Positions 1 to 64,000 of a stretch of DNA of 64,000 nt are shown piece by piece. A program made the position numbers and the translations under genes. The notes under the pieces are model-generated. The model saw only the letters and a program-made list of their open reading frames with translations. It was not told the origin of the DNA and ran no database searches. The first letter of the stretch is position 1. Each line of letters begins with the position of its first letter. The stretch spans positions 434,001 through 498,000 of the forward strand of contig CASFQA010000001.1 of assembly GCA_949296775.1 (NCBI GenBank), written 5' to 3'. The stretch is from an uncultured bacterium. GTDB taxonomy: Bacteria > Bacillota_I > Bacilli_A > RFN20 > CAG-826.

Positions 1-348
1 ATTCCCGTTGGCGTCAACATAGCTCGCCTCGATCGCCGTATGGCCGGCTTGTAAGCCCGTCACCGCCCCTTTCGGGGAAATGGAAAGGACTTCCGGGTCA
101 GCCACGGTGAAATTTGGGAAGACCCGGACGTAATCGGGAAGGGCATAGGCTTCGAGCATAGTCGATTCCCCGACCGAAAGCCTCATCGTCTCTTCCGAGG
201 AATGGGAACGGAAATGCAAGTCCAAGGACCCGCTTGCTTCCCCAACCGGGGCTTTTAGCAAAGCGAATTCGGAGGATGGGCTATCGCAGCCGGATAAAGC
301 GAAAGCCGCCAATAAGCCAAAGAGGATTCTGAACGATTTCCGAACCAT
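1..348 (-). CDS. Lipoprotein with bacterial Ig-like (BIG2) segment, 3' end outside window
   Basis: This gene starts at the ATG at 346-348 and runs off the left edge, so only the first 116 residues are seen. AGGAGA lies a few bases before the start (355-360). The N-terminus is a short basic stretch, a hydrophobic core and a lipobox ending LSGC (Cys21), so the product should be lipid-anchored on the outer face of the membrane. The visible part ends with a pattern typical of BIG2 domains (a value 'V..FP.F', then 'DPEVLSISPKGAVTGLQAG'). Such domains are common in surface proteins and give adhesion or spacing rather than catalysis. The function of the missing part is unknown. Confidence 0.75.
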   Translation of the reverse strand, partial: MVRKSFRILFGLLAAFALSGCDSPSSEFALLKAPVGEASGSLDLHFRSHSSEETMRLSVGESTMLEAYALPDYVRVFPNFTVADPEVLSISPKGAVTGLQAGHTAIEASYVDANGN

Positions 349-408
349 ACTTTTTCTCCTTTGGTCATTTTACCATGTTGAAAAACAATGTTAAGATATA
401 CTTGACCG

Positions 409-625
409 CGTTGGACAACGGCCTAGAATATAGGCGGCGATGACGGAGACACGCCCCTTCCCTATAGGGAAAGAGGTACCACTCCCGAGCCCTTGGCGAC
501 GAGTCAAGCGGATGGCCCCCGTTATCAGGCCCCAAAAGAGCGTTCCCTCTTTTATCAAGACGGGCAACGAAGTAAGGTGGTACCGCGTCCCCCGACGTCC
601 TTATATGTCGGGGGATTTCTTTATC
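409..625 (+). promoter_or_regulatory. T-box riboswitch leader of thrS
   Basis: The conserved T-box core GGTGGTACCGCG is present at 576-587, preceded by AACGAAGTAA. It pairs with the NCCA end of uncharged tRNA. It is followed directly by a GC-rich hairpin and T-run that would act as the terminator. Upstream there is room for stem I; an ACC (Thr) triplet at 478-480 is a candidate specifier, but I did not prove the fold. The expected action is known: uncharged tRNA-Thr stabilises the antiterminator and lets thrS be transcribed. A possible -10 box (TATACT, 397-402) lies before the leader without a clear -35. Confidence 0.92.
588..618 (+). terminator. T-box regulated terminator hairpin
   Basis: TCCCCCGAC-type left arm (588-595) pairs with GTCGGGGGA (607-615), followed by TTTCTTT. 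It directly follows the antiterminator core, as expected for a T-box attenuator. Confidence 0.85.
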
Positions 626-640
626 TAAAGAGGCAAAACC

Positions 641-2539
641 ATGCACATCATCTTCAAGGGGGAGAGAAAAGAGCTCCCCGATAATTCGATCGGCTTCCAG
701 GCTTTGAAGGTTTTGGAGCCGGAGAAGAAAAACAAAGCCATCGCCATGAAGGTCAACGGGACGGTCGAGGACCTGTCCCGGGAATTGGCGGAAGGCGAGG
801 AAGTCAGCTTCCTGACCGGCGAGGACAAGGAAGGGTTCGAGATCCTCAACCATTCCTGCTCCCACTTGATGGCCCAGGCCATCCATCACCTCTACCCCAA
901 CGCCAAATTCGGCTACGGCCCCGCGATCGAGGAGGGGTTCTATTATGACGTCGATTTCGCTGATGTGGCCTTGACCGACGCCGCCTTCCCCTCAATCGAG
1001 GCGGAAATGAGGAAGCTCGTCAAGGAGAATCTCCCCTATAAACGGGCGGAAGTGAGCAAGGAAGAGGCTTTGTCCATCTTCAAGGACAACCCCTACAAGG
1101 TAGAGCATATCCAAGAGCTAGAAGGGACCATCTCGACCTATACCCAAGGCGATTTCGTCGACCTTTGCCGCGGCCCCCACGTCCCCTCGACCGGCTATTT
1201 GAAGCATTTCAAATTGCTTTCCCTCGCCGGCGCTTACTGGAAAGGGGACAGCCAGAACAAGCAGCTGACCAGGATCTACGCCACCTGCTGGCCCAGCGAA
1301 GAGGCCTTGAAGGAATATTTGGCCATCCTGGAGAAGCGGAAGGAGAACGACCATCGCCGCTTAGGCAAGGAGCTCGGCCTCTTCATGATCAGCGACTATG
1401 GCCCCGGCTTCCCCTTCTTCCTGCCGAAGGGGATGCAGCTGAAGAACGAGCTCATCGCCTATTGGAGGGAGATCCATGCCCGGGAAGGGTATCAGGAGAT
1501 CGAGACCCCGACCATGCTTTCCCGCGAGCTTTGGGAGACCAGCGGCCACTGGGACCATTACAAGGACAACATGTACACCACCAAAATCGACGGGAAGGAT
1601 TTCGCCATCAAGCCGATGAATTGCCCCGGGGCCATCTTGACCTATAACGCCACCCTCCATTCCTATAAGGATCTGCCGGTGAGGATCGGGGAGCTCGGCC
1701 ACGTCCACCGCCACGAGGCCAGCGGGGCCCTCAACGGGCTCTTCCGGGTTCGGGCCTTCACCCAAGACGATGCCCATATCTTCTGCCGACGCGACCAGCT
1801 CGAGGAGGAGATAAAGGGGATCATGCGCTTATTCGACGAGGTGTATTCGGTCTTCGGGCTTTCCTACAAGATCGTCTTAAGCACCCGGCCCGATGACTAT
1901 ATCGGGGAGAAGGCGTTCTGGGATGAGGCCGAGGCGATCTTGGCCCGGGCTTGCGAGCATTCGGGCCACGAATACCAAATCAACCCCGGGGACGGGGCGT
2001 TCTACGGGCCGAAGCTCGACTTCAAGCTTAAGGACTCGATGAACCGGACCTGGCAATGCGGGACCATCCAGCTCGACATGAACTTGCCCCATCGGTTCCA
2101 TTGCTACTACATCGATTCGAGTGGCGAGAAGGTGGAGCCGGTCATGCTCCACCGGGTCGTGTTCGGCTCGATCGAGCGGTTCATCGGCATCTTGATCGAG
2201 AATTACGGCGGGGCCTTCCCGACTTGGCTCGCCCCGACTCAGGTCGAGATACTGCCGGTTCTCCCCGCTTCCCAAGGGGAGTACGCCAAGCAGATCAAAA
2301 AGCTCCTCGATGAGCGAGGTTTCCGTTCGGAGATCGATGACTCGGAGGAGAAGCTCGGCTACCGGTTGCGGAATGCGGTGGTCAAGAAGATCCCCTACTC
2401 CTTGGTCATCGGGGAAAAGGAGAAGGAGAATAGGACCGTCACCTATCGGCTCTACGGGGAGCAAAAGCAAACCACCGTCAAGCTGCAGGAATTCATCGAA
2501 CTGCTCGATAAGGCGGTGAAGGCGAAAGCCCGATTCTAA
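641..2539 (+). CDS. thrS: Threonyl-tRNA synthetase
   Basis: The 632-residue product charges tRNA-Thr with threonine in the cytosol. Its length and domain order match the family: an N-terminal TGS domain (about 1-60), the editing/SAD domain with its zinc-type motif HSCSH (71-75), then the class II catalytic core. In the core are the zinc-site Cys region PMNCPG near residue 326, motif 2 around RHEASGALNGLFRVRAF (near 357-373), and a C-terminal anticodon-binding domain starting at about 535. The start has AGAGG (629-633) upstream. It is controlled by the T-box before it and ended by a strong hairpin just after the stop. Confidence 0.98.
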   Translation: MHIIFKGERKELPDNSIGFQALKVLEPEKKNKAIAMKVNGTVEDLSRELAEGEEVSFLTGEDKEGFEILNHSCSHLMAQAIHHLYPNAKFGYGPAIEEGFYYDVDFADVALTDAAFPSIEAEMRKLVKENLPYKRAEVSKEEALSIFKDNPYKVEHIQELEGTISTYTQGDFVDLCRGPHVPSTGYLKHFKLLSLAGAYWKGDSQNKQLTRIYATCWPSEEALKEYLAILEKRKENDHRRLGKELGLFMISDYGPGFPFFLPKGMQLKNELIAYWREIHAREGYQEIETPTMLSRELWETSGHWDHYKDNMYTTKIDGKDFAIKPMNCPGAILTYNATLHSYKDLPVRIGELGHVHRHEASGALNGLFRVRAFTQDDAHIFCRRDQLEEEIKGIMRLFDEVYSVFGLSYKIVLSTRPDDYIGEKAFWDEAEAILARACEHSGHEYQINPGDGAFYGPKLDFKLKDSMNRTWQCGTIQLDMNLPHRFHCYYIDSSGEKVEPVMLHRVVFGSIERFIGILIENYGGAFPTWLAPTQVEILPVLPASQGEYAKQIKKLLDERGFRSEIDDSEEKLGYRLRNAVVKKIPYSLVIGEKEKENRTVTYRLYGEQKQTTVKLQEFIELLDKAVKAKARF

Positions 2540-2546
2540 TCCGTTT

Positions 2547-2573
2547 GGGGAGGAGCGATCCTCCCCTTTTCTT
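2547..2573 (+). terminator. Rho-independent terminator of thrS
   Basis: Perfect 8-bp stem GGGGAGGA/TCCTCCCC with loop GCGA, followed by TTTTCTT. It ends between the converging thrS and the long minus-strand operon. Confidence 0.9.
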
Positions 2574-3261
2574 ATACGATATGGTTCTTCTTATAGTCAG
2601 AGGCCAAATAAGAAAGGCGGTTCAAGGCCAATAGGAGCAGCAAGAAGCCGATGTATATCCCAACTTGGGTAACGTAAATCGCCCAAGTGGGATAGGAAGA
2701 GAAGACATAGCTAAGCAATGACCCGTCGAGGATCATGACCAAGGCTTTGCCGTTGGGATCGAAATAAGGGATGGATATATACCCGTTTATTTGGAGCCAA
2801 TTCATGAATAAGGCCAGGGCGGCGACGATGATCGGGAAGACCATGTAACGCTTCTTGCATTCGAACCCGTAAAACAATAAATAGAGGGACAAAAAGAACA
2901 GCAGCCCATGGGTGAAGATGCCGCGGATGACGATGGGCAGGCTCATGTTGTGAAGGAAAATGGCGGGATTGAGCATGACCCCGATCAAATACCCTAAGGC
3001 CGAGATGAGCCCCAAAGCCCCGGAGCCGAAGTAAAAGGGCTTGAGGAAGAAAGTCAGCGAGACCCCGATGATCAAATAGCTTAAATGGCTTAGTTCGGTC
3101 GGGACCAAGGGGGTATAGATATATTCGATGATCTTCCAGATAAGCAAGATGCCGGCGACGATCCGACAGACGATCGAAAAGGCGGGCCTTTGGCGATGAA
3201 AAAGCAAAAATATCAGCAGAAACCCGACAAACGTAAGCGGAACCGCATAACGCATCCACAT
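2572..3261 (-). CDS. Multi-spanning membrane protein, YwaF/TMEM164-like
   Basis: A 229-residue product that is almost entirely hydrophobic, with six or seven predicted membrane segments. I chose the ATG at 3261 because it begins just after the stop of the upstream gene (3264) and has GAGG before it; a longer reading from 3336 would overlap that gene by 70 bases. The spacing of helices and the C-terminal pattern (an Asn before the last pair, then a 'YPTWAIY' segment) resemble the TIGR02206/YwaF family, whose role is unknown. It is the last gene of the eleven-gene operon, so it may anchor or assist the exported proteins encoded upstream. Family assignment is tentative. Confidence 0.6.
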   Translation of the reverse strand: MWMRYAVPLTFVGFLLIFLLFHRQRPAFSIVCRIVAGILLIWKIIEYIYTPLVPTELSHLSYLIIGVSLTFFLKPFYFGSGALGLISALGYLIGVMLNPAIFLHNMSLPIVIRGIFTHGLLFFLSLYLLFYGFECKKRYMVFPIIVAALALFMNWLQINGYISIPYFDPNGKALVMILDGSLLSYVFSSYPTWAIYVTQVGIYIGFLLLLLALNRLSYLASDYKKNHIV

Positions 3262-3263
3262 GA

Positions 3264-5795
3264 CTAGGACCTCGCCGATAGCTCGCTTAACGATGGGGTT
3301 TGCCCAAAATAAGGGGCTTGCTCCGGATCGTAGCAATAAAAGACATAATCCTCGAAGCCAAAGATATTAGATGCAGCCCGTGAAAGGGCGACTACCATAG
3401 TCGAATAGATGGCTTCGTGATGATCCATGAACTCGTTGTCAGGAACCATAACCGCCTTCCTCGATAAAGTTTCCCGGTAGCAATTAAACGCCTCGATTTT
3501 CAAACTCGATTTCAGGCTTTCATCAAGAACGACATCACTGAGATTGGTTCCGCCACCCATCTTCATAATCGGAGTCGCGATGTAATCATCTTGGCCGACG
3601 CGATAAACCGAAGAGGAACGAGAAAGCATTTGCCGAAGCGGCAAATAATCATCTTCGCCGACATTGGCGGGAATATCGGGTACCCCGCCATGAAGATTGA
3701 TAAACGTATCAATATCGTCGTAGATTAACGAATCGAAACCGAGATCGGTGGTCTTTTGGTAGGTATAGAACCGGTTGTCGCCTTCGAACGCAACCAAGCT
3801 CGGCGCCATAGTTCTCGCCAAACCTGTCGGGATATCCTGCATATACATACCGAGAATTAGTTTAAACATCGATGAAATAGAGGCTTCGAGGAAAGGACCG
3901 TTGCAATACGAATCGATAATGACTGGAGCAACATAGCAATCGCTGAAGAAACAGTCTCGTATTAATAATTCGTTATAGTACTTTTTGTTGCCTGAAGCAT
4001 CGACATAGCCGTTTTCGTTGGTTAAAGCTTCCTGAATTATTTCCGTTTGATCGATAATCTGATCAAACGTCATGCTGTCACGAGGAACGTAAGTATGCAT
4101 CAAACCGTCCCCTACGAATACGTTTGCTTGATTATTGAGAAAAACGCCATTAGTCAAAACCGAATCCGCTCGCCCGTCCTTTAAATTTTCTGGTTTAAAC
4201 GATCCGGAGAAATCGCCAGGCGAAAGATAATTGAAAACAATAGTTTCGTGTTGTTTGCCATAAGCATCGGAATAAGTAATCTTTTTAGAATAATCGACCT
4301 TGTTAGATTCGTTGGCGCCCGTCTTAATGCCGAATTCTAAGCACTTTTGCAGTAAGCAATTATCAACTTCCGTCAAAGAGGAATAGCTTCGAACTAGAGT
4401 TCGAGCCGAGGATATAACCGAATTGGAAACCCTTACGTTATCTCCCAGTATCTCGATTCCTGTTCCAGCAGTAAAAAGATTTTGGTAATTGTTGCCGAAA
4501 TCGGCATTCCGAAGTCGCAGGTTGTCGATGGTGATGTTATCTCCGTCAGCATAAATCAAACTGTTATCCTGGCCATAAACGACCAGCAATGGCTCAACTC
4601 CAGAAATCTGCGAATCTCCATAAGGGGTATATGGGTTACCGGCTGAAATATAAATAAGCGGACCTCGGAAGATATCTTTCCCATCGACGCCGAAACTCGG
4701 GACGATCGTTCCATCCTCCATTGTCTTAAAACTCGATGGATAGCAAAGATCGTGGCCATTGATCAAGAACCCGTTGCCATAAAGAGAGTGGCGGAGACGG
4801 ATGCCGGCATGGAGGGTGATGCCGATGTCATAGGATGTCTTGCTTGAATTATTCCACCAAGAAGCAAAATCATGGTTATAGGTTGCCTCGAAGTCGTAAA
4901 CATAGTTTTCCGGATCGACAACCCCATCAATCTCGCCGAACACCGCGACGTCTTTCCGGCTAGCCTCTGGCAATTTATCGTAGTTTTCTTTTGAATCGAG
5001 GTTAACGTGAAGCACCACCGGCTCCCCAGCAGCAGAAAGATTAGTCGCCTTGATCAAATCGGCGTAGGAATAGACGTTGACCCCCTCCACGGCGGTGAAA
5101 GTTATCTCGGTAGGCGGGGTTGAGGTGGAGAACGGGTGGGTGAAGCGGAAATAAGCCTCTCCGGGTCCGAGGACTGTGACTTCGCTCTTATTTAGGTCGA
5201 TTCGAAGATTGTCGGAATGTTCCAAGGCAAAGTCGTTGATGCCCATTCCGTCGTTACCGACCACTCGGGCCGAGAAAGTGAACTTAGCTTGATGTTTGGA
5301 ATAAGGGGAATCAATCGAATCGTAAGCCATATCGTCGGTTCCCCAATAATAGGTCCGCCCGATACCGGCGGAGGAAAAAGGATGGTCGAGGGTAACGACA
5401 ATCGCCCCATCCTCGCCATAGACCAAGGCGGTGAACCGCTTGCTGACGTTGCCTTTTTTATTCGAGGCGATGACTTCGGCCTGTCCCTCCGCCAAAGGGA
5501 CCAAATAATAACCATCGGTCCGTTCTTCAATCCGAATGATATCCTGTTCCTCGGAAACGGCCTTGAAAGAAATATCATTGCCGTTCGAAAGCGGGTATTT
5601 CTCGTTATAAACCGGTGTGGCTTCAAGCTTAACCGCCCCATCCTTCAATCCAAAAGGCTGCAAAGAATCGTACGGCAAGATTATGTCATCGATATCTTGC
5701 TCAACCCCTTTGATCAGGTAATCGCTGGTGGCAAAAGCCAAAAAGGCGATTAAGAACGGGAAAATCAGCAATATCGCGAGGACGCCTTTCTTCAT
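3264..5795 (-). CDS. Large membrane-anchored surface protein with beta-helix-like region
   Basis: An 843-residue protein with one N-terminal hydrophobic segment (about 4-25, no lipobox), so it is either secreted or tethered outside. Residues about 30-230 are beta-rich, with an Ig-like flavour. From about 320 to 500 there are short repeated turns such as 'NITIDNLRLRNADFGNN' and 'NVRVSNSVISSA', the pattern of right-handed parallel beta-helices of the pectate-lyase fold. No catalytic residues can be named. Its ATG overlaps the stop of the ABC permease gene in ATGA, so the two are probably translated together. The neighbouring exporter makes an exported or matrix role likely; the true substrate or ligand is not known. 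Confidence 0.65.
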   Translation of the reverse strand: MKKGVLAILLIFPFLIAFLAFATSDYLIKGVEQDIDDIILPYDSLQPFGLKDGAVKLEATPVYNEKYPLSNGNDISFKAVSEEQDIIRIEERTDGYYLVPLAEGQAEVIASNKKGNVSKRFTALVYGEDGAIVVTLDHPFSSAGIGRTYYWGTDDMAYDSIDSPYSKHQAKFTFSARVVGNDGMGINDFALEHSDNLRIDLNKSEVTVLGPGEAYFRFTHPFSTSTPPTEITFTAVEGVNVYSYADLIKATNLSAAGEPVVLHVNLDSKENYDKLPEASRKDVAVFGEIDGVVDPENYVYDFEATYNHDFASWWNNSSKTSYDIGITLHAGIRLRHSLYGNGFLINGHDLCYPSSFKTMEDGTIVPSFGVDGKDIFRGPLIYISAGNPYTPYGDSQISGVEPLLVVYGQDNSLIYADGDNITIDNLRLRNADFGNNYQNLFTAGTGIEILGDNVRVSNSVISSARTLVRSYSSLTEVDNCLLQKCLEFGIKTGANESNKVDYSKKITYSDAYGKQHETIVFNYLSPGDFSGSFKPENLKDGRADSVLTNGVFLNNQANVFVGDGLMHTYVPRDSMTFDQIIDQTEIIQEALTNENGYVDASGNKKYYNELLIRDCFFSDCYVAPVIIDSYCNGPFLEASISSMFKLILGMYMQDIPTGLARTMAPSLVAFEGDNRFYTYQKTTDLGFDSLIYDDIDTFINLHGGVPDIPANVGEDDYLPLRQMLSRSSSVYRVGQDDYIATPIMKMGGGTNLSDVVLDESLKSSLKIEAFNCYRETLSRKAVMVPDNEFMDHHEAIYSTMVVALSRAASNIFGFEDYVFYCYDPEQAPYFGQTPSLSELSARS

Positions 5796-7390
5796 AAACG
5801 ACGCCCCTCATAGGAAAGGAAAAGCCTTTCGCCCTTGAATAGGAACACAATCAAAGTCGGAAGCAAGAACAAGGCGGATAGCCCCAACATTAAGGCATAG
5901 GGCAGATCGGCATAGGAATAAGTCAGCAAGGTCGCGAGCGCAGGAAGCCCGGCTAAAATGAATGGCGTTAAAAACGACAATAAAGAAGAAAAGCCGGCCG
6001 AGGCTGAGCCATAACGAAGTTCCGACAAAACATAATTCAAATAAATCCAGCAAAGGTAAAATAAACCCGCGAATAAAACGTAAGCGAACTGGACCCATGA
6101 GAGGTTCCCTAAAATCGCCAGGCTTAAAGCGGCGGCAAAGAAGGATAACGATGACCATAGCAGGGGGACCAATACCTTAACGGAGAGCTGAGCCCGCCCC
6201 GTGACAGGAAAGGTCTTCATCAATAAGACTTGTCGCCCTTCTTTATTAAGACTTAAGCCGCCAGAGCCGTTGATGACTGAAAGGAAAAGGAAAATCAAGG
6301 CAATCTCAATGAAGAAAGGGAAACCCGGAAAAAGGCTTAGAACATAATTGAGGTTGCCGAGGTGAAAGATCGCATCGACCGCAATAACCACCGAGACGAT
6401 CAAAAAAGGAGAAGCCAAAACCAACGGGAAAAAGGAGAAAATGCCATCGGCGCTGGAGGTGAGCACCAAGAGTTCTTTCTTCATCAAGGCCGGCAATGGG
6501 CGTGAAAGCGGCTTGACCATTACCTTAGCCCGCCTTTTCCGGTTAGCTGACGGATTCTTCAAAAATCGCGAAAAAGCGAAGAAAAGGATCGGGAGAGAGA
6601 TCGCATAAACCGATAAAGGAACCAGGAAAAGGATGAGAAGATAATCCCAGCTGGCACCGCGGCCAGCTGTCTTAACGATAGTAACGAAAGGGTAGAGCCC
6701 TTCCCCTACCTTCGTTAAGGTCGTAACGGATGAATTGGATAGCAAGGCATCGATGGAATTGCCGGAGACCAAAGCGACGAACAAATTGAGCACGTAGGCA
6801 TAAAAAGCGGTCAAAGCCAACATTAATGCAAAGGAGACAACCAGCAAGACAATTGAATTCCGTTTAATGAAATTAGCCAAGGCACTGAAAGGAAAAGTTA
6901 GTAAAAAGGCCGCCCCCAAACTCATCATCGCGATCAGGATAACGTAGATGAAGGCAATGATATAAAACACGAAAAGCGAACCATACTTCAGCCCAAAGCA
7001 AAGAAGAATCGGCAAAGAGAAGGAAAAATGAAAAGCCAAAGAAAGAATATAACAATAAGCGGATTTGGCAAAAAAGATGGAACCATTGTCAATCGGCAAT
7101 GGGCAAAGAACGGCTCGCTCCTGAGAATTAAAGAAGCAACGAGAAGTTTTGGGCAGCAAATAAATGACGGAAGCAAAAAATATCAAAAACAAAACAATGG
7201 CGGTCAAGGCCTGATTGACCCCTTTATAGGCGGAGAATTTATCGTAAGCCTGGCAATAGATGAAACACTCAACGGCGATGAAAGCGCCCAAACCAATGAT
7301 AGCCAAAGCGATCTGAGTTATCTTCGAAAGCAATTTGCCTTTCTTTAGCAACGGCAAAGAGGATATTTCGCGAAGCAAAACGGCAATCAT
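5792..7390 (-). CDS. ABC exporter permease, about 12 membrane segments
   Basis: A 532-residue polytopic membrane protein. It starts in ATGA overlap with the ATPase gene and ends in ATGA overlap with the large surface protein gene. The long, evenly hydrophobic layout with a basic cytosolic loop in the middle (near 285-300, 'NRKRRAKVMVK') fits ABC-2-like permeases of the PF16949 type found in Bacillota. With the ATPase it would form an exporter. Nothing in the sequence tells the substrate; candidates from context are the surface proteins themselves, a polysaccharide, or a toxic peptide. Confidence 0.75.
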   Translation of the reverse strand: MIAVLLREISSLPLLKKGKLLSKITQIALAIIGLGAFIAVECFIYCQAYDKFSAYKGVNQALTAIVLFLIFFASVIYLLPKTSRCFFNSQERAVLCPLPIDNGSIFFAKSAYCYILSLAFHFSFSLPILLCFGLKYGSLFVFYIIAFIYVILIAMMSLGAAFLLTFPFSALANFIKRNSIVLLVVSFALMLALTAFYAYVLNLFVALVSGNSIDALLSNSSVTTLTKVGEGLYPFVTIVKTAGRGASWDYLLILFLVPLSVYAISLPILFFAFSRFLKNPSANRKRRAKVMVKPLSRPLPALMKKELLVLTSSADGIFSFFPLVLASPFLIVSVVIAVDAIFHLGNLNYVLSLFPGFPFFIEIALIFLFLSVINGSGGLSLNKEGRQVLLMKTFPVTGRAQLSVKVLVPLLWSSLSFFAAALSLAILGNLSWVQFAYVLFAGLFYLCWIYLNYVLSELRYGSASAGFSSLLSFLTPFILAGLPALATLLTYSYADLPYALMLGLSALFLLPTLIVFLFKGERLFLSYEGRRL

Positions 7391-8136
7391 CGAGTTTCCT
7401 TTCGCCCCACTAGATTCAAGAAATAATCGGAGACTTGATAACGTAAGGATGGATCGGACTTAAGATCAAAGACAGTATTGATGACTCCGTCGTAAATAAT
7501 AGCAATCCGGTCGGCTAAAGCCGAAACCATCTCGATGTTGTGACTGGCGATGAAAACGGTCCTCCCATGATTGACGAACTCTTTCATCATCAAGGTCAAT
7601 TCATGGGAAGTAACGGCGTCAAGGCCGACCGTCGGCTCGTCCATGACCCAGATTTTTGGATTATGGATAAGCGAAGCAATAAGACCAAGTTTTTGCTGCA
7701 TGCCATGAGAATATTCCTTGGATGGACGGGATAGGTCATCGGCGGTCAAATCCAATCGGGACGAAAGATAGGAGAGGTTTTTATCAAACGTTTCGTCGCC
7801 GACTCCATAAATGCTGGCGATGAATTCCAAATACTCAAGGCCGGACATGTCGGTATAAGAAACCGGTTCAGACGGAACATAGCCAATCACCTTCTTGACC
7901 TCGATTGGGTCCTTTTTTATCGAGTGACCATCGATGACGATATCGCCCGAATCAAAGGTCTTCAGGCCGATCATCGAATCGATTGTCGTCGATTTACCAG
8001 CCCCATTCGTTCCAATGAAAGCGAAAAGCTCACCCTCTTTGACATCAATGTTGATGCCTTTGAGAACTTGCTTTCGACCATAGTTTTTCTTGAGGCCGGT
8101 TATGGATATGGCGAAATTGACGTTTACCATGACCAT
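7387..8136 (-). CDS. ABC transporter ATP-binding protein
   Basis: A 249-residue ATPase that powers the permease encoded next. Walker A is GTNGAGKST (42-50), the signature is YSHGMQQK in place of LSGGQ (this form is common in ABC-2 exporters), Walker B is IWVMDEPT, and the switch His lies in ASHNIE. The first ATG (8136) and a second two codons later (8130) are both possible. Either start lies at or inside the 3' end of the upstream gene (stop at 8124), so translation probably depends on coupling, as no good Shine-Dalgarno is seen. Confidence 0.93.
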   Translation of the reverse strand: MVMVNVNFAISITGLKKNYGRKQVLKGINIDVKEGELFAFIGTNGAGKSTTIDSMIGLKTFDSGDIVIDGHSIKKDPIEVKKVIGYVPSEPVSYTDMSGLEYLEFIASIYGVGDETFDKNLSYLSSRLDLTADDLSRPSKEYSHGMQQKLGLIASLIHNPKIWVMDEPTVGLDAVTSHELTLMMKEFVNHGRTVFIASHNIEMVSALADRIAIIYDGVINTVFDLKSDPSLRYQVSDYFLNLVGRKETR

Positions 8137-10952
8137 CCACTCGGGCTGACACTGCCCTTAATCTTCCATTCGTTTTGCTCGTAGGCGAAACTGCGATAAA
8201 CATAACGAGTGCCGCTTTCGACATTCGAATCAAAACCTGTGAATTTCATAATCGAGCCGGAAGAATCGCTCAATCTAAAAGGAATAAAAGCGCCGTGATA
8301 GAAAATCATTGGCTTCCCACCATACGAAATAACGTGGTTGCCCGCATCGGTAACTTGCTTGAAACTACCGGAAAGCGAATTGATGCCCAAGGTGTTCTGA
8401 GCATTATTGTTGGCATAATATATATTTTGGGATACGGCGTTAGGGCTATCGAAAATAAAAGCATACAAATTCCCGTTGCCTACATCGGTTATTAAACCCG
8501 AGGTCCGATCGTAAAAACAATTTCGTCTCCCGGAACTATTAGGAAGTTCAGTCAAAACTTCGCCATTTGAAATTAATGGGGCGGAATAGAAACCGGCAAT
8601 ATTCACTTGATGCAAATTGATACTAAGCCCGACTTCTGCAGTCGAAGGCCCAGTCATGACGCCACAGCCAGAAAGATCCACGTTTACGTCCTTTATTTCG
8701 TTAAGAAAGGAATTATTATCGCGAAGATTGATTTCTCCGGCCAAAACATAGGGAGCTTTATTCCCAGAAGCAAAATTCAACTGGGCATCACAGTCGAAAC
8801 GCGCCGGTTTGTTTGAATAATAATTCCAAAAATTAGTCCACGAAAAAGCCCAATTACCGTTTCCTTCGTTATTCTGTTTTTCCTTTTTTCGCGTGTCGAA
8901 CCAGCCATAGCGCCTGCTGTCATCAAACTTGACGATATTACTGCCTTCATACTGATAATTCGAGTTGCCGTCATTAAGATTGTAATAATCCTGACACAAG
9001 ATGATGCCGGCCGAGCAATAATTAAATTGGTTGTCGGCATAATCCATATAAGAGCCAATGTTTTGTTGAATTAAGTCGTCAATATAAAAACTGCTACTGG
9101 AAAAATTCAACGTAGACGCCGCATCGGCAAAAAGGTAACAACCGGGGGCAAAAGTGAACTGCTGGTAAAAAGTTATATCTGAGTTATATGAATAAAAGTC
9201 GAAATATGGCGGTACCCAAATTGAGAATTTTTTGGAGCTGATCGAAATATCGTTCCCTCCAAATTCGACCGACATATAAAAACCGCCGATGTGAACGTCG
9301 GCATTTTCAAAAATCCAACTAAATCGCTGATAGGCAATATTCATCAATGTGGTATTTGACTTACTGTTCTTAACCTGATCATAAAGTTCAGTATTGTAGT
9401 ATGTCTTCCGAATAACGCGGCCACCAGTGTTCTTCATTTGAAACATGAAACAGTTTTCGGAACCGATGACGGGAGATCCGTTATCAGGAACCGGCCCTAC
9501 CAGCCCGACATCAAGGTGGAAAGCCCCCATGCTTGCACCGAAAGACAAAAGCAGTTTGCCGTAAAATTTTGACCCGTATTCACAAATTACGGTGCAGTCC
9601 AAATATGGACAGCGAAACATTTGCATAAAATCCATGCCTTGCGCGTAGATTTCCGGAAGAGAATTTTCCCTCCACGCATCCTCGACAACCAAGTTGGTGT
9701 ACATAATTGAGCCGTTGCGCAAAACAATGTTGCCGGTCCTGCCTTCCGAAGAATCGGTAACCGACCCAAACGAATCGATCATCGAACCGTTTTCGACAAT
9801 TAGGTCAAAACCGTTCAAATCGATTTCGCAATAGGGGCCGACCATGAACCCTTGATAATTTAATTGAGTCCATTGCAGCGGATCGCCAGCGTTAGCTTCA
9901 TAGGACCTGACTGTAAATGCAAAGCCGGTCAAACCCGCAAGGGTAATCGAGGTCCCGGTGAAAACAACGTCACAATTCAATGTCAATCGGTTTGCGCAGT
10001 ATTCGGACTGATACTCTGCTCCGATTGAATCGCCAAAAACAATAGCATCCGATTTCCAAGGCGATCCAGACATGTCGCTTAAATTAATTGGCTTATAAAA
10101 TTCGTTGTATTTGTCTTCCTGACCAGGCACATAATCGGAATCATGGGTCTCGAGTCCAATGGAGCTGTGGCTGCGAGTATAAGATACGTTTGTTCCGTTT
10201 TGGAAGGCCCACTCAGTAACACCGGCGCCCCATGCACCATCATTATACGTTTGTCCGTAATACCCTATTTGCCGTCCAGCGTGATTGTTACTTACACGTG
10301 AACCAGAATAGCCAACTGCATTAGTGTTTCGCCGTGCAATCATAAAGTCTTTGTTATTGTAAGAACTATCTAAGGTTAAACAGTCTTCTGTATCGCCGTT
10401 GTCCCCTTTGACATGGAAAGTCGTTCCGCCTCCGGCCAACCAAAAACAATTGTTGGTCAAAGAAATCGCGTTGTCCAAACCCGCCAGATAGGCTGCATCG
10501 CCTCCACTGAACTTAGGCGTAGAGGTATTGATGTCGGTATTGACGACCCCGCTTTGTGTTTGGGGCTGATTCGTCCTATATTCTTCCCAGTATTCAGCCA
10601 ATAACGTAGTAGAGGAATTAACAACAGAGGCAGTTAAAGTCAAATCGTTTTCTAAAATAAAATGGTTATTAAGATATTGACTGCCACTAGCCCAAGTATA
10701 AACAGAGTTGTTTCTAACAGTAAAAGGGGCATCTTTAAGGCTTAAAACATATCCTTTGGGAAAACTCTTTGTTTCGGTTTCAGAATCCCACTTAAAAGTA
10801 ACATTAACCTCATTATCGGCTCCTTCGCTAACGTCTTGGGAATTTTGGTAACCGAGGAAATCTTCAAGATAAAGTTTTCCTAACGAAGGCATTATCAAGC
10901 AAAAAACACCTGCCAACCCCGTTATGATTGGAACCAAACGCCCTTTCATCAA
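8124..10952 (-). CDS. Large surface protein, Asn/Ser/Tyr-rich, beta-helix-like
   Basis: A 942-residue protein with a single N-terminal hydrophobic stretch (about 8-26) and no lipobox. The rest is rich in Asn, Ser, Gly and Tyr, with many short beta-strand turns (for example 'CEIDLNGFDLIVENGSMIDSFG' region near 375-395 and 'GNIVLRNGSIMYTN'). This suggests a solenoid such as a beta-helix on the cell surface. It does not look like any enzyme I know. It is flanked by a SipW-type secreted protein (ATGA overlap at its start) and the ABC ATPase (13-base overlap at its end). Low GC compared with thrS. Its general architecture resembles that of the 843-residue protein two genes later, but I cannot claim homology. 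Confidence 0.6.
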   Translation of the reverse strand: MMKGRLVPIITGLAGVFCLIMPSLGKLYLEDFLGYQNSQDVSEGADNEVNVTFKWDSETETKSFPKGYVLSLKDAPFTVRNNSVYTWASGSQYLNNHFILENDLTLTASVVNSSTTLLAEYWEEYRTNQPQTQSGVVNTDINTSTPKFSGGDAAYLAGLDNAISLTNNCFWLAGGGTTFHVKGDNGDTEDCLTLDSSYNNKDFMIARRNTNAVGYSGSRVSNNHAGRQIGYYGQTYNDGAWGAGVTEWAFQNGTNVSYTRSHSSIGLETHDSDYVPGQEDKYNEFYKPINLSDMSGSPWKSDAIVFGDSIGAEYQSEYCANRLTLNCDVVFTGTSITLAGLTGFAFTVRSYEANAGDPLQWTQLNYQGFMVGPYCEIDLNGFDLIVENGSMIDSFGSVTDSSEGRTGNIVLRNGSIMYTNLVVEDAWRENSLPEIYAQGMDFMQMFRCPYLDCTVICEYGSKFYGKLLLSFGASMGAFHLDVGLVGPVPDNGSPVIGSENCFMFQMKNTGGRVIRKTYYNTELYDQVKNSKSNTTLMNIAYQRFSWIFENADVHIGGFYMSVEFGGNDISISSKKFSIWVPPYFDFYSYNSDITFYQQFTFAPGCYLFADAASTLNFSSSSFYIDDLIQQNIGSYMDYADNQFNYCSAGIILCQDYYNLNDGNSNYQYEGSNIVKFDDSRRYGWFDTRKKEKQNNEGNGNWAFSWTNFWNYYSNKPARFDCDAQLNFASGNKAPYVLAGEINLRDNNSFLNEIKDVNVDLSGCGVMTGPSTAEVGLSINLHQVNIAGFYSAPLISNGEVLTELPNSSGRRNCFYDRTSGLITDVGNGNLYAFIFDSPNAVSQNIYYANNNAQNTLGINSLSGSFKQVTDAGNHVISYGGKPMIFYHGAFIPFRLSDSSGSIMKFTGFDSNVESGTRYVYRSFAYEQNEWKIKGSVSPSGWSW

Positions 10953-11584
10953 ACCATCCTCACTAAGAAACTAGAAAGAACCATTGAAGAAAGCGCGCTA
11001 ATATCGGGAATCGAAAATTCGAATACGCAATTGAATTGAATCGGACTTGTGGCGTTATTGCCGGTCTTCTCAACGACATATTGAAGACTGTTTCGATCAT
11101 AACTGGCTCCGGCAAAATGATCGGCAATATAGTAGGACGCGCTGATTCCGTTCGACTCAAATACCCTTTCCGCAGTACCGCATCGTTCATTTTGACTGCC
11201 CGGGGTCAAATATACGGAAGAATAATCCAAATATTCACTGAATTCGCCAATAAGCTCGAATTCAATTTTTTCGTATTGATGGGCGCTAGCAAAAGAACGG
11301 AGAGAATTTAATCCGCCCTGTGCAAATTCAAGAGTCGCGATAACAGAATACGTATAAACGCCATGTGAGCTTGATGCAGAAGTTAATACCGATTCAATCG
11401 ATAAATAGGGCACATCGGAATAATAAGAATCAATTGCGTAATCAATAGTTATATTGCCAAAAGCAGTTGAGTAAGAATGGTTGCCAACCCCCGGGTTATA
11501 TTCTATCGCCCCATAAGTCGCACTAACCGCGCAGAAAGGCAAGCAAAGAGCTAGCAACATAGATGGAAAGCGGCGGTTTTTCAC
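10949..11584 (-). CDS. Secreted protein with SipW/TasA-type signal peptide
   Basis: A 211-residue protein. The signal region is basic, then hydrophobic, and ends in SATYGAI (21-27). The TasA-like protein at the head of the same operon has the near-identical GATFGAI, the type of site cut by SipW-like signal peptidases. The mature part is beta-rich with no known domain. It ends with a short hydrophobic run (SALSSMVLSSFLVRMV), which could be membrane-associated. The start and stop both overlap neighbours by four bases (ATGA). I infer that it is a substrate of the signal peptidase encoded upstream and a minor matrix or fibre component. Confidence 0.6.
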   Translation of the reverse strand: MKNRRFPSMLLALCLPFCAVSATYGAIEYNPGVGNHSYSTAFGNITIDYAIDSYYSDVPYLSIESVLTSASSSHGVYTYSVIATLEFAQGGLNSLRSFASAHQYEKIEFELIGEFSEYLDYSSVYLTPGSQNERCGTAERVFESNGISASYYIADHFAGASYDRNSLQYVVEKTGNNATSPIQFNCVFEFSIPDISALSSMVLSSFLVRMV

Positions 11585-12690
11585 GCGCTAACCTCCTCAA
11601 AACAAGCGTATACAGTTAACGATCGCGTAATGGGCGTAAGGTCGGTAAGCCTGCCAGAGGTGGGATCCTTCGGACCAACGGAAGAGGTATACCACCCCAA
11701 GAAAGTCGCCCCATCCTTAGTAGCCAATGGAAGACTTGGAATTGCCGATCCATATTGCACATCGACATATGGAACGTCGTCCCAAAGCAAAACACCCCCA
11801 TTGGTAACGGCATCAAACGTCACGCGCAGCAAAGGCTTCTCCTCACCAAGCGTCGCTACCTCTCGCCAAACGTAATTTGAATACCGATAGATTATCAATG
11901 CGGTCAAATCAAAATAATAATCGCCATCCTTGGCTCCATCGACGAAAGTTGGCTTCTGATTCCCGCTGAACCAACGAGTGCCGGATTCCGGCATATCGAA
12001 CTCCAACACAACTGGGTTTTCCAAATCATCGGTATAAGTAATCGTAAGATAATATTTGCCAGCGTATTCATCGGTTACGGCAACAATCGATTCGATCCCC
12101 CTGCCATCTTTTCCGTCCTCGCCATTTTTATAGGGCAATCGGATTTCAGTTGGTTTGACAGTCGGATCCGTATAGGTGATGGTAATTATGATATCCCCAT
12201 TGTTCTCGGTCGTCTGACTGACCGAGGAAATGCCAACCCCATCTTTTCCCTGCGGCAAGGCGAAGGCGTGTTCTTCTCCATCGCTGGTGAGGAAAGTGAT
12301 GGTCGTCAATCCGGTCTCTTCGTCATAAGAGGAAGAAAAACTTTCGATGCTATTGGCATTTGGAATTTCCCAAATCGAAGGATCAAGGGTCGGATCGGTA
12401 TAGGTTATGGTAATGACCAGCCCCGATCCGTCTTTCGCTTCCTCACTTTCGATGGATGCGATGCCAATCCCTTCGGGGCCTTGGTCACCTTTATCGCCTT
12501 TGGGGATAGTGAAGGTGACGGTCGGAACGTCCTCATCGGTGAAGACGATGGAGACCTTCTTGCTGCCGTCGTCGAGATTCTCAACGATAACGTCTTGGAT
12601 ATATAGACCTTCCTCGGTCCCAAGCAGCCCGCAGGAAGAAAGGGAGAAGGCCGAAACCAATCCGAGCAAAAGATTCTTAAGTTTACGCAT
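11581..12690 (-). CDS. Lipoprotein with collagen-like motifs and InlB B-repeat-like C-terminus
   Basis: A 369-residue lipoprotein; the lipobox ends LSSC (Cys20). It has a repeating design: a beta segment ending 'ITITYTDPT', then a Gly-rich turn such as GDKGDQGPEGIGI, GKDGVGI or GEDGKDGRGI, seen three times. These are short collagen-like or phage-tail-like connectors. The last 80 residues ('RVTFDA..GGV', 'ATFLGWYTS', 'VYACFEE') match the InlB B-repeat/Listeria-Bacteroides repeat pattern of surface proteins. It likely stands on the outside of the membrane as a rigid rod. Its start overlaps the zinc-ribbon gene by eight bases. Confidence 0.75.
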   Translation of the reverse strand: MRKLKNLLLGLVSAFSLSSCGLLGTEEGLYIQDVIVENLDDGSKKVSIVFTDEDVPTVTFTIPKGDKGDQGPEGIGIASIESEEAKDGSGLVITITYTDPTLDPSIWEIPNANSIESFSSSYDEETGLTTITFLTSDGEEHAFALPQGKDGVGISSVSQTTENNGDIIITITYTDPTVKPTEIRLPYKNGEDGKDGRGIESIVAVTDEYAGKYYLTITYTDDLENPVVLEFDMPESGTRWFSGNQKPTFVDGAKDGDYYFDLTALIIYRYSNYVWREVATLGEEKPLLRVTFDAVTNGGVLLWDDVPYVDVQYGSAIPSLPLATKDGATFLGWYTSSVGPKDPTSGRLTDLTPITRSLTVYACFEEVSA

Positions 12691-13777
12691 CTTTCCGCCC
12701 TCCTAATCTAAATAGCAAATCCGGGGCCCATAGGCGACTTATGCCGTCTTTGACATATGGTTGATAATGCGCATGACACGCAGGGCAATTCCTCTCACTA
12801 GATAATCGCTCGCCGCATAAAGGGCAAAATCCGGTATCGGAGGCATTAAGTCCGAGCAAGCGAATCGGGGAGGAATAATCGTTGGACTGAAATAGCGAAA
12901 TCGCCGCTGATCCACCGGCGAAAGCAATGTTCATCGACGGGCCAATGAAGCCGCTTTCCAAAGTTATGCCGAACTTCCTCGAATCCCCGTTGACAAGATT
13001 GTTGACCCTTAGTTCCAGCTTGCCGTCATATCGGCGCACCCTAAACTCAAAGTCGCCATCAACGAAAACGGCCGGCAAAGAAGGGGAAATTGACTTTGCG
13101 TGGGTCCGGAAGTCCTCCAAAAGCCGCTTCAACACCACATCATCGTCCTGAGAATAAGAGGTAGTGAGATATAGGCGGTATAAGGACCCATAAAGCGGAT
13201 CGTAGTTCAAGACGTTGTTTGGGTGGACTTGATCATCGGACAACGGCTTAATGGAGGAATAAAAGGCTGACGAAGACAATAAACCAGCGATTTCATGCAG
13301 TCGCCTAATCGCCCCCATCTGGATGCTCAACTCGCCAAAATCCGATGCAAAGGAAAAAGCTTGCTCGGCGTTGCCCCATTTAGAGAAGCGAAGGGGGCCA
13401 ATCGCGGTTTCCAAACTGCCGTTTTGCAGGAGACTTCGATAAGCGAGGCTGGCTTCTTTCTCAATCAAATCGAGGCAAAGCTTCGCGAAACGGTTTTCAT
13501 AGGTCCCGAGTTCATCCTCCACGAGCTCGGCGTATATCTTCTTTGGCGTCAGCCGTTCGTTCAGGAACCCGAAATTTCGGCTTTGCTTGGCCGTTTGGGC
13601 GAAAAGACGGGGATTGAACTTTCGGGCTTTAGTCGCGTCTTCGAGATAAACCTCGGTCCGAATGCCTTTTCGAGCACGCAGAAGAATCTCGCTGAGGACA
13701 TCCAAAGCCCGCTCCGCTGCCTGGAGGTCGAATTGGCCAAGGGGCCGATATGTCGAAACCGATTGCTGAACGATCAT
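12683..13777 (-). CDS. DUF2357-like protein with C-terminal zinc ribbon, partner of McrB-like ATPase
   Basis: A 364-residue, probably cytosolic protein. The 'YENRF' motif (93-97) followed by an amphipathic helix is typical of DUF2357 proteins that pair with McrB-like ATPases. No PD-(D/E)XK nuclease motif could be found, unlike McrC. The C-terminus carries four Cys in two CxxC pairs (318, 321, 331, 334), a zinc ribbon, followed by a conserved-looking tail. Its ATG overlaps the ATPase stop (ATGA), so the two are made together and probably form one complex. Function inferred only from context; it may couple the ATPase to a client rather than cut DNA. Confidence 0.6.
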   Translation of the reverse strand: MIVQQSVSTYRPLGQFDLQAAERALDVLSEILLRARKGIRTEVYLEDATKARKFNPRLFAQTAKQSRNFGFLNERLTPKKIYAELVEDELGTYENRFAKLCLDLIEKEASLAYRSLLQNGSLETAIGPLRFSKWGNAEQAFSFASDFGELSIQMGAIRRLHEIAGLLSSSAFYSSIKPLSDDQVHPNNVLNYDPLYGSLYRLYLTTSYSQDDDVVLKRLLEDFRTHAKSISPSLPAVFVDGDFEFRVRRYDGKLELRVNNLVNGDSRKFGITLESGFIGPSMNIAFAGGSAAISLFQSNDYSSPIRLLGLNASDTGFCPLCGERLSSERNCPACHAHYQPYVKDGISRLWAPDLLFRLGGRKDA

Positions 13778-15570
13778 CGATTCCTCCTGAGCTCAGATTC
13801 AATGGTGGCGATGGTCTTTGGCATTTTCTCGCCGTAGGTTTTCTTCACATATTCCTCTAGTTCAACAAGGCCGGAATGATAGGCCATGTCAACCCTTCCC
13901 TTAGCTTTTCTAAGCACTTTAAAGGCAAATAGATAATCGAGCGCTCCCTCTTTGTCGCCCCGCATCGAAGCATAGACCGGAACCAAGGAAGCGGTTTGGA
14001 CCAAAAGACGGTTGCCGGTTTTGATGCCTAAGCAGACATCGGCTTGGGATAGCAAAGCCATGAATTTCTTAATCTCGTCTTCGCCTAGCCGGAAATCCTT
14101 GGATTCCCTGGCGGCGGTAGCCAAAGCATTAAGATCTTTGTACGAAAGGGGGGTCGGTTTGGCTTTGGAGGCAAACTCAATCGGTTCGTGGTACTGTTCG
14201 AAATCGAGAACGATAGCCCGGTCGATGACCTTATCGGTGATGGCGAAAGTCGAGTCATCGGTATTGGCGGTCCCGACAAAGCGAGTATTGGGAGTGAGGA
14301 TCAAGTCCCCGTTAGCCAAATTAGTCGGGGTATCCTCGGGCAGATTAATCAAATGAATCCTCCGTTCGTCCTCAGGGAACTCCAAGACCGAAAGGAAGGG
14401 GGCGAAATAATACTCGACTCGCGAGATGTTCATTTCGTCAAGGACCATAAGATTAAGGCGATTGGCCCGGAAACTCGCTTCATATAGCCGCTTTAGGAAT
14501 TCGGTCTCGAAGTAGACGCCGGTGAAATCATTGAAATAGCCAAGCAGATCATCTTTGTCCTTATAGGTCATCTGAATTGACTCAAAGAATGCGGTTTCGC
14601 CGATGAATTTGGCAAAATAACGCGGCAAGGAAGATTTACCGGTGCCAGAAACGCCTTCCAATATCGTCAACGGAGTAGTCATCAATGCCGATACGAACAT
14701 CGCCAAGTCGTTCAAGGAATAATATAAGGAGCAAGATGTCGCGAGATAATTCTGCAAATCCCCAACCAGTTTCTTTGTCGTGAGGCCATTCGGAAGGAAA
14801 GGGAGGCTCTGCTCGCCGGCGACGAATCGCTCATCAATCGCGGTAAGGCTCGGAAATACCCGTTTTCTGTCATAGCCTTCAACGATGCCACCACCGGCGA
14901 TGAGGGCGCCGGAAACGCTTGCGATTCCTCCATTGCCCTTGCCATCTTCCGGTTTCTTGTCGAAAGAATCGGCGATGTCCTTGTCATCTTTCTTCTCCGA
15001 CTCTTCCGCTTCCGGATTCGTCTCGTTCAATTTCTTCCCGCCTGCCATATTAACTGTTTCTCGATTAACAGTCGGCAACGCCAAAATGAATAAGTAGGCA
15101 GCAATGACGATCGCGTAAATCGCAATGAAAGCCAGCAAAGCGATAAAGATGGATTCGAAGGCAAAAGCGATGTTTTGGACATAACCATCACCGCCTTCAG
15201 GGATCGAAAACAAAGATCCGACCCCGAAGAAAACAAGGAACCCCCCTACGCCGATTAGGATTACGTAAGGGAACATCTTCGAGGAAATAAGCGTCTGATC
15301 ATGGGAATGGACGCTGTTGACGATGGAGAAGAGGGCGATGACTCCGAAAACAACGAATAAAGCAATAAATAGAATTAGGATATAAGCCGATATCGAGGCT
15401 TCGATGGTTGGAAAGCCAAACAGTTCCCCAATCGAGGCAATCAGGTTGTTTTTCTTGAAGACAATGTAATTGGCGTCTAAACCGCCAGCAACGAAAAAGC
15501 TAAGCAAAACGAAGAAAATGGCAGAAGACGTAATTGCTTTTTGCCAACGAGTGAATTTAAGAATCTTCAT
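13774..15570 (-). CDS. Membrane-anchored McrB-like AAA+ ATPase
   Basis: A 598-residue protein with two parts. Residues 1-175 hold about four membrane helices. After a charged linker (about 175-235), the rest is an AAA+ domain of the McrB/AAA_5 branch: Walker A GVSGTGKS (near 306-313), Walker B LMVLDEMN with the McrB-like continuation ISRVEYYFAPFLSVLE (near 375-396), and sensor 1 TANTDDST (near 432-439) followed by DKVIDRA. The start has AAGGAG upstream and overlaps the signal peptidase stop by 14 bases. McrB itself is soluble and works in DNA restriction. Membrane anchoring, and a locus full of secreted proteins, point to a remodelling or assembly role at the membrane. Confidence 0.8.
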   Translation of the reverse strand: MKILKFTRWQKAITSSAIFFVLLSFFVAGGLDANYIVFKKNNLIASIGELFGFPTIEASISAYILILFIALFVVFGVIALFSIVNSVHSHDQTLISSKMFPYVILIGVGGFLVFFGVGSLFSIPEGGDGYVQNIAFAFESIFIALLAFIAIYAIVIAAYLFILALPTVNRETVNMAGGKKLNETNPEAEESEKKDDKDIADSFDKKPEDGKGNGGIASVSGALIAGGGIVEGYDRKRVFPSLTAIDERFVAGEQSLPFLPNGLTTKKLVGDLQNYLATSCSLYYSLNDLAMFVSALMTTPLTILEGVSGTGKSSLPRYFAKFIGETAFFESIQMTYKDKDDLLGYFNDFTGVYFETEFLKRLYEASFRANRLNLMVLDEMNISRVEYYFAPFLSVLEFPEDERRIHLINLPEDTPTNLANGDLILTPNTRFVGTANTDDSTFAITDKVIDRAIVLDFEQYHEPIEFASKAKPTPLSYKDLNALATAARESKDFRLGEDEIKKFMALLSQADVCLGIKTGNRLLVQTASLVPVYASMRGDKEGALDYLFAFKVLRKAKGRVDMAYHSGLVELEEYVKKTYGEKMPKTIATIESELRRNR

Positions 15571-16474
15571 TTTGCTGAACTCCTTTGTCGATGGTTAATG
15601 ATGTATTCGTCGAGGTTCGCTTTTTATCAATCGTACCCTCGAAAGAAGAATTGAATTCGATGAACCCGTCCGGTGATTCGATAGTGATTTTGACGGCTCC
15701 GGCCTTGAAGAGATCTTTGATTTCGGCTAAACGCTTTTCTTTGATGGTTTCCGATTTTGAGAAATAGACCTCGGCGGCGATGATCACATAGGCTAACGCC
15801 GACATGCCAAGTATCCCATAATCGTCCTGGAGGTAGAAGGTCAAAGCTCCTAACGCAGGAATTCGAATCCCAGTATAACGGCCGTTGATCATGCCTAAGG
15901 TGATTTTAACCCCATCAGTGCCCGGCCCGGCATTGGCGTCGCCCCGAGTTATGAGGTATCCGTCGCCGATTTCAACGACCCGGTGGATGACGTTGATTCC
16001 CTCCGGATGCTTATAGCTTACGATATCGTAAAGTTGAATTTCGTCGAGCGAGTCTACTTTTTCTAGAACGACAATGTCATTGACGTAGATTCGATCGTCG
16101 CGCCCTTCTAGATAATCCGCGTTAGCGGGATCAACTGATGCCATCGATGGGGTTTTTACCGCCTCCAAGGAATAAGGTATCCCGAGATTCGGCATCGCGC
16201 GCGTGAAAATCAAAACGGCGACTGCCAGGAACAGCGCCCCCACGAAAATGTCGAATATAATGGAACCGGCCTTAGCCCAGCGCTTCCGCGTCGGGCTTTG
16301 GCTGGCTTTGCTTATTTGGTCCTCGACTATCTCGAAATCCGCTTCCCCCGAAGCCATCTCTTTCCGAGACAACCTCCACATATAAATAAGGAAGCCGGTT
16401 AAAAGAACCAAGAGGATGATCACCGCGACAAGAATCGCGATGAAGGTTGTGGATAAGAAGATCGGCAAGCCCAT
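15557..16474 (-). CDS. Signal peptidase I, SipW-like
   Basis: A 305-residue membrane protease of the S26B (ER/SipW) type. There is a first membrane helix at about 9-32, a second at about 71-91, then the catalytic region: Ser110 in TPSM, His164 in NVIHRVV (His in place of the Lys of bacterial P-type enzymes) and Asp179 in TRGDAN. A third helix lies near 215-232, followed by a cytosolic tail of about 70 residues. It should cut the signals of the TasA-like protein encoded just upstream and of the SATYGAI protein encoded downstream. The long N-terminal and C-terminal cytosolic parts are larger than in Bacillus SipW (about 190 residues). Confidence 0.88.
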   Translation of the reverse strand: MGLPIFLSTTFIAILVAVIILLVLLTGFLIYMWRLSRKEMASGEADFEIVEDQISKASQSPTRKRWAKAGSIIFDIFVGALFLAVAVLIFTRAMPNLGIPYSLEAVKTPSMASVDPANADYLEGRDDRIYVNDIVVLEKVDSLDEIQLYDIVSYKHPEGINVIHRVVEIGDGYLITRGDANAGPGTDGVKITLGMINGRYTGIRIPALGALTFYLQDDYGILGMSALAYVIIAAEVYFSKSETIKEKRLAEIKDLFKAGAVKITIESPDGFIEFNSSFEGTIDKKRTSTNTSLTIDKGVQQNEDS

Positions 16475-16487
16475 CTAGGGCCCCCAA

Positions 16488-17132
16488 TTAATTGTTCAAA
16501 TTGACTTTGACGGTAGCGGTGATTTTAGCCCCATCGACCGCGGTCTTGAAGTTGTTCAGCAAAGTGGCCGCTCCCGAGACATCCATGCGAGAAGCGCCAA
16601 CTTCGGTGTTGATGTAGCTGATAATCCCGCCGGTAAAAGGAGAAGTCCAAGACAGGTCGCCGGTGACAGTGAGGGTCTTCTCGGTTTCGGACCCAGTGCC
16701 TTCGCCACTGAACGCAGCTACTTCCTGATTGCTAATCGTCGGCAAAGTCAAATAATCCTCAGCATCTGGATGAGCAGAGTCCCAATCCAAAGTAATGGAC
16801 ACGCTCTTCCAAACGGATGGGTCGCCAGTAACGGTGAGATCAATGCTGAACTGTAAATCGTTTTGAACATTGGTGGCGCTGGCCGGGGAGCCGGTCTTAT
16901 CGGCTTCGGTCTGCCAACCATCGACCGTGATGCTTCCGTCATTGACTGCCGCTTCCAGATTGACAACTTGGTTTTGGATGGTAACGGTACCAATAGAAAT
17001 CCCATCATTGATGTTCTTCTCGGTGGAGCCGCCAGTAAGAACGATAGCGCCGAAGGTTGCGCCAACAGTTCCGACGCCGCCAAGCAAAGCAACGGCTGAG
17101 ACGATTAATTTCCTTTTTGAGGTTTTGGTCAT
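16488..17132 (-). CDS. TasA/CotN-like SipW-dependent secreted protein
   Basis: A 214-residue protein that begins MTKTSKRKL, then a hydrophobic core and the motif GATFGAI (24-30), the hallmark of SipW-dependent TasA/CotN signals. The mature region is beta-rich with repeated 'TVTGD' segments (twice) and no Cys, consistent with a fibre-forming jelly-roll such as TasA. I chose ATG 17132 because AAGGAGG lies nine bases before it; the TTG two codons upstream sits too close to that site. It is the first gene of the operon and probably its most abundant product. Confidence 0.8.
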   Translation of the reverse strand: MTKTSKRKLIVSAVALLGGVGTVGATFGAIVLTGGSTEKNINDGISIGTVTIQNQVVNLEAAVNDGSITVDGWQTEADKTGSPASATNVQNDLQFSIDLTVTGDPSVWKSVSITLDWDSAHPDAEDYLTLPTISNQEVAAFSGEGTGSETEKTLTVTGDLSWTSPFTGGIISYINTEVGASRMDVSGAATLLNNFKTAVDGAKITATVKVNLNN

Positions 17133-17405
17133 AAGCAATGACCTCCTTTATGCGCTATAGGTTATATGGACAAGACCGGTGCGAAAAAAACGGTCCTTTT
17201 GCGGTTATTCATAAAATTTGCCTTTATGATTGACAACCAAAACCTCATTGCGGACTTTTCACCCTGCTTACCGGTTTACCGATATATGACCTAGAGCCCT
17301 CCGCCTTCGTTGCAGATAGTCCACAAAATTGGTATTTTCCGAACGCTATGCCTATTTTGTTCGTAAAAACCAGCTTTTTATATATAAGAAAATATATATC
17401 TGCTC
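17133..17405. other. Divergent intergenic region before the surface operon
   Basis: No gene is seen here. The minus strand carries AAGGAGG for the TasA-like gene, but no convincing -35/-10 pair for it. An imperfect inverted repeat GACCG (17174-17178) / CGGTC (17191-17195) surrounds an A-run and could be an operator close to the start of the operon. The right half is A+T-rich, with TATATA runs near 17381-17400. Confidence 0.4.
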
Positions 17406-17434
17406 TTTAAAAACCGCGATGGTATCGATATAAT
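17406..17434 (+). promoter_or_regulatory. Promoter of the Fic-like gene, leaderless type
   Basis: TTTAAA (17406-17411), 17-base spacer, TATAAT (17429-17434). The expected start point is about 17441, which is the A of the ATG of the next gene. Confidence 0.7.
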
Positions 17435-17440
17435 ATGACT

Positions 17441-18400
17441 ATGGAAAAAGTGAATCCGCCCTATCGGGCCAGCTTCTCAACCAGCAACGCGGTGGTCATG
17501 GCGTTGACGTCATTATGCTTCAAAGTCGGCCGTTTATCGGCTGTTTCCGCGCCGGTTCCCCTTCTTGCCGCCAGCGCGAACGAAGCCGCGGCCTATTTGG
17601 AGGAGGGAGGAAAGAGGCTCACCCCTTCCCAATTACGGGGTCTCTATCGGGGTGAGGACATCGCCTCAGTGCCCCTGGCGAGGCGGATTTGCAGCCTTTT
17701 CTATAAATCAGCCAAGATCGATCCTGGCGATTCCTCGTTTCTAAAAACCTACGAATCGACCCTCTGGGGAGAGGACATCCCGGTCCGCTTATCCCGCCGG
17801 GTCGACTCCTATCCCTACTCGATCCCGCCTCACGCCAAGGTCGAGGAGCTATTGAACCGGACGTTCATCTTCGTCAAAAACGCCCAGCCCCATGTCTCGC
17901 CGATCCTCCTGTCGGGGTTGCTGCTGTTCATGCTCCCGGCCATCATGCCCTACCGCGAGCATCCTTTCCTATTGGCTTTCCTTTACGCCAAAGCCGAGTT
18001 GATCCGCTTCAAAAAGGATCTATTGGGGATCAAACTGCTGAAGCACCTATACAAAAACGAAAACAAGCTGAAGTCCGCTTACGAGAAATCGGTGGGCAAA
18101 GAGGATATGGCCCCGTTCCTCATCGCCTATATGCAGGCCATCGAGGAGGCGATTGAGGAAAGCATCAAGCATTCGCTTCTGCTTCGGGGCGGCTTGACCC
18201 CGATGGCCAAGCGGATGTTGGAGAAAATGGAGCCGGGCAAGTTCTATTCGGCCACCGACCTCTTGTCTTTATTGGGCTTAAAATCCCGGCTTGGGCTCCA
18301 TAAGAACTACCTGAAGCCGGCTTTGGAGGCCAATAAGATCGAGATGAGCAACCCCTTGTCCCCGACCGATCGGAATCAGCGTTACCGGAAAAAACCATGA
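17441..18400 (+). CDS. Fic-fold protein lacking the catalytic HPFx(D/E)GNGR motif
   Basis: A 319-residue protein. The middle (about 117-240) follows the Fic domain: 'IPPHAKVEELL', then 'SPILLSGLLLFMLPAI', then MPYREHPFL exactly where HPFxDGNGR should be, then a loop and 'DMAPFLIAYMQAIEEAIEES'. The last 60 residues are the winged-helix tail seen in many Fic proteins, ending 'RNQRYRKK' as in their 'SRxQKYxLT'. Without the His and the GNGR loop, AMP transfer is very unlikely. I infer a pseudoenzyme, perhaps a DNA-binding or binding-only regulator. ATG 17441 fits a leaderless mRNA (a second ATG lies six bases upstream). It overlaps the following gene in ATGA. Confidence 0.6.
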   Translation: MEKVNPPYRASFSTSNAVVMALTSLCFKVGRLSAVSAPVPLLAASANEAAAYLEEGGKRLTPSQLRGLYRGEDIASVPLARRICSLFYKSAKIDPGDSSFLKTYESTLWGEDIPVRLSRRVDSYPYSIPPHAKVEELLNRTFIFVKNAQPHVSPILLSGLLLFMLPAIMPYREHPFLLAFLYAKAELIRFKKDLLGIKLLKHLYKNENKLKSAYEKSVGKEDMAPFLIAYMQAIEEAIEESIKHSLLLRGGLTPMAKRMLEKMEPGKFYSATDLLSLLGLKSRLGLHKNYLKPALEANKIEMSNPLSPTDRNQRYRKKP

Positions 18401-18807
18401 CCTTCGTCATTTTGCTCCTGCTCGGCTTGGCCTTTGATTTCGCCGCCAGCTTCTTCCGTAAGCGAAACCTCTTGGCTTACATCCTTCTAGCCATCGCGAG
18501 CCTATTTGTTTTGCTCGGCTCGGTCTACTTCGTCTTTTATTTCCAGGGTAAGTACGCCGAGGAGGACGAGGGCTGGGTCAATTGGACCTTCGCCTCCTTC
18601 GCCTTAGCGATCCTTTTCCTCCAGCTGGTCTATGGGTCCACTTATATAAAGAGGATCGGAAAATGGATCGGGGTCGCCGCCACCGCGCTTTTCTTCCTCT
18701 TCGCCTTAACCGGGGTCGGGATGCTTTGCTATTACGGCCGAATTTCCCTCGATAATGAGTCGATTTCCTCGACGTTAAGCAATCTCGTCGCGATTTTGCT
18801 TGCATAA
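18397..18807 (+). CDS. Small four-helix membrane protein
   Basis: A 136-residue hydrophobic protein with four predicted membrane segments (about 2-18, 27-49, 66-84, 93-113) and acidic loops. I do not recognise a family. Its start overlaps the stop of the Fic-like gene (ATGA), so both share one mRNA and may work together. The -35 box for infC lies at its very 3' end. Confidence 0.7.
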   Translation: MTFVILLLLGLAFDFAASFFRKRNLLAYILLAIASLFVLLGSVYFVFYFQGKYAEEDEGWVNWTFASFALAILFLQLVYGSTYIKRIGKWIGVAATALFFLFALTGVGMLCYYGRISLDNESISSTLSNLVAILLA

Positions 18808-18827
18808 GGCCGGGAAAAGGGTATACT
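18800..18827 (+). promoter_or_regulatory. Promoter of infC-rpmI-rplT
   Basis: TTGCAT (18800-18805), 16-base spacer, TATACT (18822-18827). It overlaps the last codons of the membrane protein gene and stands about 145 bases before infC. Confidence 0.7.
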
Positions 18828-18833
18828 TCACCA

Positions 18834-18957
18834 CGTCGAAAGACGTAGAAAGCAGTCGCGTCCGGCGGCTCGCCAGATTCCCGACGGGAATTGGCCAAGT
18901 GCTACCTAACATCTGTAGCGATGCCGGAGGACTGCCTTCCGGCTATTTTCGATTAAT
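18834..18957 (+). ncRNA. Long structured leader of infC-rpmI-rplT, possible L20-type attenuator
   Basis: The 120-base untranslated leader can form several hairpins, including CCGGA (18924-18928) with TCCGG (18938-18942) followed by CTATTTTC, which looks like a weak intrinsic terminator. In Bacillota this operon is controlled by L20 binding to the infC leader and causing early termination. That the same happens here is inferred from position and this hairpin. Confidence 0.5.
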
Positions 18958-18971
18958 GGAGGAAAAGAAAC

Positions 18972-19532
18972 ATCGCCTACTTTGACAGAAACGATCGGAC
19001 CCGCCCCCAGAAGCGGTTCGACCCCATCAACGAACACATCCGCTACCCGGAAGTCATCGTCATCGGACCGGATGGCAACAATTTGGGGAGGATGAGCTCC
19101 CGGCAAGCCAACGAATTGGCCGCCAGCTACTCGCTCGACCTCTTCTGCGTCGCCCCCCAAGCCAATCCCCCGGTCTGCAAGATACTCAACTACGGAAAGT
19201 ACCGCTTCGAGAAGCAGAAATCCGACCGGGCCCAGCGGAAAAACGCCAAGGCGACCCAGCTCAAGGAGATCCAGCTCCACATCTCGATCGGCGAGCATGA
19301 CCTGCGCACCAAAGCCAAGCATGCCGTCAAATTCCTCAACGACGGCGACAAAGTCAACGTCCGCGTCGTCTTGAAGGGAAGGGAGATGGCCCACCAAGAC
19401 TTAGGGGAGGAGTTGCTGAAGCGGTTCGTGACTGTCTTAGAGGAATCGCTCCCCATCGTCATGGAAAAGCCGCCCTACTGGGAAGGGAAAGTCTACTCGG
19501 CCATCGTCAATGGCAAGGCGAAGAAGCAATAG
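18972..19532 (+). CDS. infC: Translation initiation factor IF-3, AUC start codon
   Basis: A 186-residue IF-3 that binds the 30S subunit and checks start codons. The N-domain begins 'AYFDRNDRT' and continues 'INEHIRYPEVIVIGPDG'; the C-domain holds 'KEIQLHISIGEHDLRTK'. The start must be the ATC at 18972: GGAGG (18958-18962) lies nine bases before it, an in-frame TAA stands at 18954, and no ATG, GTG or TTG occurs in frame until 19074, which is inside the conserved N-domain. A rare AUU/AUC start is known for infC elsewhere and lets IF-3 repress its own synthesis. The first gene of infC-rpmI-rplT. Confidence 0.95.
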   Translation: MAYFDRNDRTRPQKRFDPINEHIRYPEVIVIGPDGNNLGRMSSRQANELAASYSLDLFCVAPQANPPVCKILNYGKYRFEKQKSDRAQRKNAKATQLKEIQLHISIGEHDLRTKAKHAVKFLNDGDKVNVRVVLKGREMAHQDLGEELLKRFVTVLEESLPIVMEKPPYWEGKVYSAIVNGKAKKQ

Positions 19533-19544
19533 GAGGAACAAGCA

Positions 19545-19739
19545 ATGCCGAAAATGAAATCGAACCGTTCCTTGATGAAGCGTATCAAGGTCACCGGCAA
19601 TGGCAAAATCAAATTCATTCACGCTTACAAGGGCCACCACGCCCCGTATAAAACCGCGAAACAATGCCGTCAGCTTCGCCGCTCGGGCATGATGGACAAG
19701 ACCGACTACAGCCGGATCAAGTTCATGATCGTTAAATAA
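19545..19739 (+). CDS. rpmI: Ribosomal protein bL35
   Basis: A 64-residue, very basic protein with the family start [20 protein letters not shown] and '[12 protein letters not shown]' in the centre. It is part of the large subunit. AGGAGG precedes it (19532-19537), 12 bases after the infC stop, so it is in the same operon. Confidence 0.97.
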
Positions 19740-19753
19740 GGAGGAAAGAAACA

Positions 19754-20113
19754 ATGGCAAGAGTCAAAGGCGGAACCGTCACCCGCGCCCGCCGCAAAAA
19801 GATCTTGAAGGCCGCCGAAGGGTACTTCGGTTCCAAGCACCTTCTATTCAAGACCGCCAAAGAGCAGGTCTGCCACTCGCTCAAGTACGCCTATGAGTCC
19901 CGCCGGCTCATCAAGCGCGACTTCCGCAAGCTCTGGATCAAGCGGATCAACGCCGCCTGCCACCAGAACGGCCTCTCCTATTCGAAGTTCATGTCCGGCT
20001 TAAGGAAAAGCGGCATCGCCCTTAACCGGAAAGTCCTCTCGGAATTGGCCATCAATGACCCCAAGGCCTTCGCTTCCTTAGCCGAAACCGCCAAGAAAGC
20101 CATCGCCGCCTAA
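19754..20113 (+). CDS. rplT: Ribosomal protein bL20
   Basis: A 119-residue protein that starts [19 protein letters not shown] and shows '[17 protein letters not shown]' and '[19 protein letters not shown]' as in all L20. It is needed early in 50S assembly and in Bacillota represses its own operon. AAGGAGG lies just before the start. A terminator follows. Confidence 0.98.
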
Positions 20114-20130
20114 GTCCAAATAAGCCCACG

Positions 20131-20155
20131 CCCGCCCTTCGAGGCGGGTTTTCTT
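20131..20155 (+). terminator. Terminator of infC-rpmI-rplT
   Basis: Stem CCCGCC/GGCGGG with loop CTTCGA, followed by TTTTCTT. Confidence 0.9.
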
Positions 20156-20213
20156 GACTAATGGCGATAATAGTGATTACCTACTTTCGAACAAAAAAGG
20201 AATAAGCAAAGAC

Positions 20214-21758
20214 ATGTTCATCAAAGACTACGGAAAACTCTCTTTTTATGAGATTTACCCCACTTCCTTCCGCGACGCGAACGGCGACGGGATCGGCGAC
20301 TTGAAGGGTATCGAGGAGAAGCTCCCCTACATCGCCTCCCTCGGCTTCACCGGCATCTGGATCAACCCGATCTTCCTCTCCCCCTTCCGCGACGGGGGCT
20401 ATGACATCGCCGACTATTTTCAGATCGACCCCCGCTTCGGGACGATGGATGACCTCCATTCGCTGCTAGACGCCGCCCATAGGCAAGGGATCGCCGTCTT
20501 CCTCGACCTCGTCCCCGGCCACATGTCGAACCAGGCCCCCGAATTCCTAAAAGGCACCCATGCCGATTCGCATGACCACCGCTTCATCTGGACCAATGAC
20601 CCCTGGGCCTATTACCCAAGCTGCGCCGCCAACCTCATCAAGGGGATGTTCGACCGGTCCGGCCAATACTACGTCAACTTCTTCTGCCATCAGCCGGCCC
20701 TCAATTACGGCTACAACCGGATCGATTACCCCGAGTTCCAGCAAAGCTATAAGGGCGAGGACGCCGCCGATACCCGGCGCTACATCGCCTCGGTCATGAA
20801 ATTCTATCTGAAGATGGGGGTCGATGGCTTCCGGGTCGATATGGCCGATTCCTTGGTCAAAAACGACGATAAGAAGGAGGCGACCATCTGGACATGGAAG
20901 GAAATAATCCGCGACGTCGTCTCCGAATGCGGCCCCTTCCACATGGTCTCGGAATGGGCCAATCCCCATCAATCCCTCGAAGCCGGGTTCTCAAGCGACT
21001 TCGTCTTAGACCACGAGGACAACTTCTGCCATGGCTTCTTCCGAATCGGGACCAATGGCAACCCGAAAGAAAATGGGCTTAAGCCCTTGCTCGTCGAATT
21101 CAACGAAGAGATATACGATCGTTATCTCCCGGAGATGCTCGACGAGATCAAAACCGCCGAGTCCTATCCTGGCAAATGGCTCTCGCCGATCTCCGGCAAC
21201 CACGACGTCTATCGGCTAGCCGACATGATCAAAGGCGATTCGCTTAAGCTCGCCTATCTATTGCTTTTCACCCTCCCCGGCGTCCCCTTCGTCTATGCCG
21301 GCGACGAGATCGAGCAATTAAGCGTCCGCGGCTATCCTTCCAAAGACGGGGGATACCATCGGACCGGGGCACGGCTCGCCATGAGCTGGGACGATAGTTC
21401 GCCTAGCCGCGGCTTCTCCAGCCAGAGGGAAGAAGAATGCTACCTCCCGACCAGCCACGAATCGCCATCGTGCGAGAATAGGCTCGCCGATCCCGATTCG
21501 ATCGTAAACCTCATCAAGAAGCTCAACGCCATCCGTTACAGCGACCCCGATTTGACAAGCCATGAAGGGTTCGAGCTGCTCTCCGCCCCTTTGTCCTTCA
21601 AACGGGGCCACACCATCGTCGGATTGAATCTCAAGGATGAGGAGATGGCCTTAGACTTAGGCAAAGGGCAAGTCTTATTGGCCATCGGGAATCCAACCAT
21701 CAAGGATGGAAAGGCCCGGCTAGCCAAGCACGAAGCCATCGTCTATAAGCAAGACTAA
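20214..21758 (+). CDS. GH13 alpha-glucan hydrolase (alpha-amylase or oligo-glucosidase family)
   Basis: A 514-residue cytosolic enzyme (no signal peptide) that should act on alpha-glucosidic bonds. The TIM barrel shows all GH13 regions: 'YEIYPTSFRDANGDGIGDL' at the start, GVDGFRVD with the nucleophile Asp209, the acid Glu247 in VSEWANP and Asp331 in SGNHDV. The C-terminal 80 residues form the usual beta domain. The start at 20214 is chosen because the family's first strand begins directly after it; AAGGA lies 12 bases before. A longer reading from TTG at 20154 would run back into the rplT terminator. It may work on glycogen breakdown products, as the genome also has glgC-glgD-glgA, but exact specificity cannot be told. 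Confidence 0.9.
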   Translation: MFIKDYGKLSFYEIYPTSFRDANGDGIGDLKGIEEKLPYIASLGFTGIWINPIFLSPFRDGGYDIADYFQIDPRFGTMDDLHSLLDAAHRQGIAVFLDLVPGHMSNQAPEFLKGTHADSHDHRFIWTNDPWAYYPSCAANLIKGMFDRSGQYYVNFFCHQPALNYGYNRIDYPEFQQSYKGEDAADTRRYIASVMKFYLKMGVDGFRVDMADSLVKNDDKKEATIWTWKEIIRDVVSECGPFHMVSEWANPHQSLEAGFSSDFVLDHEDNFCHGFFRIGTNGNPKENGLKPLLVEFNEEIYDRYLPEMLDEIKTAESYPGKWLSPISGNHDVYRLADMIKGDSLKLAYLLLFTLPGVPFVYAGDEIEQLSVRGYPSKDGGYHRTGARLAMSWDDSSPSRGFSSQREEECYLPTSHESPSCENRLADPDSIVNLIKKLNAIRYSDPDLTSHEGFELLSAPLSFKRGHTIVGLNLKDEEMALDLGKGQVLLAIGNPTIKDGKARLAKHEAIVYKQD

Positions 21759-21768
21759 GTTCATTCTA

Positions 21769-21793
21769 GGGCGGGGTTCCGCCCTTTTCTTTT
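21769..21793 (+). terminator. Terminator of the GH13 gene
   Basis: Stem GGGCGG/CCGCCC with loop GGTT, followed by TTTTCTTTT. Confidence 0.9.
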
Positions 21794-21818
21794 ATTAAAA
21801 AACCGGGCGAACCCGGTT
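21791..21818 (-). terminator. Terminator of ezrA-nifS-thiI
   Basis: On the minus strand AACCGGG/CCCGGTT with loop TTCG, followed by TTTTTA. The hairpin begins in the stop codon of thiI. Confidence 0.85.
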
Positions 21819-23004
21819 ATTTGCTGGGGATTACCTCTTCCCCATCGGACATATAAATCGTGTTGATCCCGCTTAGGGCCTCCTCCAATAAGGGGAGGAA
21901 GTCGAAGAAGGATTCATAACGCCTTACATGCTCGATATTGGGATGGGTCTTGGGCTTTTTGGGCTTGAAGATGGTGCAGCAATCCTCGAAGGGGCGGATG
22001 GAGATATCGAAGGTGCCGATCCTTTTCGCCGTCTCGATGACCTCGACTTTGTCGGAAACGCATAAAGGGCGGAGGATCGGATAATTGGTCACCTCGTTGA
22101 TGACCTGCAATGACTCCAAGGTCTGAGAGGCGACTTGCCCGATCGATTCCCCGGTCGCGATGGCCAGGCACTTCCTTTTCCGCGCCCAGCTTTCGGCTAA
22201 GCGCATCATCATCCGGCGCATGATGGTGATGCAATATGGCTCGGGGACATGCTCATAGATGGCTTCTTGGATCTTGGTGAAGGGAACGACGTCGAGCCGG
22301 ATGTCGCTTTGGAAGCCGTTAAGGACGGAAAGGATGTCTTTGAGCTTATCGATGACCGCCATCGAGGTATAGGGCGGGGAGGCGAAATGAAGCCCTTCGA
22401 TCTTGATGCCGCGCCGGAGTAAGGAATAGGCGGCGACCGGGCTATCGATCCCCCCAGAAAGCAATAAGGTGACTTTCCCGTTCATCCCCAATGGATACCC
22501 GCCTAAGCCCGGATAGGAAGATAGGGACAAATAGGCCGCGTCTTCCCGTAAGTTGCAGCGAAGGGTCACTTCGGGGTTATGGACGTCGACCGAAAGCCTG
22601 CTATCGGTTTTTAAGGCCGCCGAGGCGATGAGCCGGCAGATCGCATAGGAATCGAGGGGATAGGTTTTATCGCTCCGCTTGGTCTCGACTTTGAATGTGC
22701 TTTTCATCGAATCGCGGATAAGCGAGGCCCCGCAGGCGGCTAGTTCGCCTTCGTCGCGAGAGCATTTATAAACCGGTGAGATCCGTTGGATCCCCGAAAC
22801 CGAAAGCAGGCGGGCGATGGCTTCTTCCTCGACGGTCGGGTTGGGCAATCGGACATAGATATGGTCCCTTTTGCCCTCGACTTTGCATTCTAGCCCTTTC
22901 AAGGCGTGGCGGACGTTGCCGGTCAGGCAGCTTATGAACTCCTTCCGGTTGTTGCCCTTGGTCGAGAGCTCGCCATAATGGACCATCAGATAATCGCAAT
23001 TCAT
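21817..23004 (-). CDS. thiI: tRNA 4-thiouridine synthetase ThiI
   Basis: A 395-residue protein that makes s4U8 in tRNA (and may supply sulfur for thiamine thiazole). It has the ferredoxin-like start (YGELSTKGNNR), a THUMP domain (about 60-165) and the ATP-binding PP-loop SGGIDSP (183-189). It lacks the rhodanese domain of E. coli ThiI, as is usual in Bacillota, where a dedicated NifS-type desulfurase gives sulfur directly. That partner is encoded just upstream with a four-base overlap. Confidence 0.95.
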   Translation of the reverse strand: MNCDYLMVHYGELSTKGNNRKEFISCLTGNVRHALKGLECKVEGKRDHIYVRLPNPTVEEEAIARLLSVSGIQRISPVYKCSRDEGELAACGASLIRDSMKSTFKVETKRSDKTYPLDSYAICRLIASAALKTDSRLSVDVHNPEVTLRCNLREDAAYLSLSSYPGLGGYPLGMNGKVTLLLSGGIDSPVAAYSLLRRGIKIEGLHFASPPYTSMAVIDKLKDILSVLNGFQSDIRLDVVPFTKIQEAIYEHVPEPYCITIMRRMMMRLAESWARKRKCLAIATGESIGQVASQTLESLQVINEVTNYPILRPLCVSDKVEVIETAKRIGTFDISIRPFEDCCTIFKPKKPKTHPNIEHVRRYESFFDFLPLLEEALSGINTIYMSDGEEVIPSK

Positions 23005-24128
23005 ATCTTCTTCACCTCATTGAACAATTGCCCGAGGGCGGCCAATAGCCCCCTGACGTCCTCTTCGCTCGATCCCTTCCCAAATGAGACCCGGATCGGG
23101 TTGGCGGCCTCCTCCTTGCCCGCCCCTTCGGCCTCTAAGACGTAGGAGGTGTTCTCCTTCTTCGAGGAGCAGGCGGAGACGCTTGAGACCATGATCCCTT
23201 TATTCGAGAGCCCCTCGACGATGACCGAGGCTTTGTGATGAAGGGTCGAGAAGCAAATTACGTAGGGGGATTGCCGGGGGTGATCATGGATTTTGACTAA
23301 CCCATCCATCGCCCTGAGCCCTTGATGCAATAAATCGTAGAGGCGTTGGGTTTTGGCGAGGTTGGACTTTAGATCGGAATGGCTTTCCTTTAAGGCCATA
23401 GCTAGGCAATAAGCCCCGGCGACGTTGACCGTCCCGGCCCGGACTCCGCTTTCCTGCTCGCCCCCATCGATGAGGGGGGTTAGCCTCAGCCCCTTTTTGA
23501 CCAAAAGGGCCCCGCTGCCCTTGAGGGCCCCGATCTTGTGGCCGGAAAAGGAGATGAGGTCGGCTTGTCGATAAGATAGGGGCAATTTGCCGATGGCTTG
23601 GGTGGCGTCGATTAGCAAGAGGCATTTGGGGTTGGCGAGGCGGAAAGAGTAAAAGGCGTCGAGGTCGGAAACCGCCCCGGTCTCGTTATTGACCGCCATG
23701 AGGCAGGCGAGGATCGCCCCTTCTTTATTCAGCTTAAGCGCATCCGGGTCCGGCGCCCCGCCGATAAGGGGGATACTCGCCGGCTCGAACCCCTCTTTGG
23801 CTAAGGAAAGGACCGAGTTGATGACCGAAGGGTGCTCCCCGGCCCCATAAAGGATCTTTCTCCCCCGCGACTTGAAAGAGGCCGCCGCCCCTTTGATGGC
23901 GAGGTTATTGGCTTCGCTGGCCCCGGAAAGGAAATAGCAATCGTGGGTGCGGGAAAGGCCTAAGACCTCGAGGACGGTTTTCCTCGCCTTGTCCAGATAC
24001 CTTTTCGCCTCATACCCGAAGGCATGGATCGAGGAGGGGTTGCCCCAATGGTTTTGGGCGACTTCCAAATAAGCCGATAAGGCGGCTGGGCTCACCGCCC
24101 CGGTGGCGGCGTGATCTAAATAGATCAT
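23001..24128 (-). CDS. Cysteine desulfurase, NifS/IscS family (ThiI partner)
   Basis: A 375-residue PLP enzyme that takes sulfur from cysteine. The PLP Lys is Lys198 in SGHKIG, the substrate His region is GAGEHPSV (95-102) and the active Cys is Cys320 in VSACSSKKE, on a flexible loop. It overlaps thiI and ezrA by four bases on either side. In Bacillota this place is that of NifZ, the desulfurase dedicated to ThiI, so its main job is probably tRNA thiolation rather than general Fe-S cluster assembly. Confidence 0.93.
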   Translation of the reverse strand: MIYLDHAATGAVSPAALSAYLEVAQNHWGNPSSIHAFGYEAKRYLDKARKTVLEVLGLSRTHDCYFLSGASEANNLAIKGAAASFKSRGRKILYGAGEHPSVINSVLSLAKEGFEPASIPLIGGAPDPDALKLNKEGAILACLMAVNNETGAVSDLDAFYSFRLANPKCLLLIDATQAIGKLPLSYRQADLISFSGHKIGALKGSGALLVKKGLRLTPLIDGGEQESGVRAGTVNVAGAYCLAMALKESHSDLKSNLAKTQRLYDLLHQGLRAMDGLVKIHDHPRQSPYVICFSTLHHKASVIVEGLSNKGIMVSSVSACSSKKENTSYVLEAEGAGKEEAANPIRVSFGKGSSEEDVRGLLAALGQLFNEVKKI

Positions 24129-25831
24129 TCGCCCCGCAGTCTCCGGATGGCTTGGGTGACGTCGTCGTAGCTCTTCTTGAACTCGCCGTTATGGTAGAAC
24201 CCCTCGGCTTGCTTCAATTGGGCGTCGAGGTCGCTTAGCCGGAAGCGGTCGCGGTTGGCGAAGGTGATGGCGGCATCGGCCGAAATCATCGCTTCGTAAT
24301 CCCTTTTGATGCCCGAAAGGGCCTCATCGCCCTGCTTGGAGAGCTCGAAGCTGACCTTGTTGATGGCGGCGACGTCGATCGGGGTCTTATGGAGGGTCTT
24401 GAACATGAAGTCGATCTGCTCGAGGCATTCGTCTAAGACCGGCAGGTATTTATCGCTTAAGGAAGGCAAGGCGATTTCCCGTAAGGTGAACTTGGCCTCC
24501 TTCAAGGCCTGGTAATAGCTTTGGACCTTGGCGAGGGCGGTCTCGCTGTCGATCTTCAAGGAGAGGAGGTAACGGTTGAAGTCCTCGATGGCGGCCTCGT
24601 TGTCCTTGGCCTCGTCGCTAAGCTCCTTCATCTTCTCGACCAAAAGCGAATACGGCTGGTGGGTCGGGGAGTGGATGAGGTTATCGAGGTAGCGCTTGGT
24701 CGCCCCCATCTTGTTGATGGTGTTCTTGATGGCGTTGATCTTATCGGTTTGGGCGGATTCGATGACGTAGAGCCCCTCGACGTTGGGGAGGGCGTTGCAA
24801 AGGCGGATGTACTTCTTCTCGACCGAGGAGGCGTAGGCATAGGCGGTCTCGCAGCCCGAATCGAAGGCGACCCGGCAGTCCTTCTCCTTCTCGAACCCCT
24901 CCAAATAGCCGTCGATCTGGGCGACGATGGCGTCGAGCCGGCCTTGGATGTTGTTCCGCTTGAACGATTTTATGTCTTTGGCGATGGAGGAAAGCTCGGC
25001 CTCGATATCCTCGATCGCCGGATAGGAAAGAAGGTGCTGAAGGGGATAGCCGGAGGAACGCATCTCCTCATAGGCGTTTTTCAGCAAGATGAGCTTATCG
25101 GGGATGACGTGCTCGATCGAAGCGCAGTAATCGGGGAAATCCTTGATGGCCCGGGCCAATTGGTCGAGCACTTTCTCGATCCCCGGGATCATCGATTTGG
25201 CTTCCTCGTATTGGGCGGAGGAGACGAGCTCGGCGAAGCGGTCGAACTGCTTGTCGAGCTTCTCGAATATCGTCTCAAACGATTCCTTGCATAGGGAGAG
25301 CTCGCTCTGCTTGACGAAATAATCCTGCTTGATCGAGCGGAACTGCTCCTTCATATGGAGGGAATTGGCGTTGCATTCCTCCATCGGGAGGATGAGGGCG
25401 TGGAGGTCGTTATGGAGGGAATTGGCGGCGTCGTCGTATTCCTGCATGATCCGCCTGGCTTCCGGCAAAGCGGCTTTCAATCCCTTATAATCCCGGTCCT
25501 CGATCAGGTCCTTGAGGTCATTGACCGCCTTTTGGGCCGAGGCGTCGCCCCGGTCGCGCAGTTCCTTGAACCGCTTCTCGAAAGTCTGGTGACGGGAGGC
25601 GAAAAGCAAGTTGGTGGTGGCGATCCGCTCGATGGTCTTGACCCAATGGGCGTCTTGGCCGATCAAGAGGCTATGGAGGTATTCGAACCGCCTGATCAGC
25701 TCCTTGGCCTGGGCTTTATACCGCATATGCTGAAAGAAGACGAAATAGAGCAAAACCCCGGCAAGCGAAAGGAAGAGAAGTATCCCGACGATGATAAGGG
25801 CAAGCGTCCCGGTGGAAAGGAAGGTATTCAT
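24125..25831 (-). CDS. ezrA: Septation ring formation regulator EzrA
   Basis: A 568-residue protein with one N-terminal membrane helix (about 8-35) and then an all-helical cytosolic part of spectrin-like coiled coils, the design and length of EzrA (562 in B. subtilis). EzrA binds FtsZ and prevents extra rings. I chose ATG 25831: it follows an extended -10 box TGCTACAAT by ten bases and places the helix at the very N-terminus. A reading from 25882 would overlap the upstream gene and add 17 polar residues. No Shine-Dalgarno is seen. The ezrA-nifS-thiI order is conserved in Bacillota. Confidence 0.9.
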   Translation of the reverse strand: MNTFLSTGTLALIIVGILLFLSLAGVLLYFVFFQHMRYKAQAKELIRRFEYLHSLLIGQDAHWVKTIERIATTNLLFASRHQTFEKRFKELRDRGDASAQKAVNDLKDLIEDRDYKGLKAALPEARRIMQEYDDAANSLHNDLHALILPMEECNANSLHMKEQFRSIKQDYFVKQSELSLCKESFETIFEKLDKQFDRFAELVSSAQYEEAKSMIPGIEKVLDQLARAIKDFPDYCASIEHVIPDKLILLKNAYEEMRSSGYPLQHLLSYPAIEDIEAELSSIAKDIKSFKRNNIQGRLDAIVAQIDGYLEGFEKEKDCRVAFDSGCETAYAYASSVEKKYIRLCNALPNVEGLYVIESAQTDKINAIKNTINKMGATKRYLDNLIHSPTHQPYSLLVEKMKELSDEAKDNEAAIEDFNRYLLSLKIDSETALAKVQSYYQALKEAKFTLREIALPSLSDKYLPVLDECLEQIDFMFKTLHKTPIDVAAINKVSFELSKQGDEALSGIKRDYEAMISADAAITFANRDRFRLSDLDAQLKQAEGFYHNGEFKKSYDDVTQAIRRLRGE

Positions 25832-25841
25832 AACAAAGCGT

Positions 25842-25850
25842 ATTGTAGCA
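25842..25850 (-). promoter_or_regulatory. Extended -10 promoter of ezrA
   Basis: TGCTACAAT on the minus strand. No clear -35. The expected transcript start is about four bases before the ATG at 25831. Confidence 0.6.
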
Positions 25851-25868
25851 TCAAGCGGGCGAAAGCCA

Positions 25869-27152
25869 TTAGGCTTTTTCATAACGCCGCTTCAAATCGG
25901 CGGTCGTCTGCTCGGCTTCCTCGATGATCGAGCGGGCGGAGACGGGGAGGCGGAACCGATAATCGGCGTAGAGGATCTTCCCCTCGACCATGGTGAATTT
26001 GACGTCGTCTTTGGCCCCGGAATAGACGAGGTTATTGGCCAAATCGTTGAAAGGCCGCATGTTCGGGCGGTTCAAATCGATGAGGACGAGGTCGGCCCGC
26101 TGCCCGGGTTTGACATAGCAGGCGTCAATAAGCCCCATGGCGATGGCCCCGCCGACGCAGGCGGCCCGGAGGGCGCTCGTGCCTTTGAAGGCGCTCGGAT
26201 CGCCATTCCGGAGCTTCTGCAGCACGCAGGCTAACCGCATCTCGTAGAAGAAATCGAGCCCGTTGTTGCTGCCGGGCCCATCGGTCCCAAGGGCGAGGTT
26301 GAGGCCGGCCCTCTCCATCTCAAGAAGAGGGGCGATGCCGCTGGCGAGCTTGCTATTCGACCCCGGGCAGGAGACGAGGGAGCAATTATGCTTTTTGTAA
26401 ATCTCGATGTCCGACGGGCTGAAGGCCACCCCATGGAATCCCCCGCCGCCATAATCGAGTAAGCCGAGGTGCTCGGCGTATTCGACCGGGTTCAACCCGT
26501 TATGCCGCGCCCGGCACTCCTCGTATTCCTTTTTGGTCTCCGAGGTATGGGAATAGACCGGGCATTTGAGCTCATGGCTCGCCTTCGAGAGTTCGCGGAG
26601 CACCTCTTCGGAGCAGGTGTATTCGGCGTGGAACCCCAACTGATAGGAAACGAGTTTGCTCTTTCCGTTGATGCTCTTATAGTAATCGACCATCTCGCCG
26701 ACCGATTCCCTCTCGTCGGTCACCGTGCCCAGGAGGACGGTCTTAAAGCCGAGCTCCTCGCTCGCCCTCGCCATCTCCAGCGGGGAATAATACATATCGA
26801 AGCAGGCGGTGATGCCGGAGGTCAGGTATTCGAGGATCGCCAACTTGCAAAGGCGGTACTGGTCGCCGGGCTCTATCAAGTCCTCTAAGGGGAAGATCCG
26901 TTGGAACAGCCATTCCTGAAGGGGCAGATCGTCGGAGAAGCTCCGGGCGAAGGTCATCGGCGAGTGGGTGTGGGCGTTTTTGAATCCCGGCAGCAGCAAG
27001 TTCCCCTCGCAATCGTAGGTTTCCGATGGAGAAAAGCGCAAATCCTTGCCGATTTGCTTGATTTCCCCGTCTTCGATATAGACATCGGCCCGATAGATTT
27101 CCTCTCCGGGAACCATTGAGAGGATGCGGGCGTCTTTCAGTAAAATGCTCAT
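25869..27152 (-). CDS. Amidohydrolase, MTA/SAH deaminase (MtaD/SsnA) family
   Basis: A 427-residue metal-dependent deaminase. The metal ligands HTH are at 61-63, then further His in 'LGFHAEYTCSE' and 'YSHTSETK', and the Asp in LGTDGPGSNNGLD, the exact pattern of 5'-methylthioadenosine/S-adenosylhomocysteine deaminases. It would act in purine or methionine salvage in the cytosol; guanine or other purine-like substrates are possible for the family. The ATG lies seven bases after a perfect TATAAT, so the mRNA is probably leaderless. Its 3' end is followed by ezrA with its own promoter. Confidence 0.85.
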   Translation of the reverse strand: MSILLKDARILSMVPGEEIYRADVYIEDGEIKQIGKDLRFSPSETYDCEGNLLLPGFKNAHTHSPMTFARSFSDDLPLQEWLFQRIFPLEDLIEPGDQYRLCKLAILEYLTSGITACFDMYYSPLEMARASEELGFKTVLLGTVTDERESVGEMVDYYKSINGKSKLVSYQLGFHAEYTCSEEVLRELSKASHELKCPVYSHTSETKKEYEECRARHNGLNPVEYAEHLGLLDYGGGGFHGVAFSPSDIEIYKKHNCSLVSCPGSNSKLASGIAPLLEMERAGLNLALGTDGPGSNNGLDFFYEMRLACVLQKLRNGDPSAFKGTSALRAACVGGAIAMGLIDACYVKPGQRADLVLIDLNRPNMRPFNDLANNLVYSGAKDDVKFTMVEGKILYADYRFRLPVSARSIIEEAEQTTADLKRRYEKA

Positions 27153-27158
27153 GGCAAG

Positions 27159-27164
27159 ATTATA
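27159..27164 (-). promoter_or_regulatory. -10 box of the deaminase gene, leaderless type
   Basis: Perfect TATAAT on the minus strand. The ATG (27152) begins where transcription is expected to start. The -35 region has no good match. Confidence 0.55.
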
Positions 27165-27324
27165 GGGAAAAGAGGCGGGAAGCGCTAGAGACCAGGCGCA
27201 AAGAAAGGGGCGGCCTTAAGCCGATATACCATCGCCGACCACGCTCAATGCGCGCAAGGGCGGATTCATCAAGGAACTAGCAAAAGAAGATGATGGCGAC
27301 GAGAACATCAAGCTATCAAGAAAC

Positions 27325-27361
27325 TTAAAAGGCCCCAAGCGGAATAGAACCGCCTAGGGCC
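27325..27361 (-). terminator. Terminator of the lipoprotein-metalloprotease operon
   Basis: On the minus strand a hairpin of GGCCC...GGGCC with an inner GCGG/CCGC stem, followed by TTTTAAG. The 160 bases between it and the deaminase gene hold nothing else that I can recognise. Confidence 0.8.
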
Positions 27362-27368
27362 GAAAGAG

Positions 27369-29984
27369 TTAGAAATCCACCCCGGGGGTGCCGTTGATGA
27401 CCCGAACGAATCCCCGATCGGCGTTTTTCATCAAGACGATGCTCGAGACGCGGTAATTGTCCGCGTCGATGGTCTTGCGGTAGGTGACGCTTTGCTTGCC
27501 GGTGTAGGCGTAGGAATACCCGGCCGATTCAAGGGCTTCGACCAAACAGGAATAGATCGATTCGACGTTCCCGTAAATGAAGCATTCCGGCTCGTTGTAA
27601 TAGCCATACTCCAAGAACTCATAGGTATAGGTCGGCTTCAATAGCTCGACTTTCGAACCGCTCGGCAAGACGGCGGCGAAGCGGGCGCTTTCGCCGTAAT
27701 AAGAGACGACCGCCTCCTCGAACTCCGATAGATTATCGGAGGTGATGGCCGATAAAGGCCTCTCGGATTGATAGATCATGACTTCGATCCGATAGGAGTA
27801 TTCGTCGTGGCCGGCATAGGTGTAGTCGCTAGTCGGGTAATAGGCGAGGTCGACATAGACCCGATTCTCCCCGTCGCCTTTATACATGACGTAATGGGAG
27901 GAGCCCCGGGTGATATAGGTGTAGATGGTCCCATCGGCATTCCGATAGAAGGAATACCCCTTCTCGCGGTAGCCGTTATAGACATCCTGGTAGCCGTTGT
28001 AGTCCAAGTCGATGGTGAAGCAATGCAGCGGCGCTTCCTCCGAGAAGTCGTTCCCAGCGAAATTGAGCAACGCGAAATGGCCGTAATCGGCGGAATAGCT
28101 GTTTTCCGGCTTGACGAAATCGGACAGGTCGAAGAAATCGCCGACCGTTTCCTCCAACACTTCCTCAATCCGCTCGCCTTGGATCAGCTCGCCCCGATAA
28201 ACCCACATCTGGACCGAGTGATTGCCAGAGCCGAACATCGCGTTGCCGATAAGCATATCGACGACGCAGCCGTCGTAAGAGTAGATCTCATGCCGGGAGC
28301 CGCCGGTATCGCGGATCTCATCGGACTTGACGAATCCATAAGCGGCCAATTCGGCTTTGAAGTCCGCTAGCTCCGAGGGGGTCACGTTATTGCCGCCGTA
28401 GAAGACGCCGGTGACCTCTCGGGAAGACAAGCCATAGTTCGACTCGATATACATCCCCGTCGATCCCCCGAAGCGGAAGGATTGGGGATCGCTGGTCTGC
28501 AGAAGCGGGAAATCCTTCAATCCGGTCGCCTGCTCGACCTTCTCGACGAAACTCGGACGCTTAGCGATCGAGGAATCGGGCAAGGCCACGATGGTGGCTA
28601 GATATTCGTAATTCATATCGAAGCCGACCAAGAACGAGGAGAAGGATCCCTCCACCCCTTGCTCGGAATACCGGCCAAGCGAGGTCAACCCCGACAATAG
28701 CTCGGATTTCTTCGCCTCCGATAAAGAAGAGGGGATGATCAATTTCATCTTCATCCGTTCCCCGTCGGCGGTCACGAACTTCGGGAAGGTCAACTCCAAT
28801 TCCATCTCGCCGGATGAGGGGAAGGCGGCGGGAATGGCCGACTCGACGTAAGCGAAGGTCGAATATAAAGAATCGGCGAAATAAGGTACTTGGGTGAAGT
28901 AGGAAGAGGCATAGGCCCCGCCGCCATAGGAATCCGCGATGGTCTCCTCATCGTAAATAAGCAAATAGGGGGCGTCGGCTTTCGTATCGATGATCTCGGC
29001 CTCGGCGATATAGGGGACGAAACCGTTCATCCGGATGGTCCCCGTGACTTCGACGATGTCTTTTGCTTGGATTGCCGGCGCGGAATCTGACTCGGCCCGG
29101 ATGCCGACGAATCCATAGAGGCTGTCTTCGTTGGAAAGGTAGACGGAATTCCCGTTGACGGCATTGACCGTCGCCTGGATCGTCACTTCCTCCCCGTTAT
29201 AGGGGCAGGCATAGGCGCCGAAGCGGGTGAAATAGCCCGATTTCAAATCGAAGATGCGGACATTGACTTCGCCCCCGCCTTCCTTCCAGCGGGCATAGGG
29301 GCCGTAATCCTCCAGGTCGAGGTCGAGCAGCACGATCTCCATAAGCGGCTCATTTGTCTCCCCGGCGGCGCTCATCTCGTATGGCAAGAAGCGGGACAGC
29401 CTCCCATTCTCGTCGATCGCGATCTCAAAGTAATTGGCATAACGCAGGATGCTCGACATGAAATAATTCGAGACCTCAGTCCCCAAGGAAGCGACCGAGC
29501 AGCCATAGAGGTCATCGCGGATTTTCGAGAAATCGTCCTGATATTCCTTGATGATGCTCAAAAACGAGCCATCACGGAAATCATCGCTTTCGAAAGTCGC
29601 TTTCGGCCCTCTCCGCCCATTGACCTCCATCCGATATAGATCATAGGACCCCTCGAGCGGGGTATTGACGAAGGCGTGGTAATACTCGGGGTCTTCCTCG
29701 AGCATGATATATCCTTCGCCGCCGGTATCGAGATAGAAGCAATCCTTTGTGTTGATCTCGAAAAACCATTCGTGATCATCCCGCATCGAGGTGGTGATGG
29801 CGTACTCCTTGGTATTGTTTATCGCCTCGGCGAAACTCGGGTAGACGAAGGAACTCGAGGGGGTGGAGGTGCCGCTTGGGGTCGAGGCTTCGCTAACGCT
29901 GCTTGAGCTATTTTCTTTAGTTCCGCAGGAGGAGGCGATCAAGGCGATGGCGGCCAAAAAGGGCGCAAAAGTTCGTTTAGTCAT
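27369..29984 (-). CDS. Large lipoprotein of unknown function with repeated C-terminal domains
   Basis: An 871-residue lipoprotein; lipobox IASSC (Cys20), then a Ser/Thr-rich linker. A segment near 275-340 ('VTIQATVNAVNGNSVYLSN', 'IVEVTGTIRMNGFVPYI') looks like an OB-fold of the kind found in other surface lipoproteins. The C-terminal half has about three units, each with a helix 'F...L...GY' and Tyr-rich beta strands. No catalytic motif seen. ATG 29984 is chosen because AAGGG lies eight bases before it; the ATG two codons upstream is too close. It follows the metalloprotease gene directly. Perhaps a substrate-binding or inhibitory partner of that protease, but this is a guess. Confidence 0.65.
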   Translation of the reverse strand: MTKRTFAPFLAAIALIASSCGTKENSSSSVSEASTPSGTSTPSSSFVYPSFAEAINNTKEYAITTSMRDDHEWFFEINTKDCFYLDTGGEGYIMLEEDPEYYHAFVNTPLEGSYDLYRMEVNGRRGPKATFESDDFRDGSFLSIIKEYQDDFSKIRDDLYGCSVASLGTEVSNYFMSSILRYANYFEIAIDENGRLSRFLPYEMSAAGETNEPLMEIVLLDLDLEDYGPYARWKEGGGEVNVRIFDLKSGYFTRFGAYACPYNGEEVTIQATVNAVNGNSVYLSNEDSLYGFVGIRAESDSAPAIQAKDIVEVTGTIRMNGFVPYIAEAEIIDTKADAPYLLIYDEETIADSYGGGAYASSYFTQVPYFADSLYSTFAYVESAIPAAFPSSGEMELELTFPKFVTADGERMKMKLIIPSSLSEAKKSELLSGLTSLGRYSEQGVEGSFSSFLVGFDMNYEYLATIVALPDSSIAKRPSFVEKVEQATGLKDFPLLQTSDPQSFRFGGSTGMYIESNYGLSSREVTGVFYGGNNVTPSELADFKAELAAYGFVKSDEIRDTGGSRHEIYSYDGCVVDMLIGNAMFGSGNHSVQMWVYRGELIQGERIEEVLEETVGDFFDLSDFVKPENSYSADYGHFALLNFAGNDFSEEAPLHCFTIDLDYNGYQDVYNGYREKGYSFYRNADGTIYTYITRGSSHYVMYKGDGENRVYVDLAYYPTSDYTYAGHDEYSYRIEVMIYQSERPLSAITSDNLSEFEEAVVSYYGESARFAAVLPSGSKVELLKPTYTYEFLEYGYYNEPECFIYGNVESIYSCLVEALESAGYSYAYTGKQSVTYRKTIDADNYRVSSIVLMKNADRGFVRVINGTPGVDF

Positions 29985-29986
29985 AG

Positions 29987-31465
29987 TCATTTCCCTTCAT
30001 AAGTTATGGTCAAAGAGGCGGTTTCGCCAAGCGAATTCACCTTCACTTCGAAGCCGATTTCCTCCCGGTTATTGAATAAACCGTTGCTAATATAAGCCGA
30101 GCAATCCGAGGAATCGAATACGTCCCCTTCATAGAAAAGCGAATCGTCATCGGCCGGATAGCCGGATTGCAGGAGATTGACCTTTTTGTTCTCGATCAGC
30201 TGGATTTGCTTATATCGCCCCACCCGGCTCGCATCGGTATAGGAATCGACGTTATTGGCGTTGGCCCCGATAAGGTAAAAGCTCTCGCCTTTATCCTCGG
30301 GGATGGCCTCGACGTAACGGTCGAACACCCCATTGCCGGCTTCGTCGAAATGGCATTCGGCGACCCGCGAGTCGACGTGATACACCTTGATCCCCGGCTT
30401 GGTGAACCCCTGAGGCCGAGTATCGTAGGGTTTTAAGGCGTCGAGCTCATTCAGCCCGTCGGGGGTGTAATACTCCAGCAGGAGATACTCATCCATGACC
30501 GAATGGTTCCAATTGGCGTTAAGCAAGATGGCCTCGTTGCTTGTTTGCAGCGGCGCCAAGTCGACGGTCAGGCTCTGCCCCGAGGCGAAGTCGTAATAGA
30601 CCGGATCCAGCCAGCCGAGCAGCATCTTCGAATACGGGTCGTGGTCGGAGATGTTGTAATCCATCATCGAATGGCCGCCGAGCGAGAGGTTTAGGTTGTC
30701 GCTCGGGTAATAGTCCCTCAATCCGAAAACATGCCCCATCTCATGGATGAGGGTATGGGCATCGATCGCGTAATCCTCGTTGCTCACCTTCTCGATCCCG
30801 CACCAAAGGTGGCGGCGGAAACTTGGGCGGGCGAGATCCGGTTCGGTCGCGAAAGTCGCGGTCCAGGCCCAAAAGTTCCCCTGCCTTGAATCCATCGGCG
30901 AGGAATAGATGAAGCAGACCGAATCGACGTAGCCGTCTTTATTGACGTCATACTCCCGCAGCTTCTCGTCGCTTATCCCGCTTAAAGCCAATTGCTCGGC
31001 CGGGATGCCGGGCAGATAGGAAGCGAGGCGGGTCGCTTCCTCGACGGTATAAGGGATCTCGACCACGTCGAGCACCTCCCCGGTTAAGGAAAGCGCCCCG
31101 AAACTGGATTTGGAATAGTATTCGGCCACCGAATAATAGCAGCCTTCCTCATCGGAAAGGTCCTCGTCGAAAAAGGAACGCTCCAATTTATCGAGTATCT
31201 CCTCATCGAATTCCGCCTCCCCTTCGAATCGGCAGGGGACCACCAGCACTTTCTGCTCGCCGGTCGAGGGGCAATTATCCATCTCCAAATAATCGTCGGT
31301 GTTGGCCAAAACCAAGCTCGATTCGACTATCCCTTCCCCGCGACTGGGAATCGAGGGGGTGGATTCGCTCATCGGGAGAGAAGACGAAGAAAGGGGTGAG
31401 GGGGCGCACCCAAGAAGGGTGGCCCCGCTCACCAATAGCAACGTTCGATTAAGCCTCGATGACAT
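29987..31465 (-). CDS. M6-like zinc metalloprotease lipoprotein
   Basis: A 492-residue lipoprotein (lipobox LLGC, Cys20, then a Ser/Pro linker). The catalytic zinc motif HEMGH is at about 240-244, followed by 'GLRDYY' and the met-turn 'GGHSMMDYN', as in M6 (immune inhibitor A-like) peptidases. A calcium-like loop 'DVNKDGYVD' precedes it. It should act on proteins outside the cell while tethered to the membrane. Its start lies inside the end of the Ig-like lipoprotein gene (17-base overlap), so both are in one operon and translated together. Confidence 0.85.
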   Translation of the reverse strand: MSSRLNRTLLLVSGATLLGCAPSPLSSSSLPMSESTPSIPSRGEGIVESSLVLANTDDYLEMDNCPSTGEQKVLVVPCRFEGEAEFDEEILDKLERSFFDEDLSDEEGCYYSVAEYYSKSSFGALSLTGEVLDVVEIPYTVEEATRLASYLPGIPAEQLALSGISDEKLREYDVNKDGYVDSVCFIYSSPMDSRQGNFWAWTATFATEPDLARPSFRRHLWCGIEKVSNEDYAIDAHTLIHEMGHVFGLRDYYPSDNLNLSLGGHSMMDYNISDHDPYSKMLLGWLDPVYYDFASGQSLTVDLAPLQTSNEAILLNANWNHSVMDEYLLLEYYTPDGLNELDALKPYDTRPQGFTKPGIKVYHVDSRVAECHFDEAGNGVFDRYVEAIPEDKGESFYLIGANANNVDSYTDASRVGRYKQIQLIENKKVNLLQSGYPADDDSLFYEGDVFDSSDCSAYISNGLFNNREEIGFEVKVNSLGETASLTITYEGK

Positions 31466-34073
31466 AATCGGCGGTCACCCCATCGATGGTCAGGGTGATG
31501 GTGATGGAAGAAAAATCGGCTGCTAAGTAGATCTTGTCGGCGAAGTCGATGATGGTCACCTCCTCTAAAGGCGGGGTCATCCCGTTCGGGGTGATGGTGA
31601 CTTCATATCCCTTATCGCCGGCGGTATCGGCGATCGAATAGGAAGCCTCAAGCTGAGCCGACCAGTACGACTCGGCATCGTATTTCATCACCATGAGGGA
31701 GAAATTGCCGCTTAGGAATTGGACGGTGATCTCCGTTCCGCCAGCCGTCGCGGAATACCAAGTCCCGCTAAGCAGGAATTCCGGGGTGATCTTGGACATC
31801 GTATATAAGTTGTATTCATTATATTTATAAATGATTTCGTAGTTGGGGCTAACCCAGACTTCCCAGTTAAGCGTCGCTCCGCTCACATGGGTGAATTCGA
31901 GCTTATAGCTGCCATCATCCTGCTTGGCGGCGACGTAAGTGGCCTCTTCGCTCGCCGCGGCTCCAATATCGGTCAGGGTCGCTTCGCCAGCAAGTCCATC
32001 CGTTCCGTTCGGGGTGAACTCGATAGCGTATCTATAATTAGCCCCCGCCCCATTTTTATAGGCGTATTCGCCATCGAGAACGGAAGCGATCGAAGGAGCT
32101 TCGACGATATTGAAGGTAACGACGGTCTTGACATCGGGAGCGACCGCGGAAGCAAAGGTCACTTGATAGGAGCCCGCTTCTTTGAAAAGCAGCTTAGTGG
32201 TATCTTTGGACACCGACCATTCGAGCTGCAAGTCGATGACTTCTTGCTCGTATTGCCCCGCTTCGGCATCGACGGTGATGGCGTAATCTTGGGAGGCGAC
32301 GTATGGCGATATCGCGGGCTTGAAGTAAAGCGGGCTGCCGACATAGCCATTAACGCTCGTGCCGCCTAAGACGGTGGAATTGTATTTCCCTTCGATGGTT
32401 GGGGTGTACTGGGTAATGCTGATCTGTTTAGGCATCGCTGGCGTGATGGTCAAATGCAACGTGTAGGTGCAGTTGGCCGAGGTGATGGTTAAAGTCGCCT
32501 CGCCAGTCTCCGAGGCATTGATATTGATGGCCCTGCTGTAATTAGTGAAGTAAGCGTAGACGGCATCGTTATCCGAGGTCACATCGACGACATCGAAGTC
32601 GAATGAGGCGGTCGAGGGGGCGATTTCGACAAGGGTTAAGATGGTGGAGCCGGTCTGAATCTCAATCTCATCCCCGTCTTCGTAGATATTGCCTTCCTCA
32701 TCGGAGAACTTGAAGGAAGAGGCGAATAGCCCTTCGTAATCGAAGGGGACCGTCAACGTCCGCGCCCCGATGGTCTGGCTAACCTCGTAGATGGTTTCCG
32801 AGCTCGCTTCGGCCCCAGGATTCACGGTCGCGGTCCCGTATTCCGGATCGACGGTGAAGGTGCCGCCGGAATAATTCTTGGAAATCAGTTCGAGCGAGGC
32901 GAGTTCGCCATCATCGGTTAAGGCGAATTCGACTTCGACGACCCGCATGACCCATTCGCTCGCGACCCCAAACGAATAGGAATACCCGTCGTCGGTAATG
33001 CCGAACTTGGCGTCTTTATTGGCGTTGGTTTTCGCCATCGCGAAGGTGCCTTCAAGCAGGTCCTCCGCGCCGTAGAAATAAAGCTCGTAATCATAGGTGA
33101 CGCCCGAGAAGGCATAACCCGGAGCCTCATAGGTCTCATAGCTCTTGTTGAGGGTGCCATCGGCCCCATATTCAACCCCGACATAAGCCCCATCGCCGCC
33201 GACGACATAGGTGATGACTTCGTCCCCGAAATAATCGGTGCCGGTCAATTTGACCGAATCGGCGCCGTATTCATAAGCGGTGACCTCGGGTTCGCCGGGA
33301 TAACCGGAATAGTTTTCGACCTTAGTCACGGTCCCGGAGGCGACGTTGCCCGCTTTCTCCACCGCCCCATTTACCGCGGTTTCCATCGCGCCTTTAAGGT
33401 CGGCGATGGTCAAGAGGACGGTATCGGAAGCTTCGCCGACGGCGACTTTGACGGTGATCTCGCCGGCGATAGTCCCGGTATATAACGACCCGGTGGCGGC
33501 ATCGATGGTCGCGTCCATGGTCGTCGGGTCTTTGGCAATCGACCAAGCGGGGGTCAAGGTTCCCCCGTTTTCGATTTTGGCGGATAAAGCGATCGTTTGC
33601 CCGGTGTAGATGGTTCCGGTCGGGACGCCGGTGATCTCGACGCTCACGGGCTTAGGGGCTTCGGTGACGGTGATCTCGACGGTGTCTTTCGCCTCGCCGA
33701 CGGCGGCGGTGATGGTGGCCTTCCCGGCCTTGACGCCGGTGAGGACGCCGTTTGCGTCGATGGTGGCGACGCTCGTGTCTCCGCTGGTCCAGGTCACCTT
33801 GTCGTCTTCATCCCCGTTGGTTACGGCGGCGGTCAAGGTGATGGTCTTGCCGGCCTCGACGGTGGTGACGGTGCTGGTGATCTCGACCGTTATTTGCTTC
33901 TCCTCGCTCGAAGAGCTCGAAGAGGAGCTGCTCGAGGTCGATTCATCGGAATCGGTTAATGAAGAGGGGGGGGTGGATTCCGCGGGGCTTCCGGTACTCG
34001 ACGTATCCGTGGGCCCGCAAGACCCCAAAACAAAAACGGCCGAGGCGACAAACAACAATGATTTTTTCTTCAT
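31449..34073 (-). CDS. Large lipoprotein with tandem bacterial Ig-like (BIG2) domains
   Basis: An 874-residue lipoprotein: lipobox LGSC (Cys19), a long Ser-rich linker (about 25-58), then two BIG2 domains (about 60-142 and 143-225) with the consensus 'VTWTSGDTSVATIDANGVLTG'. The rest is beta-rich, including further Ig-like units around 540-670 and a lipocalin-like end. It is the first gene of the operon, with AAGGAAAGG before the ATG and a good promoter. It probably projects from the cell and binds polymer or host ligand; the metalloprotease downstream may process it or nearby proteins. Confidence 0.8.
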   Translation of the reverse strand: MKKKSLLFVASAVFVLGSCGPTDTSSTGSPAESTPPSSLTDSDESTSSSSSSSSSSEEKQITVEITSTVTTVEAGKTITLTAAVTNGDEDDKVTWTSGDTSVATIDANGVLTGVKAGKATITAAVGEAKDTVEITVTEAPKPVSVEITGVPTGTIYTGQTIALSAKIENGGTLTPAWSIAKDPTTMDATIDAATGSLYTGTIAGEITVKVAVGEASDTVLLTIADLKGAMETAVNGAVEKAGNVASGTVTKVENYSGYPGEPEVTAYEYGADSVKLTGTDYFGDEVITYVVGGDGAYVGVEYGADGTLNKSYETYEAPGYAFSGVTYDYELYFYGAEDLLEGTFAMAKTNANKDAKFGITDDGYSYSFGVASEWVMRVVEVEFALTDDGELASLELISKNYSGGTFTVDPEYGTATVNPGAEASSETIYEVSQTIGARTLTVPFDYEGLFASSFKFSDEEGNIYEDGDEIEIQTGSTILTLVEIAPSTASFDFDVVDVTSDNDAVYAYFTNYSRAININASETGEATLTITSANCTYTLHLTITPAMPKQISITQYTPTIEGKYNSTVLGGTSVNGYVGSPLYFKPAISPYVASQDYAITVDAEAGQYEQEVIDLQLEWSVSKDTTKLLFKEAGSYQVTFASAVAPDVKTVVTFNIVEAPSIASVLDGEYAYKNGAGANYRYAIEFTPNGTDGLAGEATLTDIGAAASEEATYVAAKQDDGSYKLEFTHVSGATLNWEVWVSPNYEIIYKYNEYNLYTMSKITPEFLLSGTWYSATAGGTEITVQFLSGNFSLMVMKYDAESYWSAQLEASYSIADTAGDKGYEVTITPNGMTPPLEEVTIIDFADKIYLAADFSSITITLTIDGVTADYVIEA

Positions 34074-34118
34074 GGTTTTTTACCTTTCCTTATCTTGAAG
34101 TTGGCTTCAGCCGGTTAA

Positions 34119-34146
34119 ATGCTAAAGTCGGTCGAAAACGTGTCAA
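34119..34146 (-). promoter_or_regulatory. Promoter of the Ig-like lipoprotein operon
   Basis: TTGACA (34146-34141 on minus), 16-base spacer, TAGCAT (34124-34119). About 40 bases of leader with a Shine-Dalgarno. Confidence 0.75.
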
Positions 34147-34192
34147 ATGTTTTTTTCAAATGGGTTATTAGAGGCGAAGGCCCGAGTGATTA

Positions 34193-34224
34193 TTGACTAG
34201 AATTGTCACGAACGCATATATAAT
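34193..34224 (+). promoter_or_regulatory. Promoter of small lipoprotein/cysteine peptidase operon, leaderless type
   Basis: TATAAT (34219-34224) ends six bases before the ATG at 34231, so the start point falls on or next to the A of ATG. TTGACT (34193-34198) is a possible -35 with a long spacer (20 bases, or 18 to an overlapping TATATA). Confidence 0.6.
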
Positions 34225-34230
34225 AAAGAT

Positions 34231-34617
34231 ATGCAGAAAGGCGCGATTGTCTCGTTATTTGCTCTATCCTTGTTCTCTTGTTCTAACGTAGGGGATTTTC
34301 CTTTGTACCGGGAAACTTTGACCAACAGCGAACAAGTCGACATCTACGTTTGGCTCGACTACGACGGAGAATGGGAAAGCGGCTGCCTCCCCTCTTCCGA
34401 CTCCATTCCGAACTATCAAACGCTTCGTGACCTGCAATGCAATCATCCCTGCCCATTGAAAACGATGAATAGGATAATAAAGCGATCAGGCAAAGAGAGA
34501 GGGAACATCGACGTCTATGAGATAAGATATCCGATGCAAAATACATTCTACGAAAACGCTGAACTTGTCGAACTGACGTGCTATAAGCAATATATATTGA
34601 GTTCTTTATTTGAATGA
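34231..34617 (+). CDS. Small lipoprotein, paralogue of the 36975-37409 product
   Basis: A 128-residue lipoprotein; lipobox LFSC (Cys17). The mature part shares with the 144-residue protein two genes later the patterns 'VWLD..G.W.S', 'C..NHPCPLKTMN..I..SG' and 'YPM', clearly a common family that I do not recognise. The cysteines in 'CNHPCPL' may form a disulfide or metal site. The coding sequence is A+T-rich compared with ribosomal genes around. The two copies frame a cysteine peptidase gene, so they may be immunity or inhibitor proteins for it; this is inferred from arrangement only. Confidence 0.65.
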   Translation: MQKGAIVSLFALSLFSCSNVGDFPLYRETLTNSEQVDIYVWLDYDGEWESGCLPSSDSIPNYQTLRDLQCNHPCPLKTMNRIIKRSGKERGNIDVYEIRYPMQNTFYENAELVELTCYKQYILSSLFE

Positions 34618-34627
34618 AGGTAACGCA

Positions 34628-36997
34628 ATGATTGGAGTACTGTTTGCCTTAATCTGTTCGATTGGATCGGTTCCAATGAACAACGGGCCCGCGGAAATTC
34701 GCTCTAACGCAAGCGTTACAGATTGGCGAGTTCAGCAACTAATTGCCGATTTGAGCAACAAAGACGTTCAAACAATACAAAACCAATATTACGAAACGGT
34801 TTATTTTCCGAATTTGAAATCAAACTTTGGACTCAATACGCATGGTACATGCAATTATGTCGCTTTAGGAATGCTATTAAGTTTCTACGACACTTATTGG
34901 GATGATTCTTTTATTCCCGAGACTTACGATCAAGGCGAGACATATACGATCGGGAATTCGGAATCAGATTTTGCCTTACCCTCTTATTATTCCGAATCGC
35001 CCGGAATCAAGATGGAACCATACTACGAAGTAGCTAATCTCAACGACAACGAGTACTTAAATTACGTAAATAAAAATAAGAACGTGTATTTCCAATCTAA
35101 ACTAATTGATTTGAGTTTAAATTATTTCGGCGATGCCAAATTCGAATCATCGACTAACCCTTTCGGAATGACGATGAACGAGCTATCGGATTTTACACAG
35201 TATTATCTTTACCATTATCTAGGCTTTTCGAAACAAAACATAGAAGTTACGGTCGAGACAAACAAAGCGAACCTAAGGAATTTTTTGGCAAACAATATAT
35301 TAAGTGGAACACCAGTTCTTATAAGAGTAGAGTCTGATAGCATCGGCGCTCATACAATGATTGCTTTCGATTGCAATAACAATGGTTCTGATTTTCGTGT
35401 ACACACCGGTTGGATTAACGATAATGGTCAATCGATCACAAACGTTGGTTTAAAGCTTATCGATACCGCAGAAATAATTGACGCAATGGCCATTACCATT
35501 AATTCGTCCCACGTTCATTCCGATAATTATATTTCGCCTACTGGATCGAAGGGATGCGCCTGCATGTTTGCCTTTCCACAGGAAATAGAAATTGATCAAA
35601 CAACAAATTATCGCGACAAAAACCCAACATTTGCTTGGAAATCTCTTTTTAGAGAAACATGGTATGACTATCCCACAAAGTTCAAGTTATCTTTCCTCTC
35701 AAACAACCGATATGAAATTTTTTCGACTTACTCAACCGAAAATCAAATAACCCTCACCAGCGTTCAATGGGATTCGGTCCTTTATGCAAATAATAGCGGA
35801 ACATATTTTGTCTATGCTGAATTGTGTTCTGATGCCGTAACTGGTCTTGATGATTATTATTCTATAGCGGAATTTTCCAAACCGACCGCCTATAAATCAA
35901 TTCCTGTATTAGAGCCGAATAAATACGGTTTTAAGGATGAATACCCCGAAGACAGCGAGACAAAAAATGTCTTCGAAGCCATCGATCAACAAACAGACAT
36001 AAAAGTGGAGACGAGGCGTTTCCGTACCGGCTATATCCATGATGAATATATTGTTATGTCACCTATATCAGAAGGAGTATCGTCGGCTTTTATTGAATAT
36101 CGGTTCAGCACCGCAATATCGAGAATAGACGTCCAATTAAGCCATTGGCGCCCGTTTTCCTCAGAATGGCTAGATTCAGACAGCGGAACCGCCCAACTTT
36201 CGATATATGGAGATGAAGGCTGGGAGGTATGGCAGGATTTGCTTAGCCCGGATTTCGGAATGCCTCAAGATCGTTCGCAAATCAAAACATTCACCTTTAC
36301 GTTCGACAGACCAATATATCGCCTCAAATTCTCTGCCGACGTTTTCGAGCCGATTGACACGCCCAACAACAAGGGCCGTATTTGCATAGGCGACATGGCA
36401 ATCTACCCAACCGAATATAATATGGCTCTTTCTGGCTCTGAACTGAACTATAATCCGAATTATTGGTCCACGAAACTCGTTTATATAGAAGAGGCTTTTT
36501 CGTGGAAGGAGTTAGAGAAAGTGACAAACTGCTATTCATATGCGGTGAACTCAGAACTGAATCCCGTTACCATGACAGCCTTGCCAATGCAGCCGGGCCT
36601 AACAACGGACACCCCCCTTACACCCGAAAAATCCGAACTTATAAAACTGCCGAATTATGTTAGAAGTTTAATTGAAAAAGACGCAGAAAAACTTGGTTTT
36701 GAATTTCTTCCAGTTCCAAAAGAAACCCCTTGTCAAGCTGGACGTTATAAGGTCGCTCTTTGCCTGGATGATATAGGATATGACTTAGATTATCACTGGT
36801 ACAGGCAGAACCCCGATGGCTCGTGGTCTCATAAACCGGGGGGTGAATCCGTAACAAACAAAGATTCTTCTGGACGCCTTATTCTCGATCCCGAAAATTG
36901 TTCAAAAGATTATTCTTACACAAACAACTACACTAATTTCGTTGGTTTTTTCTCCGTAAAACCTTTGAATATTTATGCACCGACTGAACCTTATTAA
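34628..36997 (+). CDS. Secreted cysteine peptidase with two papain-like modules
   Basis: A 789-residue secreted protein; short signal MIGVLFALICSIGSVP. The first module (about 20-310) has the papain-like set Cys75 in GTCNYVALGMLLSFYD, His242 in GAHTMIAFD and a following 'HTGWIND'. The middle is beta-rich. The last 180 residues hold a second possible site, Cys635 in TNCYSYAVN and His723 in DYHWYR, with 'WSHKPGG' and 'VTN' downstream, as in uncharacterised NlpC/CHAP-like domains. ATG 34628 is chosen because AAGG lies eight bases before it; one further upstream (34610) overlaps the previous gene. A+T-rich, with many AAT/ATA codons unlike its neighbours, which suggests transfer. Confidence 0.7.
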   Translation: MIGVLFALICSIGSVPMNNGPAEIRSNASVTDWRVQQLIADLSNKDVQTIQNQYYETVYFPNLKSNFGLNTHGTCNYVALGMLLSFYDTYWDDSFIPETYDQGETYTIGNSESDFALPSYYSESPGIKMEPYYEVANLNDNEYLNYVNKNKNVYFQSKLIDLSLNYFGDAKFESSTNPFGMTMNELSDFTQYYLYHYLGFSKQNIEVTVETNKANLRNFLANNILSGTPVLIRVESDSIGAHTMIAFDCNNNGSDFRVHTGWINDNGQSITNVGLKLIDTAEIIDAMAITINSSHVHSDNYISPTGSKGCACMFAFPQEIEIDQTTNYRDKNPTFAWKSLFRETWYDYPTKFKLSFLSNNRYEIFSTYSTENQITLTSVQWDSVLYANNSGTYFVYAELCSDAVTGLDDYYSIAEFSKPTAYKSIPVLEPNKYGFKDEYPEDSETKNVFEAIDQQTDIKVETRRFRTGYIHDEYIVMSPISEGVSSAFIEYRFSTAISRIDVQLSHWRPFSSEWLDSDSGTAQLSIYGDEGWEVWQDLLSPDFGMPQDRSQIKTFTFTFDRPIYRLKFSADVFEPIDTPNNKGRICIGDMAIYPTEYNMALSGSELNYNPNYWSTKLVYIEEAFSWKELEKVTNCYSYAVNSELNPVTMTALPMQPGLTTDTPLTPEKSELIKLPNYVRSLIEKDAEKLGFEFLPVPKETPCQAGRYKVALCLDDIGYDLDYHWYRQNPDGSWSHKPGGESVTNKDSSGRLILDPENCSKDYSYTNNYTNFVGFFSVKPLNIYAPTEPY

Positions 36998-37409
36998 AAC
37001 ATTAACCATACTGGCGTCTGTCTGCTGTTCCTCCTGTTCCGCTGACCCACGCTCGCAATATGCCGACTATTACGAGCTTTTAACAACGAAAGAAGCGCCG
37101 ACGGTCATTGTCTGGCTGGATAACGAAGGCACTTGGAATTCATGCGTGGTCAAATACCTCAATTTCTTCCCAATCGAAAAAGTGGCTTATTGCCAAAAGA
37201 ATAATCCATGCCCGTTAAGGACCATGGGTGAATTGGTTGCGCTTTCGGGCGTAACCCCAAGCGAAGTCAGCGTCGAGGAAGTGCCATATCCGATTGAAGA
37301 TTACGATATCGGCTCAACCCTCGACCGGTGGTGTCTGAAACCATGGGTCCTCAAACAGCTTAACCTCTACGAAGAGTGGCGTTTCAGCCTTTGGGTCCCC
37401 TGCGCCTAA
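36975..37409 (+). CDS. Small lipoprotein, second copy
   Basis: A 144-residue protein with a basic start and hydrophobic core ending in a Cys cluster (Cys17, 18, 21), probably a lipidation site though the lipobox is not canonical. It is related to the 128-residue lipoprotein at 34231 ('VWLDNEGTW', 'NNPCPLRTMGEL..LSG', 'YPIED'). It overlaps the end of the peptidase gene by 23 bases and has no clear Shine-Dalgarno, so it is probably translated by coupling. Confidence 0.65.
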   Translation: MHRLNLIKTLTILASVCCSSCSADPRSQYADYYELLTTKEAPTVIVWLDNEGTWNSCVVKYLNFFPIEKVAYCQKNNPCPLRTMGELVALSGVTPSEVSVEEVPYPIEDYDIGSTLDRWCLKPWVLKQLNLYEEWRFSLWVPCA

Positions 37410-37417
37410 GAAACCAT

Positions 37418-37446
37418 TTGCATTCCCCCGCTAGGTGGGGTATCAT
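37418..37446 (+). promoter_or_regulatory. Promoter of rpsD
   Basis: TTGCAT (37418-37423), 17-base spacer, TATCAT (37441-37446). The spacer holds a CCCCC/GGGG palindrome. Confidence 0.75.
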
Positions 37447-37452
37447 CCTGCC

Positions 37453-37590
37453 TGCGTATGAAGCAGCACGGACCTACTCTTCCGTCTGACGTCGCGATCA
37501 GCAATAAAGTAAGCCATAGCTACGTGGCCGAAGCTGCGACACCCGGGGAGAAGGAAGTTCCGCTCTAGTCTTCGTAGGCGAAGAAAGGAG
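37453..37590 (+). ncRNA. Structured leader of rpsD, probable S4-binding autoregulatory RNA
   Basis: The leader of about 140 bases before rpsD can form nested helices: CTTCC (37479-37483) with GGAAG (37553-37557), and GTCGC (37491-37495) with GCGAC (37536-37540). In B. subtilis and relatives S4 represses rpsD through such a leader. Function here is inferred from position and fold. Confidence 0.6.
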
Positions 37591-37600
37591 ACATTTAGAT

Positions 37601-38206
37601 ATGTCTAGGTACACTGACAGCGTGTGGAAGAAATCACGCCATCTCGGTTTCTCGGTCCTCGAAACCGGCGATGAACTCAAGAAACGGGCCTATGGCCCTG
37701 GACAACATGGGCAGGATCGGAAGCGCAAGCCCTCCGAATACGGCGTCCAGCTGCTTGAGAAGCAGAAGCTCCGCACCCTCTATGGGGTCAACGAACGGCA
37801 ATTCCGCCGTCTGTTCCTCATCGCGAAGAAAGAGCCGACCGTCACTGGCTTAGCCTTCTTCCGCGTCCTCGAGTCCCGGCTCGACAACCTCGTCTATCGG
37901 ATGGGGTTCGCCCGGACCCGCGCCGCCGCCCGCCAACTCGTCAACCACGGCCACATCTTGGTCAACGGCAAGAAGTGCGACATCCCTTCCGCCCTTTGCA
38001 AAGTCGGCGACAAGATCTCGCTGAAGGGCGATAAGCCGCTGAAAGTCGTCAAAGAGGCCCTCGATTCCCGTCCGGCCTCGGTTGGCTACGTGAATGTCGA
38101 TGCCGAGAAGTTCGAAGGCGTCTACACCCGGGAACCGGAACGGACCGAACTCCCGAGCGACATCAACGAATCGGCCATCATCGAGTACTACAACCGCAAG
38201 CTCTAA
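37601..38206 (+). CDS. rpsD: Ribosomal protein uS4
   Basis: A 201-residue small-subunit protein that nucleates 30S assembly. It starts MSRYTDSVWKKSRHLGFSV and contains 'KQKLRTLYGVNERQFRRLF' and the S4 RNA-binding fold 'RLDNLVYRMGFARTRAAARQLVNHGHILVNGKK'. The N-terminal zinc Cys residues are absent, so it is the C-minus form. AAAGGAG precedes the start. Confidence 0.98.
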   Translation: MSRYTDSVWKKSRHLGFSVLETGDELKKRAYGPGQHGQDRKRKPSEYGVQLLEKQKLRTLYGVNERQFRRLFLIAKKEPTVTGLAFFRVLESRLDNLVYRMGFARTRAAARQLVNHGHILVNGKKCDIPSALCKVGDKISLKGDKPLKVVKEALDSRPASVGYVNVDAEKFEGVYTREPERTELPSDINESAIIEYYNRKL

Positions 38207-38228
38207 TCCGATTAAGGACGATGAGGCT

Positions 38229-38255
38229 GCCCTGGGTCACCCCAGGGCTTTTCTT
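38229..38255 (+). terminator. Terminator of rpsD
   Basis: Perfect stem GCCCTGGG/CCCAGGGC with loop TCAC, followed by TTTTCTT. Confidence 0.92.
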
Positions 38256-38261
38256 ATATAT

Positions 38262-38293
38262 TGAAAAGGCCTCCCCAAGGAGTAAGGGAGGCC
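38262..38293 (-). terminator. Terminator of the repeat lipoprotein gene
   Basis: On the minus strand GGCCTCCC pairs with GGGAGGCC, followed by TTTTCAA. Confidence 0.85.
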
Positions 38294-38313
38294 AATGGAA
38301 AAAAAGCGGCTAT

Positions 38314-39576
38314 TTAAGCGGGGATCGCCATGGTGGCGGTGAAGTTGAAATTCATTTCCCCCACCTGCGGCACATTGACCGTCATGGCGCAGGCATAGAC
38401 GATATTGCCGGGGCTCGAAACGGCGTCGAAGCTAACGGCATAAGCGTCTTCGGATAAGACGTTGGCTTGGTCGGCGACGACGGTTAAGGTCATGCCGGCA
38501 TAGCCATCCATCGCATAGGTTCCCGAGGCGGTCTCGACGTAATCCATGCCCGGATAGTAGGAGATGCCCAAGGCCCAGGTCGAATCGGTGTAAAGGTCGA
38601 TTTTCCCAGCCTTCCCATCCTCAGTCGAGGCGGAGAGGCTCAATTGGACGGTCTTCTCCGGCTCGCTGGCGCGGTTGGACAGGCTGAACTCGAAGGTCAT
38701 GCCGGCGGAGACGAAGTCGAACTCGCAGGTATAGACCAGATTGCTCGGATCGGCGTAATCGACGTTAAGGGTCAAAGCGTCGGGCATCGAGTCGGGGGCG
38801 GTTTCCTCCACCACCGTCAAGGTCGTGACGTAGGTGGTCATGTCGACGACCCAAGTCCCGGAGGCGGCTATTAGATAATCCTCGCTCATCCCCGGGGTGG
38901 TCTTGACCGCGAATTCCCAGGTAGCGTCGGTATAGACGTCGAGCTTGCCCTCGGCTTTGACCTCCATTCCGTCCATCTCGGCCCGCGACTCGCCCACGAG
39001 GCTCACTTGGACCGTCTTATCGGGGGTGGTGTCGGTATCGGTCGAGGTGCTCTCCTCGCTGCTAGACGACCCGGTATCGCCATCCGAGGGTTCCTTGTCC
39101 TCCCCGACTTTATCCGCCACCGGGTCAAGCTCGAAATCGATGACCCCGGCGCTCGGGATCCCGACCCCGATGGTATAGACCCCGCCTTCCAAGGCATAGG
39201 TCTTCGCCACCCCCGGGGTGGTCCCGTCGAGGGTGGTCGGGGATTCGGAGGACGCATCCCAATTCCCGGTTAAGGTCAAATCCCCATAGACCCCGTTTTC
39301 CTCCTCCAATGCATAGATGCCGGAAAGCCAGGCGGAATAGCCGTCGCCGGCATCGACGTTGACTTTGAAGACGTAACCGGACAACTCCCCTTCCGCCGCT
39401 TCCTCGACGTATTCGAAAGTCATATAGGCGTGGCCGACCCCGACCCAGAAAGATTCGACGTCGGTTTGGTAGATGACCCCTTCTTTGGCGGCGGGGGGCT
39501 CAGCCTGGCAGGAGGCTAAGACGAAGCTGGCGGACGCGACCCCAAGCAAGGCAAAGCCGAACAATTTGTTTTTCAT
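38314..39576 (-). CDS. Lipoprotein with repeated beta-barrel-like units
   Basis: A 420-residue lipoprotein; lipobox LASC (Cys23). After a first unit of about 130 residues comes an acidic Ser/Thr/Asp-rich linker, then two similar units that each begin 'KTVQ(V/L)SL' and contain 'KLDVYTDATWEFAV..TPGM' or 'KIDLYTDSTWALGI..YPGM', followed by 'ASGT(W/Y)', ending in a long strand. The unit size and pattern suggest small lipocalin-like barrels. The start has TTAGGAG upstream. A single-gene unit with its own terminator; no function can be given. Confidence 0.7.
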   Translation of the reverse strand: MKNKLFGFALLGVASASFVLASCQAEPPAAKEGVIYQTDVESFWVGVGHAYMTFEYVEEAAEGELSGYVFKVNVDAGDGYSAWLSGIYALEEENGVYGDLTLTGNWDASSESPTTLDGTTPGVAKTYALEGGVYTIGVGIPSAGVIDFELDPVADKVGEDKEPSDGDTGSSSSEESTSTDTDTTPDKTVQVSLVGESRAEMDGMEVKAEGKLDVYTDATWEFAVKTTPGMSEDYLIAASGTWVVDMTTYVTTLTVVEETAPDSMPDALTLNVDYADPSNLVYTCEFDFVSAGMTFEFSLSNRASEPEKTVQLSLSASTEDGKAGKIDLYTDSTWALGISYYPGMDYVETASGTYAMDGYAGMTLTVVADQANVLSEDAYAVSFDAVSSPGNIVYACAMTVNVPQVGEMNFNFTATMAIPA

Positions 39577-39825
39577 ACTTTTCTCCTAAGATTAGGAAAA
39601 CGCTTGACGGACATTCTAAGGAATTGCCCTAATTCGTTTTCCGCCCCTAGGTTAAATGAAAGGGCTTACATGAGTATTGCATAATTGTTCCGATTTCTTG
39701 AAATTTGTTCCGGATTTTGCAAAGAACAAATTGAAATTTCCTCATTTTTTTAAAAAAAGAAACATCAAAAATGTTCTAATCAAGGTAGCTTGAATAATGG
39801 CAAATAGAATATTTAGATTGACATG
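39577..39825. other. A+T-rich intergenic region with short repeats
   Basis: No gene found. TTGTTCCG occurs twice in direct orientation (39685 and 39705, 20 bases apart), and AAGAACAAA (about 39722-39730) is a partial inverted copy. These could be regulator sites for the repeat lipoprotein gene. I could not place a sure promoter. Confidence 0.35.
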
Positions 39826-40950
39826 TTAATTAAGCAATGAGGAAGCTCGTTGACGCACAAGCGTTTCCAACTCGCTTAGCCTTGAATCGGGAAGATTGTA
39901 CCGGGGATGTTTCTTAAAGCGGAACCCTAACAGCCTGCGAACTTTGGCTTTCTGATTAGGGCCAAGCAATCGTTTGGCCATAGTTAAGAAATCGCTGAAC
40001 GCTACAGGATGCAACGAAGAAAGGTATTCAGCTAGGTTCCGCAGGTCATTATCGTCGGCATAAGCGAGCAAACTAGCCCCATGGTCGAATAATGGAGCAA
40101 ATCCGCAGATGCAATTAGTCGAGTTGTCAACCAGGAACCCGAAATTGCCGTAATGCCGATCCGGATTCATGATAAGGTAATCAAAAACGAACATGTCTGA
40201 TAGTTTGTTGATATATCCATCGCCCAAGCCTTGGCAATATTCAATCACCTTTTCAATGCCGCCAGTTTTTATGATTTTGCCGGCAGGCACATAAGATATA
40301 TCCAAGCTAGTAAATAATTCACAGGTCGAGCAAAGATGGTTTTTCCATTTAGCCAAACCATAGGCGACGGCATCAAAACCGGCGGTTTGAGCAATCTGGT
40401 AAGCGTAAAATTCGCTGTAAGGCTCTTTACCGGCATTAGAGAATCCAACGGTACCCGATTTATACAAGACAATTTTGCCCTCTTGCCGACGCCAGCATTT
40501 TGCCAACATCCCATTTGTGGTGAATTCGGGAGAAGATGTTAGAGAGGAACGACTTAACGTTCCGTATCCAGTAAAGGCAATACTAGCCAAAACCGAGCTA
40601 AATTTGTTCTGATATAAATTGCAGGACGCAAAATCGCCTTTAAAGTTTTCGTCGCAAACCCAATAACAATCATTCAGCGACAATCCTTTGCAATAATCCA
40701 AGATTCCTTTGCGATTGCGGGAATTTAGGCCCGCTTTTGTGAGTAAGTTTTGAACATAGGCTCGATTACGGGGAATAGTCCGTTTTTCAAGCCAAGAAGC
40801 AAGACCGGACTCGTCAGGGGACAACCCAAGTGGCAAAAGTTGCCGCTTGCCCTCGATAAAATGAAGGTTGGTAACACAAATGCCCTCGATATCATCGATC
40901 ATGTCGAAAACAGCCAATATGGAATCGAAATGTTTTAGATAATAGGCCAT
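39826..40950 (-). CDS. HipA-like protein kinase, orphan
   Basis: A 374-residue protein. The second half has the HipA kinase features: a nucleotide-binding strand with Lys in 'IVLYKSGTVGFSNAGKEPYSE', the catalytic loop 'LIMNPDRHYGNFGF' (Asp and Asn in the usual places) and the metal-binding Asp of 'PLFDHGASL'. The first 130 residues are not recognised. No HipB-like antitoxin or other DNA-binding partner is next to it. GGAGGAG lies seven bases before the ATG. HipA kinases modify translation factors or synthetases; its target is unknown, although tyrS is the next gene upstream. Confidence 0.75.
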   Translation of the reverse strand: MAYYLKHFDSILAVFDMIDDIEGICVTNLHFIEGKRQLLPLGLSPDESGLASWLEKRTIPRNRAYVQNLLTKAGLNSRNRKGILDYCKGLSLNDCYWVCDENFKGDFASCNLYQNKFSSVLASIAFTGYGTLSRSSLTSSPEFTTNGMLAKCWRRQEGKIVLYKSGTVGFSNAGKEPYSEFYAYQIAQTAGFDAVAYGLAKWKNHLCSTCELFTSLDISYVPAGKIIKTGGIEKVIEYCQGLGDGYINKLSDMFVFDYLIMNPDRHYGNFGFLVDNSTNCICGFAPLFDHGASLLAYADDNDLRNLAEYLSSLHPVAFSDFLTMAKRLLGPNQKAKVRRLLGFRFKKHPRYNLPDSRLSELETLVRQRASSLLN

Positions 40951-41040
40951 CCGTATCTCCTCCTTCCATAATTCAGCCGGTTAATGAGTTCCGAGGGTCA
41001 ACAAGCACACAAACAAAAATTATTAGATCTTTGTGAGAAC

Positions 41041-41049
41041 ATTATAGCA
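41041..41049 (-). promoter_or_regulatory. Extended -10 promoter of the HipA-like gene
   Basis: TGCTATAAT on the minus strand, about 90 bases before the ATG; -35 not clear. Confidence 0.6.
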
Positions 41050-41103
41050 AAACTAAATAGTGTTACCGATATAGCAACAATAAAATGTTCGAAATAGAAG
41101 ACT

Positions 41104-42354
41104 TTAAAAAGAAGCGAGATAGTAGTTCTTCTTGCCCCGCTTGACGATGACGTATTTGCCGTGCAGGAGCATCGTTTGATCGATCGTCGCCTTCGGGTCG
41201 GTGAGCTTTTTCCCATTGACGGCGACCGAATTCCCGGTCACGAAGGTCCGGGCTTCCCGTTTTGAAGAAGCGGCCCCTAATTCGATGAGCAGATCCTCTA
41301 AGGCGATCGGCCCTTGGACGTCTTTCTTGAATTCGCCGAACAGTTCCTCAATCTCTTTCTCGCTTAAGGAGGCGACTTCGCCCGAGAAGAGGGCTTGGCT
41401 CATTTTGACGGCCTCATCGGCCGCCTCCTGGCCATGGATGTCCTTAGTGACCTCATAGGCGACCCGTTTCTGCCCGATCCGGGCCCCGGGGGCGGCGAAG
41501 TGCTCTTTGGCGACTTCCTCGATCTCGGGCTCGGAAAGGAAGGAGAAGACCTTGAGGAAGCGGATGGCGTCCTCGTCGGTGACGTTCATGAAATACTGAT
41601 ACAAAGCGTAGGGGGAGGTGAGGTTGGCGTCGAGGAAAAGGGCCCCCTTCTCCGACTTGCCGAACTTCTTGCCGTCGCTGCGGAGGATAAGATGGGCGGT
41701 CATGGCCCCGACCGGGGCTTCCTCGCCCTCGACCTTCCGGATCAATTCGAGTCCGGAAGTCAGATTGCCCCACTGGTCATTGCCGCCGAGCTGGATCTTG
41801 ACCCCCATCGTCTTATATAAATGGAGGAAGTCGATCGACTGGAGGATCTGATAGGCGAACTCGGTGAAGGAGATGCCGGCCTCAAGCCGGCTTTTGACGA
41901 TCTCCTTCGACAGCATGTAATTGATCGAGAAGTATTTGCCATAATCGCGGAGGAACTCAATGGTCGACAAATGTCCAAGCCATTCATAGTTGGAGATGAC
42001 CTGCCCTTTCTCCGGGTCGGTCAAATCGATATAGCGTTCCAGCTGGGCCTTGATGGAGGCGGTGTTCTTCTCCAAGGCCTCGACGGTCTGGAGGTTCCGT
42101 TCCTTGCTTTTCCCCGAGGGGTCGCCGATCATCCCGGTCGCCCCGCCGACCAAGGCGATGACCTTATGGCCGGCTTGCTGGAACCGCTTCAAAAGGGAGA
42201 TCATGACGTAATTGCCGAGATGCATCGAGGAAGCGCTCGGGTCGAAGCCGCAGTAAACCGGGGCTTTCTCGTCCAATAGCTTCGCGATTTTCTCTTCGTC
42301 GGAGAATTGCTCAATCAGGTCGCGATACCTGAGTTCGTCTAGTAAAGTGCTCAT
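41104..42354 (-). CDS. tyrS: Tyrosyl-tRNA synthetase
   Basis: A 416-residue class I synthetase for tRNA-Tyr. HIGH appears as SMHLGNY, with 'YCGFDPSASS' before it; the Tyr pocket has 'QILQSIDFLHLY' and 'QLGGNDQWGN', and the second motif is KFGKSEKGA. An S4-like RNA-binding domain forms the end ('LEDLLIELGAASSKREARTFV'). I chose ATG 42354: it begins about four bases after the start expected from TTGTAA-16-TAGAAT, and the product then starts STLLDELRYRDLI as TyrRS should. A reading from 42363 or 42411 would lie in or before the -10 box. Confidence 0.96.
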   Translation of the reverse strand: MSTLLDELRYRDLIEQFSDEEKIAKLLDEKAPVYCGFDPSASSMHLGNYVMISLLKRFQQAGHKVIALVGGATGMIGDPSGKSKERNLQTVEALEKNTASIKAQLERYIDLTDPEKGQVISNYEWLGHLSTIEFLRDYGKYFSINYMLSKEIVKSRLEAGISFTEFAYQILQSIDFLHLYKTMGVKIQLGGNDQWGNLTSGLELIRKVEGEEAPVGAMTAHLILRSDGKKFGKSEKGALFLDANLTSPYALYQYFMNVTDEDAIRFLKVFSFLSEPEIEEVAKEHFAAPGARIGQKRVAYEVTKDIHGQEAADEAVKMSQALFSGEVASLSEKEIEELFGEFKKDVQGPIALEDLLIELGAASSKREARTFVTGNSVAVNGKKLTDPKATIDQTMLLHGKYVIVKRGKKNYYLASF

Positions 42355-42364
42355 AACGGCCATA

Positions 42365-42392
42365 ATTCTACCTAAAAGGTAGCCGTTTACAA
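42365..42392 (-). promoter_or_regulatory. Promoter of tyrS, nearly leaderless
   Basis: TTGTAA (42392-42387), 16-base spacer, TAGAAT (42370-42365) on the minus strand; ATG at 42354. Confidence 0.7.
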
Positions 42393-42452
42393 GCGGAAGC
42401 CGTCTTTTCATCTTAGTGATGGGCTATCCGCCAGACGAGTCCAAGCGATGAT

Positions 42453-42481
42453 TTGACACTTTTCCTGCCTCCGCGTATAAT
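42453..42481 (+). promoter_or_regulatory. Consensus promoter of the first CNNM gene, nearly leaderless
   Basis: TTGACA (42453-42458), 17-base spacer, TATAAT (42476-42481): full consensus. The ATG is at 42493, about five bases after the expected start point, with no Shine-Dalgarno between. Confidence 0.9.
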
Positions 42482-42492
42482 TCGCCCGTCAT

Positions 42493-43596
42493 ATGAACGT
42501 TCCTCTTGCTGATTCACTCGACCCGGACTGTAGTAGCTACATAACCGTCTACGGCATGCCCTTATGGGGCGCAATAGTTTTGATCGCGGTCCTATTGCTG
42601 GTGTCGGGTCTATTTTCCGCTTCGGAAAACTCCTTCTCCAACTGCGATAAATACCATTTCAAGGTCGAGGCCGACAAAGGCTCCTTGACCAGCAAGATCA
42701 TCGTCCGCCTCACCGAGCGGTTCGAGGATACCTTGGTCACCGTCTTAGTCGGCAACAACATCGTCCAAACCTTGATGTCCTCGATCGCCGCCGTCATCTT
42801 CCACGAAGTGTGCACGGAAGCCGGGATGCCTGAGCTCGAGGCCATCTTCTCGACCGTCCTCATGGGCTTTTTGGTCTATATCGTCAGCGATACCTGCCCC
42901 AAGATATTGTCCAAAGCCATCCCCAACAAGATGGCCATAATCTTGGCTTGGCCGGATTTCCTAGTCGGCATCGTCTTATATCCGCTCATCGTCTTGTTCC
43001 GCCTATTGCTGAAAGGCGTCCACAAGATCTTCAAGATCAGCGACGAGAACATGCTGACCAAGGAAGACTTCATCCAGCGGGCCAAGGAAGCCAAAAGCGA
43101 GGATGAGATCACCGAAGAGGAGGAAGACCTCTTCGAAGCCAACGAGCAGGCGTTGCTTTCGAAAGCCTTCGTCTTCGATTCGATCCCGGTCAGGCAGGTC
43201 CTGACGAAAAAAGAGAACATCGCCTATATCAAGGAAGGGGATCTGACCATCGCCAACGTCAACTCCTTATTGCTGAACTCGCCCTATTCGCGCTTCCCGG
43301 TCATATCCGACGACGAGCAGGAATGCATCGGGATCCTCTCAGCCAACGTCTACTTCCAGGAATATAACCTCGACGAGCACCTTTCGATCCGCTCGACCTT
43401 GCTCCCGCCGGTTTACGTCGAGGAGGATGAGACCTTAGACGACGCCTTCGATATCCTCAACGAAGAGCAGACCCATATGGCTCTGGTGAAAGGGAAAGAC
43501 GGGGCGATCGTCGGCCTCGTCACCATGGACGACCTATTAAGCGAGCTGGTCGGGAAGCTCGACGAGATCCCGGTTAAGAAGAAGGAGGCCAAATAA
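42493..43596 (+). CDS. CNNM/CorB-like protein (DUF21 plus CBS pair), short form
   Basis: A 367-residue membrane protein: DUF21 membrane domain (helices at about 22-42, 85-105, 115-135, 148-172, with the family's 'SGLFSASENSFSN'), then a CBS pair (about 230-355). It ends after the CBS domains and lacks the CorC_HlyC end. CNNM/CorB proteins take part in Mg2+ (and in some cases Co2+) export or resistance. Only ATG 42493 keeps the first helix in place; the next in-frame Met lies at the helix start. It is followed by its longer paralogue after one base. Confidence 0.85.
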   Translation: MNVPLADSLDPDCSSYITVYGMPLWGAIVLIAVLLLVSGLFSASENSFSNCDKYHFKVEADKGSLTSKIIVRLTERFEDTLVTVLVGNNIVQTLMSSIAAVIFHEVCTEAGMPELEAIFSTVLMGFLVYIVSDTCPKILSKAIPNKMAIILAWPDFLVGIVLYPLIVLFRLLLKGVHKIFKISDENMLTKEDFIQRAKEAKSEDEITEEEEDLFEANEQALLSKAFVFDSIPVRQVLTKKENIAYIKEGDLTIANVNSLLLNSPYSRFPVISDDEQECIGILSANVYFQEYNLDEHLSIRSTLLPPVYVEEDETLDDAFDILNEEQTHMALVKGKDGAIVGLVTMDDLLSELVGKLDEIPVKKKEAK

Positions 43597-43597
43597 G

Positions 43598-44893
43598 ATG
43601 ATCGCCGTCTATTTCATCATTCTTTTGGCCTTGCTCTTCCTCTCGATGTTCTTCTCCTCGGCCGACATGGCCTTCGGCTCGGTCAGCATCGCCCGATTGG
43701 AAAGCGAGAAGAAGAGCCGGAAAAACGATTTGGCCATCAAATTGTCCCGGGGCTACGACAAGACCATCTCGACCATCCTGCTTTTCAACGATACGGTCAA
43801 CGCCGCCCTCGACACCATCTCGACCCTCTTGGGGATGCTGGTGGCCGCCGAATGGTTCGGGGTCATCGATCCCGATGCCCAGGAGACCTATGGCTTAGCC
43901 TGCTCGATGATCTTCCTCGTCTTGAAGATCATCTTCGGCGAGATCATCGCGAAGTCGCTCGGCAAAGTGTATAACCGGGGTTTGGTCAGGGCTTACGCCT
44001 ATGTCATCCAAGCCTGTTATTACCTCACCTACCCCATCACTTTCCTCGTCGGCGGGTTCGGCTCCTTGCTCACCCATCCGGTCACCCAAACGGTCCAGGA
44101 CGACTCCCCAAGCGACGACGAGCTCCACGAGATGACCGATGAGCTGGAGGAGAAAGGCGAGATCGACGAGCAGGCCGCCGAATTGCTCCGGGGCACCATC
44201 GACTACGCCACCACCGAGGCCTATGAGATCATGACCCCGCGGGCTAAGGTGTACGCCATCGCCCTAGAGGATACGTTAAAGGATATATTCGCCGACAAAA
44301 AGACCTTCCGCCATTCGCGGATCCCGGTTTACGAGGATGACTTCGACACCATCTCCGGCTTCGTCAAAAGCAAAGACCTCATCCGGCTTCATCTCGAAGG
44401 GAAGCAATTGATCGAGGAAAGCGTCATCAACCCCGTCCTCTTCATCCCTCGGACCGTCGAGATCAACGACCTCTTCCAGCGGATGAAGAAGGAAAAAGCC
44501 CAGATGGCCATCGTCATGGACGAATACGGGGCGGTCGAGGGGATCATCACGATGGAGGATATCGTCGAGGAGATCGTCGGCGAGATCTGGGATGAGACCG
44601 ACAAGGCCGATGAGCCGATCGAGGAAGCGGGCGAAGGCGAGTACATCGTCGATGGCTCGGTCACCTTGCGGGAATTCTGCTCCCACTTCGACCTTGACTT
44701 CGACTCGATCGAAACCGAATACGACACCATCGGCGGCTTCATCGTCGATCTTCTCGGCGACCGCTTCGCCAAGCAAGGGGACGAGGTGGAATACGAAGGG
44801 CTTAAGCTCAAAGTCCTCCACGTCGAAGGCACCGCGGTTGATCGTCTGTTGGTCACCATCCAACCAAAGGAAAACGAAGAGAAAGAAGAATAA
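43598..44893 (+). CDS. CNNM/CorC-like transporter (DUF21, CBS pair, CorC_HlyC)
   Basis: A 431-residue protein with the full design: DUF21 (about 1-175; 'FFSSADMAFGSVSIARLES'), a CBS pair (about 205-330; 'IMTPRAKVYAI', 'VMDEYGAVEGIITMEDIVEEIVGEI') and a CorC_HlyC domain (about 345-425; 'YIVDGSVTLREF', 'YDTIGGFI'). Likely Mg2+ efflux, perhaps as a heteromer with the short paralogue in front, as both are made from one mRNA. The start is one base past the previous stop. Confidence 0.9.
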   Translation: MIAVYFIILLALLFLSMFFSSADMAFGSVSIARLESEKKSRKNDLAIKLSRGYDKTISTILLFNDTVNAALDTISTLLGMLVAAEWFGVIDPDAQETYGLACSMIFLVLKIIFGEIIAKSLGKVYNRGLVRAYAYVIQACYYLTYPITFLVGGFGSLLTHPVTQTVQDDSPSDDELHEMTDELEEKGEIDEQAAELLRGTIDYATTEAYEIMTPRAKVYAIALEDTLKDIFADKKTFRHSRIPVYEDDFDTISGFVKSKDLIRLHLEGKQLIEESVINPVLFIPRTVEINDLFQRMKKEKAQMAIVMDEYGAVEGIITMEDIVEEIVGEIWDETDKADEPIEEAGEGEYIVDGSVTLREFCSHFDLDFDSIETEYDTIGGFIVDLLGDRFAKQGDEVEYEGLKLKVLHVEGTAVDRLLVTIQPKENEEKEE

Positions 44894-44916
44894 CGGCCTC
44901 CTGGCCGTTTTTTTCT
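44892..44916 (+). terminator. Terminator of the CNNM pair
   Basis: Stem AACGGCC/GGCCGTT with loop TCCT, followed by TTTTTT. A second, weaker hairpin AGCCC/GGGCT plus TTTTCG stands at about 44985-45007. Confidence 0.9.
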
Positions 44917-45061
44917 ATATGCCTTGCTTTGCTTAGGCACGCTAACCGAGGCTTGATTCAATTATTCATTCCTTTCGAGCCTCAAGCCCAATGCTTGGGG
45001 CTTTTCGTTAAGGCTTTGCAGGCTTAAAGACTTCGGAGAGCTTGAATACTGCGCAAATCTC

Positions 45062-46360
45062 TTATTTAGACAAATAATCCAAGAAAAAGGATTTAGCCCC
45101 AATAATGCGGAATCCCTCTTTGGAACGGCGCTCGCCCTCATCGTTACGGGTAACGATTATTTTCTCGGCTTGATCATGCAATAGCCCAAAGGGGCGGAAT
45201 TCCCTTTCTCGAGTGGAAGAGGCTTCAAGGTTATCGCACACCTGGATTTCCAATTGGGAGTCTCCTTTGGTGGCGTAGAAATCGACTTCGCCAATTTCCC
45301 GAGTGGTCTTGTCATTGTCGTCTTTGCCATAAATATCGAAGACCCCGCAGTTAACGGTATAGCCATGATTGCGAAGTTCAATATAGACGGCGTTCTCTAG
45401 CAAGGGCCCGTAGTCGTCGAAAGCGAAATTCAGCCTCGCGTTCCTTAAACCCAAATCGGTGAAATATATCCGTTTCGCCCCACCGATTTCTCGGCGGCCT
45501 TTTAAATCGAAACGCCGAACCTCATCGACCAAAAAAGCGTCGATAAAATAATTGAGGTAAGACAAAAGGGTGGTCGAATTGACTTTTTCCTTAAGTCGGC
45601 TCTCCATGGTCTTCCCAATTTTACCCAAGCTCAGATTGAAACCAACTGATGTGGCCAAAATATCAGCGAGATAATTCAATAATGCCGGCCGCCGAATCCG
45701 ATAACGCTCGATGATGTCGTTGAAATAAGTCGTATCGAAAAGGTCTTTTAAGTATTCTCGCCGGTCACCCTTCGACAAAAAGCATTCCGGCATACCGCCA
45801 TAACGAAGATATTCATCAATAGTAAAAGAAGGATCGGCTTTAACCATCTCACCATAAGAAAGGGGATAAAGATGAATCGAAGCCTGCTTCCCACGCAAAG
45901 AGGATTCAATGTCGGAAGACAGCATTTTCGAGTTCGATCCGGTGCAATAGAAATCAACATTCTTGCGTACCGCCATATCCAAAACCACATCGGAAAAGGA
46001 AATGGTTTCCCGGTCGCTGTCTCTCGCTTTGACATGCTTGCCTCCAGTCAAGGCCGGATTTACCAGCGAGAAAACTTTCTGAATCTCGTCGACAAATACA
46101 TATGAATGAGCTTTGCCGACGACTTGGCGGTGAAGATAATCGCTGAATAACAAAGGATCGCGATAAGCAGCGAATTCGGTAAGGTTGAAATCCACCTCAA
46201 CGATATCTGAACGATCAACGCCCTGGGCAATCAAATAAGGTTTATAAATATCTCGAAGCAAAGTCGACTTGCCAACCCGGCGGATTCCGGTGACGACCTT
46301 CGCCCGGCCGTTATCCCGGTTTTCGATTAACTTATTAAGATAGAAATCCCGTGCAATCAT
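45062..46360 (-). CDS. AAA ATPase, DUF4143 family
   Basis: A 432-residue P-loop ATPase: Walker A GIRRVGKST (25-33), Walker B 'YVFVDEIQ', sensor-like 'FYCTGSNS' and the 'GGMPE' motif typical of ATPases with a C-terminal DUF4143 domain. The C-terminal part ('GEVDFYA..GDSQLEIQV') has the Asp/Glu/Gln pattern of a PD-(D/E)XK-like fold. The cellular role of this family is unknown; genes are often single and mobile. Start at 46360 with AAGGA upstream and TATAAT at 46392-46387. Three evenly spaced repeats lie before the promoter. Confidence 0.88.
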   Translation of the reverse strand: MIARDFYLNKLIENRDNGRAKVVTGIRRVGKSTLLRDIYKPYLIAQGVDRSDIVEVDFNLTEFAAYRDPLLFSDYLHRQVVGKAHSYVFVDEIQKVFSLVNPALTGGKHVKARDSDRETISFSDVVLDMAVRKNVDFYCTGSNSKMLSSDIESSLRGKQASIHLYPLSYGEMVKADPSFTIDEYLRYGGMPECFLSKGDRREYLKDLFDTTYFNDIIERYRIRRPALLNYLADILATSVGFNLSLGKIGKTMESRLKEKVNSTTLLSYLNYFIDAFLVDEVRRFDLKGRREIGGAKRIYFTDLGLRNARLNFAFDDYGPLLENAVYIELRNHGYTVNCGVFDIYGKDDNDKTTREIGEVDFYATKGDSQLEIQVCDNLEASSTREREFRPFGLLHDQAEKIIVTRNDEGERRSKEGFRIIGAKSFFLDYLSK

Positions 46361-46434
46361 AGGCTTGGTTCTTTTCCTTCGGCCTTATTATACCCTTTTA
46401 CAATTGAAGTATCTACAAATCTATTGGATAAAAC

Positions 46435-46462
46435 TGTGTGGACACACACTTTCATATAATAG
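46435..46462. repeat. 28-bp repeat, copy 1, upstream of DUF4143 gene
   Basis: It begins with the palindrome TGTGTGGACACACA and ends CTTTCATATAATAG. It is identical to the copy at 46509. A degenerate copy (TGGACACTTTC) lies between at 46476-46486. The GGACAC cores stand at 46440, 46477 and 46514, exactly 37 bases apart. Confidence 0.85.
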
Positions 46463-46508
46463 CCAAAAGACGAAATGGACACTTTCGGAAAATCCTATTA
46501 AACAAAAA

Positions 46509-46536
46509 TGTGTGGACACACACTTTCATATAATAG
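46509..46536. repeat. 28-bp repeat, copy 3, upstream of DUF4143 gene
   Basis: Exact copy of the repeat at 46435. It is the most distant of the three from the ATPase gene and lies about 70 bases from the groEL terminator. Confidence 0.85.
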
Positions 46537-46601
46537 AATTGCACATCGTCTAAAAGAAAACATACAATTATAGAACGCCAAATAATACCCGTTAGGGTAA
46601 C

Positions 46602-46632
46602 AAAAAACCGTCTAGCACTGAGCTAGACGGTT
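46602..46632 (-). terminator. Terminator of groES-groEL
   Basis: On the minus strand AACCGTCTAGC pairs with GCTAGACGGTT across a five-base loop, followed by TTTTG. Confidence 0.92.
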
Positions 46633-46649
46633 GGGTGATAAATAGAGGA

Positions 46650-48272
<1,623 letters not shown>

Positions 48273-48286
48273 TTATTCCTTCTTTC

Positions 48287-48565
48287 TTATTCGATGGTGG
48301 CGAGGACGTCCTCGTCCTTGAGTAGGATGTATTTCTTCCCTTCCTCTTCGACGTCGGTGCCGGAGTATTCGCGGTAGACGACTTTGTCCCCGGCTTTGAC
48401 CGAGATGGGGAGGATATTGCCCTTCTCATCCTTCTTTCCTGGGCCGATGGCGACGACGGTCGCGACGTTGCCGGATTTCTTCTCGGTGGTCAAGACGATG
48501 GACCCGACTTTCTTCTCGCTCGGGGTCTTCTCGAGCAGGAGATAATCATTCAATGGTTTAATCAT
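48287..48565 (-). CDS. groES: Co-chaperonin GroES
   Basis: A 92-residue lid of the chaperonin: 'IKPLNDYLLLEKTPSEKKVGSIVL' includes the mobile loop, and the middle shows 'VAIGPGKKDEKGN' and 'VKAGDKVVYREYSGTDV'. Start at ATG 48565, where the family begins; a longer reading from 48625 would run through the promoter and CIRCE. AAGGAG lies about 12 bases before it. Confidence 0.97.
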   Translation of the reverse strand: MIKPLNDYLLLEKTPSEKKVGSIVLTTEKKSGNVATVVAIGPGKKDEKGNILPISVKAGDKVVYREYSGTDVEEEGKKYILLKDEDVLATIE

Positions 48566-48597
48566 TTTTTCTGCATGCTCCTTTGTGGTGCAAGTAA

Positions 48598-48625
48598 ATG
48601 ATAATGAGGTTTTTGGCACTGTCAA
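48598..48625 (-). promoter_or_regulatory. Promoter of groES-groEL
   Basis: TTGACA (48625-48620), 16-base spacer, TATCAT (48603-48598) on the minus strand. The -35 box lies inside the CIRCE element. Confidence 0.85.
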
Positions 48626-48639
48626 GGGGAGAGTGCTAA
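48613..48639. promoter_or_regulatory. CIRCE operator (HrcA binding site)
   Basis: Half sites TTGGCACTG and GAGTGCTAA with a nine-base spacer; the right half is a perfect match to the consensus, the left has two changes. HrcA repressor bound here would block the -35 box. Confidence 0.93.
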
Positions 48640-48710
48640 ATATTTTGGCCCTTTCTTGGCCTTCCCCTATCCTTGAGGCGATTTAACGCCGGAAAAGGCG
48701 GTTCGGATAC

Positions 48711-48744
48711 AAAAAAGCCATCTCGATCCGGCGATCGAAACGGC
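48711..48744 (-). terminator. Terminator of the LacI-family gene
   Basis: On the minus strand GCCGTTTCGATC pairs (10 of 12) with GATCGAGATGGC, followed by TTTTTTG. Confidence 0.8.
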
Positions 48745-48750
48745 CCTTGG

Positions 48751-49752
48751 CTAAGCGATGGTCGAAGCTCCTTTGACGAAGTTGGCCTCGAAGCGGTAGG
48801 TCTTGTCGACTAGGTTCTGGTTCAATAGGTCGGTCAGCATGTACATCGCCCTTTTCCCCACTTCCGCCATATCGATGTGGAAGGCGGAGAGGGTCGGGCG
48901 GACGATGCTCGCGTATTTGGTCCCGACGATCGAGACGACCTCGATATCCTCCGGGACCCGGAGCCCCGAGTCGGTGGCGGCGTTCATGATCGCGGCGGCG
49001 ATGCTGTCCCGATAGCAAAGGAAATAACCGGTCTTGTTGGTTTTGAAGTATTGGACGAAGTCGGCGTAGGTCCTGGAATAGGAATCGTCGCAGTTGACGA
49101 TCTTATACGACGCCCCGAGCTTTTGGTGCATCTTGATGAAAGAACGCTCGCACCGGTCCAATAGGCGGCCGCCGTTATGGACGTGGAGGAAGGTCATCTC
49201 CTTATGGGAGGGATTGTCGCAATAGGAGGAGACGAGGCGGGAGACGTTGGAGTCGTAGTCCAATAAGACGTCGCCGATCTTCTCCCCGCTGACTTTGGCG
49301 TCGATGACGACGGTCGGGACGTTATAGGAGGAGATGCGCGAGACGTCGTCTTGCCCAAGCTGGTCGTCGAAGATGATGGCCCCGTCGACGTGGGCGGTGA
49401 TGACCTTGTCGATCATCGATAAGGCCTCTTCCCGGGAATGGGAGGTCGAGAAGAGGGTCAAGACGAACCCCTTCTCCCTTCCGATCGAGGCGATGCCGTT
49501 GAGGAAGTTGGAGATATAGACGTAGTTGGCGCTGGGGATGATGACCCCGATATTGGTGGTCCTATTGGTGGCCAAGGCTTGGGCCAAAGCCGAGGGCTTA
49601 TACCCTAACGCGGCGATGGTCTCCTCGACTTTCTGCTTCGTCGCCTCGGTGACCGAACCGGATTTATTGATGACGCGGGAGACGGTCGCTAAGGAAACCC
49701 CCGCCGCTTGGGCCACTTGGTAAATAGTGACCCGGTCTTTCAGATTTTTCAT
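48751..49752 (-). CDS. LacI/GalR-family transcriptional regulator
   Basis: A 333-residue regulator: N-terminal helix-turn-helix 'TIYQVAQAAGVSLATVSRVINKSG' (about 9-32) with the hinge 'LGYKPSALAQALAT', then a periplasmic-binding-type sensor domain. The overall form is close to CcpA or sugar-specific LacI regulators. GGGGG lies nine bases before the start. The upstream A+T-rich stretch contains TAGAAT and TGTAAA runs that may serve as its promoter. It stands alone, with no sugar operon next to it; targets unknown, glg or amylase genes being possible. Confidence 0.9.
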   Translation of the reverse strand: MKNLKDRVTIYQVAQAAGVSLATVSRVINKSGSVTEATKQKVEETIAALGYKPSALAQALATNRTTNIGVIIPSANYVYISNFLNGIASIGREKGFVLTLFSTSHSREEALSMIDKVITAHVDGAIIFDDQLGQDDVSRISSYNVPTVVIDAKVSGEKIGDVLLDYDSNVSRLVSSYCDNPSHKEMTFLHVHNGGRLLDRCERSFIKMHQKLGASYKIVNCDDSYSRTYADFVQYFKTNKTGYFLCYRDSIAAAIMNAATDSGLRVPEDIEVVSIVGTKYASIVRPTLSAFHIDMAEVGKRAMYMLTDLLNQNLVDKTYRFEANFVKGASTIA

Positions 49753-49928
49753 TGAGTTACCCCCTTAAGCAAGAATATTCTACATAACCGAATGAAAATG
49801 TAAATGTAAATTCTTTCTTAATTTTTCATTCCGTTTTCATGGACGTTTTGCCTAAGATTGTAAAAAATCCGGGTTTTTATCCCCGGAAATAGTTCGACAG
49901 CCGAATTAATTGATTTGCCGAAAATCGC

Positions 49929-51032
49929 TTACAAAGGCAGCAGTTCCACCCGTTGCAGCCGGCTCGAGGCGATGTTGTGGCGCCCTTCCTTGGCCTCGGG
50001 GCGGCCGTCGAGCTCGACTAAGTCACCGGTGAAGCCGCAGGTCGAGTTGTTGACGAGGTAAGTGCCGATCCCGTACATATCGACCGGGACCCCCAGCTTG
50101 ACCCACTCGGCGATCTTCTCCGGGGTGAAGCCGCTGGAGACGACGATCTCGACATAGTCGAAGCCGTGGTCGTCGAGGGTTTTCCGCAAGGCGAAGATCA
50201 GTTCCTTGCAAACCCCATGCGGATCGAAGCCGCTGGTGTCTTTGTCGTCGAAATAATGGTCGATGAGCGATTTCGAGGTATCGACCCGGATGGCCTTAAG
50301 CTTACGCCCGAGGTGCTTAGCCAAGGCGATGGCGTCGACGGTGACGTTGTTATGGTAATCGATCAAGCAGGTGACCGGGGCGTCGGGATAGGCTTTCAAA
50401 TACAGATCGGCGGCGGCCAAGACGTCGCCCCCGCATACCTCGATAAGGGCATGGGGCATGGTCCCCATCCCCTTGACCCCGACCCAGGCCCCCTGGGCAT
50501 CGGTCGAGAAAGCCTTGATCCCCCCGACGTAGGTGGCGTAGCCATCGCCCGGCTGGGTTAGGTAGTCGTCTTGCCGGTCGGCCATCGAGAAGGTCCGGGC
50601 CCCATTCAAAGCCCGGACGGCCCGCATGGTGTTGGTCGCGACCGAGCTCCGCCGGGCCAAGATCCCGTCGAGCAGCGATTCGAGGAAACCGAAGTCCTCA
50701 TACCGCCCGGTGACCTTAAGCACCGGCTCATTGGCGGCGACGACGTCGCCGTCATTCAAGGCCTCGACGATGAGCTCCTCCGGATGGATGGCGAATTGCT
50801 GCAAGACGGCGATCGATTCGTCAAGCCCGCAGACCATCGCCTCCTCGGTCCGTTGGAACCATTGCTCGGTGACGATGTGGCCGGGGGCGAATTTGGCGAC
50901 GATTTCCCGGGATTTGAGGAAATAGTTGGCCGAGTAATACCCTTCCCCGATCCGCGGGTCGAGCTTGAAGGTCTTATTGGTCAGCCGGCTTATCTTCCCC
51001 GCTTCCTTCAGTTTGATTTCCAATTGCTCCAT
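49929..51032 (-). CDS. pncB: Nicotinate phosphoribosyltransferase
   Basis: A 367-residue enzyme that joins nicotinate and PRPP for NAD salvage. The family signs are 'NYFLKSREIV', 'RTFSMADRQ' and 'KAFSTDAQGAWVGVKGMGTMPHALI' (around 170-195), then 'CLIDYHNNVTVDAI', and 'VSSGFTPEKI..W...GVPVDMYGIGTYL' near the end. It is shorter than the E. coli enzyme and like the compact type of Bacillota and archaea. Last gene of the coaX operon, four bases after the previous stop. Confidence 0.93.
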   Translation of the reverse strand: MEQLEIKLKEAGKISRLTNKTFKLDPRIGEGYYSANYFLKSREIVAKFAPGHIVTEQWFQRTEEAMVCGLDESIAVLQQFAIHPEELIVEALNDGDVVAANEPVLKVTGRYEDFGFLESLLDGILARRSSVATNTMRAVRALNGARTFSMADRQDDYLTQPGDGYATYVGGIKAFSTDAQGAWVGVKGMGTMPHALIEVCGGDVLAAADLYLKAYPDAPVTCLIDYHNNVTVDAIALAKHLGRKLKAIRVDTSKSLIDHYFDDKDTSGFDPHGVCKELIFALRKTLDDHGFDYVEIVVSSGFTPEKIAEWVKLGVPVDMYGIGTYLVNNSTCGFTGDLVELDGRPEAKEGRHNIASSRLQRVELLPL

Positions 51033-51036
51033 TCCC

Positions 51037-51615
51037 TTACGCGAGGAAATAATCCTCGCCCTCCTTTTTGCTTTTCTCGATATAGGCGGCTTTGCTCTCT
51101 TCCCCGCTTCCTAGATCGAAGGGGGAGCAGACCTCGCCGTCGATGGCGATGTTTTTCTCGACTCGAGGGGTGAAGACCGTCCCATCAAGCCGGTAGCCGC
51201 CCCTTTTCAAGACGATCCGGTCGCCCCGCTGGCAATTTTGGTAACGGGTGACGGTGGTCAGCTTCTTCGCCCCGTCGTTGAGATAGAGTATCCGGGCCGA
51301 TTCGTAAAGCGGATGCTCTTCGCTATGCTCGATCAAGCAGACGATGTATTCCGAGCCGGTCGGCCCTTCCTCGATCGGGTAGCCGGCTTCCGAAGCCAAT
51401 TTGGCCAACCGCTCATACCCATCGAGCCTAGGGTTATATCCCTCCTTCGCCTTTATCGAGTAAGAAGCGGGATGGAAAAGGTTGTAGCCGATGGGCTTGC
51501 CTTCTCGCAGCAATACGACGAGATCGCCTTTCTTCACCGTCTGCTCCGGCTTAGGGGAGCGGGAATCGGTAAGGAAGAGGCAATCGAGGGAAGAGGAATA
51601 GAAACAGGCGATCAT
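51037..51615 (-). CDS. YtpR-like protein (DUF4479 N-domain, diverged tRNA-binding domain)
   Basis: A 192-residue protein. The first 60 residues ('TVKKGDLVVLLREGKPIGYNLFHPASY') match DUF4479, the N-domain of B. subtilis YtpR. The second part ('EYIVCLIEHSEEHPLYESARILYLNDG', 'LTTVTRYQN', 'DGTVFTPRVEKN') runs like the EMAPII/OB tRNA-binding fold but is diverged. Role unknown, perhaps tRNA or synthetase related, which fits its place next to trmB (four-base overlap). ytpR and trmB are also near each other in B. subtilis. Confidence 0.7.
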   Translation of the reverse strand: MIACFYSSSLDCLFLTDSRSPKPEQTVKKGDLVVLLREGKPIGYNLFHPASYSIKAKEGYNPRLDGYERLAKLASEAGYPIEEGPTGSEYIVCLIEHSEEHPLYESARILYLNDGAKKLTTVTRYQNCQRGDRIVLKRGGYRLDGTVFTPRVEKNIAIDGEVCSPFDLGSGEESKAAYIEKSKKEGEDYFLA

Positions 51616-52232
51616 AGGTTTGGCTCTCCTTTGGCTAATGCCAGGTAATGGATGGGGATCCCGTAGAGGCGGAACTGCTTTTCATATTCGGTCAAGGCGT
51701 CGTCTTCTCCTACCTCATAGTCATCGTCGCGCTTTATTACCTTTAATTTCGCGAGCGCGGCTTGCTCTAGGGAATACGCGAATAGATCGGCGTTGTCGGT
51801 CTTGAACCGGATCTCGCCGCCCTCATCGAGGAGCGCGGCCATCGATAGCAACCTCTCGGCGGTGGTGAGCCGCCTTTTATGGTGGCGGAGCTTGGGCCAA
51901 GGATCGGGGAAATTGATGTAGATCGCTCGGAAGCGATGCCCCGATTCAAGCAGCTTCGGGAGGAGGTCATCGAAATCAAGGGGGAGGAAGCTTATCGCGC
52001 TTATGCCGGCATTAAGCGCCTTCCGCCCCGCCACCGCGCAGACCGAATGGTCTTTCTCGATCGCGAGGTAGGAGCCCGGCTGCTTGGGCGCCAATTGAAG
52101 GAGGAAGTCGCCCTTCCCGCAGCCGATCTCGAGGTAGGAAGGGGAGCCGAGCTTAAGCGTTTCGACGGACGGGAACAGCTCGGGGTGGGCGAGGATGAAG
52201 GGGTCGGCCCACTTCTTCTTCCGGCTTCTCAC
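51612..52232 (-). CDS. trmB: tRNA (guanine-N7-)-methyltransferase
   Basis: A 206-residue SAM-dependent enzyme that makes m7G46 in tRNA. SAM motif 'LEIGCGKGDF' (about 34-43), 'YINFPDPWPKLRHHKRRL' with the catalytic Asp, 'FKTDN' and the C-terminal 'TEYEKQFRLYGIPIHYL' are all present. It overlaps pepV and the ytpR-like gene by four bases each. Confidence 0.97.
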   Translation of the reverse strand: MRSRKKKWADPFILAHPELFPSVETLKLGSPSYLEIGCGKGDFLLQLAPKQPGSYLAIEKDHSVCAVAGRKALNAGISAISFLPLDFDDLLPKLLESGHRFRAIYINFPDPWPKLRHHKRRLTTAERLLSMAALLDEGGEIRFKTDNADLFAYSLEQAALAKLKVIKRDDDYEVGEDDALTEYEKQFRLYGIPIHYLALAKGEPNL

Positions 52233-53605
52233 TTGGCCGCCTTCCCGAGTTTCAAGATGGCGTCGGCGTAAATGGCGATTTGGGCGTAGAGATCGGAAAG
52301 GTAGATGTATTCGTTGGGCGAATGGATGTCGCCGGGATGGTTCGGGAAGGCCGAGCCATAGGCGACGGTGTTCTTGGCCTCCTTGGCGTAGGTCCCTCCG
52401 CCGATGGCCATCGGCTTATCGAAATAACGATGGGTCATATGGCGGTAGCTCTTCATCAAAGTCGAGACCAAGGTCGATTTCTTGTCGTAAAGCAAGGGGG
52501 CGGTGTAGCTGGTGGAGGCGAAATTCATGTCGAGGTAATCCTCGGCTTTCCGGATATTGGATTGGCAATCGACCTGCTCGCCGAAGCGGTAATCCAAGGA
52601 AAGGGAGAGGCTATGCTTGGAGGAATCGTATTTGATCATCCCCGAGCAATAGGTGGATTTTCCTAATTCCTTGGCCTGATGCTCCCCGCCGAATATCGCC
52701 CCGTCGGCGGAAGCCGCGAAAAGGCCGAGCTTGGATAAGAAGGGGTTGTCGAGGGCGTTGCCTAAGGTCAAGCAGGCTTTGGCGATGGCCGATTCCCCAA
52801 GCTCCGGGGTCGAGGCGTGGGCGCTTTTCCCTTTGAAAACAGCGATCCCGAGCGTCCCTTCCTCGCTATAATCGCCTAAAGACGGATCGGCTTTGAAGGC
52901 GGCTTTGACTTTCTTATTGGCCAACATGGTGACCATCACCTTGTCGCAGACCGCGTTATAGGCCGCCCCGCCTTCGATGGCGATGATCGGGGAAAGGTCG
53001 ATCGATTTCAGGAAATTCCCATGGACGATCCCCTTCTCGGCGTAGATGAGCGGGAAGTCGGCGTCGGGGGTGAACCCGAGGGCGCAGTCTTCCTTTTTGG
53101 CTTGGGCGAAGTAATGCTCTAAGCAAGAGGACCCCCTTTCCTCATCGCCGCCGGCGACCAGCCGGACCCGGTAGCCGTCGATGAGCCCGTTGTCCTTTAA
53201 AAGCTTCATCGCGTAATAAGCCGCCACCAAGGGGCCTTTGTCGTCGCTCGTCCCCCGGCCGATCATCTTCCTTTCCTTCCCCTCGCCGACGATTTTGCCC
53301 GCGAAGGGGGGATAGTCCCATTTCCCGGTCGCCGGGACGACGTCGAGGTGGGCGTAGATCCCGATCAGGGGGCCGTTCTCGCCAATCGACACCTCGGCGC
53401 AGCGGCCTAAGGTCTTCTCGGTCTTGAAGCCATGTTCCCTCGCGAGGGTCAAGAAAGCGTTCAATGCTTTGTCGACCCCTTGCCCGTAAGGGGCCGATGG
53501 GCCGCTGGTCTTCTCATCGTAGACCGAATCGATCTTGACGAGCTCTTGCAAGGTCAAGGTGGCGTTATGCTCGTAGTTTTTGGCGAGTTTTTTGAAGTTA
53601 GGCAT
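52229..53605 (-). CDS. pepV: M20 dipeptidase, PepV-like
   Basis: A 458-residue di-zinc exopeptidase that splits dipeptides in the cytosol. Zinc ligands: His in YAHLDVVPA, bridging Asp in GRGTSDDKGP, catalytic Glu pair in GGDEERGSS and Asp in FTPDADFP. The lid domain inserts at about 190-370, and the last His is in 'MAIGGGTYAKE..NTVAYG'. Length fits PepV (about 470). TAGGAG precedes the start. Confidence 0.93.
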   Translation of the reverse strand: MPNFKKLAKNYEHNATLTLQELVKIDSVYDEKTSGPSAPYGQGVDKALNAFLTLAREHGFKTEKTLGRCAEVSIGENGPLIGIYAHLDVVPATGKWDYPPFAGKIVGEGKERKMIGRGTSDDKGPLVAAYYAMKLLKDNGLIDGYRVRLVAGGDEERGSSCLEHYFAQAKKEDCALGFTPDADFPLIYAEKGIVHGNFLKSIDLSPIIAIEGGAAYNAVCDKVMVTMLANKKVKAAFKADPSLGDYSEEGTLGIAVFKGKSAHASTPELGESAIAKACLTLGNALDNPFLSKLGLFAASADGAIFGGEHQAKELGKSTYCSGMIKYDSSKHSLSLSLDYRFGEQVDCQSNIRKAEDYLDMNFASTSYTAPLLYDKKSTLVSTLMKSYRHMTHRYFDKPMAIGGGTYAKEAKNTVAYGSAFPNHPGDIHSPNEYIYLSDLYAQIAIYADAILKLGKAAK

Positions 53606-53615
53606 GGGTATTCTC

Positions 53616-54317
53616 CTATATGGATGAAGTGAGGCCGGCTTTCTTTAAAGCCAGATAGAGGGCCGGGGTCAAGAAGGCGGCGAGCCCGCATTCCCCCGCC
53701 GCCCCCAAAAGGATGCAGGTGAGGAAGGTCAGGGCCGTCCCCTGCCCCAAGGGCGAGGAGCTGCCCAGGTATCCCGCGACCTCGCTTGGGAAGAAAATAT
53801 AGAGGTCGAGGAAGACGAGGCCGGTGTGCAAAACGGTGAGCGCCCCCGCGGCCAAGGCTAAGTATAGGCTTTCTTTCCCCGAATGGGAAATTTTCCTTAT
53901 AAAGGAAAAGAGGAGGCCGGCGAGGAAGCCGAACAACAGCCGCGGCGGGATGGCGGTCCAAGGGTAGATGAAAAGGAGGTTGAACCCCGCCCCTTGCAGC
54001 ATCGCCTGCAGCAACGAGCAGACCCCGAAGACCAAGCCGTAGAAAGCCCCGCGCTTCGCCCCGAATAGGCAAGCCCCGACCAAGACGGGGATGTGGAGGA
54101 GGGTGAAGGAAAGGAAGGGGGTGACGAAGATGAACCCCATGTTGGGGACGAAGGTCATGATGACCAATAAGGCGATGATGACGGCGTCGGCGCTCATCCG
54201 CTTGATGGCAAGCCCTTTGTCTTTCTCCTTCGGAAAGGCGCGGGCGAAGAAAACGGCGGTCAATAGGAGCAAGACGCAAAGCAGGATCAAACCTGAAAGC
54301 TGTAAGTAATTATTCAT
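53616..54317 (-). CDS. ECF transporter S component, vitamin uptake
   Basis: A 233-residue membrane protein with six or seven helices. The first helix (about 6-25) and a basic loop are followed by 'ADAVIIALLVIMTFVPNMGF' and 'HIPVLVGACLFGAKRGAFYGLVFG', the typical ECF S-component pattern. It would bind a vitamin and join the shared EcfAA'T module, which is not in this window. It lies between coaX (eight-base overlap) and an operon ending in pncB, so pantothenate is the best guess and nicotinate the alternative. Confidence 0.8.
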   Translation of the reverse strand: MNNYLQLSGLILLCVLLLLTAVFFARAFPKEKDKGLAIKRMSADAVIIALLVIMTFVPNMGFIFVTPFLSFTLLHIPVLVGACLFGAKRGAFYGLVFGVCSLLQAMLQGAGFNLLFIYPWTAIPPRLLFGFLAGLLFSFIRKISHSGKESLYLALAAGALTVLHTGLVFLDLYIFFPSEVAGYLGSSSPLGQGTALTFLTCILLGAAGECGLAAFLTPALYLALKKAGLTSSI

Positions 54318-55068
54318 GCCGATTCCTCGAATAAATCGATTCCAAGCCCCTTAAAAGAAGGTCGCGGTCATAAAGGTAAGACGGCAGCAGCTCACGGACG
54401 AACTCGGCATAGCCTCCGGTCAAGACGAAGGAAGGGGAGATGAGGTTTTTCCCGATCTCGCTTCCGATCTCCTTTATCCCGGCCGCCGTCCCGAAAAGCA
54501 GGCCCGACTGGATGGCGGAGACGGTGTCGCGGCCAAGCGGGGAGGCGGGGATTTGATAGGCGACTTTCGGGAGGGCCGCCGTCCCCGAGCTAAGGGCGTT
54601 CATCCCGAGCCCCACCCCCGGCATGATCGAGACCCCGATGAACCCTTTGCCTCGGGAAAAGGCGATGATTTTGGTCGCGGTCCCCAGATCGGCGATGACG
54701 CAGTCGCCTTCATAAGTCGAATAGGCCCCGGCGCAATCGGCGACCAGATCGTTCCCGACTTCGCTCGGGACCGGGACATCGATCCGGATCCCGGTTTTGA
54801 GTTTTTTCCCCAGTATCAACGGTTCGATATGGAAAAGATCCCGCAGAAGGGCGGAATAAATATCGGTATAGAGGGGGACGACCGAGCAGATGATGGCCCC
54901 GGTGACGTCCTCTTTTCTTATGCCCTGGTCTTTGCAATAGAGGGAGAGGCGGGTCCTTTCCTCGTCGATGGTCCCCCCTTCTTTGAAATGGGCGACATAA
55001 AGAAGCTTCCCCTGCTCGAAGAAGCCGATGTCGGTCAAGGTGTTGCCGACGTCGATGCAGATGATCAT
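54310..55068 (-). CDS. coaX: Type III pantothenate kinase
   Basis: A 252-residue ASKHA-fold kinase for the first step of CoA synthesis. The phosphate loop is 'IDVGNTLTDIGFF' (4-16), the catalytic region 'NDLVADCAGAYSTYEGDCVIADLGTATKI' and 'GVSIMPGVGLGMNALSSGTAALP' are typical. Start at ATG 55068, where the family starts; the longer reading from 55155 adds 29 unlike residues. GGAGGT lies about 13 bases before. First gene of the six-gene operon. Confidence 0.95.
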   Translation of the reverse strand: MIICIDVGNTLTDIGFFEQGKLLYVAHFKEGGTIDEERTRLSLYCKDQGIRKEDVTGAIICSVVPLYTDIYSALLRDLFHIEPLILGKKLKTGIRIDVPVPSEVGNDLVADCAGAYSTYEGDCVIADLGTATKIIAFSRGKGFIGVSIMPGVGLGMNALSSGTAALPKVAYQIPASPLGRDTVSAIQSGLLFGTAAGIKEIGSEIGKNLISPSFVLTGGYAEFVRELLPSYLYDRDLLLRGLESIYSRNRHE

Positions 55069-55640
55069 GTTTGGTTTCGCTACCTCCGGCTTCAGCCCGC
55101 CATGGCGGTGCCTAGCGAGGCTATGATACGCGCCCGCGACCCATTTTGCTAACAAAAGGGTTAGGCAAGGCGCAATCCGCTAAGCAGGTAATCGCCACGA
55201 CCAGCGCCCCAGCGGGGCGGCGATATCCGTATTCGGCGCCGGCGAGTACGATGAAGAGGCAAGGGAGATTGACGTTCTTGATCGTAGATCGAAAAGACGC
55301 GGCATTTCGCGATAAGCAATTTATAAGGGGCGACATCGGCGAGGGAAAGCAAATATTGCCTCGCTTATTCGTCTGGAAATTCGACGGCGCTGCGGGCTTT
55401 TTGCTTGGCGGAAGGGTTTTGCTGCATCCTTTCGCCCCACGATCAAACTCGCCCCCAAGGACGCTAATTTTAGATCAAGCCCGGCGTCGATAATTCGTTT
55501 TCGGCAAATCTTATCTCCGATGGATTTATGAGGATTTGCCGAGTCAAATCAAGCACAATTTTTGAACTTTGCCGTGTTTTAGTTTGTGTTTTTGCATTCG
55601 AAAAATCGAGGCATAACCCTATTGATTGGCAAGAAAACGC
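55069..55640. other. Intergenic region with no confident gene
   Basis: Only short open frames on both strands, with no recognisable protein, start signal or bias, so I call none. There is a perfect 10-bp inverted repeat TCGGCAAATC (55501-55510) / GATTTGCCGA (55533-55542) around a 22-base loop. The last 130 bases before the leuS stop are A+T-rich. A TATCAT at 55121-55126 (minus) may be the -10 of the coaX operon. The middle could be a decayed gene. Confidence 0.4.
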
Positions 55641-58049
55641 TTAAGCGACGACGATGTTTAAGATCCGACCGGGGACGAAGATGACCTTTTTGATGGACTT
55701 GCCCTCTAGATAAAGCTTGATTTTGCTAGAGGAAGAGGCTTCCTTTACGGCCCCGTCTTGATCGATGGACGCATCCATCTCGATGACGTCGCGGGTTTTC
55801 CCGTTTATCGAGACGGCGATCTTCTTTTTGGCGATGACGAGGTGGCTCGGATCGTAGCTCGGCCAGGGTTCGTAGGTGATGAGGCCATCATGGCCCAAGC
55901 GGTTCCACATCTGCTCGCCGACGAAGGGGCAGACGCAGGAGAAGATCTTGACGAACCCTTCGAGATAGGGCTTATAGACCGACTTGGCCTTATAGCATTC
56001 GTTGACGAACACCATCATGGCCGAGATGGCGGTGTTGAAGGCCAAGGATTCGTAATCCTCGGTGCACTTCTTGACCAGGCTCGCGTAGGCATAATCCAAA
56101 CCATGGTCATTCTCCCCGCTGATGAGCTTGGACATGTTCTCGTCATCGATGAGCCGATAGACCCGCTCGATGAAGCGTTTGGCCCCGTCAAGCCCAGTGG
56201 TCGACCAAGGCTTGGCTTCCTCCAAAGGACCGGCGAACATCTCGAATAGCCGCAAGGCGTCGGCCCCGTGGGATTTGACGATGTCATCGGGGTTCACGAC
56301 GTTGCCCCGGCTTTTCGACATCTTCTCCCCGTTGGCCCCGAGGATCATCCCTTGGTGGAAGAGCTTCTTAAAAGGCTCTTCGCAGGAGACGACCCCGATG
56401 TCGAAGAGGAATTTATGCCAGAACCGGGCATAAAGCAGATGCAATACCGCATGCTCGGCCCCGCCGACGTAAAGGTCGACCGGGAGCCAGTGGTCCAATA
56501 GCTTCTTATCGGCCAAGGCCTCTTCGTTATGGGGGTCGATGTAACGGATATAGTACCAGCAGGACCCGGCCCACTGAGGCATGGTGTTGGTCTCCCTTTC
56601 CCCGCGCCGGCCGTCTTCGGCGGTATAGGAAAGCCAGTCCTCGCCGGCTTTCGAAAGCGGCGGCTTCCCGTCTTTGCTCGGGGAATAGGAATCGAGCTCG
56701 GGCAGGACCAATGGCAGTTGATCGTCGGGAAGCGGGTACTCGGTCCCGTCATCCAGCCGGACGACCGGGATCGGCTCGCCCCAGTAACGCTGACGGGAGA
56801 AGATCCAGTCGCGGAGCTTGTAGTTGATGACCTTCTTGCCCTTCCCCATTGCCTCAAGATGGGCGATGATGGCCGCCTTGGCGTCCTCGCTATTAAGCCC
56901 ATCGGCGTAATCGGAGTTGATGTGCTTGCCATCCTCGACGTAGGCGGCTTCGCTTATGTCGCCCTCAAGGACCGGAATCATCGGCAAGCCATGCTTTTTG
57001 GCGAATTCATAGTCCCGCTCGTCGTGGGCCGGGACGGCCATGACGGCCCCCGAGCCGTAGGAGCCGAGGACGTAATCGGCGACGTAGACCGGGACTTGCT
57101 TCCCGTTGATCGGATTGATGGCATAGGCCCCGGTGAAGACCCCGGTTTTGCCTTTGACGTCTTTGCTCCGGGCTAAGTCGCTCCGCGATTTGGCCTCGGA
57201 TACATAGGATTCGACGGATTCTTTTTGCTCGGGGGTGGTGATTTTCTCAATCAGCGGGTGTTCGGGGGCGAGGCAGCAATAAGTGCAGCCGAATAACGTG
57301 TCGGCCCGGGTGGTGAACACCTTAAACGAGCCGGCCCCGCCGACGAGGTCGAACTCGATCTCGGCCCCGATCGATTTGCCGATCCAGTTTTTCTGCATGT
57401 CCAAAGTCGACTTCGGCCAGTCAAGGAGCGACAAATCCTCTTCGAGCCTCTCGGCATAGGCGGTGATCTTGAGCATCCATTGCCGCATCGGCATCCGGAT
57501 GACCGGATACCCGCCCCGCTCGGAGACCCCGTCTTTGACTTCCTCGTTGGCGAGGACGGTCCCGAGTTCCGGGCAATAGTTGACCGGGACGTTGGAGACG
57601 TAGGCTAAATCATGCCGAAGCAATTGGGCGAAGATCCATTGGGTCCATTTGTAATAACCCGGGTCGATGGTCGCGATCTCCTTGCTCCAGTCGTAGGAGA
57701 AGCCGAGGTCTTTGATCTGCTGCTTGAAATGGGCGATGTTCTGCCTCGTGAACCCTTCGGGGTGGACGTTGTTCTTGATGGCGAATTGCTCAGCCGGCAA
57801 GCCAAAGGCGTCCCAGCCCATCGGATGGAGGACGTTATAGCCTTGCATCCGCTTCATCCGGGCGATGATATCGGTCGCGGTGTAGCCTTCGGGGTGGCCG
57901 ACGTGGAGCCCTTGGCCCGAGGGATAGGGGAACATGTCGAGGACGTAATATTTGGGACGGGAGAAATCATGGACGTCGCAATAGAAGGCGTCCTGCTCCT
58001 CCCATGCCTTTTTCCATTTGTTCTCAATCGAAGTGAAATCGTAGCTCAT
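55641..58049 (-). CDS. leuS: Leucyl-tRNA synthetase
   Basis: An 802-residue class I synthetase. HIGH motif as [10 protein letters not shown] (48-57), the CP1 editing domain (about 220-420, with 'TRADTLFG' and '[19 protein letters not shown]'), KMSKSRGN near 575 and the anticodon-binding C-part. Full length for the bacterial type. The ATG follows a perfect TATAAT by eight bases, with no Shine-Dalgarno and no T-box, so its mRNA is nearly leaderless. This contrasts with thrS. Confidence 0.97.
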
Positions 58050-58057
58050 ACGCGGCG

Positions 58058-58063
58058 ATTATA
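58058..58063 (-). promoter_or_regulatory. -10 box of leuS, nearly leaderless
   Basis: TATAAT on the minus strand; ATG at 58049 gives a leader of about two bases. TTCCCC at a 17-base spacing is a poor -35. Confidence 0.6.
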
Positions 58064-58088
58064 GCCTTTATGCGGGCGCGGGGGAAGG

Positions 58089-59417
58089 TCAATCCAATAG
58101 ACCGGCCATATAGAGAGGCAAGTAGGTGATACCCTCCTCCTTTTTGCTATCCTTTGTCCAAAGGACGGTCGGGGAAACAAGAATCGAGGAATGCTCCTTC
58201 ATCGCCCGTTTCAAGGAGGATAGGCTATAAGCTTCCGTTGACTTCACCTCGATCGGCATAAGCTTCTTCCCCCGCCGCAAAAGGAAATCCAATTCGTAAC
58301 GATGCTTTGAATCGTCACGGAAAGCGTAGTAATAAAGCCGACGGCCTGAGGAGGCGAAAGCCTGGGCGACGGCATTTTCATAGATGTAGCCTTGGTTGGT
58401 TGAAAGGGTATCGGAGATGATTGAACGGTAAATATCGCTTCCCCCTCCTTCTTGGTCATTGTAAATATCAGAGATGAGCAAGCCGGTGTCGGAGAAATAC
58501 AGCTTGAAGCAATTATCATCGCGAAGCCGTTTCATATTAACGTTGAGTTCGGTGAGGTCATAGGCCCGATGGAAGATCTGTGAGTCCTCCAAAGCCTTGA
58601 AGGTCATGCGAATAGTCGAATCGCTCGCTCCTCTTAGGGATGAAACCCGGAACCGGGAATTAACTAACCCTAGATTTGATGCGGCCGTATCGAATATATC
58701 GCCAGCTTTAAGGCCAAATTCATCATCTAACTTAGCCATATCCTGCCGATAAAGGCGAAGGATCTGTTGCTTTTGTCGGTCGGCGACGAAATGAAAGGGG
58801 TTGTCCAAAAAGGCGGCGACTACCTGTGGCATGCCCCCAGTCACCAAGTAATGCCGATATTCTTGAATGGCCTGTTTATGAAGCGCCGGCCCAAGACTCC
58901 GTTTATTTTCAAAGCATTGACGGACGAAATCGGCGAGAATCTTCTTGCCCCGAGCCCAAAGAAATTCCTCAAAGTCCATCGGATGGAGAGTGAAGGCATC
59001 TTCTTCGCTAGGGATAAACTGGGTATTAGTTTTCTTGTGAATGCTGATTAAGGAGCCAGTTTCGATGAAATCATAACGCCCATCCTTAACCAAATACTTG
59101 ATATAACTCCGAGCGAGGGGGAATTCCTGAACTTCATCAAAGATAATAAGCGATTCACGCGGAAAAAGCTCAGTATTGTAGTTTGCGCTTAAGGCGGAGA
59201 AAAAGTAGTCAAGGTCAGGAAGAAATTGAAAAGGATCGGTGGCTAGCGAAAGATCTTGGCTAAAGTTTACGAGAATATAAGAACGGTATTCCCTTTTGGC
59301 GAATTCCTCGGCCAAAGTCGACTTGCCGACGCGGCGAGCGCCCTCTATAAGCAGGGCGTACTTGCCATTGTCTTTCTTAAAGTCGAGAAGTTTCTGATAA
59401 GCTTTGCGTTCGAACAT
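58089..59417 (-). CDS. AAA ATPase, DUF4143 family, second member
   Basis: A 442-residue P-loop ATPase: Walker A GARRVGKST (26-34), Walker B 'LIIFDEVQ', 'FIETGSLIS' and 'VTGGMPQVV', then the C-terminal DUF4143 domain with 'HRYELDFLLRRGKKLMPIEVKS', which has the D-x(n)-E-x-K spacing of a PD-(D/E)XK nuclease fold. It is only distantly related to the ATPase at 45062. GAGGAAATT precedes the start. Three 33-bp-spaced repeats stand upstream of its promoter. Function unknown. Confidence 0.88.
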   Translation of the reverse strand: MFERKAYQKLLDFKKDNGKYALLIEGARRVGKSTLAEEFAKREYRSYILVNFSQDLSLATDPFQFLPDLDYFFSALSANYNTELFPRESLIIFDEVQEFPLARSYIKYLVKDGRYDFIETGSLISIHKKTNTQFIPSEEDAFTLHPMDFEEFLWARGKKILADFVRQCFENKRSLGPALHKQAIQEYRHYLVTGGMPQVVAAFLDNPFHFVADRQKQQILRLYRQDMAKLDDEFGLKAGDIFDTAASNLGLVNSRFRVSSLRGASDSTIRMTFKALEDSQIFHRAYDLTELNVNMKRLRDDNCFKLYFSDTGLLISDIYNDQEGGGSDIYRSIISDTLSTNQGYIYENAVAQAFASSGRRLYYYAFRDDSKHRYELDFLLRRGKKLMPIEVKSTEAYSLSSLKRAMKEHSSILVSPTVLWTKDSKKEEGITYLPLYMAGLLD

Positions 59418-59435
59418 TTTAATTTCCTCAGCAAA

Positions 59436-59463
59436 ATTCTAGCATTTTTTATAGCAATATCAA
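59436..59463 (-). promoter_or_regulatory. Promoter of the second DUF4143 gene
   Basis: TTGATA (59463-59458), 16-base spacer, TAGAAT (59441-59436) on the minus strand, with TGC just before the -10. Confidence 0.75.
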
Positions 59464-59479
59464 CATCTGTAGATTTGAG

Positions 59480-59563
59480 CCTGTAATTTCCGCAAGCGAT
59501 ATTTAGCATAAACCTGTAAATTCCGCAGGCTGTTTCTGCCTCAAAACTGCAATTTCCGCAGGT
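59480..59563. repeat. Three 18-bp palindromic repeats, 33-bp period
   Basis: Copies at 59480-59497, 59513-59530 and 59546-59563, each close to CCTGTAAATTCCGCAGGC and each roughly self-complementary. Starts are exactly 33 bases apart. They lie directly upstream of the -35 box of the DUF4143 gene, as regulator sites would. Confidence 0.85.
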
Positions 59564-59591
59564 AACCTAACCCAGGAAATTACCCCTAAAT

Positions 59592-59617
59592 AAAAAGCCC
59601 CGGGGCGACCCCGAGGC
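59592..59617 (-). terminator. Terminator of glgC-glgD-glgA
   Basis: On the minus strand GCCTCGGGG pairs with CCCCGGGGC (one mismatch), loop TCG, followed by TTTTTATTT. Confidence 0.88.
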
Positions 59618-59635
59618 CAAGATAAATAGCGGAAT

Positions 59636-61054
59636 TTACTTGCTGACGTAAAGGCGGAGATAGGCGGCGGCCGCTTTCTTCCAGGAATGGTCGCTCTTCA
59701 TGGCGTTCCGGCGCATCTTGAGCAACTCGGCTTTGTCCTTATACACCTCAAAGGCCCGGCTGACCCCGTAACGGAGCCCGCCGACGTCGTAGTCATTGAA
59801 GAGGAACCCATCGGGTTTATCCGAGAGATTGGGGTCTTCGATCGTATCGACCAGCCCCCCGACCGCCCGGGCGATCGGCAAGGTGCCGTAGCGCATCGCC
59901 ACCATCTGCCCGATGCCGCACGGCTCGAATAGCGACGGCATCAGGAAGAAGTCGGACCCGGAATAGATTAGGTGGGCCCGTTCGTTGGAATAGCCGATGT
60001 AAATGCAGACGTGCTCGGGATAAGCCCGGCGGAGGTCCTCAAGCCCCTGCTCAAGCCCGTATTCCCCTGAGCCCAAAACGAATATATAGCCCCCTTGATC
60101 GATGATCTCATGGGCTAAAGACAAGACGAGGTCGATGCCTTTTTGGAAGGTGAGGCGGGAGACGAGCCCAAACACCGGTCCGCCTAAATCGGGGAACATC
60201 GCGACGTCGAAGAGCCGTTTACGGCATTCCTTCTTCCCGGTCGTGACGTTGTTGACCGAGAAGTTCTTGTAGGCGAGCTCGTCGTGAAGCGGGTCCCACT
60301 CGTCGTAATCGATGCCATTGGCGATGCCGACGAACCGGTCGCCTTTCATCTGCAAGACGGTATCGAGGCCGAATCCCCCGATTGAAGTCAATAGCTCCTT
60401 GGCGTGATTGGGCGAGACGGTGGTGACGTAATCGCTGTAGACGATGCCGGTCTTCAAGGTCGAGACCATGCCCTCGAAGCGGACTTTGCCGTTGAAGTAG
60501 AGCTCATCGGAAAGCTCATAGAAATCATGGAGGAAATACCGGTCGATGACCCCTTTGAAGGCCGGGTTGTGGATGGTGTAGACGAATTTGGCCTTGGAGA
60601 AGGTCGGATCGAAGGCGTTCTGCTCCTTGATCAGGCAGGGGATCATGCCGGTCTGCCAATCGTGGCAATGGATGACGTCGGCTTGGAAGCCGATGTAGCC
60701 GAATAGCCCCCGGGCCGCCGTTTGGAAGAAGGCGAACCGCTCGCCGTCGTCCATATACCCATAGAGGGAAGAACGGCCGAAGTAATATTGGTTATCGATG
60801 AGGTAGAAGGCGATCCCATCGATCGAAGTCGAGTAGATGTCGGCATTTTGGTGGCGCCAACTTAGCGACACCGGATAGCTTCCGGCGTAATTGAACCGCT
60901 TCCCCTTGTTCCTGATCGATTGGTAGAAGGGGAGGACGCAGATGACCTCATGCCCTTCTTCGACCAATTCCTTCGACAAGGCGAAGACGACGTCGGCGAG
61001 ACCCCCCGACTTAGCGAGCGGGTTGATCTCGGAGGCGATCATGGCGATTTTCAT
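59636..61054 (-). CDS. glgA: Glycogen synthase
   Basis: A 472-residue GT5 enzyme that adds glucose from ADP-glucose to the glycogen chain. N-terminal 'NPLAKSGGLADV' (Lys15 is the ADP-glucose binding Lys), 'HCHDWQTGMIP', 'VSRLTFQKGIDL' and 'PSLFEPCGIGQMVAMRYG' with the catalytic Glu. Start overlaps glgD by four bases. Confidence 0.97.
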   Translation of the reverse strand: MKIAMIASEINPLAKSGGLADVVFALSKELVEEGHEVICVLPFYQSIRNKGKRFNYAGSYPVSLSWRHQNADIYSTSIDGIAFYLIDNQYYFGRSSLYGYMDDGERFAFFQTAARGLFGYIGFQADVIHCHDWQTGMIPCLIKEQNAFDPTFSKAKFVYTIHNPAFKGVIDRYFLHDFYELSDELYFNGKVRFEGMVSTLKTGIVYSDYVTTVSPNHAKELLTSIGGFGLDTVLQMKGDRFVGIANGIDYDEWDPLHDELAYKNFSVNNVTTGKKECRKRLFDVAMFPDLGGPVFGLVSRLTFQKGIDLVLSLAHEIIDQGGYIFVLGSGEYGLEQGLEDLRRAYPEHVCIYIGYSNERAHLIYSGSDFFLMPSLFEPCGIGQMVAMRYGTLPIARAVGGLVDTIEDPNLSDKPDGFLFNDYDVGGLRYGVSRAFEVYKDKAELLKMRRNAMKSDHSWKKAAAAYLRLYVSK

Positions 61055-62175
61055 AGAATGGCTCCTTGGGCGACGTAGACCGGGTTATTGGGGGTGCCGG
61101 TGACTTTGTGCGACCGGGTGATGATGGCGTATTTGTCGACTAAGGCGTTGCTGACCATCGCCCCATCGCCGATCATCGAGGAGGAGAGGATGATCGAGTC
61201 CTTGACGACCGCGGTCTTGGCGACCTTGACGTTCCGGCCGACGATCGAGTTGATGACCGTCCCCTCGACCACCGCCCCATTGGCGACGAAGGAATTGGAG
61301 ACGACCGCCTCCTTCCCATACATCGCCGGCGGGGTGTCATGGGTTAAGGTATAGATCGGCCAATCGTCGCGGAATAAGGCTTTGGAGTTGGCCTCGTCGA
61401 AGAGCTCGAACGAGTATTCCATATAATGTTTGAAGCTATCGATCGCCCGGACGAAGCCGTCGTAGACATAGACATGGGGCCGGGTGCCGCCCGATTCCCG
61501 CCCGACGGCATAGATAAGCGAATCGAGGCTCAGGGTCGGGTTTTTGGGGGCGTAACGGTGGATCATGTCGGCCAAAACCGTCCGGTTGACGACGTAGACC
61601 CCAAGGCTCGCCAAGCAAGGCCCTTCGATGGTCCCGTCGTTATCGCGGACATCCTCGACATAACCCGATGAGCCGATCGAGATGATCGATTCCTTGAGGA
61701 ATTCCTTCCGCGCGTCGAGGCAACGGGTGGCGACGACGGTGACTTTGTCTTTCCGCCGGATATGCTCGGCCAAAATCGGCCGGACGTCGATCGAGCCGAC
61801 GATATGGGAGGGGGCGATGATGATATAGGAGGCGTCGGAGTCATAGAGGACCCAATCGTTCTCCCGGATGTTGTTGATGTCGGTATTGGTCTCGGGATGG
61901 AGATGGGCCGGCTCGTTGTACATGACGATCTCCTGCCCGATCTTGGTGTTGTTGACCCAAGCATCCATCGAGCCAAGGTGCTTCATGACCGAGCGGAGGT
62001 GGTCCTTGACCAGGATCCCGACCGTCTCGATGCCGGCGTTGCAGAAGGCCGAAAGCGGGAAGTCGACGAAAGCGTAACGGCCGAGGAAGGAGAAGGAGCC
62101 CAGCGGGCGATTGTCGGTAAGCGGGCTGATCTCCGGGTCGGCGTGGAGATTGACGATGCCGATGACGTTGTTCAT
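61051..62175 (-). CDS. glgD: GlgD, regulatory subunit of ADP-glucose pyrophosphorylase
   Basis: A 374-residue paralogue of GlgC. It keeps the overall fold and the left-handed beta-helix end ('VVEGTVINSIVGRNVKVAKTAVVKDSIIL'), but the N-terminus lacks the GGxGTRL pyrophosphate loop, so it is probably inactive alone. In Bacillota GlgC and GlgD form a mixed enzyme. Four-base overlaps on both sides. Confidence 0.95.
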   Translation of the reverse strand: MNNVIGIVNLHADPEISPLTDNRPLGSFSFLGRYAFVDFPLSAFCNAGIETVGILVKDHLRSVMKHLGSMDAWVNNTKIGQEIVMYNEPAHLHPETNTDINNIRENDWVLYDSDASYIIIAPSHIVGSIDVRPILAEHIRRKDKVTVVATRCLDARKEFLKESIISIGSSGYVEDVRDNDGTIEGPCLASLGVYVVNRTVLADMIHRYAPKNPTLSLDSLIYAVGRESGGTRPHVYVYDGFVRAIDSFKHYMEYSFELFDEANSKALFRDDWPIYTLTHDTPPAMYGKEAVVSNSFVANGAVVEGTVINSIVGRNVKVAKTAVVKDSIILSSSMIGDGAMVSNALVDKYAIITRSHKVTGTPNNPVYVAQGAIL

Positions 62176-63308
62176 TTGTCGTTCCTCCCATTGGTGACGA
62201 GGATGATTTCCTTGCGTTCGGCGTTGACGACCTCGCTCTCCTCAACGACCGCGTCGGGGCCGACGATGGCGTCGAACACCCGGGCCCCTTTCTTGATGTG
62301 GGCCCCGTTCATGAGGACGCAGTTGATGGCCTTCGCCCCATCGTCGACGTAGACGTCGGAGGAGATGACGCAGTGGTCGACCTCGCCCCGGATGACCGCC
62401 CCTTGGTTGATGAGGGAGTCCTTGGCGGTCCCGATGGGCCCGATGTATTGCGGGGTGGCGTGGTTGTCCTCGGTGTAGATCTTGTTTTTGCCTTGGATGG
62501 TGAAGAGGTTGACGTTGGGGTCGCCCGACATGAGCAAGTCCATGTTGGCCTCGTGGAGGGAGGGGATGGTCCCGACGTCTTTCCAATATCCTTTATAGGT
62601 ATAGGCGACGAGCTTTTTCCCCTTGGCCATCAGGTTGGGGATGATGTTCTTGCCGAAGTCATGGTCGCTTTGCTCGTCCCTCGCGTCCTCGATCAAAGCC
62701 GCGCGCAGGGTTTTGTAATTGAAGATGTAGATGCCCATCGAGGCGAGGTTGGACTTCGGGACCTTCGGCTTTTCCTTGAAGGCGGTGATGACCCCATCCT
62801 CATCGGTCTCGAGGATCCCGAAGCGGGAAGCCTCCTCAATCGGGACTTGATAAACCGAGATGGTGCATTCGGCGTTGGCCTCCCGGTGACGGGAGAGCAT
62901 CCCATCGTAGGTCGTGGCGTAAATATGGTCGCCCGAGAGGATCAGGACGTATTCGGGGCTGAGGTTATCGAGCCAATCGAGGTTCTGGTAGATGGCGTCG
63001 GCGGTCCCCCGATACCAGTTCGACCCTTCCTCGGTCTCCTTCGGGGTCAAGACGGCGGTCAGGCTGTTGACCCCGTTGAGCCCCCAGTTCTTGCCGTTGC
63101 CGACGTAGGAATTGAGGTCGCTCGACTCGTATTGGGTCAAGACGGCGACGTGGTTGATGCCGGAATTGGCGCAGTTGGATAAAGGGAAATCGATGATGCG
63201 GTATTTGCCGCCATAGCCGACGGCCGGCTTGGCCGTTTTCCGCGTCAAAGCCTTCAACCGGGTCCCTTTGCCCCCGGCTAGGATCATCGCGGCGATTTTT
63301 ATGCCCAT
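62172..63308 (-). CDS. glgC: Glucose-1-phosphate adenylyltransferase
   Basis: A 378-residue enzyme that makes ADP-glucose from ATP and glucose-1-phosphate. It has AGGKGTRLKALT (11-22), 'KYRIIDFPLSNCANSGI', 'YRGTADAIYQNLDWL', 'ILSGDHIY' and the beta-helix end. AAGGAGGAG lies six bases before the start. First gene of glgC-glgD-glgA. Confidence 0.97.
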   Translation of the reverse strand: MGIKIAAMILAGGKGTRLKALTRKTAKPAVGYGGKYRIIDFPLSNCANSGINHVAVLTQYESSDLNSYVGNGKNWGLNGVNSLTAVLTPKETEEGSNWYRGTADAIYQNLDWLDNLSPEYVLILSGDHIYATTYDGMLSRHREANAECTISVYQVPIEEASRFGILETDEDGVITAFKEKPKVPKSNLASMGIYIFNYKTLRAALIEDARDEQSDHDFGKNIIPNLMAKGKKLVAYTYKGYWKDVGTIPSLHEANMDLLMSGDPNVNLFTIQGKNKIYTEDNHATPQYIGPIGTAKDSLINQGAVIRGEVDHCVISSDVYVDDGAKAINCVLMNGAHIKKGARVFDAIVGPDAVVEESEVVNAERKEIILVTNGRNDK

Positions 63309-63344
63309 TCGCTCCTCCTTCGATGTATTTGGGATTTCCTATAA

Positions 63345-63374
63345 ATTATAAGCACCCGCCCCCGAAAGTGGGAA
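63345..63374 (-). promoter_or_regulatory. Promoter of the glg operon
   Basis: TATAAT (63350-63345 on minus), with TTCCCA 18 bases before as a weak -35. Confidence 0.55.
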
Positions 63375-63660
63375 ACTCTTTTTATCCCTTTTTATCAACG
63401 TCAAATATTCCCGTACTCAAAGGCGGTGGTTTTTTCGTTATTCGGCAAGGGTCGGAATAGCCGAGCCGAAATTGAACAAAGCGGCTTTTGACGCCTTTTT
63501 TCCACAAAGATGAATGAAAATTCCGCCTAATGAAGGGGGATTTACGGGGAATTTCGGCTTTTCGAGGAAAAACGATCATCAAAGGGGCTGATTTCGCTAG
63601 TTGAGAAGCGGCATCAAGCCGTAGATTGAAGTTGACTAAGAGAGAGGGGGCAATCACGGC
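63375..63660. other. Intergenic region with no gene seen
   Basis: Between divergent glgC and the small membrane protein gene. I see no open frame with start signals, no hairpin and no repeat that stands out. Confidence 0.4.
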
Positions 63661-63676
63661 GAAAGGAGGAGCAATA

Positions 63677-63928
63677 ATGGTCACCGCAATGGTACTTGGT
63701 ATCATCGGCTGCGTCTTGTCGTTCATTTCCATCTTCTTCGCCGGATGGCTTAGCTTCATCGGCCTCGTGCTCGGCATCCTCGCCGTCGTCTTCGCCGTCA
63801 AAGCCAAAAAGAGTTCCGGCCAGCTGAAGGGAAGGGGGATCGCCGGCTTAGTCACCGACATCATCGCCATCGTCTTAGGAGCCATCTGCGCGATTATCTA
63901 TATCGTCCTTTTGCCCGCCATCGCCTAA
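63677..63928 (+). CDS. Small membrane protein, DUF4190-like
   Basis: An 83-residue protein with two or three membrane helices (about 3-45 as a hairpin, 58-80) and a basic loop 'KAKKSSGQLKGRG' between. The pattern resembles DUF4190 proteins of Bacillota. AAAGGAGG lies seven bases before ATG 63677; readings further upstream start at rare codons without a site. Ends with its own terminator. Function unknown. Confidence 0.75.
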   Translation: MVTAMVLGIIGCVLSFISIFFAGWLSFIGLVLGILAVVFAVKAKKSSGQLKGRGIAGLVTDIIAIVLGAICAIIYIVLLPAIA

Positions 63929-63947
63929 GCCGCGCCGAATGCCGCCT

Positions 63948-63970
63948 GGCGCCAATCCTGGCGCCTTTTC
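63948..63970 (+). terminator. Terminator of the small membrane protein gene
   Basis: Perfect stem GGCGCCA/TGGCGCC with loop ATCC, then TTTTC. Beyond it only 30 bases remain with nothing recognisable. Confidence 0.85.
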
Positions 63971-64000
63971 ATTTATCGCGGCGCCTAGGGAAAGGGATCG

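Follow-up and report, generated by a model that had tools for sequence, protein, structure and literature searches.

A conserved operon joins small exported proteins and a SipW-type signal peptidase to an McrB-like ATPase and its nuclease-free DUF2357 partner

In an uncultured gut bacterium whose nearest named relatives are Candidatus Alloenteromonas (Bacilli), genes for small exported proteins and an ER-type signal peptidase stand in one predicted operon with those for an McrB-like AAA+ NTPase, predicted to be membrane-anchored, and its DUF2357 partner, and this linkage is conserved among Bacilli and Clostridia. We think it probable that the operon encodes an export and assembly machine for a surface filament (or surface layer) in which a motor derived from restriction has been reused.

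Results

Eleven tightly packed genes form a predicted operon

The operon lies in the window, by which we mean the whole 64,000-nucleotide stretch of DNA that was analysed; the source assembly comprises 1.52 Mb in 10 contigs. Inspection of the open reading frames confirmed all eleven genes of the initial annotation at 2572-17132 on the minus strand (Table 1), with R starting at 10949 and M at 3261. As had been claimed, every junction is an overlap or a gap of no more than 13 bases, the range being −14 to +13 bp (T/S +13, S/A −14, A/D −4, D/L −8, L/T2 −4, T2/R −1, R/a −13, a/b −4, b/H −4 and H/M +2 bp), and most of the eleven starts have a good Shine-Dalgarno sequence. Internal terminators splitting the operon, which the initial annotation had named as counter-evidence, were not found beyond chance: 27 terminator-like hairpins were detected compared with 20.3 ± 4.9 in shuffled sequences, and the internal ones lie inside open reading frames. 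From this layout, the eleven genes are predicted to be co-transcribed as a single operon.

On one side the operon is flanked by thrS (641-2539) and on the other by two divergent genes (17435-18807), beyond which come infC and rplT. The GC content of the operon is 46.8%, compared with ∼56% in its flanks, and GC3 ranges from 0.39 to 0.70 compared with 0.82 in thrS. Because close orthologues of the operon are, in addition, present in only some congeners, it was likely acquired laterally at the thrS-infC site. The divergent pair encodes a protein with a Fic-like C-terminal domain and a small multi-TM protein, and adjoins the operon also in congeners (L031-L034); its products could be a regulator or mere residents of the site. 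The GC minimum of the window (39.8%) falls at 34001-36000.

Table 1. Features of the operon and its downstream boundary (window coordinates).
Feature	Position	Strand	Description
T	16488..17132	−	Exported protein, 214 aa; SipW-type leader; N-helix and beta-sandwich; putative filament/surface subunit
S	15557..16474	−	SipW/ER-type signal peptidase I with an additional TM at the N-terminus and an extended C-terminus; S110, H164, D179 kept
A	13774..15570	−	McrB-like AAA+ NTPase; four predicted N-terminal TM helices; Walker A GVSGTGKSS, Walker B VLDEMN, ANTDDST, R451 kept
D	12683..13777	−	DUF2357 partner (N-terminal part of McrC); YEN, Y196 and the zinc-ribbon cysteines C318/C321/C331/C334 invariant; nuclease domain absent
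L	11581..12690	−	Lipoprotein with Listeria-Bacteroides repeat; conserved family-wide
T2	10949..11584	−	Second small exported protein; stands before R
R	8124..10949	−	Large exported protein, ~940 aa; conserved in part of family only; matches no known family
a	7387..8136	−	ABC transporter ATPase
b	5792..7390	−	ABC permease, ~12 TM; weak ABC_tran_2 / ABC2_membrane_4 matches via relatives
H	3264..5795	−	Large exported protein, 843 aa; beta-helix-like stretch; relatives in many genomes share ~30% identity
M	2572..3261	−	Multi-TM membrane protein; conserved in near relatives only
Hairpin	2547..2566	.	Strong; between thrS and operon end; likely shared terminator

A keeps the McrB motor core and D lacks a nuclease

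The assignment of A as an McrB-type ATPase held up in two profile comparisons. PADLOC profile PDC-M26A matches the AAA+ domain of 60 of 60 ATPases of the family, and in hhalign the A family scored 91.6% (E 8e-7) with E. coli McrB compared with 2.9% for RavA. Across 60 relatives, little or no variation is seen in the Walker A and Walker B motifs, the NxD region or R451. N436 and D438 are invariant, as expected of the NxD signature; D439 is conserved too, so that NxxD is possible, but the +3 position becomes E in some relatives. A DNA-reader domain was not seen. When the full ATPase alignment was used to search PDB profiles, no AAA+ match came up, and the few weak matches sit in the TM region, for which a count of about four helices was obtained by hydropathy and inspection only.

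The DUF2357-like nature of D likewise stood: PF09823 (DUF2357) is matched by 41 of 61 members of its family (best 3e-13). In Foldseek, the best PDB match of D is the McrBC-like YdjA-YdiS and E. coli McrC ranks 10-11, all matches being weak (E 2e-3, low TM-score). A PDB profile search with the D profile returned mostly zinc ribbons. As direct hhalign of D to E. coli McrC was unsuccessful, the family call draws on PF09823 together with the weak Foldseek matches. The only invariant acidic residue in the family is E94 of the YEN motif, which is invariant along with Y196 and the four zinc cysteines. The structural model (pLDDT 90) combines a helical bundle with a stretch made up of beta structure alone (228-294) and a zinc ribbon (∼311-350); residues 228 to 302 contain no helix. 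As a PD-(D/E)xK core requires helices, the model indicates that D does not contain one, and nuclease families were absent among the leading Pfam matches of the 61 partners. In D of the window type no tail follows the zinc ribbon. Sequence and model together indicate that D retains the activator part of McrC without the nuclease.

S is an ER-type peptidase, and a TasA-like identity of T is not supported

The SipW-like peptidase of the initial annotation is borne out as ER type (SEC11/SipW), with the catalytic Ser/His/Asp kept. S matches SEC11C with E 4e-18, and in its family S110, D150 and H164 are invariant and D179 is nearly invariant. Its neighbour T, which occurs in one to seven tandem copies among relatives, had been called TasA-like, and this call found support at neither family nor fold level. 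T matches neither Peptidase_M73 (PF12389) nor the SipW-cognate family TIGR04088, and its profile-profile match to M73-like proteins spans the 28-residue leader only. The model of T places a beta-sandwich after the SipW-type leader; a fold search gave no PDB match at E < 0.001 and TasA was not among the 50 matches listed, although at pLDDT 77 this is a weak test. We rejected a TasA identity for T, as comparisons by Pfam, NCBIfam, PDB profiles, fold and profile-profile alignment all gave no support for a link past the SipW-type leader. T has no recognised fold match, so its filament-forming role stays putative.

The remaining products were assigned with varying success. The predicted lipoprotein L was confirmed, as was the ATPase of the proposed ABC exporter, the permease being matched weakly and through relatives. 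Of the two large proteins described as solenoid-like, H has weak support for a beta-helix and R has no family match. PDB profile searches with H, R and b matched nothing.

The linkage is conserved in distinct arrangements

Of 96 relatives searched across their whole genomes, 68 carry the ATPase. The conserved linkage across species that the initial annotation had put forward as its own test was evident: a SipW-type peptidase is present in the operon in 71 of 101 ATPase contexts from the 96 related genomes. The remaining contexts comprise nine with upstream exported proteins in which SipW was not seen (a contig end in most), eight of a third class, seven with the pair only and six without the DUF2357 partner. 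Of 139 cases, 77 have SipW at a distance of no more than 6 kb from the ATPase, compared with ∼1.8 expected from genome length, figures that serve as a guide and not as a formal test, the genomes being related and fragmented. Open reading frames of the relatives were called by a simple ORF picker, and the Clostridia survey was an 80-locus scan.

In class I, the window type, T (one to seven copies), S, A and D are followed by a, b, H and L, an arrangement seen in dozens of gut genomes from Bacilli and Clostridia. ATPases that share 30-40% identity still stand in this order, and genomes labelled Acholeplasmatales, Erysipelotrichaceae and Clostridia are among the carriers; the subgroup to which the window belongs has L, T2 and R between D and the a-b pair. 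In class II, whose order is equally stable, Y-X-A-D-S precedes genes for an EAL protein of the c-di-GMP phosphodiesterase type and for a nucleosidase-like protein, and the ATPases carry one TM and a coiled-coil-like helix. The window's own genome holds a class II copy (L051, G000:C1 about 131001-151000) with Pfam matches to EAL (1.9e-66) and PNP_UDP_1 (8e-18). Of the 84 proteins collected with a loose profile, just 20 show the EAL catalytic-motif pattern, and we therefore do not claim phosphodiesterase activity for all of them. Class III combines at least two ATPases with D and with exported proteins of large size, one of which has a WxLIP-type domain. The same linkage pattern recurs in further families of the class.

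A FastTree phylogeny of the AAA+ domain placed class I in one group (support 0.87; a few edge-cut loci included) and classes II and III in another (0.95), with 12-TM stand-alone pairs and restriction-type McrBs branching outside these surface-linked groups. ATPase pairs without surface genes, which had been named as evidence against the proposed unit, do exist. As the 12-TM pairs branch outside the surface-linked ones, this objection mainly concerns a separate subfamily, although several Clostridia pairs near class I also have no surface genes. The 12-TM (∼900 aa) McrB-DUF2357 pair is widespread without surface genes (L065, L066, L070, L276-L281), and in one locus (L140:106-4451) a pair of this stand-alone type stands directly upstream of a class I operon.

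Only two loci were found that place the pair among pilin or pilus genes. At L134:2887-19653, it stands amid six genes with a type IV pilin leader, some very large; the two leaders tested against PF07963 matched at 2.4e-9 and 3.2e-9. This locus is nested in the class I group, and its closest relatives carry T-T-S-A-D. In a Clostridia genome (L147:2326-12432), the pair directly follows PilD, PilC and PilB (with an MshEN domain) in a type IV pilus operon. Together with the EAL genes of class II, these loci favour a role in surface filaments or matrix over one in restriction. The pair at L147 adjoins a normal PilB motor and so may have an accessory part there instead of driving assembly itself.

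Discussion

Building on gene order, conserved linkage, motor motifs, the missing nuclease and the catalytic residues of the peptidase, all obtained by computation, we infer how the machine might work. T would cross the membrane via its N-terminal hydrophobic helix and be processed by S. A would form a ring, held in the membrane by its four TM helices and with its motor domain facing the cytosol. Much as McrB is activated by McrC, A would be turned on by D and might then spend NTP hydrolysis to extract, translocate or polymerise subunits such as T, possibly into a filament. H, R and the lipoprotein L would be surface or anchor components, and the a-b pair would export a further component. The A-D pair would descend from a type IV restriction motor after loss of the nuclease. 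Of the fibre or matrix machine with an ATPase at the membrane that was originally proposed, the conserved unit of SipW-exported proteins and McrB/DUF2357 stands, whereas the TasA label and full novelty do not.

Other readings were weighed against this model. The operon could serve envelope-linked defence: at the membrane, the McrB-like ring would still detect phage, by its DNA or by injection, with the exported proteins as effectors or receptors. PADLOC indeed lists the pair as a phage-defence candidate, PDC-M26, a name not found in our literature search; besides the M26A matches, M26B matches one partner, and related restriction-type McrBs occur in the same order. However, the lack of a nuclease in D weakens this alternative and led us to reject restriction as the primary function. 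Moreover, the window operon contains no other defence gene, its neighbours are housekeeping genes (thrS, infC, rplT), and surface structures better account for the EAL phosphodiesterase, the pilins and the exported subunits, as many as seven in number, making defence quite unlikely. Defence-gene scanners will flag such surface operons as phage defence (PDC-M26).

It also appears unlikely that A-D serves membrane quality control or regulation instead of driving assembly, whether by clearing or folding SipW substrates as an AAA+ extractase or chaperone or by controlling S. An N-terminal TM followed by an AAA domain is the layout of membrane-anchored extractases, to which A may be likened, and a pair beside a complete PilB/PilC set would suit an accessory role. 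Yet the tight linkage to dedicated subunits suggests a core part, not a general factor. Mere co-transfer of an ATPase pair and surface genes that are functionally unlinked is very improbable. The low GC of the operon relative to its flanks suggests a lateral origin, but gene order persists across divergent ATPases of Bacilli and Clostridia, separately arranged modules have the same partner families, and the linkage counts already disfavour this explanation.

A restriction-derived motor reused for surface-filament or surface-layer assembly or export remains our preferred reading. A wider proposal, which we advance tentatively and at slightly less than even odds, is that these loci form a branch of McrBC-derived, nuclease-free, membrane-anchored motors for filament biogenesis in Bacilli and Clostridia, in which SipW-processed subunits and type IV pilins are exchangeable and one branch is tied to c-di-GMP turnover; the pair would then be a new filament motor or chaperone.

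The closest relatives of the parts are known from separate systems. McrBC type IV restriction shares the McrB-type AAA+ core and the DUF2357 activator domain, but the window pair has no PD-(D/E)xK nuclease, shows no DNA-reader domain and is predicted to be membrane-anchored. In the SipW-TasA/CalY systems of Bacillus, too, an ER-type peptidase neighbours small exported proteins whose leader resembles that of T, whereas T matches no M73/TasA family or fold and the classical systems have no McrB pair; at two M73 loci (L213, L214), SipW is present and the ATPase was not found in the stretch examined. Type IV pili are associated with the same pair in two genomes, as described above, although the window operon contains no pilins, PilB, PilC or PilD. 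A precedent for McrB reuse outside restriction is PcdA of Staphylococcus aureus, an McrB-family protein reused in division, a cell-envelope process (PMC10602043); PcdA's motor is degenerate and it lacks a DUF2357 partner, whereas both are intact in the window.

No description of class I was found in the open-access library searched. The nearest published system is CoCoPALM, which the CoCoNuT paper names once, with an FtsB-like NTPase, signal peptidases and a guess at pilus assembly, deferring details (PMC11090510). The initial annotation knew of no earlier description of the unit; this holds for class I, whereas McrB-signal peptidase linkage as such is already named there. As far as that brief mention goes, CoCoPALM and the window have in common an NxD-type McrB-like NTPase with a membrane anchor, a DUF2357 partner, a signal-peptidase neighbour and a suggested link to pili (PMC11090510). 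On the same partial account, the CoCoPALM NTPase has one FtsB-like TM and a coiled coil where A has four predicted TM helices, its McrC homologue is fused to a coiled coil and D ends in a zinc ribbon with no tail behind it, and the window operon adds the ABC pair, the beta-helix protein and the lipoprotein. The class II module, this genome's second, fits CoCoPALM as outlined there well, and the window type is, within the literature searched, an undescribed variant. The CoCoPALM remark would thereby become a testable system, a nuclease-less restriction motor in the biogenesis of surface structures in abundant uncultured gut bacteria.

Follow-up and report, generated by a model that had tools for sequence, protein, structure and literature searches.

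Within the window, i.e., the whole stretch of 64,000 nucleotides that was analysed, a run of genes on one strand includes the gene for a protein, called TM-AAA here, in which an NxD-type McrB NTPase is predicted from the sequence to be held at the cytosolic side of the membrane by a four-helix anchor. The gene overlaps with that of a neighboring DUF2357 protein with a zinc ribbon. The two are likely to form a McrBC relative, polytopic and lacking a nuclease, in the service of a SipW-type system for export and assembly, and a restriction-type motor has probably been reused here to help build the bacterial surface. The pair is conserved, membrane-anchored, and tied to SipW by the operon as well as by gene fusion, which argues for the recruitment of a restriction-type NTPase to work on the envelope. 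The features of TM-AAA, all on the minus strand, are:

13774..15570 (-), TM-AAA, a four-helix membrane domain followed by an NxD-type McrB-like NTPase (ATG start, 598 aa)
15070..15549 (-), membrane domain with four predicted transmembrane helices (residues 8-167; hydropathy, model, positive-inside)
14878..15069 (-), charged, disordered linker (residues about 167-231; pLDDT < 50, composition, lowest conservation)
13777..14877 (-), McrB-like NTPase with C-terminal helical lid (residues 232-598; HMM/tree, hhalign, fold)
14632..14655 (-), Walker A, GVSGTGKS (residues 306-313; G306 and S308-S314 invariant in the orthologue alignment)
14428..14451 (-), Walker B region, ..VLDEMN (residues 374-381, with VLDEMN at 376-381; D378, E379, and N381 invariant)
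14257..14265 (-), NxD signature N436-T-D438, the sensor (invariant in the orthologue alignment)

The original prediction, i.e., a McrB-like AAA+ domain fused to four N-terminal helices that span the membrane, is upheld by hydropathy, by the AlphaFold2 model and by the positive-inside rule. Exactly four hydrophobic segments of TM-AAA exceed the threshold (13-31, 66-84, 103-121, and 145-163; KD means 2.1-3.2), and the same four are found across 36 four-TM orthologues, with the exceptions of L063, which passed with three, and L045, which has one extra. In the model (36 sequences; pLDDT 82), the helices comprise residues 8-31, 60-89, 99-120, and 123-167, and the NTPase is well folded. Since the mean K+R content over the 36 orthologues alternates (3.6 in the N-terminus, 1.6 in loop 1, 3.5 in loop 2, 0.5 in loop 3, and 3.8 after TM4), the protein is predicted to span the membrane four times, with both termini and the NTPase in the cytosol. 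When the TM domain alone was used as query, 42 strong matches (E < 1e-39) were obtained in 147 genomes of the order, all of them within open frames of 597-687 aa; thus, the domain is always fused to this NTPase, which is not a matter of chance. Three further matches, with E values of 3e-4 to 6e-4, look like chance hits.

The Walker A, Walker B, and sensor motifs are present after the membrane helices and a charged linker, as had been proposed, and their residues are invariant or nearly so among the orthologues. The membrane part itself is shorter than the 175 residues given earlier: ~160 residues, with the linker, which was confirmed, occupying the next ~65. Conservation over the 36 orthologues is lowest in this linker (1.42 bits) and reaches 3.26 bits in the NTPase core. 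The short cytosolic N-terminus has the highest value outside that core (2.60 bits), and the first extracytoplasmic loop (2.00 bits) is as conserved as the helices, which together suggests that TM-AAA may have partners on both faces of the membrane. The N-terminal modified-base-binding domain of McrB is absent; its place is taken by the four helices and the disordered linker.

Judged by sequence, the NTPase is a member of the McrB NxD branch, as described, with its uncharacterised state, in PMC11090510, and not of MoxR, in agreement with the original grouping. In Pfam, AAA_5 was the sole family that matched better than 0.01 (E 0.007, which is below its cut-off), and it was matched at E 0.05 or better in 34 of the 36 orthologues. 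AAA_3, the MoxR family, gave no match in the window protein, nor was it among the 25 of 45 families listed for the orthologues. The NxD sensor is present in all 143 tabulated rows of the family and NxD plasmid yardsticks (65/65 of the rows labelled four-TM), whereas the three classical McrB yardsticks all have NxxD, and MoxR, represented by one sequence from an AAA_3 search that found it in one of 40 class genomes, fits neither pattern. The NTPase profile scored 481 bits on TM-AAA of the window, 345-386 on single-TM relatives (L178-L197), and 110-274 on NxD plasmid McrBs; the outsiders E. coli McrB and MoxR scored 24 and 10 bits. Likewise, hhalign gave a probability of 100% (E 1e-48) with an NxD McrB (L202), 91.8% with E. 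coli McrB, and 13.8% with MoxR.

A tree of 147 rows, obtained by a quick search with SH-aLRT values, no bootstrap, and long outgroup branches, places the four-TM proteins in one clade (69 rows, SH-aLRT 99), which is sister to a clade of single-TM proteins (63 rows, 96). Both lie inside the NxD branch, the split of which received 98, a value to be read with the quick SH-aLRT and the long outgroup branches in mind. The clade of 69 consists of the 65 rows labelled four-TM and four truncated or three-segment rows (L063, L115, L117, and L118). The classical McrBs L210-L212 and L214, which were missed by the motif filter, and RavA, a partial gene, are outside the tree.

Searches of the PDB by sequence were uninformative: the single TM-AAA protein gave a chance match only, and with the alignment, chance matches ranked above McrB (E 0.78). 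When the model of TM-AAA was compared by fold, 2r44, which we take to be a MoxR-like protein, scored Z 16.5 (rmsd 4.4, 279 aligned) and E. coli McrB Z 15.3 (rmsd 2.8, 182 aligned), tied with MCM and RavA (15.1). Fold comparison of a predicted model alone thus leaves McrB and MoxR tied, and it is the sequence that decides: motif, HMM, hhalign, and tree all rule out that the NTPase is a member of the MoxR family.

The gene downstream encodes the McrC-like partner:

12683..13777 (-), McrC-like protein with a DUF2357 fold (about residues 14-210), a beta domain, and a C-terminal zinc ribbon (Pfam, fold, hhalign)
12776..12826 (-), zinc ribbon CxxC...CxxC (C318-C334; four cysteines invariant in the partner alignment)

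Pfam DUF2357 matches the window protein with E=1.2e-4 and 17 of 35 orthologues. In the fold comparison, the top four of 997 aligned chains were all McrC (Z 8.1-8.7 over 133-137 residues, with E. coli McrC at 8.1-8.2), and the next, unrelated chain scored 6.4; with Foldseek alone, McrC was at rank 11 (E 0.19), and it came first only after the VIA comparison. The alignment of the partner matched the DUF2357 protein of an NxD system in hhalign (97.3%; SipW as negative control, 0.1%) and gave no match to the single sequence of E. coli McrC (0.5%). Hence, the link to McrC relies on the fold, on Pfam DUF2357, and on the NxD partner. Y93-E94-N95 and the four cysteines of the zinc ribbon are invariant in the alignment, and regular expressions found both patterns in 34/35. 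A working nuclease in the partner is unlikely from its sequence, because no Pfam nuclease was found among the 25 of 32 families listed for the 35 orthologues and because segment 211-317, barely covered by the fold search, has no residue that is 90% conserved.

The other genes of the operon are the following:

16488..17138 (-), small exported subunit with an N-terminal hydrophobic segment (1-7 copies in relatives; no family match)
15557..16474 (-), SipW/archaeal-type signal peptidase I (NCBIfam TIGR02228 3.8e-10 and SipW 3.1e-7, both below the curated cut-offs here)
11581..12690 (-), lipoprotein with a Flg_new (List_Bact) repeat and repeats of collagen-like type (Pfam Flg_new 5.1e-8; conserved gene; by eye, an LSSC lipobox and stretches resembling collagen)
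10949..11584 (-), exported protein of no family (no Pfam match; a single relative among the compared loci)
8124..10952 (-), large exported surface protein, 942 aa (locus comparison)
7387..8136 (-), ABC exporter ATPase (Pfam ABC_tran 1.2e-24)
5792..7390 (-), 12-TM permease that presumably works with the ABC ATPase (12 segments; weak ABC2_membrane match, 1.9e-4, in orthologue L037)
3264..5795 (-), exported surface protein of 843 aa, beta-helix-like (Pfam Beta_helix match of 1.7e-4, short of the cut-off; N-terminal hydrophobic segment)

The order is exported subunit, SipW peptidase, TM-AAA, DUF2357 protein, lipoprotein, exported protein, large surface protein, ABC ATPase, permease, and beta-helix protein, with junctions of +13, -14, -4, -8, -4, -4, -13, -4, and -4 nt, i.e., with overlaps of 4-14 nt at most junctions and of 4 nt between TM-AAA and the DUF2357 gene. 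This context strongly supports the role in secretion or envelope work that had been proposed for TM-AAA. The subunits upstream of SipW were considered as TasA, an identity that was dropped, as none of 26 exported-subunit members matched TasA or camelysin in NCBIfam or Pfam and the PDB profile search listed no TasA. Nor did profile searches match them to any known filament family. Since they are unlike TasA by profile, the filament that they would form is itself putative.

The association of these genes is conserved among relatives. Within 6 kb of the NTPase gene, a SipW gene is present in 66 of the 69 distinct four-TM rows (two of the three misses are at contig ends) and a DUF2357 gene in 68, the single miss being at a contig end. 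SipW is the adjacent upstream gene (within 150 nt) in 60 rows and not in six, with three at a contig end; in four of the six (L049, L056, L066, and L085), a surface-protein gene lies between SipW and TM-AAA. Counted in the same way (yes/no/contig end), the ABC ATPase scores 64/1/4, the permease 63/1/5, the beta-helix protein 62/1/6, the lipoprotein 60/1/8, and the upstream exported subunit 62/1/6. These counts include matches by construction in about half of the 69 rows, since the window and L032-L066 served as the sources of the context profiles; the remaining rows (from L072-L121) are independent. The one clear exception is L100, where the NTPase/DUF2357 pair occurs without any other gene of the operon.

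In the four-TM loci, the conservation of the ABC ATPase and of the permease equals that of SipW, and the NTPase/DUF2357 pair might therefore regulate the ABC-2 exporter, e.g., of a surface polymer or an antimicrobial peptide, with SipW and the subunits handling cargo. However, this is very unlikely, as the cassette of ABC ATPase, permease, and beta-helix protein was found in 0/27 testable single-TM loci, whilst the NTPase, DUF2357, and often SipW remain; the ABC unit thus looks like an add-on. SipW is near in 36 of the 63 rows of the single-TM clade and DUF2357 in 59 (many of these loci are short), and SipW is found in none of the tandem-NTPase subclade. Hence, the link to SipW is not universal. 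No SipW match was obtained in any of the 18 yardstick loci, which are classical or plasmid McrBC systems.

The catalytic motifs of the peptidase, Ser-Met, His-Arg, and Gly-Asp, are present in 36/36 SipW proteins, and all 17 aligned members combine the Ser/His/Asp motifs with matches to the NCBIfam models for SipW and for archaeal-type signal peptidase. In four single-TM, Ruminococcus-type loci, i.e., L122, L130 (R. albus KH2T6), L138, and L140 (R. albus 8), DUF2357 and SipW are fused in one frame of 973-998 aa, with DUF2357 N-terminal, the SipW domain near the C-terminal end, and Ser/His/Asp kept; NCBIfam confirms the SipW domain in the L130 fusion (3.5e-28). This fusion is the strongest sign that the McrC-like protein and the peptidase work together. 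The evolutionary distances of TM-AAA correlate with those of SipW (r=0.92), the beta-helix protein (0.85), the permease (0.84), DUF2357 (0.81), the ABC ATPase (0.73), and the lipoprotein (0.62), with 0/500 shuffles as high for each operon gene compared. The value for SipW fits inheritance as a unit.

A membrane-tethered anti-phage system, restriction-like of type IV or abortive, could share its operon with surface genes by chance, with the zinc ribbon as a nucleic-acid sensor and the membrane domain as an effector. The McrBC ancestry and the patchy distribution (of the 147 genomes searched from the order, 38 have strong TM-domain matches) would agree with defence, as would several plasmid relatives whose restriction-like loci also carry genes for methylases or helicases and a match of the AAA core to the PADLOC defence-candidate model PDC-M26A (5.8e-35). 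However, the E. coli McrB control also matches PDC-M26A weakly (5.5e-4), so that this match marks the NTPase family and not a function. Moreover, a scan of ten proteins of the operon gave no match to a nuclease, methylase, or helicase family, the same export genes accompany nearly all four-TM relatives, and there are the DUF2357-SipW fusions. Thus, a role in defence is quite unlikely. A membrane-anchored AAA protein that adjoins a signal peptidase and short single-span precursors also brings to mind the Bcs1 and Msp1 families, which we take as models for a ring that extracts membrane-inserted precursors or passes folded ones, in quality control rather than assembly. We consider this unlikely as well, given that the NTPase is of the McrB type and has a DUF2357 partner.

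For an McrBC-derived pair in envelope export, then, the closest known kind are systems in which a McrB GTPase carries a fused FtsB-like transmembrane/coiled-coil domain and is associated with signal peptidases, named CoCoPALM by Bell et al. (2024; PMC11090510), where the account is deferred to a later paper. The premise of the original prediction that McrB-type ATPases are soluble was therefore too broad. Judged by titles, the name is used in this sense only in that paper and its preprint. The systems share an NxD-type McrB NTPase with a membrane segment, a DUF2357 partner, and signal-peptidase family proteins, and the single-TM relatives found here (a second copy in the same genome, R. albus, and Lachnospiraceae) fit the description as given there. 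In contrast, TM-AAA has a four-helix polytopic anchor and a disordered linker instead of one FtsB-like segment with coiled coil; the four-TM form is a separate sister clade of the single-TM proteins (SH-aLRT 99 vs. 96); and its loci add the ABC-2/beta-helix/lipoprotein cassette and have a short partner that ends in a zinc ribbon. The passages of PMC11090510 considered here hold no mention of a four-TM form, and a literature search confined mainly to open-access articles found no printed account of this form or its operon. We therefore read the four-TM system as a novel polytopic, probably nuclease-less McrBC pair within the known but uncharacterised CoCoPALM-type kind.

The NxD McrBC/CoCoNuT-like plasmid systems (L199-L209) resemble the window pair in DUF2357 and in the NTPase, including the lid covered by the hhalign match to L202, but their McrBs have soluble N-terminal regions (0 TM in 10 tabulated) and lie in restriction-like neighborhoods without a SipW match. 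E. coli McrBC has the same order of genes, B then C, as well as the Walker motifs and the McrC fold of the partner, but differs in its NxxD motif. Its modified-base-binding N-terminus and PD-(D/E)xK nuclease, mentioned in PMC11090510, were not seen in the window pair. The SipW-TasA operon of Bacillus likewise combines a SipW-type peptidase carrying Ser/His/Asp with exported subunits that have a hydrophobic N-terminus, but window-type subunits are not recognisable as TasA or camelysin. The literature found on Bacillus filaments, judged by titles and an abstract, names chaperones and no AAA motor. TasA-type fibres are not known to need a motor for their assembly.

The DUF2357 domain of McrC docks on McrB hexamers and activates them, according to PMC11090510. 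By analogy, TM-AAA may assemble into a ring under the membrane on which the DUF2357 protein would dock. Through the membrane helices, NTP hydrolysis might then act on the SipW peptidase and on the exported subunits, where it would drive or gate release, translocation, or polymerisation of the subunits at the surface. The ABC-2 exporter, the beta-helix protein, and the lipoprotein would belong to this surface structure as well. Tentatively, the system could be an undescribed NTP-driven machine of Bacillota, in which a membrane-embedded, McrBC-derived motor, coupled to the SipW peptidase by DUF2357, powers the export and polymerisation of SipW-processed surface filaments. If so, it would be a Gram-positive counterpart of pilus motors that evolved from a restriction system. 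The envelope role can be put to a direct test in culturable hosts, Ruminococcus albus among them. To the announced, uncharacterised CoCoPALM group, the findings add another membrane architecture together with a defined operon.

Homologues of the NTPase occur in 93 of the 147 genomes searched from the order. Among 247 genomes drawn from the class as a whole, strong matches to the TM domain were present in 16, five of them outside the order, and weak matches only in nine. NTPase relatives were collected by an alignment-based scan of contigs, as the best 80 of 564; the same scan with the single TM-AAA protein as query found nothing. Among these best 80, the nearest named genome is that of Candidatus Alloenteromonas pullistercoris (Bacillota incertae sedis), with 62% identity.

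At four loci, from R. albus and other Ruminococcus, the DUF2357 protein and the SipW-type signal peptidase are joined in a single open frame, in which the catalytic Ser/His/Asp motifs of the peptidase are retained:

L122:11232-14168, DUF2357-SipW fusion
L130:11187-14159, DUF2357-SipW fusion (R. albus KH2T6)
L138:2827-5748, DUF2357-SipW fusion
L140:11181-14177, DUF2357-SipW fusion (R. albus 8)

One subclade carries at least two NTPase genes in tandem (L071, L119, L126, L127, L133, L137, and L148), usually with a DUF2357 gene between them, and no SipW gene was found nearby at these loci. Possibly, the tandem NTPases form hetero-rings.

A 923-aa relative (L046:106-2874), with 11 predicted TM segments N-terminal to the NTPase, represents a third membrane architecture. 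It is found on a long branch, has its own DUF2357-like gene, and adjoins a four-TM operon. At another locus, L100, the four-TM NTPase and DUF2357 are present and all export genes are absent, which provides a natural test for a second role of this pair.

The window's own genome contains a second McrB-like/DUF2357 operon, which is of the single-TM type (L067, C1:131000-150500). Besides a weak SipW-like gene, this operon encodes several exported proteins, one protein with an EAL domain, and one of the phosphorylase family.

Within the window, another gene, a possible member of the operon, overlaps the end of the beta-helix gene:

window 2572-3336, minus strand, small multi-TM protein (73-nt overlap)

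At a few loci, relatives of this protein are encoded close to the operon, at times on the opposite strand.
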